DNA of 24,953 bases from a virus. How positions within the stretch are numbered: the stretch's first letter is position 1; the number at the start of each line of letters is the position of its first letter. Below the pieces are notes generated by a model, which saw only the letters and a list, made by a program, of their open reading frames with translations, made no database searches and was not told where the DNA came from. Shown in pieces: positions 1 through 24,953 of this stretch. Where the stretch lies: positions 1 to 24,953 of the IMG/VR virus record IMGVR_UViG_3300005914_000087. One strand, 5' to 3'. A program made the translations under genes and the position numbers.

Positions 1-1607
1 TTGTTACTTTAATTAACTCAGTCGATACAACTAACGATACAGCATTCGCAGGATTTGTAACATCTAGTAACAGTAGATCAACTAACATTGAAACAAGTGT
101 AACAAACTTAAGCTCATCAGCTCATACAGCTAACAATCAAGTAACATCAGCATTCATAGCAGCGGATTCTATTCTATCAAGTTCAGCTCATACTCAAAGA
201 GTAGCTATTGAAAGCGGATTAACTTCGGATATAGCAACAGCTAAATCTGAAGCAGGAGTTATTGCTCAAGGATATGTTGATACATTAAGCGGATCAGCTC
301 ATACTCAAAGAGTAGCAATAAGCGCATCAATTGCAACTACAATTAGCGGATTAACTAGCGACTATACGGAATTAACAAACATTCCAGCAGGAATTGTTTC
401 TTCTTCTACACAGACAGTTAGTTTGCTCTCTAATCAGAACATAAATTTAGGATCAGGTACAATTACAGGTTCATTTAACGGAGATGGTTCAAACTTAACT
501 GGTTTAACAGTTGCACAATCTGCAACAGTAGTAGATAATTTTACGAGTGCAACTTCTGTTGTAACGACTCACAACTTCGGGTCTAAAAACGTAATAGTGA
601 CTGCATACGATAGTAACGATGCACAACTCATACCATCTTCTGTAATTACCACTACAGACAATACAGTAACAGTAACATTCTCAGAAACAACCACAGGTAG
701 GGTAATTGTAGGACAGGGTGGACATGTAGTTTCCGGCTCAGTTCCTTTCGCTAATATAACTCTTAAACCAGTAGGATTAGTATCAGGTTCAAGCCAAGTA
801 GAAATAGGAAGCGTAACTGGATTTACAGCGTATAGTAGTTCGGTAGAAGCTAAGATAGCAGCTTTAGATGGAACATACGCAACAGATACAGATGTATTAT
901 CTTTATCAGGTTCAGCACATACTCAAAGAACAGCTATTGAAACTGGATTAACTTCTGATATAGCAACAGCTAAGAGTGAAGCAGGAGTTATTGCTCAAGG
1001 ATATGTTGATACACTAAGCGGATCAGCTCATATTCAAAGAACATCAATAAGCAGCTCAATTGCAACAACAATCTCAGGACTAAGTTCAACATTAACCATT
1101 AAGGGTGATACAGGTCTAGCAACAGATGGTGTAAACCTAGTAAATGATCAGTTAACAGTAAAAGGAGCATCAGGACAAATAACAACCACAGTAGCAGATA
1201 ATGAAATTACAGTAGGATTTGTTACTAACCCAACAGTATCTGGAAACTTAACAGTAACAGGGGATTTAACAGTAACGGGCACTACTTTTGAAGCTCAGAT
1301 TACAAACCTGAACGTAGAGGATAGGTTTATACTTCTTAATTCCGGGAGTACAACAGGGGACTCGGGTATTATATTCGGAGGTTCAGATGGAACTGCAAAT
1401 GCAGGATCTGGACTATTCTTCGATAACCCAGCCGGAGTATTCGGATTTGCATCAGCTATTGGATCAGCAGATATAAGTGCAACACATACATCTAAATTAG
1501 GTAACATTGAAACTACAACTTCTGCACCAAGTGGAGCACCAACATTCCAAGGAGCTGGTACAATCCATATAAATTCAACAACAGGAGATGTATTTATATA
1601 TAGTTAA
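1..1607 (+). CDS. Phage tail-fibre/structural protein, 5' end outside the window
   Basis: The reading frame is open from base 3 to the stop at 1605-1607, so the true start lies upstream of the window. A TTG at 423 could mark a shorter form, but the same frame and amino-acid style continue upstream, so it is probably internal. The protein is rich in Ser, Thr, Ala and Gly, with typical fibre segments: GSFNGDGSNLTGL, LTVTGDLTVTGTTF and NLNVEDRFILLNSGS. A unit containing SGSAHTQR and SDIATAKSEAGVIAQGYVDT occurs twice, 243 codons apart. A beta-rich segment at about 531-722 resembles the C-terminus of the protein at 1938-2513. These features fit a trimeric fibre shaft with an exposed C-terminus. 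It is the first of several virion fibre genes here. The exact fibre type (long, short or neck whisker) cannot be told from the sequence. Confidence 0.85.
   Translation, partial: VTLINSVDTTNDTAFAGFVTSSNSRSTNIETSVTNLSSSAHTANNQVTSAFIAADSILSSSAHTQRVAIESGLTSDIATAKSEAGVIAQGYVDTLSGSAHTQRVAISASIATTISGLTSDYTELTNIPAGIVSSSTQTVSLLSNQNINLGSGTITGSFNGDGSNLTGLTVAQSATVVDNFTSATSVVTTHNFGSKNVIVTAYDSNDAQLIPSSVITTTDNTVTVTFSETTTGRVIVGQGGHVVSGSVPFANITLKPVGLVSGSSQVEIGSVTGFTAYSSSVEAKIAALDGTYATDTDVLSLSGSAHTQRTAIETGLTSDIATAKSEAGVIAQGYVDTLSGSAHIQRTSISSSIATTISGLSSTLTIKGDTGLATDGVNLVNDQLTVKGASGQITTTVADNEITVGFVTNPTVSGNLTVTGDLTVTGTTFEAQITNLNVEDRFILLNSGSTTGDSGIIFGGSDGTANAGSGLFFDNPAGVFGFASAIGSADISATHTSKLGNIETTTSAPSGAPTFQGAGTIHINSTTGDVFIYS
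182..350 (+). repeat. Intragenic repeat in the fibre gene, copy 1
   Basis: About 169 bases encoding SSAHTQRVAIESGLTSDIAT and the residues after it recur 729 bases downstream at 911-1079 with scattered, mostly silent, differences. The spacing is a whole number of codons, so the repeat keeps the reading frame. It looks like duplication of a shaft module inside a fibre gene. Confidence 0.85.
911..1079 (+). repeat. Intragenic repeat in the fibre gene, copy 2
   Basis: Second copy of the unit at 182-350. The core encoding AKSEAGVIAQGYVDTLSGSA is identical at protein level. Changes in the flanks (for example RVAIES to RTAIET) show that the copies have diverged. Confidence 0.85.
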
Positions 1608-1619
1608 TAAGTAAACAAA

Positions 1620-1820
1620 ATGTTTAAAAGGTTTTTTAAAATGGGAATAAACAGAACAGACAAACAAGTAGGGGATAATGATAACTTAGTCTCTTTTAAT
1701 GAAAAAGAGGCTAATTTTATCATCGCCAAATTAAGACAGGCACCTTACCAGGGAACAGAGTTTGAAACATTCTACCAAGTAATTTTAAAGCTACAAAAAA
1801 TAGCAGAGAAGAAACAATAA
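1620..1820 (+). CDS. Small protein of unknown function (66 residues)
   Basis: The ATG at 1620 follows the fibre gene stop by 12 bases, with an A-rich leader (GTAAACAAA) and no Shine-Dalgarno sequence. A second ATG at 1641 would give a 59-residue form beginning MGINRTDKQ and is a fair alternative start. The protein is charged and mostly helical in composition, with no signal peptide or membrane segment. The C-terminal half (FNEKEANFIIAKLRQAPYQG, then a helix ending in KKQ) looks like a small helical bundle. It is the last gene before a strong terminator, so it is probably co-transcribed with the fibre gene. I do not recognise the family; a small virion-associated or assembly protein is possible. 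Confidence 0.7.
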   Translation: MFKRFFKMGINRTDKQVGDNDNLVSFNEKEANFIIAKLRQAPYQGTEFETFYQVILKLQKIAEKKQ

Positions 1821-1828
1821 GTAAAAGT

Positions 1829-1848
1829 AGGCCTTCGGGCCTTTTTTT
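1829..1848 (+). terminator. Rho-independent terminator
   Basis: A five-pair stem AGGCC / GGCCT closed by a TTCG tetraloop is followed at once by a run of seven T, 9 bases after the stop of the 66-residue gene. This is a textbook intrinsic terminator ending the leftmost transcription unit. Its right arm can also pair with a site at 1884-1892. Confidence 0.9.
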
Positions 1849-1863
1849 ATTATATTTTAATAC

Positions 1864-1870
1864 TATTTAT
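1864..1870 (+). promoter_or_regulatory. Possible promoter element (TATTTAT), weak copy
   Basis: CTATTTATTGTAA lies just after the terminator and 74 bases upstream of the next ATG at 1938. It matches the TATTTAT core found upstream of other structural genes here but not the full 12-base form. A new transcript is expected in this gap because a terminator precedes it. Confidence 0.35.
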
Positions 1871-1937
1871 TGTAAAGTATTATAGGCCCGAAAGGGAAGT
1901 GGACTTAGTAATAAGTAGCCAACCGTAATTAAGTAAT

Positions 1938-2513
1938 ATGCCAAACTGGAAAAAACTAATAGTGAGTGGGTCAGACGCCACTTTAAACTCGTTGAATGTA
2001 ACTGCGACTGTAACTGCAAATGAAATTACTGCGGAAACAATCACCACCACTACATTTAATACATTAGTAATTTCCTCCTCAGTACTTTTTACTTCCGGCT
2101 CAAACATTATAGGGGACGAATTAACCGATCACCATCAAATTACCGGTTCAGTCTCCATAACAGGATCATTATCTCTCAACGGTACATCAGTAGATCCTTT
2201 ATCGTATACCCCCCTTACTACACATACCGCTACTTCAAGTTCACTTGCAAGTAATATAAATATATTATTTACAGCTTCTAGTTCATTAGATACAGAGGTT
2301 AGTAGTTTAAAAGCATATACATACAGAGCATCACTAACTGGTTCAACTTCATACACTGTAACACATAGTCTTAATGAAGATTACCCAATAGTGCAGCTGT
2401 ATGATACAGATAAAAAACAAGTAATCCCGGCAGATATAATTTCCCTTACAGGTAATACCACACAAATAGATTTTAGTAGTAGTTTTAACGGATTAGTTGT
2501 AGTCACTAAATAG
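1938..2513 (+). CDS. Phage fibre/adaptor structural protein
   Basis: The 191-residue protein begins MPNWKKLIVSGSDATLNSLN, an opening I associate with structural proteins of marine phages. It continues with Ser/Thr-rich beta repeats (DELTDHHQITGSVSITGSLS). Residues 131-191 form a beta-rich end (STSYTVTHSLNEDYPIVQLY, then IPADI and LVVVTK) that resembles an internal segment of the fibre protein ending at 1607. The ATG at 1938 follows TAAGTAAT with no Shine-Dalgarno sequence. It sits alone between the terminator gap and the S74 fibre gene. Its length suits a short fibre, tip or connector that binds another fibre subunit. The virion-protein call is fairly secure; the exact position in the particle is not. 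Confidence 0.8.
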   Translation: MPNWKKLIVSGSDATLNSLNVTATVTANEITAETITTTTFNTLVISSSVLFTSGSNIIGDELTDHHQITGSVSITGSLSLNGTSVDPLSYTPLTTHTATSSSLASNINILFTASSSLDTEVSSLKAYTYRASLTGSTSYTVTHSLNEDYPIVQLYDTDKKQVIPADIISLTGNTTQIDFSSSFNGLVVVTK

Positions 2514-2532
2514 AGTAAACGAAAGAACAGCC

Positions 2533-2544
2533 ATATTTATTATA
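2533..2544 (+). promoter_or_regulatory. Putative late promoter motif ATATTTATWATA
   Basis: ATATTTATTATA lies in the 57-base gap before the S74 fibre gene, its TATTTAT core 37 bases upstream of the ATG. The same 12-base pattern occurs before the tail sheath and tail tube genes. In AT-rich DNA chance matches are expected, so this is a candidate only. Confidence 0.45.
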
Positions 2545-2570
2545 AATCAAACACAATAAATTTTTAACAA

Positions 2571-3809
2571 ATGAGAATAGATAATCCAATTTCATCTAAT
2601 GCACAAATCACAGGCTCCTTCACAGGCTCCTTTAAGGGCGATGGAACCCTATTAACAGGTGTAACAGCAGAGTGGGATGGATCTCACAATGGAAACGGCT
2701 CAATCACAGGAAGTCTTAACGTTTCTAGCAACATTGTAGTTGGTGGAACAGTAGATGGAAGAGATTTAGCTACCGATGGTATAAAACTAGACGGTATTGA
2801 AGCATCTGCAACAGCAGACCAAACAGGAGCAGAAATTAAAACTGCTTATGAAGGAGAAACTGATACGAATGCTTTTGATGATGCAGCAGTAACTAAATTA
2901 GCAAATATTGAAGCCTCTGCAACAGCCGATCAATCAGCAGCAGAAATTTTATCTGCAATACTAACAGTAGATGGAGCAGGATCAGGATTAGATGCAGACT
3001 TATTAGACGGACAATCAGCAGCTTATTATAGTACAGCTACAGCTGTAGACTTAAAAGCAGACATAGCTTCTCCAACCTTTACAGGAGTAGTGACAATAAC
3101 CACAGCAGATTCTAATGATAATAGTACTAAAGCCGCTTCAACAGCCTTCGTACAAACAGAAATATCTGATTTAATAGGGGGTGCCGGAGCAGCATTTGAT
3201 ACCCTATTAGAAATATCAGCAAGTATTGCAAATGGTGATTCTGATGTAGTTGCTTTAACAGCAACGGTAAGCGGTAAATTACAGAAAGACCAAAACTTAT
3301 CAGACTTAACAGATGCAGGATCAGCAAGAACAAACTTAGGAATTGCTGGGGGGACAGTAGGGCATTTTCTTAAACATGACGGTACATTTGGATTACCTGC
3401 TTATACAGTAGACACAGATACAACATATACAGGAGGAACAGGTATTACATTGACCGGTACATCTTTTGCCATCGGCCAAGCAGTAGCCACTACTTCTGAT
3501 GTAACATTTAACACTGTAACTGCCACAGGAAACATAACAGCTTACTCTGATGCACGTCTTAAAACAGACGTTAAAACAATCGAAGGAGCTTTAGATAAAA
3601 CTAATAGCCTAAGAGGTGTGGAATATACACGTATAGCTGATAACAGTAAATCAATAGGTGTAATCGCCCAAGAATTAGAAGCAATTATACCGGAACTAGT
3701 ATTAACAGATTCAGAAGGAATGAAATCGGTTAATTATTCACAGCTTACAGGGTTATTAATAGAAGCAGTAAAAGAATTATCTGCTAAAGTAGATCAATTG
3801 ACAAAATAA
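2571..3809 (+). CDS. Tail fibre with C-terminal S74 intramolecular chaperone
   Basis: A 412-residue fibre protein. The N-terminus has GSFTGSFKGDGTLLTGV, then two GIEASATADQ-type repeats (near residues 75 and 110), a phage tail-fibre repeat SPTFTGVVTITTADSNDNST followed by KAASTAFV, and NLSDLTDAGSARTNLGI. The last ~90 residues are a peptidase S74 / endosialidase chaperone domain: SDARLK with the expected Ser326 and Lys331 five residues apart, then GVIAQELEAIIPELV and a final coiled coil (LIEAVKELSAKVDQL). In this family the domain drives trimer folding and then cuts itself off using the Ser-Lys pair. Both residues are present, so self-cleavage just before Ser326 is likely. The protein is probably the main receptor-contacting fibre or one of its subunits. 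Confidence 0.92.
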   Translation: MRIDNPISSNAQITGSFTGSFKGDGTLLTGVTAEWDGSHNGNGSITGSLNVSSNIVVGGTVDGRDLATDGIKLDGIEASATADQTGAEIKTAYEGETDTNAFDDAAVTKLANIEASATADQSAAEILSAILTVDGAGSGLDADLLDGQSAAYYSTATAVDLKADIASPTFTGVVTITTADSNDNSTKAASTAFVQTEISDLIGGAGAAFDTLLEISASIANGDSDVVALTATVSGKLQKDQNLSDLTDAGSARTNLGIAGGTVGHFLKHDGTFGLPAYTVDTDTTYTGGTGITLTGTSFAIGQAVATTSDVTFNTVTATGNITAYSDARLKTDVKTIEGALDKTNSLRGVEYTRIADNSKSIGVIAQELEAIIPELVLTDSEGMKSVNYSQLTGLLIEAVKELSAKVDQLTK

Positions 3810-3818
3810 AAAATTAAA

Positions 3819-4367
3819 ATGGGTTTTATAGTAAATGTTGACTTGGAGACAAGTGAAGGTCCCTCACACGAGGTATATGTAAGAATAGAAAGTCTTACCT
3901 ATAATAAAGTTGCAAACGATATAGCAGTACAGTTAACGTACTGGTTGGATCAAAGTTACGCTCTGAAGTTTAATAGAGAGTATTTAGACGAAGAACCAAA
4001 AAATGCAACCGGGCTAGTACAGGAAAGGTTACTCTACTTTGATAATACGGATAGTGAGGGGATAGAAGTTTTAGTCCCACACTTTTTTAAAACATCCGTT
4101 TCAACACAAAAAGAAGTAGAATTACCCATTTTTGAAGAAAGAGAAGTTAAAAAGGAAGTCCCTTATATAAGCTTTGATGAAGAAGGAGAAGCCATAACCC
4201 TCTATAAAACAGTCACCATAAAAGAGAAAGTAGAAATAGGAACTAAAATAGAAGTTAGAGAGGTAGTAGATACATCCTTACTTGATAATACGTTTGGTTT
4301 CGTTTACAGTAGAGTAAAAGAAGAACTAACAAAATGGTTCCCAAATAAAACAATTGAAATTAGATAA
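3819..4367 (+). CDS. Unrecognised protein, probably virion-associated (182 residues)
   Basis: Starts 9 bases after the S74 fibre stop, with the leader AAAATTAAA. The protein is acidic and mixed alpha/beta. Residues ~100-150 are charged and partly repetitive (VELPIFEEREVKKEVPYISF, then VTIKEKVEIGTKIEVREVV), which suggests extended strands or a stalk. There is no signal peptide, membrane segment or known catalytic motif. Its place between two fibre-type genes suggests a tail or fibre accessory protein, for example an assembly factor. I do not recognise the family. Confidence 0.7.
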   Translation: MGFIVNVDLETSEGPSHEVYVRIESLTYNKVANDIAVQLTYWLDQSYALKFNREYLDEEPKNATGLVQERLLYFDNTDSEGIEVLVPHFFKTSVSTQKEVELPIFEEREVKKEVPYISFDEEGEAITLYKTVTIKEKVEIGTKIEVREVVDTSLLDNTFGFVYSRVKEELTKWFPNKTIEIR

Positions 4368-4370
4368 AAA

Positions 4371-4823
4371 ATGGCAATATACACATACGGTGCAGGAGCA
4401 GTCGGATTTAACACCTTTCAAACTTGGGCAAATAATGTTAGCAGTGGTACCAATATCACCCTATCAGATGCAACATCAGACTTTTCACCAGCCAATACCG
4501 CTCCGTATTCGGTATCTGAATTTGGACCAAATACAGTCATATTTTACGGAACAGTTACTGCAGGCTCCGGCGGTGAAGTAGGGATTACAGCACCCTATAC
4601 AGCTGCAAATACAACAGGATCTCATACAATTAAAAACGTTTTACTAAGCTCCTACTCAGTTACTCTGTCAGCATTACAGACATACCCGAATACTTTTCAT
4701 TCTTGGAGAACAGCAACAGGTGGTGGCGGTACACAATTAGGTACCTCAACTACACTAACAATATCTACAGGCAGCTCTTCAACAATAAAGGATACTACAA
4801 TATACTACGCATACTTTGTATAA
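4371..4823 (+). CDS. Ser/Thr/Gly-rich probable structural protein (150 residues)
   Basis: Starts three bases after the previous stop (TAAAAAATG). The composition is very rich in Ser, Thr, Gly and Ala, with alternating hydrophobic residues typical of beta-structured virion proteins. The C-terminal part (LQTYPNTFHSWRTATGGGGT, then STTLTISTGSS) loosely recalls Listeria-Bacteroides-type surface repeats, which have an F-x-W core followed by GG and a Thr-rich strand; this is only a resemblance. It is the last clearly structural-type gene before the enzyme block. Possible roles are a fibre tip, decoration protein or adhesin-like subunit. Confidence 0.65.
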   Translation: MAIYTYGAGAVGFNTFQTWANNVSSGTNITLSDATSDFSPANTAPYSVSEFGPNTVIFYGTVTAGSGGEVGITAPYTAANTTGSHTIKNVLLSSYSVTLSALQTYPNTFHSWRTATGGGGTQLGTSTTLTISTGSSSTIKDTTIYYAYFV

Positions 4824-4844
4824 GAAATAATAAAATGAAAGGTT

Positions 4845-5699
4845 TTGAATGTAATTTGGGTTTTAGAGAATATAGAAAAAAATAAAAACTTCTACAGTAG
4901 GTTTAATATACTGCTACTTATAACCTCAACTATCCTTTGGAAAAGAAATCATCCGGAGGATATTTGCATTTTATATGCAGATGATATGACTATAGATCTT
5001 CTAGATAGATTAAAAGTTTTAGAGATCTGGGATAAAATCAAAAACCTACCAAACCCTATAAACGTAAATAAGACTGTGTTTTGGGCATCCGCAAAACTTC
5101 AAGTACTAGCAGAGGTAGATACACCGGTTATTCTTATGGATAATGATACCCATGTGTACGCACCGATTAAAAAATATTTAGATACTAGTAACGTATACGT
5201 AACAAACTACGAAATAGGAAAAGGATATTACCCTACCTCTATAGATCCCTACGTACGAAAACTATCTTATAGACCAAGATGGAAAACAGAATCAGTTAAT
5301 GTATCCTTCTTACAATTACCAAACCCGGAATTTACAAGAAAATATGCTAACCAGAGCATCCAGATGATGGAGGAGTTCACTCTACATAAAGCACCTAATC
5401 CTCAGTACTTAATTTTTGCAGAACAATTATTTTTACGTCATTTATTAGTTAAGGAAGAAATAATGTATAGACCTTTAATTACTAACAGTTGGGACTGTAA
5501 AGGTCTAAAATGGAATGAAGACGATAATAAAGGTCTTTGGAAAGTAGAAGAATCTAGAAAGTACTTTAAACATTACGGACCAGAGAAGAAACATATACTT
5601 CAAAGCATTTATGGAGAGAATTACGAAAGAGAAATGAAACATTTGGTAAATTGCATAAATTTTCATAACTTGGATCTAGCGAGTATAAAAAACAGATAA
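4845..5699 (+). CDS. DxD glycosyltransferase-like protein; start uncertain
   Basis: The frame allows a TTG start at 4845, giving 284 residues (MNVIWVLENIEKN). An ATG in the usual position at 4835 is one base out of frame and reads only 16 codons. With one T fewer in the TTTT run at 4843-4846, the ATG would read MKGLNVIWVLENI, so a homopolymer indel is likely. The protein has an N-terminal sugar-nucleotide-type fold: ILYADD near residue 45, FWASAKLQVLAEVDTPVILM, and then Asp99-Asn-Asp101, a DxD metal site. EQLFLRHLL follows further on. This resembles GT-A-type glycosyltransferases acting on surface sugars. No membrane segment is seen. It is the first gene of the enzyme block, one base before the methyltransferase gene. 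The fold is moderately sure; the donor and acceptor are unknown. Confidence 0.65.
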   Translation: MNVIWVLENIEKNKNFYSRFNILLLITSTILWKRNHPEDICILYADDMTIDLLDRLKVLEIWDKIKNLPNPINVNKTVFWASAKLQVLAEVDTPVILMDNDTHVYAPIKKYLDTSNVYVTNYEIGKGYYPTSIDPYVRKLSYRPRWKTESVNVSFLQLPNPEFTRKYANQSIQMMEEFTLHKAPNPQYLIFAEQLFLRHLLVKEEIMYRPLITNSWDCKGLKWNEDDNKGLWKVEESRKYFKHYGPEKKHILQSIYGENYEREMKHLVNCINFHNLDLASIKNR

Positions 5700-5700
5700 A

Positions 5701-6462
5701 ATGTCTATAGTAAATAAAGAGTATGTACGTACTCATGTTACAAATAACAAGGTTATAACTACTACTCCCGACGGCAAAGAAGTACTTTCATATAGATCCG
5801 TTCCATTTAGATGGACCCATGGAGCTACTGAAGAATACCTAGGAGACGGCCTTCTCATATACACTATTATACAGTTAATGAAGTACAAAATAGTAGTGTG
5901 CTTGGGTTCAGGTGGGGGGTTTATACCCCGTATAATGACACAAGCCCGGTTGGACTTACACGATCAAAGTATATTTGAAGGAAATAAAGACTACAATTGG
6001 GGGGATATAGGGGCAACTTACCTTGTAGATGCAGCCAATGGAGTAGGAGGTACACCTGATTACTTAGAAGATGATTCTTACTTTAGATACCAGTTTAATC
6101 CAAGATTTATAAAAGATACAACAGAGAATGCGTATTACAACTTCTTTGTAAAACAGGATATTAAAATAGATTTTCTGCATATAGATGCTGGACATTCTTA
6201 CGAAGATGTTAAACAGGATTTTGAATTATACTCAAAACTCCTAGCTCCAAACGGAATGATATCTATTCACGATACAGATGAAAGATTTCAAAAAGAGCTT
6301 ATTATTACAGAAGATGAAAAAGAGTACTACGACCTATTCGAAGGTCCACCGCGTTTTATTAAAGAAATAGGACCAGAATGGAAACAATTCAACTTCTTCA
6401 ATACAGGTCAATTAGCAAATAAACCATCCTCAACAGGAATAACACTTTTACAACGTGCTTAA
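5701..6462 (+). CDS. Class I SAM-dependent methyltransferase
   Basis: A 253-residue protein. VVCLGSGGGFIPRIM (residues 65-79) is the glycine-rich SAM-binding motif I. IDFLHIDAGHSYEDVKQDF (residues 156-174) and LLAPNGMISIHDTD (180-193) are the strand 4 and 5 motifs of the Methyltransf_24 type, often found in O-methyltransferases of surface polysaccharide pathways. It follows the glycosyltransferase by one base and its end overlaps the next gene by eight bases, so it belongs to the same operon. Methylation of a sugar hydroxyl is the likeliest role given the neighbours, but a small-molecule or protein substrate cannot be excluded. Confidence 0.85.
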   Translation: MSIVNKEYVRTHVTNNKVITTTPDGKEVLSYRSVPFRWTHGATEEYLGDGLLIYTIIQLMKYKIVVCLGSGGGFIPRIMTQARLDLHDQSIFEGNKDYNWGDIGATYLVDAANGVGGTPDYLEDDSYFRYQFNPRFIKDTTENAYYNFFVKQDIKIDFLHIDAGHSYEDVKQDFELYSKLLAPNGMISIHDTDERFQKELIITEDEKEYYDLFEGPPRFIKEIGPEWKQFNFFNTGQLANKPSSTGITLLQRA

Positions 6463-7294
6463 TTTAGTTACAGTAGTTGGAGAAAATACACACATACTCC
6501 CTCATATGTTAAAACACTATGAAGACGTAGTGGATAAAGTATATGTAGTGGTATATAGACAGTCGGAAAGAGATGATATATTAGAAAAAGTAGAAGAACT
6601 AGGCATAACCCCCTATAAGGTTATAACCGAATCAAAGTATAATTGGAACAAAGTAACACAGTTGTATAATGAAACCAAAAAAACAAAACCCAATGATTGG
6701 TGGATAGTATCAGATGATGATGAACTACAGGTATACCCTCACCCAATTGAAGACATTATTAACAAGTGCGAAAGACATCAATATACCTTTGTCACAGGGG
6801 GGTTCTTAGATAGAATAGGTAGGGATGGTACTTTCCCAATAGTAACGAGAGACACTAACTTACACACATCTTTCCCTTTAGCAGGATTTTTTAGGTACCC
6901 GATGTCAGGGGCTTGCCCAAACAAGGTAACCTTAATGAAAGGACACCAGGATATAACATCCGGTCAACATTACGCACAATTTCCGGACGGTACAAATAGT
7001 TGGGGAAAGTCTCACCCAAAGAGAATGCCGATAGAAGAGTGTTTTACTCAAGTTCACCATTTTAAATGGGATTCAACTTGTATTAGTAGGATTAAAAAGG
7101 TTGCTAATACAAATATGAAGTATGCGTACTCAAAAGAGTATGAAACTATGTATAACGCAATTAAAATGTTTGATTTTAAAATAGATATAAATAATCCTGA
7201 GTTTTTAGTCGAGACTTTACTAGAAAGTTCTTATATTGAGTATATGGATTATTCTAAATGGAATACATTAATTAATAAAATAGTTACAATATGA
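6455..7294 (+). CDS. GT2-like glycosyltransferase
   Basis: A 279-residue protein starting at a GTG (GTGCTTAAT) that overlaps the methyltransferase end by eight bases. The N-terminus (LVTVVGENTHILPHMLKHYE) matches the opening of 'glycosyltransferase-like 2' domains, which act through polite inverting GT-A folds. WWIVSDDDELQVYP (residues 82-95) holds the acidic DxD-type metal/nucleotide-sugar site. A later HHFKWD (201-206) is the motif that typically closes the acceptor side of this family. There is no membrane helix, so it is probably soluble. Its end overlaps the next start by four bases (ATGA). The donor sugar is unknown. Confidence 0.78.
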   Translation: MLNLVTVVGENTHILPHMLKHYEDVVDKVYVVVYRQSERDDILEKVEELGITPYKVITESKYNWNKVTQLYNETKKTKPNDWWIVSDDDELQVYPHPIEDIINKCERHQYTFVTGGFLDRIGRDGTFPIVTRDTNLHTSFPLAGFFRYPMSGACPNKVTLMKGHQDITSGQHYAQFPDGTNSWGKSHPKRMPIEECFTQVHHFKWDSTCISRIKKVANTNMKYAYSKEYETMYNAIKMFDFKIDINNPEFLVETLLESSYIEYMDYSKWNTLINKIVTI

Positions 7295-7494
7295 GCAGCG
7301 AAAAATTAACAGAATACCAAAAACTGTCGCTAGAATTAAAAGAAAGACAGGTAAAAGCTAGTGAAAAGATAGCTACTAGTTTAGATGCACTTACTTTATG
7401 GTTTGAAGAAATAGATAAAGAAGACTGGGATAATAGATTACAATTCTACCTAAACGAATTTCACAAATTAGTACCAGAGGATGTAGATGCATAA
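7291..7494 (+). CDS. Small helical protein of unknown function (67 residues)
   Basis: Starts at an ATGA overlap with the upstream glycosyltransferase gene and ends eight bases into the next gene, so translation is tightly coupled on both sides. The protein is highly charged and helical (LTEYQKLSLELKERQVKASE), then has a Trp-rich helix (ALTLWFEEIDKEDWDNRLQF). It has no membrane segment. A coiled-coil partner or scaffold for one of the flanking glycosyltransferases is plausible from position only. I do not recognise the family. Confidence 0.7.
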   Translation: MSSEKLTEYQKLSLELKERQVKASEKIATSLDALTLWFEEIDKEDWDNRLQFYLNEFHKLVPEDVDA

Positions 7495-8935
7495 ACTGGG
7501 AATAATAGTCCCCTACAGAAATAGGCCCTTGCAATTAAGGGAGTTTACAAGAGAGCTCCCTATTTACCTTGAGCAGAATAATCCCGATGTTGATTACGAA
7601 CTAATCATTGTTAAACAACAAGATATTAAAAAGTTTAACAGAGGTAAATTACTAAACATAGGTTTTTTAGAAGCAGAAAAAAGAGGCTGTGATTATGTTA
7701 TATTCCACGATATAGATATGGTACCTGTAAAAGGAAGTTACCAATATAAGAATATACCACTTCAGCTTGCAAATACATTTGTTATTGAAAGAGACTTTAG
7801 GAGGACTATAACTAAAGACTACTTTGGGGGTGTGACATTATTTCCTGTAGAACAGTTTAAAAAAATTAACGGATACTCTAATAAATATAGAGGCTGGGGT
7901 TTTGAAGATAACGACCTTTTACTGAGAAGTAAGGAAATGAATCTCCCGTTAAGTAATAAAGAACTAAGGGTTCCACCGTTAAAAAAACCTATGTTAGAGT
8001 TTAACGGTAAAACATCGTTAGTAAAGGTCCCAAATAAATTCACCTTTGTAAGACCCATTTCATTTGTATGTACATTCACCCCTGGTCCGGTAAAATGTAA
8101 CCCCAACGAAATAACAGATGAATTTGCTGCGTTTGGGATACCGGGATATGACTTAAACTTGTCATTTAATTCATTTAAGACATATAAGTTTGAATTATTT
8201 CTTGTTAACGATGTAACTTACTCTATTACAACTGATCAACTTCCTAATATGCCGGTAAGGTGTGTTGTAACAATAGATCCAAGAACTAGAGAAATAGAGT
8301 TCTATGTCAACGGTAAACGAATTGGGAGCACAACTTGGGATAAGTACCAAATTAGAAAATATAATACCGAACCTTTCCTTTACTTAGGAGTAGCATCTCC
8401 AGAAAGAAAAGACAAACCTAAATTCTTTAACGGAGTCATAGATAGCTTTGCTGTTTTTAATAAAGTATTGAATAGAGAAGAGATAAAAGATATAAGTATT
8501 AATATAAAAGATGACTTACTCAATTCAAAAGAATTTGGATACACAGATGAACTGGTTACTTACTACGATACAAGGTATATAGAAGGTAACAACCTAAAGG
8601 ATCTTTCTGGTAACAATAACCACGGTAAGATAGTAGACTGTAAAGTGGTAAATATAGAAACACCACCTAGTGTTGTAGAAAGGTACCCACATAGACGTAA
8701 ATGTAAATACAGGTTACTTAAACATGAAGAAGGAGGATACAAAGACGGGTACTGGGTAGATTGGCAAAGTAGAAAAAACCAAATATACTACTATCAATTA
8801 GTAGAGAATAATTCTACTAATAGTGAAAACGATGGACTTAGTAACTGTTCGTATAAGTTATTAGAGGAACAAGAAATTAGGTACTACATTGGTAAAGTAT
8901 CCTACATTTATACCAAACTAAACGTAAGAACATAA
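7487..8935 (+). CDS. Family-7 galactosyltransferase fused to a LamG-like lectin domain
   Basis: A 482-residue protein with three parts. Residues 1-150 carry the beta-1,4-galactosyltransferase (GT7) signature in order: VPYRNR (8-13), FNRGKLLNIGF (50-60), FHDIDMVP with the metal-binding D75-I-D77, GGVTLFPVEQFKKINGYSN, and GWGFEDND (136-143), equivalent to the GWGGEDDD of animal enzymes. Residues ~165-335 look like a LamG/concanavalin-type beta sandwich (FNGKTSLVKVP, IPGYDLNLSFN, FYVNGKRIG, FNGVIDSFAVFNKVLNREEI), a fold that usually binds carbohydrate. The last ~85 residues (PHRRKCKYRLLKHEEGGYKD onwards) form a third module shared with the next protein. The likely role is sugar transfer to a glycan that the lectin part holds. 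Its end overlaps the paralogue by one base. Confidence 0.85.
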   Translation: MHKLGIIVPYRNRPLQLREFTRELPIYLEQNNPDVDYELIIVKQQDIKKFNRGKLLNIGFLEAEKRGCDYVIFHDIDMVPVKGSYQYKNIPLQLANTFVIERDFRRTITKDYFGGVTLFPVEQFKKINGYSNKYRGWGFEDNDLLLRSKEMNLPLSNKELRVPPLKKPMLEFNGKTSLVKVPNKFTFVRPISFVCTFTPGPVKCNPNEITDEFAAFGIPGYDLNLSFNSFKTYKFELFLVNDVTYSITTDQLPNMPVRCVVTIDPRTREIEFYVNGKRIGSTTWDKYQIRKYNTEPFLYLGVASPERKDKPKFFNGVIDSFAVFNKVLNREEIKDISINIKDDLLNSKEFGYTDELVTYYDTRYIEGNNLKDLSGNNNHGKIVDCKVVNIETPPSVVERYPHRRKCKYRLLKHEEGGYKDGYWVDWQSRKNQIYYYQLVENNSTNSENDGLSNCSYKLLEEQEIRYYIGKVSYIYTKLNVRT

Positions 8936-10347
8936 TGAAACATAAATTAGGGGTATGTGTACCGTATAGAAATAGAGAAGCACATCTACATGAATTTGTA
9001 CCGAAAGTAGGAAAGTACTTAAAAAATCAAGGTATAGATTTTCAAATGTACTTTTGTCATCAAGTAGACGATAAGTTATTTAATAGAGGGGCTACAAAGA
9101 ATATAGCAGCAAAACATGCTATTGAAGAAGGTTGCGATTATGTTGTGTTTCATGATATAGATATGATACCAGAAGAGGGTACAGACTACTCATATCCCAC
9201 AGAAGGACCTAGACACATAGCTACCAAAATATCTCAAATGGATTATGAACTTAAATACCACGAGTATTTCGGAGGAGCAGTTTTATTTACGAAAGAACAT
9301 TTACAAGCTACTAATGGGTATTCAAATAACTATTGGGATTGGGGTATGGAGGATGATGATCTCTTTTGGAGATGTCATGTAGAAGGGTTAACAAACGATA
9401 CATACCTTACTAAACTAGAAAACCAGAAATATATAAAGTTTAACGGAAAAAATTCTTACGGTAAAATCCCTTTTGAAAGAAAATTAAGGGATTTAACAGC
9501 TAAATCACATACAGTCTCAATACTGTGTAGATCTTATCAGCAACCAGAAAAGAACCCAATATTTTTAATAGGAGACAAGAAGACTAAATATATTGAATAC
9601 CCAATCTTCAGAATACCGGGATACGATTACGGGCTTTCTTTTAATAATTCGAAAGCTTTAACACTTACATACTGGAATACCTTTAATCAACATAATTATA
9701 TGTGGGTAAAGCGGTACGATAAACAGTGGAGCTGGGTGACAGCTGTGTTTAATTCAAACGAACAGTTAACTCATTTATATTTAAATGGAACTGAAGTGGA
9801 TTCAAAAGGAGGATATGGAAGCAGTTCTCCTTTAATCTATAAAGGAAAGTTAAAAAAATACGGGCCTAATGATATTTATATTGGAACATCCCCATCTCAA
9901 TCAGAAACCTCAACTAGTAAATATTATAAAGGAGATATAGCAAAAATATATGCTTGGACAGCCGCTCTGACCACTACCCAGTTGGAGAATATTCATAAGG
10001 AAATCCCACAGGAAGAATTGGTATTGGATATTGATTTTAATAATCCTAAAGATGAGATATTTTTAAATAATACAGAAGAACAGATAGAGACTTTTAACAT
10101 CCCTAACTCTATACTCCCTTTTAGAAAGGAAGGAAAATTTACTTGTCTACCCCATGAAGACGAAGGAATAGTAGGGGGAGTATTTAAAAAAGGAGAAACA
10201 ACCGCTGCAAATGAAAGAAGGTATGTACTCCAAATGCAACAAGGTAAAGTACAACACAAAGAAGACGGTATTTCGACTTTAAAATATACCGTAATAGGAG
10301 AAGATAAGTTAACACCTTGGGCAAAAATGCTTAATATAAAGTTATGA
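8935..10347 (+). CDS. Second GT7-LamG fusion, tandem paralogue
   Basis: A 470-residue protein with the same architecture as its upstream neighbour. The GT7 part has VPYRNR (9-14), FNRGATKNIA, FHDIDMIP with D74-I-D76, FGGAVLFTKEHLQATNGYSN and WDWGMEDDD (134-142). The LamG-like part spans ~165-345 (KYIKFNGKNSYGKIPF, IPGYDYGLSFNN, HLYLNGTEVDSKGGYGSS, GDIAKIYAWTAALTTTQLE). The C-terminal module begins PFRKEGKFTCLPHEDEG. All catalytic-type acidic residues are kept, so both copies look active. The sequences have diverged well beyond a recent duplication, which suggests different sugars or acceptors. It starts at a TAATG junction and ends at an ATGA overlap with the first radical SAM gene. Confidence 0.85.
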   Translation: MKHKLGVCVPYRNREAHLHEFVPKVGKYLKNQGIDFQMYFCHQVDDKLFNRGATKNIAAKHAIEEGCDYVVFHDIDMIPEEGTDYSYPTEGPRHIATKISQMDYELKYHEYFGGAVLFTKEHLQATNGYSNNYWDWGMEDDDLFWRCHVEGLTNDTYLTKLENQKYIKFNGKNSYGKIPFERKLRDLTAKSHTVSILCRSYQQPEKNPIFLIGDKKTKYIEYPIFRIPGYDYGLSFNNSKALTLTYWNTFNQHNYMWVKRYDKQWSWVTAVFNSNEQLTHLYLNGTEVDSKGGYGSSSPLIYKGKLKKYGPNDIYIGTSPSQSETSTSKYYKGDIAKIYAWTAALTTTQLENIHKEIPQEELVLDIDFNNPKDEIFLNNTEEQIETFNIPNSILPFRKEGKFTCLPHEDEGIVGGVFKKGETTAANERRYVLQMQQGKVQHKEDGISTLKYTVIGEDKLTPWAKMLNIKL

Positions 10348-11714
10348 TACATCAAGAGGTAAAGGATAAGTTAGATAAGGTAGGGTGTGGGTTCTGTTTA
10401 GCTAAATGGTCACAGGTTACTATTCACTTAGGTACAGGAATGACTCATTCATGTCATCACCCGTCCCCACATAAGATTCCGCTTGAAGAATTAAAACTTG
10501 ATCCAAGTGCTCTACATAATACTAGTTTTAAGAAAAAAAAGCGTAAAGAGATGTTGGACGGTAAAAGACCGTCCGAATGTGATTTCTGCTGGAATGTAGA
10601 AGATAATTCTGATTCTTTCTCCGATAGAGTCTTTAAATCAGCAGAACCTTGGTCTTGGCAAGATTACGATAAAATTAAAAGCAGCCACTGGAATGAGAAT
10701 ATTAACCCTAGGTACGTAGAAGTATCATTTGGGAATACATGCAACCTTAAATGTGCATACTGTGGCCCTCAATACTCCTCTAAATGGGTTGAAGAGATAG
10801 AACAGCACGGAGGATACCCAACCTCTCAAAACTTTAATAGTATAAAGGATATTAAAAAAAGAGGAGAAATGCCATATCTACATAAGGAATTTAATCCCTA
10901 CGTAGAAGCATTTTGGAAGTGGTGGCCAGACTTATATAAAGATCTACATACTTTTAGAATTACAGGCGGAGAACCCCTACTAACTAAAGATACCTTTAAG
11001 GTACTAGAGTACATACAGGAAAATTGGGAACAAAATCCTAACCTTTCTCTTGCTATTAACACTAACCTATCAGTACCTGATGCACTAATAGAAAAGTTTC
11101 TCCTAATTGCAAAAGATTTAACTGAAAACAATAAAGTAAGAGAGCTAATTATTTTTACTTCTGTCGAAGCTACCGGTTCTCAAGCCGAGTACACAAGGTT
11201 TGGTCTTGAGTACGATAAATTTTGGGATAATATAGAAAAACTTCTTACAAAACTTCCGAAACTAACAGTTACTATTATGGCTGCATTTAATGCTCTATCA
11301 GTATTTACCTACGGGGAGTTAATAGATAAGGTATTTGAGTTTAAACAAAGGTTTCATAATAAAGACAGGTACTGGGGTGATGCACTTCAACTTGATACTT
11401 CTTACCTGAGATGGCCGACCCACTTATCAATTAAAATTCTAGAACCTGAACATAAACAGTTAATATATGATGCAGCTGTTAAAGCATTTTATTACGGTAA
11501 AAACCCACCTCCTAATGATACCGCTGGATATTCTGATATTCAGATACAAAAAATAAAAAGAACATATGACTATGCCATTGGAGAAAGTAACTTTGATGTA
11601 GAGAAAAACAGAAAAGACTTTGCTTCATTTATTACGGAATACGATAAAAGAAGAGGAACTAATTTTATAGAAACCTACCCTGAACTAAAAGAACTGTATG
11701 TTAAGTATAAATAA
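10344..11714 (+). CDS. Radical SAM protein, CHH-type N-terminal variant (copy A1)
   Basis: A 456-residue protein. CNLKCAYC places the radical SAM [4Fe-4S] ligands at Cys133, Cys137 and Cys140, and ITGGEP (206-211) is the SAM-binding motif. The N-terminus carries further probable metal ligands: Cys15, Cys18, Cys37 in SCHHP, and Cys79/Cys82 in ECDFCW, arranged like the auxiliary cluster of twitch-type radical SAM proteins but at the N-terminus. NPYVEAFWKWW (184-194) is shared exactly with the protein at 12273. The reaction is a radical one on an unknown substrate; sugars or peptides are both possible. It overlaps the upstream GT7 gene by four bases and the downstream gene by 17. Confidence 0.88.
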   Translation: MIHQEVKDKLDKVGCGFCLAKWSQVTIHLGTGMTHSCHHPSPHKIPLEELKLDPSALHNTSFKKKKRKEMLDGKRPSECDFCWNVEDNSDSFSDRVFKSAEPWSWQDYDKIKSSHWNENINPRYVEVSFGNTCNLKCAYCGPQYSSKWVEEIEQHGGYPTSQNFNSIKDIKKRGEMPYLHKEFNPYVEAFWKWWPDLYKDLHTFRITGGEPLLTKDTFKVLEYIQENWEQNPNLSLAINTNLSVPDALIEKFLLIAKDLTENNKVRELIIFTSVEATGSQAEYTRFGLEYDKFWDNIEKLLTKLPKLTVTIMAAFNALSVFTYGELIDKVFEFKQRFHNKDRYWGDALQLDTSYLRWPTHLSIKILEPEHKQLIYDAAVKAFYYGKNPPPNDTAGYSDIQIQKIKRTYDYAIGESNFDVEKNRKDFASFITEYDKRRGTNFIETYPELKELYVKYK

Positions 11715-12273
11715 TAAAGAACCATGGGCATTTTGGCCAACAAGAATCTGTAATGGCTTTTCTCCATTAGCAGGAAACCAGCTAATTAGCGGTAGATACA
11801 ACTTCGAATTTTCCTTAGATTTTACCATTAGAAAAACCTACGGATTGAAAAGTACAATCTTTTCCATACTCCCTATTTACACTTGTCTCAATTACTATAA
11901 TGAACATATGAGTAATATAGATGTACATACTAAAAAGGGTAGAGATTGGAGAGAAATAAAGGATACTATATTTATAAATAAAAAACATAATGTTACTGTT
12001 AAAAACCTAGCTAACAGTACATTTACAGTATGTATAGATAACGAAGTAGTTATAGAAACTCAACAATTTAGCCATGTTACAGATCCTCAAATGATATTTG
12101 GAGCTACTAACCTTCCGTGGCATCATGATAACCATAACTACTGTGATATAGATCTACATGAATTTAAGATGTTTCATGATGATACCTTAATTGCATATAA
12201 TAGATTTAATAAGTATTTTTACGATAAGTCTTTTGACATATCCAATAACTGTAATTTTATACACAAAATATAA
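11698..12273 (+). CDS. Possible stand-alone LamG-like domain protein
   Basis: A 191-residue protein whose ATG lies 17 bases inside the preceding radical SAM gene and whose stop shares a base with the next start (TAATG). The pattern is strand-rich: YNFEFSLDFTIRKTYGLKST, then HNVTVKNLANSTFTVCIDNE with a strand-turn-strand like the 'YVNGK' hairpin of LamG domains, and ending CDIDLHEFKMFHDDTLIAYN, like the closing strands of the fold. This parallels the lectin halves of the GT7 fusions. There is no signal peptide. The likely role is a glycan-binding partner for the flanking radical SAM enzymes. The fold call is tentative because no single diagnostic motif exists. Confidence 0.55.
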   Translation: MLSINNKEPWAFWPTRICNGFSPLAGNQLISGRYNFEFSLDFTIRKTYGLKSTIFSILPIYTCLNYYNEHMSNIDVHTKKGRDWREIKDTIFINKKHNVTVKNLANSTFTVCIDNEVVIETQQFSHVTDPQMIFGATNLPWHHDNHNYCDIDLHEFKMFHDDTLIAYNRFNKYFYDKSFDISNNCNFIHKI

Positions 12274-13898
12274 TGGGAATATTCGCAAAAAAAGAAAACG
12301 AAACATTTCAAGAATACAGAGATAGAGCTGTAGACAGCCTCTCTCCTTCTTTCTGCGGTGCTAAATGGTATAACGCTACAATATGGCTAGGTAATGGTCA
12401 AACAGCATCCTGTCACCACCCTCCTGCACATAAAATACCTTTAGAAGAATTAAAGTTTAGTTACAAAGCACTTCACAATACTAAATATAAGAAAGCAGTT
12501 CGTAAGCAGATGATAGAAGGTATAAGACCTAAAGAATGTGAATACTGCTGGAAAATAGAAGATTTAGGGAAAGATAAAGTCTCTGATAGAGTTTATAAAT
12601 CTGTTATATATACAGATGAAGAGCTCAAAGATGCAAAAGAAGTAATGGGCTATGCAGAGGACGTCGACCTCAAAACATTAGAGATAGCATTTGATGCTAA
12701 TTGTAACTTTGCTTGTTCGTACTGCAATGCTTCCTTCAGTACTACATGGCAAAAAGATATTAAACAAAACGGCCCTTACCAGAATCTTGTATCAGACGGT
12801 GCAAAAGCATTCCAACATGACGGTTCCCATGCCATGCCTTACGGTAGAAAAAATAAAGATAATCCTTACGTAGAAGCATTTTGGAAATGGTGGGAAGCAG
12901 AACTTCAATACAGCTTAAGAGAACTAAGGGTAACAGGAGGAGAACCTTCGATGTCACCAGATTTCTGGAAACTTATGGAATGGTGGAAAGAACACCCAGA
13001 ATGTAAAGTCCCTTTCGCCGTAAATTCAAATCTAGGTCAAAAGAAACAGCTACTGGACGCTTTAATAGAATCAACACATAGTTTTAAAGACTTTAGTATA
13101 TACACCTCTAATGAAGCAGTAGGTCTCCAATCTGAATATATAAGGTACGGTTTGGAATGGGATGTTTGGTTAAAAAATATGTACAGGGTAAATGAAGAAG
13201 GAAATTTAAAAGCAGTTAACGTAATGATGACTATTAATGCGTTGTGTCTATTTTCTATCACAGAGTTTATGGATGAAATGCTAAAGCTTAAAGCAAAATT
13301 CGGCGACCAGGCTGCAGTAATGTCGTTCAATATACTACGTTTCCCCTCCTTTCAATCGATAGTTACACTGCCCGAACACATTAGACTAGAAAGAGCAGCC
13401 CATATAGAAAAATGGTTAGAGGAAAAATGGAACGGTGGAAAAAATGGTTTCATGCAACATGAAAAAGATGGTCTACTTAGATTAATAGAGTACATTAAAA
13501 CAGTACAAACCGGCCATGAGTTTACTTCTTCCTTAGAATCAAGAGAAAGAGACTGGAAGTCTTTCTATAGACAGTACGACAAAAGGAGAAATAAAGATTT
13601 TAAGACAGCATTTCCTATGTTAGGAGAATGGTATGATAGTATACCAGAAACCAACTTAACACCATTAGTGAATGCTGTAGACGGGGATGATGCTAAATCT
13701 AATAAATATGTAGAGGGCGTCCTGAAACAAGCTAAAGATGAAGGATGGGTTTTAAACGCTCAATGGGCTAATCCAGGATCAGAATCCTATATTGAACCTG
13801 ATGATGAACAGCAAGATTCTATGATAGACTTAATAGAGCAGTTAAATAAAGATAAACAAACAAACCCTGTAAAAAAATCAGATAACACTCTAACTTAA
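12273..13898 (+). CDS. Radical SAM protein, CHH-type with C-terminal extension (copy A2)
   Basis: A 541-residue paralogue of the protein at 10344. CNFACSYC gives cluster ligands Cys144, Cys148 and Cys151, and VTGGEP (220-225) is the SAM motif. The N-terminal metal-type residues are Cys28, Cys47 (SCHHP), and Cys89/Cys92 (ECEYCW). HKIPLEELK, ALHNT and NPYVEAFWKWW are shared with copy A1. The last ~90 residues (after FPMLGEWYDS) form an extra acidic tail, including VLKQAKDEGWVLNAQWANPG and a run of Asp/Glu/Gln, that copy A1 lacks. It might hold a partner protein or substrate. It begins at a TAATG junction and is followed after two bases by the next radical SAM gene. Confidence 0.87.
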   Translation: MGIFAKKENETFQEYRDRAVDSLSPSFCGAKWYNATIWLGNGQTASCHHPPAHKIPLEELKFSYKALHNTKYKKAVRKQMIEGIRPKECEYCWKIEDLGKDKVSDRVYKSVIYTDEELKDAKEVMGYAEDVDLKTLEIAFDANCNFACSYCNASFSTTWQKDIKQNGPYQNLVSDGAKAFQHDGSHAMPYGRKNKDNPYVEAFWKWWEAELQYSLRELRVTGGEPSMSPDFWKLMEWWKEHPECKVPFAVNSNLGQKKQLLDALIESTHSFKDFSIYTSNEAVGLQSEYIRYGLEWDVWLKNMYRVNEEGNLKAVNVMMTINALCLFSITEFMDEMLKLKAKFGDQAAVMSFNILRFPSFQSIVTLPEHIRLERAAHIEKWLEEKWNGGKNGFMQHEKDGLLRLIEYIKTVQTGHEFTSSLESRERDWKSFYRQYDKRRNKDFKTAFPMLGEWYDSIPETNLTPLVNAVDGDDAKSNKYVEGVLKQAKDEGWVLNAQWANPGSESYIEPDDEQQDSMIDLIEQLNKDKQTNPVKKSDNTLT

Positions 13899-13900
13899 TA

Positions 13901-15208
13901 ATGGAATTAGATCCACGTAACATATCAAAAGAAAAGACTTTCTGTTCTGCTCCTTGGATGCACCTTCACGTGATAAACGATGGAAGAGCTTTTCCTTGCT
14001 GTATGACTGAAATTAGTGATGATCATGTAGTAGGAAATGTAAAGGACAATTCTCTCTTAGATATTCTCAATAGTCCAAAAATGAATGCTATGAGAAAAGG
14101 TATGTTAGAATCTAAAAGTTTACCTAAATCTTGTGAGAGATGCACAGGCAGAGAAGAATCAGGTTTTAGTTCTATGAGACATGGAATGAATGATCAATGG
14201 TATTCAAAAATTGATGATTTAGTTAAGAAAACAAATGTCGATGGGTCTATAGATGAAGTAAGACTACTTTACTGGGATATTAGATTTTCTAACTACTGTA
14301 ATTTAGCTTGTAGAACCTGCCACCCTATATTTTCAACCTCATGGGCTAACGACTATATTAGATTAAGATCTCATGATGATAACGTAGAATTAGGACTCCA
14401 AAATTTAGACAACGAAACAAATTTTTGGAAAGAATTAGACGAAAACCTATCATTAGCACAGGAAATACATTTTGCAGGAGGGGAACCTATACTTATGCCA
14501 GAGCATTGGAAAATTATAGAATTTTTAGAAAAAACTAATAGGTTTGATGTAAAGTTAAAATACTCTACAAATGCTACTAAACTAATAGTAAAGGGAGTAA
14601 ACATATTAGACGTATGGGAAAAATTTAATAACGTACATTTAAGTTTATCAATAGATGGAACAGGAGATCATTTTGAACTAACTAGACATAAGGGCAATTG
14701 GGAAAAAACAAAACAAAACCTTATAGAAATAAGTAAAAGCAACCTTAGGTACTGGGTACATCCAACAGTAAGTATCTTGAATATTTTACATATAACGGAT
14801 CTACACAGAGAACTATTCGATTTAAATCTTATTCCAAATACAATTAGAGATTGCGAACAAGAAGTAGACTCTACTACAGGTAAAGTACATGGATTTGATG
14901 AGCAAGATTACTTTACTATAAGATTTCACATAAACCCATGCATACACCCAGACATCTATTCAGTTCATAATATACCGGAAGATATAAAAGAAATTGCTTG
15001 TAAAAAGATAATGCAATATGCTAAAGAATATAAAACCAGATACAACATACCTACAACCGGCTGGGAGTCTTTAGTGGATTTAATGAATAGTCAAAAGTGT
15101 AATATGAAAGTTTTTAATAAGTTTGTGGAGACAACTAAGAAACTGGATAAAATTAGAAATCAAGACTTTTGTAAAATCCAACCAGAATTTAAAAAGTATT
15201 TTAATTAG
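13901..15208 (+). CDS. Radical SAM protein, CC-type twitch family (copy B1)
   Basis: A 435-residue protein. CNLACRTC places the radical SAM ligands at Cys133, Cys137 and Cys140; AGGEP follows at 192-196. The N-terminus has the twitch-type pattern FCSAPWMHLHV (Cys15), FPCC (Cys33-Cys34) and CERC (Cys78, Cys81), which probably holds an auxiliary Fe-S cluster. The middle has SLSIDGTGDHFELTRHKGNW, a segment typical of this family's barrel. No C-terminal SPASM domain is present. It starts two bases after the previous stop (TAATAATGG), with no Shine-Dalgarno sequence. The substrate is unknown. Confidence 0.88.
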   Translation: MELDPRNISKEKTFCSAPWMHLHVINDGRAFPCCMTEISDDHVVGNVKDNSLLDILNSPKMNAMRKGMLESKSLPKSCERCTGREESGFSSMRHGMNDQWYSKIDDLVKKTNVDGSIDEVRLLYWDIRFSNYCNLACRTCHPIFSTSWANDYIRLRSHDDNVELGLQNLDNETNFWKELDENLSLAQEIHFAGGEPILMPEHWKIIEFLEKTNRFDVKLKYSTNATKLIVKGVNILDVWEKFNNVHLSLSIDGTGDHFELTRHKGNWEKTKQNLIEISKSNLRYWVHPTVSILNILHITDLHRELFDLNLIPNTIRDCEQEVDSTTGKVHGFDEQDYFTIRFHINPCIHPDIYSVHNIPEDIKEIACKKIMQYAKEYKTRYNIPTTGWESLVDLMNSQKCNMKVFNKFVETTKKLDKIRNQDFCKIQPEFKKYFN

Positions 15209-15211
15209 GAT

Positions 15212-16144
15212 ATGAAGGAAATTAGAGGCTCATTGCACACCTACTTATATAGCGATAAATCAGAAACATCCTTTGAGTCTTTCCTAAAAAGGGAATTTTT
15301 TATAGTAACCGATAATGATAAAGTAGAAACAAAAATTGCTGATCTAAAAAAAGATGAATTTTTAGAAGTAACTTATTCAAGTGAAAATGAAAAAGAACGA
15401 TCTCAAATTGCAATTAGAGATAATCTGACACTGTTTAAAGAAGAGGATGTTTCTTATAGAGTAAACAGACTAGGGATAAGAACTTCTGGAATAGATTTAG
15501 TAAAAGATTATACACATACCCTTATGGCAGGAGATAGCTTTACTTTTGGAGAAGGTATACCTTATAAAATGACCTGGCCATATCTAATATCTAAGAAATA
15601 TAATTGCTCATTTGAAAACCTAGGGTACCCAGGTGCATCTATTTCAAAAATTGCAAGAATACTTACTACTATACTGCCTATCAAAAAACCTAAGAGGGTG
15701 GTAGTACTTTTTCCTACAAGCGGAAGACAGGAACTAGTTATTGATGCACCACCAAGCAGTAATGACCGAGATTATTATACCATTAATTATCAAGCAGGGT
15801 TTCCTCCAAAAGAGGGTACGTTTAGACAGCCCTGTATAGATTATGAAAAGTCTCTTACTTCCCATGTAGACAAACTTGATATGTATAAAAATTTTTATAT
15901 TATAAAACTATTAGCAGATAGTTTAGGTATAGAACTGGTAGTTTCAAGTTGGGATACAGAAGTATATAAGGAACTTTTTAACGTATTTGATGAGAGTCAA
16001 ATAGCAGGACATTTTCATTACTTAGCCCGAGATAAAAAAAATGATAAAGCAAGAGATGGAATGCATCCTGGAGAAAACCCTAATATAATTTTTGCAGACG
16101 CTATTGAACGCGCTATAGGTAAAAGAAAACAAAAAGATAGATAG
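15212..16144 (+). CDS. SGNH/GDSL-type hydrolase
   Basis: A 310-residue protein. AGDSFTFGEG holds the block I nucleophile Ser109, NLGYPGASISKIAR is the block II region, and DGMHPG supplies the catalytic Asp282 and His285. That is the full Ser-His-Asp set of SGNH hydrolases. The first ~95 residues form a separate mixed domain (LKKDEFLEVTYSSENEKERS) I cannot name. In sugar operons such enzymes often add or remove acetyl or other acyl groups on polysaccharide. There is no signal peptide, so it acts inside the infected cell or on the virion. It lies between two radical SAM genes, three bases after the first. Confidence 0.83.
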   Translation: MKEIRGSLHTYLYSDKSETSFESFLKREFFIVTDNDKVETKIADLKKDEFLEVTYSSENEKERSQIAIRDNLTLFKEEDVSYRVNRLGIRTSGIDLVKDYTHTLMAGDSFTFGEGIPYKMTWPYLISKKYNCSFENLGYPGASISKIARILTTILPIKKPKRVVVLFPTSGRQELVIDAPPSSNDRDYYTINYQAGFPPKEGTFRQPCIDYEKSLTSHVDKLDMYKNFYIIKLLADSLGIELVVSSWDTEVYKELFNVFDESQIAGHFHYLARDKKNDKARDGMHPGENPNIIFADAIERAIGKRKQKDR

Positions 16145-16149
16145 GTCCT

Positions 16150-16212
16150 ATGTATGACCCAAACATAAATCAGCAAACATATAAACGACACTGCCCCTAC
16201 TGGGAAAGGTAA
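16150..16212 (+). CDS. Possible 20-residue micro-ORF
   Basis: An ATG at 16150 opens a 20-codon frame between the SGNH gene and the next radical SAM gene. AGGT lies five bases upstream, closer to a ribosome site than most genes here have. The peptide contains one Cys and several aromatic residues (HCPYWER at its end). This 87-base gap is unusual in a block where genes mostly overlap. It could be a real peptide, perhaps a substrate for a neighbouring enzyme, or chance. Confidence 0.25.
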   Translation: MYDPNINQQTYKRHCPYWER

Positions 16213-16231
16213 ACTTAAATAAAAATCTAAT

Positions 16232-17575
16232 ATGAAAATTAAACCTGAAGACGGTAATAAAACTTTCTGCATGGTTCCTTGGTCCCACACCTACCTTTCA
16301 CCTCAAAGTGAAAGAAGACTATGCTGTGCTTCTAGAGAAAAAGCTAACTGGGCAACTCAATACATTGATAATGAATCTGCAGATGAAAAAGCAACATATA
16401 ACCCAGGAACTTTAAAAGACCATTGGAACTCAGAGTATATGAAAAATATACGCAAGAATTTAATGGAAGGAAAACAAATTCCTCAATGTACAGTATGTAA
16501 TGATAAGCTATTAAATATATCGGTATATAGGGACTATTTTAATAAGAGTTTATTCCCAAATAAGATAGAAGAGGCTTTTGATAAAACAACAGAAGACGGT
16601 CACACTGAAATGTTACCTATATCGTTTGACTACAGAGTTAGAAACCTATGTAATTTCAAATGTAGAATGTGCGGCGATCAGTTATCCTCTTCCTGGGAAG
16701 CAGAGAAAAGGCAAATGGGAGATTACGATACCGAAGGTCATACAGATTTCTGGGCATTAAAAGAAAATAAACCGGCAATAGAGAATTTTCAAAAGAACGT
16801 AGCAGAAGAGGAGCTATGGGAAGCTGTTAAAAGTGGTAGAATTGAAGAAATATACTGGGTAGGTGGAGAACCGCTTATGTGGGAAGTCCATTGGCAAGTA
16901 ATGGAATATTTAATTGAGAATGACTTAGCAAAAAATGTATGGATTCGCTACAATACTAATTTTTCTAGAACTACATATAAACATTGGGACTTAAGAGAGA
17001 TATTACCTCATTTTAAAAAAGTTCAGATATGTGCATCAATTGATGGAGTAGGAGAAAATGTAGAATATGTTAGACATGGAATTAAATGGGATAGTTGGAT
17101 TAAAAACTTTAAAGACTTTTTATTTTTAAATGAAAAGTATGGAGAATACGGAATAGCTTTTGACCTAACAATTACTACACCGGGTTTATTCTGTCTTAAA
17201 GAAATGCTAGATTTAGCATTAGAACTAAACGTTCAAACACTTATTAAAACTACATTTGCATTCGATAGCTCTATAACTATGTGTCCACAAGTGCTGCCTC
17301 GTAAACTATATGATGAGGTGCTTGATGATTTACTTGACTATATTACACCAAAAGTAGAGAATACTAAATACTCCAACTGGATTGACTGTTTAACAGATTT
17401 AAAATCAAGACAGGTCTTTTCTGAGATATACCCAGACTGGAAAGAAGGGCTTACCAAAGGTAAAAAAAACTTACAGAGAGTAGATAAGTGGAGAAAAAAT
17501 GAAGGAGACATAGAAAAAATATACGCCAAACACCCAGGCGTTTTAGAGTGGTGGAACTCAATAGAGATTATATAA
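16232..17575 (+). CDS. Radical SAM protein, CC-type twitch family (copy B2)
   Basis: A 447-residue protein. CNFKCRMC gives ligands Cys140, Cys144 and Cys147, and YWVGGEPLMWEVHW holds the GGEP motif. The N-terminal cysteines are Cys13 (FCMVPWSHTYLSP), Cys31-Cys32 (LCCAS) and Cys86/Cys89 (CTVC). CASIDGVGENVEYVRHGIKW in the barrel matches the equivalent in copy B1. It begins 19 bases after the micro-ORF and ends at a TAATG junction with copy B3. As with the other copies, the reaction cannot be read from sequence, but five such genes in one operon make a shared pathway likely. Confidence 0.88.
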   Translation: MKIKPEDGNKTFCMVPWSHTYLSPQSERRLCCASREKANWATQYIDNESADEKATYNPGTLKDHWNSEYMKNIRKNLMEGKQIPQCTVCNDKLLNISVYRDYFNKSLFPNKIEEAFDKTTEDGHTEMLPISFDYRVRNLCNFKCRMCGDQLSSSWEAEKRQMGDYDTEGHTDFWALKENKPAIENFQKNVAEEELWEAVKSGRIEEIYWVGGEPLMWEVHWQVMEYLIENDLAKNVWIRYNTNFSRTTYKHWDLREILPHFKKVQICASIDGVGENVEYVRHGIKWDSWIKNFKDFLFLNEKYGEYGIAFDLTITTPGLFCLKEMLDLALELNVQTLIKTTFAFDSSITMCPQVLPRKLYDEVLDDLLDYITPKVENTKYSNWIDCLTDLKSRQVFSEIYPDWKEGLTKGKKNLQRVDKWRKNEGDIEKIYAKHPGVLEWWNSIEII

Positions 17576-18798
17576 TGGTACCAGGAGAAGGATATAAAAA
17601 AAGAGCATTTTGTGTACTACCCTTTATACATCTAGCTACTCACCCAATAGGTACTGTAACCCCATGTTGTGTTACGGATATGAAAGATGGAGTATCAACT
17701 GCCGCTGTTGAACAACATGATGATGTACATTTATTCCTTTCAAAGGATAGCTTAGATGATATAGCTAATTCTAAAAAGTTTAAAGAAGTAAGGAAGCAAA
17801 TGATTAATAATGAATTTCCATCTGTTTGTAAATCCTGTTATAAGTATGACGACAACAACGTACATTCTAAACGAATGGAATCTAATCTTAAATTCTCGCA
17901 TTTGATTAATGAATGCTTTAAGAATGTTAATCCTGATGGTTCTTTAAAGAGAGTTAACTACAAATATGTAGAATTAAGACTGGGTACTGTATGTAACCTT
18001 AAGTGTACTACCTGTAATCCATTTTCATCTAATAGGTGGCATCAAGATATAGGAGCATTTAAAGGTACAGAATTTGAAAAAGATTACTTCAAGAACGAAA
18101 TCAAAACTGAATGGTTTAGGGATACAAATTTTTATGATGAGCTGTATAGCAAGTGTGATGGATTAGAAGAAGTATGGATTAATGGAGGTGAACCAACCTT
18201 AATAAAGGAGCACGGTTACTTTTTAAAAAAGTTTATTAATGACGGTACAAGTAAAAGTATTAATTTACACTACAGCTTAAATTGTACCCAGTTCCCTGAT
18301 TACTTTATTGAACTATGGAAACATTTCGGTAAAGTAAGGATACATCTCTCAATTGACGACTTAGGAGAAAGAAACCACTACGTTAGATACCCTTCAGATT
18401 GGACTGTTATAATGAAAGCACTGGATAAAATATTAAAGTATAGAGATATTTTTGATTTAGAAATGTGCCAGACTGTGAGTGCACTAAATGTGTATAACCT
18501 AAATAACTTTAGAAAGTTTACTAAAGACCATGGACTTATAATAGCATATAATTATGTACAATACCCAGATCATTTACATGTTAGTCTAATTCCTGAAGAA
18601 ATGAAAACAGGAATTGTTAATAATATAGATGAATTAGTACCTTACGAAGCCGAAAAATTAAAATTAGAATTATTTAGAGAAACTAGACAAAAAGACATAG
18701 ATAGGTTTTATTCTTTTATAAATATAATGGATAAGCAGAGAAACGTAAAGATAGGAGATTACTTACCAGAATGGAATGAATATTTCTTAGACAAATAA
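17575..18798 (+). CDS. Radical SAM protein, CC-type twitch family (copy B3)
   Basis: The ATG at 17575 overlaps the previous stop (TAATG), as at other junctions here, and gives 407 residues; a GTG at 17548 would add nine residues and is less likely. CNLKCTTC gives ligands Cys140, Cys144 and Cys147, and WINGGEPTLIKEHG holds GGEP. The N-terminal cysteines are Cys13 (FCVLPFIHLA), Cys31-Cys32 (TPCCVTD) and Cys85/Cys88 (CKSC). HLSIDDLGERNHYVRYPSDW is the barrel segment. The spacing of all cysteines equals that in copy B2, so the two are close in architecture. Confidence 0.88.
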   Translation: MVPGEGYKKRAFCVLPFIHLATHPIGTVTPCCVTDMKDGVSTAAVEQHDDVHLFLSKDSLDDIANSKKFKEVRKQMINNEFPSVCKSCYKYDDNNVHSKRMESNLKFSHLINECFKNVNPDGSLKRVNYKYVELRLGTVCNLKCTTCNPFSSNRWHQDIGAFKGTEFEKDYFKNEIKTEWFRDTNFYDELYSKCDGLEEVWINGGEPTLIKEHGYFLKKFINDGTSKSINLHYSLNCTQFPDYFIELWKHFGKVRIHLSIDDLGERNHYVRYPSDWTVIMKALDKILKYRDIFDLEMCQTVSALNVYNLNNFRKFTKDHGLIIAYNYVQYPDHLHVSLIPEEMKTGIVNNIDELVPYEAEKLKLELFRETRQKDIDRFYSFINIMDKQRNVKIGDYLPEWNEYFLDK

Positions 18799-18808
18799 TA
18801 AGAGCATT

Positions 18809-19003
18809 ATGAATATACTAATTACTTCCGGCTGCAGCTACACCCAGTACGGATACCCCTGCTGGAACATGTGGTTAGGGCAACACTACGATAAATATCT
18901 AAACTTAGGAAAAGCAGGAACCGGACCTAAATATTCTTATATACGGATTAGAGATTACTTTAAATATGAGAAAAATATTAACCCTAACTTAAAATCTTTA
19001 TAA
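18809..19003 (+). CDS. Short SGNH-like fragment, probable remnant
   Basis: A 64-residue frame starting 10 bases after the last radical SAM gene. It begins MNILITSGCSYTQYGYPCWN and continues NLGKAGTGPKYSYIRIRDYF, which looks like block I (GCSYT in place of GDS) and block II (N-x-G) of an SGNH-like hydrolase. Family members normally have 200-300 residues and end in a D-x-x-H block, which is missing. The next gene starts two bases later in a different frame and does not continue the fold. It is probably a truncated remnant, though a short product may be made. Confidence 0.55.
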   Translation: MNILITSGCSYTQYGYPCWNMWLGQHYDKYLNLGKAGTGPKYSYIRIRDYFKYEKNINPNLKSL

Positions 19004-19005
19004 GT

Positions 19006-20304
19006 ATGTCGTACAGTAATTATTTATTAGAGAGTTACAGCGGAAAAATCTTTTACGGTGTAGATTCTTATAATAATAACTTTATTTATCAGGATCCAAT
19101 AGGATCAATTGTTTATAATCTGCTTTATTTTATTGAACATAACATAAAGTTTATTTACCCAATCCTATGTCTTGATCCATCGCTTTTCCTGAAAGATCCC
19201 CCCAACCTAAACAGTAAAGTAGTAGAAGCATGTAATAACGGACTATGTAGAGTAGTTATAATGTTTAATACTGAAGGGTATCAAGCAGGTACTACATTTT
19301 TTGAATGGTTAGAAACATTTGCTATAAAAAATAAATTAAATTTTACTAACTTTTTTTTAGCACACGGTAATAGAAAACTAGCGAAGTCTTACCTGCATTA
19401 CTTAAGCAGTGAAAGAGATCCAAGAGTAAGTATATTAAAATACTCTTACTTTCAAGATTTCCCTTGGTTTATATATAACGGCGATAGTAACTCCCCACAA
19501 GGAAAGGACACCCTTAAACACTTTAGTAAAGTTCTGACTAACAATAGAGAAGTAAGAAAAGTAAAACACTTTCTATGTTTAAACAGAGTACCTAGAACAA
19601 GTAGAATGCTGATGTTTGCAATAATAGCATCAAACGAGGACTTAAATAGTAAGACTATACTTTCTATAGGATCTGGTGAAAACTGTCCCAATAGTAAAAC
19701 CAAGTACTTGAAGCGACACCCAGAAATAGAACAAGACTTACCCAGCTGGTTGCTCCTATCATATGAAAATGAAGAAATACCGCTCCGTTTACAGAATTTT
19801 ATTAATTCATACAACTGGGAAGAACGTAAACATGTTCTCGATAACTCGAAAGATACGAACAAAGCAAACGATGTAAATTTAGATTTTCACAAATCTACCT
19901 TTTTAAATATAGTCACAGAAACACTTACAGAAAATAATACTATATTTTTCTCAGAAAAGATATTCAAACCGATATATATGCTTCAGCCTTTTATACTTCT
20001 AAGTAGTAAGAACTCACTAAAGGAACTAAAAACACTTGGGTATAAGACTTTTGACAGATGGTGGGATGAAAGCTATGATGAGGAAGATAAATTAGTAGAT
20101 AGAGTATTAAAAATAGAAAAAGTATTAAAGAGACTGAGTAAATTAACTCCTGATGAACTCTATACAATGACTACTGCTATGGAAGATACTTTGGTACATA
20201 ATTATAGTGTATTTTTATTAGAACCAAAACAAGAATCTTTAGATTATTTCAATTTGTTAAGCTTTAATCAGAATATTTATAATTATAAAAATGAGTTACT
20301 ATGA
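19006..20304 (+). CDS. Glycosyltransferase-like protein with NR-P and SEK-FKP motifs
   Basis: A 432-residue protein. Two conserved blocks stand out: KHFLCLNRVPRTSRMLMFAI (187-206) and NIVTETLTENNTIFFSEKIF (301-320), continuing as KPIYMLQPFILLSS. The 'E-T...F-S/T-E-K-x-F-K-P-I...P-F' block resembles the C-terminal nucleotide-sugar-binding region of fucosyltransferase-like (GT10-type) enzymes, where a similar T-E-K is found. The N-terminal 180 residues are unrecognised. The gene ends with an ATGA overlap with the 30-base remnant at 20301. A glycosyltransferase role fits the operon, but I infer it from one motif region. Confidence 0.6.
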   Translation: MSYSNYLLESYSGKIFYGVDSYNNNFIYQDPIGSIVYNLLYFIEHNIKFIYPILCLDPSLFLKDPPNLNSKVVEACNNGLCRVVIMFNTEGYQAGTTFFEWLETFAIKNKLNFTNFFLAHGNRKLAKSYLHYLSSERDPRVSILKYSYFQDFPWFIYNGDSNSPQGKDTLKHFSKVLTNNREVRKVKHFLCLNRVPRTSRMLMFAIIASNEDLNSKTILSIGSGENCPNSKTKYLKRHPEIEQDLPSWLLLSYENEEIPLRLQNFINSYNWEERKHVLDNSKDTNKANDVNLDFHKSTFLNIVTETLTENNTIFFSEKIFKPIYMLQPFILLSSKNSLKELKTLGYKTFDRWWDESYDEEDKLVDRVLKIEKVLKRLSKLTPDELYTMTTAMEDTLVHNYSVFLLEPKQESLDYFNLLSFNQNIYNYKNELL

Positions 20305-20330
20305 AAATAGGTTTTATAGGAGTTGGAAAA
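20301..20330 (+). repeat. 30-base direct repeat, left copy
   Basis: Exact match to 21380-21409 (the T before each copy also matches). The two copies bound a 1,079-base unit that contains the gene at 20361-21320. This is the signature of a segment inserted, or tandemly duplicated and replaced, through short homology. Confidence 0.95.
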
Positions 20331-20342
20331 GTTAAGGAATAG
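20301..20342 (+). pseudogene. Remnant of the start of the dehydrogenase gene
   Basis: The first 30 bases (20301-20330) are identical to the first 30 bases of the dehydrogenase gene at 21380. They encode MKIGFIGVGK, then the frame runs VKE and stops at 20342. The ATG overlaps the stop of the upstream gene (ATGA), the normal junction in this operon. So this is probably the original dehydrogenase start, cut off when the segment carrying the next gene was inserted. Confidence 0.8.
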
Positions 20343-20360
20343 TAATTCTAATTTAATACA

Positions 20361-21320
20361 ATGATTTATACAAAGAGTACACAGACACTTTATGCTCACG
20401 TATGGGCATGGTACACAGTTGATGAATTGATTTCCTTTATGGAGAATCATAAACCTATTAGATTCATTTTAGACTGTTCGTCAGAATACGAACCACCAGG
20501 AAGTTTTAACAATAAAAAAGAGCTAGTTAAATTAAATCAATACATTAAGACCAATAGTATAGAATCTTACATAATACTAGGTAGCTGTAATATACATACA
20601 TACCCAGCTCATAAAAAACCTTTAGACATATTACCGGATTTTAATTTTTTAACTTACCCCTTAACTTTTTGCGGTATAGTTTACAATACGCTACCTTACA
20701 CAAATGAGTATAATAAGCCGACGCATTTATTTTATGCTCTAATTAATAGGCCCCATACACATAGATGTATATTAGTAGATGAAATAGTAAATAAACGTTT
20801 GAGTGAATATGGTAAATTTACTTGGAATAAATTAACTGAAGGTAAGTACAATTTTAAGCACTGGCATGAAAAAATAATAATACAGAAGGGAGAATGGCTT
20901 GAAGATGACGCTTATAGTAAACCGGAATTGCAATACTTTACTTCTGTTTTTGATCTAGTGGTAGAAACTACGATTGAAACAGCTTTTTTTACTGAAAAAA
21001 CTTTCAAACCAATTTTATTAGGAAAGCCTTTTCTTATATTTGGAGCTCCTAAAATTAGTACATCCTTAGCTGAACTAGGATTTCAACTGTACGATGAAGT
21101 TATTGATTATAGTTTTGACCAGATAGAGGGGACAGAAGAGAGAGCTAAGGCTTTATGTCTAGAGCTCAAAAGAATTGCATTGAGGTATTCATTAGAAGAA
21201 ATATTATTAATTTTAAAAAATAAAGTAGAGTTTAATAGAAAATTAGCAATAACACTCGCCCAAGACCCCTCTCATACAGCTATAACTATGGTTAATAATT
21301 ACGTAAAGGGTTTTTATTAA
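20361..21320 (+). CDS. Glycosyltransferase-like protein, apparently inserted gene
   Basis: A 319-residue protein. It shares two blocks with the protein at 19006: FYALINRPHTHRCILVDEI (124-142) and VVETTIETAFFTEKTFKPIL (200-219), followed by GKPFLIFGAP. The N-terminal ~120 residues differ. The paired blocks suggest the same GT10-like C-terminal fold. It lies between the two copies of the 30-base repeat, so it appears to be a later arrival. Unlike most genes in this block it does not overlap its neighbours: 18 bases separate it from the remnant and 59 AT-rich bases follow it. Confidence 0.6.
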   Translation: MIYTKSTQTLYAHVWAWYTVDELISFMENHKPIRFILDCSSEYEPPGSFNNKKELVKLNQYIKTNSIESYIILGSCNIHTYPAHKKPLDILPDFNFLTYPLTFCGIVYNTLPYTNEYNKPTHLFYALINRPHTHRCILVDEIVNKRLSEYGKFTWNKLTEGKYNFKHWHEKIIIQKGEWLEDDAYSKPELQYFTSVFDLVVETTIETAFFTEKTFKPILLGKPFLIFGAPKISTSLAELGFQLYDEVIDYSFDQIEGTEERAKALCLELKRIALRYSLEEILLILKNKVEFNRKLAITLAQDPSHTAITMVNNYVKGFY

Positions 21321-21346
21321 GTAAAAAAAAGTAAAAGCAGTAAAAC

Positions 21347-21360
21347 TATATATATATATA
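21347..21360 (+). repeat. (TA)7 tract
   Basis: Seven TA units lie in the 59-base AT-rich spacer before the dehydrogenase gene. The spacer has no other clear signal. The tract could serve as a promoter-like element or simply be low-complexity sequence brought in with the inserted segment. Confidence 0.6.
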
Positions 21361-21379
21361 AAGATAAAAACAAGTCAAT

Positions 21380-21409
21380 ATGAAAATAGGTTTTATAGGA
21401 GTTGGAAAA
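21380..21409 (+). repeat. 30-base direct repeat, right copy
   Basis: The start of the intact dehydrogenase gene, identical to 20301-20330. Beyond base 21409 the copies differ at once (CTCGG against GTTAA). Confidence 0.95.
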
Positions 21410-22546
21410 CTCGGAAAAGACGCTGCCGAAGTAATGGCAGAAAAACACAATGTAATAGGTTACGATATTAATCCCATACAGCCTGAAAATTTTGAAATGG
21501 TTCCGACCATTAAGGATGCTTGTGAAGACAGAGAACTCATCTTTGTAGCTGTACCAACACCTCATAACCCGGCTTACGATGGCCGATACCCAACAGCACA
21601 TTTACCTAATAAGGATTTTCACTACCAGATTGTTAAGGACGTACTAACTGAAGTAAATAAACATGTCACTAAAGAACAACTAGTAATTTTAATTTCAACA
21701 GTATTACCAGGGACTATTAGAAGAGAGTTTATAGACCTTATACCAAACGGTAGGTTTATATACAACCCATATTTAATAGCTATGGGGACAGTAAAATGGG
21801 ATATGATTAATCCTGAGATGGTTATTATCGGTACTAAAGACGGTTCTATGACCGGTGATGCTAAGATACTACTTGACTTTTATTATACGTTTATCACAGA
21901 AGGTACACGATATGAAGTAGGAACTTGGGATGAAGCAGAAGCAATAAAAATATTTTATAATACATTTATATCTACTAAAGTAGCTCTTGTTAATATGATT
22001 CAAGATGTTGCAGAAAAAGGAGGTAATATAAATGTAGATATAGTAACCGGAGCACTAGAAAGATCTACCCAGCGAATAATTGGGAAAGCCTACATGACAG
22101 CAGGGATGGGGGACGGAGGGGGATGTCACCCAAGAGATAATATTGCTTTACGTTATATGGCAGAAGAATTAGATTTAGGTTACGATTTATTTGATGCTAT
22201 TATGAATGCTAGAGAGAAACAGGCTAGGAACCTAGCTAATACTTTAGTTAAGCACGCAAAAGAAAATTTACTGCCTATCGTCATACTGGGGGAATCTTAT
22301 AAACCGGATGTTAAGTTTAAAGACGGTTCAACTACTATATTAACAGGTCACTTTTGTGAAAAACAAGGTTACATCCCTCAATTTGATATTCAAACAGAAA
22401 AACCTGCCGTATTTCTATTAGGGCATATGGGAAAATTTCACGATTACAACTACCCAAAAGGCTCTATCATCGTAGATCCATGGAGAGCATATACATCCGA
22501 CATTAATAAAGTAATACATTACGGTAATACACGTATAAATAAATAA
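21380..22546 (+). CDS. UDP-glucose/GDP-mannose dehydrogenase-family protein, variant active site
   Basis: A 388-residue protein. The N-terminus has the NAD-binding motif GVGKLG (7-12) and Asp29 (GYDIN), which suits NAD. ISTVLPGT (105-112) and AEAIKIFYNTFISTK with Lys190 and Asn194 match the family. GGGCHPRDN holds the catalytic-type Cys249; the usual form is GGSCFPKD. ILGESYKPDVKFKDGS is the C-terminal nucleotide-sugar motif. The usual NPEFLxEG, whose Glu takes part in catalysis, reads NPYLIAMG (129-136), so that Glu is Tyr131. Family members oxidise a nucleotide sugar to its uronic acid; this one may use a different substrate or reaction. It follows the inserted segment and precedes a small coiled-coil gene. 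Confidence 0.85.
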   Translation: MKIGFIGVGKLGKDAAEVMAEKHNVIGYDINPIQPENFEMVPTIKDACEDRELIFVAVPTPHNPAYDGRYPTAHLPNKDFHYQIVKDVLTEVNKHVTKEQLVILISTVLPGTIRREFIDLIPNGRFIYNPYLIAMGTVKWDMINPEMVIIGTKDGSMTGDAKILLDFYYTFITEGTRYEVGTWDEAEAIKIFYNTFISTKVALVNMIQDVAEKGGNINVDIVTGALERSTQRIIGKAYMTAGMGDGGGCHPRDNIALRYMAEELDLGYDLFDAIMNAREKQARNLANTLVKHAKENLLPIVILGESYKPDVKFKDGSTTILTGHFCEKQGYIPQFDIQTEKPAVFLLGHMGKFHDYNYPKGSIIVDPWRAYTSDINKVIHYGNTRINK

Positions 22547-22551
22547 AAGTT

Positions 22552-22806
22552 ATGGCAAAAACAGTAAAATTAACACAGGAACACCTAGAACTCTTAAATG
22601 AACTCCAACAGAGGCAAGCACTCTTAAAAGAGGAGTTAGCTGCTGTAGGACAAATTAAGCTCAATATTAAACTAAGAGAAACCCAAATAGAAGTATTCTA
22701 CTCAGAAAATATTAATAAAGAAAAAGAGATAGCCAAAGTACTGGAACAGACTTACGGTAGAGGAAATGTTAATATAGATACAGGTGAGTTTACTCCCCTA
22801 CAGTAA
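22552..22806 (+). CDS. Small coiled-coil protein (84 residues)
   Basis: Starts five bases after the dehydrogenase stop (AAAGTTATGG). Residues 5-65 are a long amphipathic helix with heptad spacing (LTQEHLELLNELQQRQALLK). The short end reads YGRGNVNIDTGEFTPLQ. This outline (a helix followed by a short G-x-V-N-x-D-x-x-x-G tail) is common in small phage proteins that lie next to virion genes. There is no membrane segment. It is the last gene before the gap that precedes the tail sheath. The function is unknown; a tail-assembly or scaffold role is a guess from position. Confidence 0.7.
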   Translation: MAKTVKLTQEHLELLNELQQRQALLKEELAAVGQIKLNIKLRETQIEVFYSENINKEKEIAKVLEQTYGRGNVNIDTGEFTPLQ

Positions 22807-22828
22807 AGATGTTTAATAAGTTTTAGTC

Positions 22829-22835
22829 TATTTAT
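22829..22835 (+). promoter_or_regulatory. TATTTAT element, weak copy
   Basis: CTATTTATATATG lies at the start of the 116-base gap between the coiled-coil gene and the tail sheath gene, 94 bases upstream of the sheath ATG. It matches only the seven-base core. A dyad, GTTTAA-T-TTAAAC, follows at 22853-22865; its loop is too short for a hairpin, but it could be a protein-binding site. Confidence 0.3.
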
Positions 22836-22885
22836 ATATGTAGTTGAAGCCCGTTTAATTTAAACTTGGTTTCGATTTTCTACTT

Positions 22886-22897
22886 ATATTTATAATA
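22886..22897 (+). promoter_or_regulatory. Putative late promoter motif before the tail sheath gene
   Basis: ATATTTATAATA, with its TATTTAT core 36 bases upstream of the sheath ATG, almost the same spacing as the copy before the S74 fibre gene (37). The leader between it and the ATG is A/C-rich, with no Shine-Dalgarno sequence. Confidence 0.5.
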
Positions 22898-22922
22898 GAC
22901 ACAAAAACAAACTTAACCTAAC

Positions 22923-24644
22923 ATGGCAGAATCAATAATCTCCCCAGGTGTATTCCAAAGAGAAAATGATATTTCATTTATCCAACCAGCTTCAATAGAA
23001 GCCGGAGCAGTAATCCTTGGCCCTACAGTAAAAGGACCGGTAGAAGTACCCACTATTGTTACATCTTATAATGACTTTACAAGGAAGTTTGGAGTAACAT
23101 TCGAATTAGGATCCTCTAAAGAAGAGTTCTTAACCTCATTAGCTGTTAAAAGCTACTTTGAACAAGGGGGTAATACCTGTCTTGTAACAAGAGTAGTATC
23201 AATAGCTACAAACTGGACTAATGCATCATCTACATTTATCTCTTCCTCAGCAGGAACAGAACCTTTCACTTTAGGTACTTTAGGTAAAGGTGCAATTTAT
23301 AATGCTTCATCTGCTTCTTTACAAGCGGGCGATGAACTTGCAGACGGATCATTAACGTCAGGTTCAGCAGATAACCTAAGATGGGAAATCTCAAACGTAG
23401 AACCAACACAAGGAACATTCACACTATCTGTCCGTAGAGGAGATGATAATACAAACAGTAAAATAGTATTAGAGACATTCAACAACTTATCTTTAGATGC
23501 TAATTCAACTAACTACATCGAGAAAGTAATTGGTAACCAATCTTCTGCAATAACAGCAGACGGAACAGCTATACTTCAAGTAGGAGAATATATTAATCAA
23601 TCTAACTTCATAAGAGTAGCTTCTGTACCGCACAAGATACTTAATTACTTAGCAAATGACGGAGTAACTTATACACCTGAAAATGCAGATAAACTACCAT
23701 CAGCAGGAAAAGGATCATTCTACGGCGGAGTTGGAGAGATTTCAACCACAGCTAAATTATACGGTAACATTAGTAATGTAAACACACAAGGTCTTGCAGC
23801 CACGGACTATACTAAAGTTATCACATTATTAAGTAATGCCGATGATTATCAATTTAATATTATTTCAGCACCAGGATTAATTAAAAACCTTCATTCTGCA
23901 CAGATAGATAGTATCTTATCTCTAGTAGAGAATAGAGGAGATGCAATCGCAGTAGTAGACACAGTAGAATACGGTTCTACAGTGGGAGCAGCTAAAACAC
24001 AAGCAACAGGAATGAATAGTTCCTATGGGGCTACTTACTGGCCTTGGTTACAAGTTCAATCTGCTACAGGCAAAAATGTATGGGTACCAGCTTCAGTTGT
24101 TATTCCAGGAATTTATGCTTTTACTGACGGAGCTTCAGCACCATGGTTCGCACCAGCCGGATTAGTTAGAGGAGGATTAGTTGGGGTGATACAAGCAGAG
24201 AGAAAATTAACTAGAACAGATAGAGATACTCTATATAACGGTAAGGTTAATCCAATCGCTACTTTCCCTGGAACAGGTTTAGCAGTATTTGGACAAAAAA
24301 CATTACAAACTAAAGCTTCTGCTTTAGATAGAGTAAACGTTAGGAGATTATTAATTGATCTTAAGAAGTTTATCGGAGGAGTTTCTCAAGGACTAGTATT
24401 TGAACAAAATACAATCACTACAAGAAATAAATTCTTATCTACAGTTAACCCTTACTTAGAATCAGTAACACAGAGACAAGGTCTTTATGCATACAGAGTA
24501 GTAATGGATGATACTAATAACACTGCTGATGTAATTGATAGAAACCAATTGGTTGGACAAATATTTATTCAACCAGCTAAGACAGCAGAATTTATAGTAC
24601 TAGATTTCGTAGTAGAACCATCAGGAGCTACTTTCGGAGCATAA
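22923..24644 (+). CDS. Phage contractile tail sheath protein
   Basis: A 573-residue protein, close to the usual length of myovirus sheaths. It begins MAESIISPGVFQRENDISFI; the SPGV-x-x-E-x-D opening is typical. GAVILGPTVKGPVEVPTIVT and an EQGGNTCLVTRV segment belong to the sheath N-terminal domain. Residues ~90-240 form the variable outer domain, rich in Ser and Thr. The C-terminal third (residues ~440-570: GKVNPIATFPGTGLAVFGQK, FEQNTITTRNKFLSTVNPYL, GQIFIQPAKTAEFIVLDFVV) matches the conserved domain that interlocks subunits. It assembles around the tail tube and contracts on infection. It follows a 116-base regulatory gap and is followed by the tube gene. Confidence 0.95.
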   Translation: MAESIISPGVFQRENDISFIQPASIEAGAVILGPTVKGPVEVPTIVTSYNDFTRKFGVTFELGSSKEEFLTSLAVKSYFEQGGNTCLVTRVVSIATNWTNASSTFISSSAGTEPFTLGTLGKGAIYNASSASLQAGDELADGSLTSGSADNLRWEISNVEPTQGTFTLSVRRGDDNTNSKIVLETFNNLSLDANSTNYIEKVIGNQSSAITADGTAILQVGEYINQSNFIRVASVPHKILNYLANDGVTYTPENADKLPSAGKGSFYGGVGEISTTAKLYGNISNVNTQGLAATDYTKVITLLSNADDYQFNIISAPGLIKNLHSAQIDSILSLVENRGDAIAVVDTVEYGSTVGAAKTQATGMNSSYGATYWPWLQVQSATGKNVWVPASVVIPGIYAFTDGASAPWFAPAGLVRGGLVGVIQAERKLTRTDRDTLYNGKVNPIATFPGTGLAVFGQKTLQTKASALDRVNVRRLLIDLKKFIGGVSQGLVFEQNTITTRNKFLSTVNPYLESVTQRQGLYAYRVVMDDTNNTADVIDRNQLVGQIFIQPAKTAEFIVLDFVVEPSGATFGA

Positions 24645-24656
24645 TTAAAATTTAAG

Positions 24657-24668
24657 ATATTTATAATA
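24657..24668 (+). promoter_or_regulatory. Putative late promoter motif before the tail tube gene
   Basis: ATATTTATAATA, identical to the copy before the sheath gene, 24 bases upstream (core to ATG) of the tail tube start, in the 37-base gap between sheath and tube. Confidence 0.45.
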
Positions 24669-24681
24669 AAGCAAATACAAC

Positions 24682-24953
24682 ATGGCAGTATTAGATCCCA
24701 ATGAGATAATGTTTAGAGCTTTCGAGCCTAAAGTACAAAACAGATTTGTAATGTACATGGACGGAATACCTTCTTTCTTAGTAAAGAATGTGAAAGCACC
24801 ATCATTTACAGATAACGTGATTAAACTTGATCATATTAACTCTTACCGAAAAATTAGAGGAAAGAGAGAATGGCAAGATATGTCAATGACTCTTTACGAC
24901 CCAATCACTCCATCAGGAGCACAAGCGGTAATGGAATGGGCACGTCTATCTTA
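24682..24953 (+). CDS. Tail tube protein, 3' end outside the window
   Basis: The first 90 codons are present and the frame is open to the window end. The protein begins MAVLDPNEIMFRAFEPKVQN, followed by RFVMYMDGIPSFLVKNVKAP, YRKIRGKREWQDMSMTLYDP and AQAVMEWARLS. This order (N-terminal anchor, 'F-x-x-Y-x-D-G-I-P-x-F-x-V-K' strand, 'W-x-D-x-x-x-T-L-Y-D-P' strand) is typical of T4 gp19-like tail tube proteins. Its position right after the sheath is the normal myovirus order. It forms the inner tube through which DNA passes. Confidence 0.88.
   Translation, partial: MAVLDPNEIMFRAFEPKVQNRFVMYMDGIPSFLVKNVKAPSFTDNVIKLDHINSYRKIRGKREWQDMSMTLYDPITPSGAQAVMEWARLS

Follow-up and report, generated by a model that had tools for sequence, protein, structure and literature searches.

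The GT7a-GT7b gene pair and its surroundings

The window analysed here is the whole record IMGVR_UViG_3300005914_000087, 24,953 bases in length, and is a genome fragment from a phage with a contractile tail. Its tail-fibre genes (S74 chaperone domain, 2571-3809) are followed by a run of sugar-related and radical SAM genes, the tail sheath gene (22923-24644) and the tail tube gene. The run contains two neighbouring genes, GT7a and GT7b, whose coordinates and domains are collected in Table 1. Both reading frames are uninterrupted, and the GT7a stop and the GT7b start overlap in the sequence TAATG. The Pfam matches in the two proteins, all of which exceed the curated cut-offs, are Glyco_transf_7N (1.5e-17 in GT7a and 2.5e-18 in GT7b), Glyco_transf_7C (2.5e-16 and 3e-19) and Laminin_G_3 (3e-10 and 8e-10), with one GT7 site in each protein. 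A 67-aa ORF at 7291-7494 lies between the GT2 gene and GT7a and overlaps both; a gap of about 200 bases is found there in the relatives, too.

Table 1. Positions of the gene pair, its domains and the adjacent genes in the window
Feature	Position	Strand	Description	Basis or remark
DUF6734 family protein	4845..5699	+	probable glycosyltransferase	conserved block
Methyltransf_24 family methyltransferase	5701..6462	+		conserved block
GT2-like glycosyltransferase	6455..7294	+	Glyco_tranf_2_4	conserved block
GT7a	7487..8935	+	482 aa; GT7-family glycosyltransferase, LamG domain internal	ORF, Pfam, model, 98 relatives
GT7a N-terminal catalytic half	7487..7948	+	residues 1-154	YRNR; FNRG; DID (D75/D77); YFGG (Y112); WGFED (W137/E140/D141)
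GT7a LamG/pentraxin-like insert	7949..8686	+	residues 155-400	
GT7a C-terminal catalytic half	8687..8932	+	residues 401-482	
GT7a H413 (codon)	8723-8725		equivalent to B4GalT1 His343	Leu410 at the Met340 position (site 8714-8725)
GT7b	8935..10347	+	470 aa; GT7a paralog, identical domain layout	
GT7b N-terminal catalytic half	8935..9393	+	residues 1-153	D74/D76, Y111, W136, E139, D140
GT7b LamG insert	9394..10116	+	residues 154-394	
GT7b C-terminal catalytic half	10117..10344	+	residues 395-470	
GT7b H407 (codon)	10153-10155		equivalent to His343	Cys404 (codon 10144-10146) at the Met340 position
Radical SAM 1, twitch-domain	10344..11714	+	NF033640; overlaps the GT7b end	directly 3′ of GT7b in most related loci
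191-aa protein	11698..12273	+		same position holds a stand-alone LamG protein in some relatives
Radical SAM 2, twitch-domain	12273..13898	+		often in the block

The same gene order recurs among the related loci: DUF6734, methyltransferase, GT2, GT7a, GT7b and radical SAM 1, often followed by a small protein and radical SAM 2. The carriers of this block are large myoviruses, in which the block is located between the tail-fibre and tail-sheath genes. The nearest isolate by the tail sheath is Flavobacterium phage immuto (Immutovirus), with 64-70% identity in the sheath and 82% in the tube; about 2 kb separates its last tail-fibre gene from the sheath, and the stretch compared yielded no block homolog. 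Because of this resemblance in sheath and tube, a host among the Flavobacteria is a fair guess.

Stand-alone homologs of the LamG part were found right after radical SAM 1 in five loci (L064:10766-11476, L066:10766-11479, L071:10819-11547, L110:12346-13113 and L129:12503-13237), and these proteins match the LamG insert at 97.8% (hhalign). The 191-aa protein of the window was considered as a further LamG protein, and this assignment is unsupported (0.5% in the profile comparison).

Location of the LamG domain and conservation of the catalytic residues

In the initial annotation, each protein was regarded as an end-to-end fusion of a GT7 catalytic module, a LamG-like lectin and a shared third module. 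The intact GT7 signature described there is borne out by the Pfam matches and by the conserved catalytic residues, and the LamG-like middle part is likewise confirmed. The arrangement is different. The Glyco_transf_7C match of either protein breaks off before the end of the profile, at position 61 or 67 of 78, where the LamG part starts. In a search of solved structures, residues from about 2 to 155 gave a strong match to beta-1,4-galactosyltransferases 1 and 7, and the C-terminal piece gave a second, weak match to the C-terminus of the B4GalT enzymes.

The compact bacterial homologs clarify what the C-terminal piece is. One of them (L075, the same gene as L168) aligns to B4GalT1 and human B4GalT7 as one stretch, the C-terminus included, and in the compact bacterial GT7s L167-L171 the end of the front profile and the start of the C-terminal profile are 2-5 residues apart. 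When compared with the rear halves of these compact proteins by hhalign, the C-terminal piece of GT7a matched at 97.0% (E 9e-11) and that of GT7b at 96.0% (E 5e-9). From this compact layout and these matches, we conclude firmly, at the level of sequence comparison, that a LamG domain of about 240 aa interrupts the GT7 catalytic domain and that the presumed third module is the rear half of the same domain. It is true that Pfam assigns nothing to the C-terminal piece and that the HMMER match there is a weak, second one, as three separate modules fused head to tail would lead one to expect; nevertheless, its match to the compact rear halves and the near-invariant lid histidine that it bears make such a fusion extremely improbable, and we rejected it. 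The conserved segment noted earlier is thus real, but it is not a module of its own.

According to residue counts on the alignments, the insertion point corresponds to the interval between about residue 328 (about Ser327-Ser329) and about residue 331 (about Pro331) of human B4GalT1. In the same numbering, the insert lies between the helix on the C-terminal side of the Trp loop (309-318) and the strand leading into the lid (338-365). In B4GalT1, the sites for Mn and for the acceptor are formed when the lid closes (PMC6198961), and by alignment the insert maps next to the lid and the Trp loop as they are described there.

If the C-terminal piece is the rear half of the catalytic domain, the metal-binding histidine of the lid (His343 in the human and 347 in the bovine enzyme) is expected within it. 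This residue was found in 97 of 98 GT7a and in 98 of 98 GT7b sequences. The equivalents of bovine Asp252, Asp254, Tyr289, Trp314, Glu317 and Asp318 are present in every one of the 98 GT7a and 98 GT7b sequences, so that the DxD metal motif, the WGxED of the Trp loop and the catalytic Asp are all retained. Since a tyrosine occupies the donor-selecting position, the donor may be UDP-Gal, and this suggests galactose as the transferred sugar. The two paralogs differ at the position of human Met340, the weaker metal ligand of B4GalT1: all 98 GT7b sequences have Cys there, and the GT7a sequences have Leu, Val, Ser or other residues. Because GT7a lacks an equivalent of this ligand, its metal use may differ from that of GT7b. 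With this difference at a single metal ligand, the pair lends itself to direct tests of donor and metal use.

The AlphaFold2 models, for which alignments of related proteins were used as input, were predicted with confidence, with a pLDDT of 86.9 and a pTM of 0.83 for GT7a, and 89.4 and 0.82 for GT7b. In Foldseek searches with these models, the front half was recognised as a GT-A fold (B4GalT7 and B4GalT1 at E of about 1e-13), and the middle part retrieved pentraxins, PAPP-A, LamG-type sandwiches and a Bacteroides putative carbohydrate-binding protein. Thus, for both GT7a and GT7b, a LamG (concanavalin A-like lectin) fold is indicated by the profile match and by a predicted jelly-roll sandwich. 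A middle part lacking a jelly roll, which would have spoken against the initial annotation, was not observed. Among the relatives, the mean identity of the LamG part is 34% in GT7a as compared with 60% and 45% in the front and rear catalytic halves, and 46% in GT7b as compared with 75% and 66%. This faster divergence could be what is expected of a part that determines specificity, or it could reflect relaxed constraint.

The animal beta-1,4-galactosyltransferases of CAZy family GT7 (B4GalT1 and B4GalT7) are 28-37% identical to the front half in the Foldseek alignments, and share with the phage proteins the fold, the DxD, the Trp loop, Tyr285/289, Asp314/318 and the lid histidine. Unlike the phage proteins, the solved animal enzymes carry no inserted domain; the phage proteins in turn have no membrane anchor, and Met340 is replaced by Cys in GT7b and by Leu, Val and others in GT7a. 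The closest uninterrupted relatives found are the compact bacterial GT7s (L075/L168, L167, L169, L170 and L171), which are proteins of 233-274 aa in alphaproteobacterial genomes; they have both catalytic halves, including the RDGxFxxLxH motif, but no LamG domain. The earlier remark that GT7 is best known from animals is fair, although such compact bacterial genes exist. These relatives provide a matched control for the LamG insert.

Distribution and origin of the insert-bearing proteins

The order of GT7, LamG and C-terminal piece is common to 194 distinct related proteins, which excludes a sequence error or chimera that joined separate genes, a possibility raised initially. GT7 genes were found in 141 loci (94 distinct). 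In 90 of the 94 distinct loci there are two or three copies, which without exception share one strand and mostly overlap or abut. In one locus (L061:5465-6878), GT7b is divided into two overlapping frames, one with the front half and LamG and the other with the rear half, owing to a frameshift or an assembly error. Additional GT7 paralogs, which are divergent and have inserts of about the same size, form a clade of their own (L127:6239-7717, L134:6210-7664 and L018:7992-9581), and a 679-aa protein of another virus (L154:3720-5759) carries a GT7 front half at residues 433-591.

The GT7b proteins form a supported clade separate from GT7a (100/99), and the LamG parts of GT7a and GT7b are homologous (hhalign, 99.8%, E 2e-27). 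By these comparisons, GT7a and GT7b are ancient paralogs of common origin, and the homology of their LamG parts favours a single insertion before the gene duplication. A single clade of the insert-bearing proteins was not rejected (p-AU 0.30), but a long viral row (L155) inside the insert group blurs it, so that a single origin of the insert falls short of proof.

Three contigs of metagenome-assembled genomes (MAGs) labelled Flavobacteriales and Pelagibacterales (L072, L073 and L074) bear a phage-type block; these are probably phage sequences binned with bacteria. The searches covered 296 genomes of the phylum to which L072 belongs and 289 of the L074 class; apart from the two MAGs from which these loci came, no genome had a recognised GT7 with an insert. 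For the L074 class, the search used the Pfam model, and the strong matches elsewhere in this class were ORFs of about 240-330 aa. The LamG insert in GT7 would therefore appear to be mainly a virus trait. In 50,697 deposited phage records, tblastn with GT7a, GT7b, radical SAM 1 and the GT2 gene gave no match, nor did the compact GT7 in isolated phages; the tail sheath, used as a positive control, matched. The literature search on GT7 in phages found no paper on point. Since many uncultivated myoviruses carry the block (the pair occurs in about ninety genomes), which is yet unmatched in the deposited records, an abundant phage glycan pathway may be overlooked.

Possible roles of the LamG domain and targets of the block

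The most likely explanation is that GT7a and GT7b are both active UDP-galactose transferases in which LamG aids the choice or positioning of the acceptor. That each gene encodes one GT7 galactosyltransferase, with a GT-A domain split by a LamG insert having this role, is moderately favoured. The front half would supply the donor site, the DxD, the Trp loop and the catalytic Asp, and the rear half would supply the lid with its metal-binding histidine; together they may move galactose from UDP-Gal. The location of the insert at the hinge of the lid makes tethering of the acceptor plausible: LamG might bind an acceptor glycan or glycoprotein, or it might sense the acceptor and bias lid closure, a role that can be likened to that of alpha-lactalbumin or of the lectin domains tuning other transferases. 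The two enzymes probably act sequentially on one glycan, late in infection and together with the neighbouring glycosyltransferases and the methyltransferase. No galactosyltransferase lid has been studied better than this one, and a lectin-like insert at its hinge offers a natural experiment on acceptor choice in GT-A enzymes.

LamG folds frequently bind proteins or have a purely structural role. The insert may be an assembly surface and not a lectin, joining GT7a to GT7b or to other block proteins and replacing the homodimer face of the animal enzymes. Many tandem glycosyltransferases function without such a domain, and LamG is the quickest-evolving part of these proteins. The overlap of the two genes and their adjacency in 90 of 94 loci speak for this alternative, as does the fact that the dimer face of human B4GalT1 includes Val322, Phe323 and Arg330, which adjoin the insertion point (PMC6198961). 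On balance, we consider it unlikely. The processive enzyme proposed initially finds no support in the sequences: processive glycosyltransferases usually rely on a second active site or on a channel through the membrane, and GT7a and GT7b have a single GT7 site each and no membrane-spanning segment that could be found. DNA glucosyltransferase activity was also considered and set aside, as no gene for modified-base synthesis was recognised among the annotated genes of the window; the T4 DNA glucosyltransferases have another fold.

Accessory domains are known in other transferases. The human beta1,4 transferase B4GALNT3 requires its PA14 domain for activity; this accessory beta-sheet domain, which is of a carbohydrate-binding type, likewise adjoins the catalytic domain (PMC11254600). 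B4GALNT3 is a eukaryotic Golgi protein, however, and the domain is PA14, not LamG. Lectin domains tune acceptor choice or turnover in the polypeptide GalNAc-transferases (PMC4432651) and in GnT-IVa (PMC9296478). These lectins have other folds and are attached via a linker or at the C-terminus, whereas the phage LamG lies inside the catalytic domain.

What the block decorates is left free by the explanation favoured above, and the likelihoods given here are not mutually exclusive. One candidate is a host surface glycan, altered so as to hinder superinfection or later adsorption. The host recognition cluster of pelagimyophages, a large variable island among the structural genes of T4-like marine phages, resembles the present block in its position and in its company of glycosyltransferases and radical SAM cassettes, and a change of the host surface was proposed for it (PMC7029224). 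It differs in that GT8 is reported as its main family, and the searched text of that paper mentions neither galactosyl nor laminin. The window also has a nucleotide-sugar dehydrogenase gene. Against this target, the gene position suggests late expression, and no flippase, lipid-carrier transferase or clear membrane protein is found in the window, which is a fragment. Systems for phage O-antigen conversion (gtr) comprise a membrane flippase and a lipid-linked sugar transferase beside a specific glycosyltransferase. Simple hydropathy scanning of the window genes revealed no clear membrane-spanning protein, one methyltransferase segment being borderline, and hence no gtr-like set in this fragment. 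A host-surface target seems quite possible, if short of an even chance.

Another candidate is the virion itself, that is, the tail fibres or a small Ser/Thr-rich protein; LamG would then recognise a protein of the virion or the first sugars on it. Virion genes flank the block on the same strand, the tail-fibre genes directly 5′ of it and the sheath gene 3′, and a 150-aa protein encoded 5′ of the block beside the tail fibres has 32% Ser+Thr and recurs in the relatives. The absence of a clear membrane-spanning protein from the block fits such a target, but lipopolysaccharide cores are likewise built by cytoplasmic glycosyltransferases, and Ser/Thr-rich fibres without glycosylation are common; we regard a virion target as a tentative possibility. 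That the two GT7s of this widespread and so far unrecognised glycan-building block of large aquatic myoviruses are lectin-gated galactosyltransferases acting on the phage's own tail fibres is a more doubtful proposal. If it is true, the virion would be glycosylated by enzymes that read the acceptor with a domain of their own.

Two features were seen among the other genes of the window. One is that all five radical SAM genes (10344-11714, 12273-13898, 13901-15208, 16232-17575 and 17548-18798) belong to the twitch-domain radical SAM family NF033640 of NCBIfam, and three of them have a SPASM match N-terminal of the radical SAM domain. Another is that the proteins encoded at 19006-20304 and 20361-21320, which have no Pfam match, have in common an F(F/T)(S/T)EK(I/T)FKPI-like motif, reminiscent of GT10-type C-termini.
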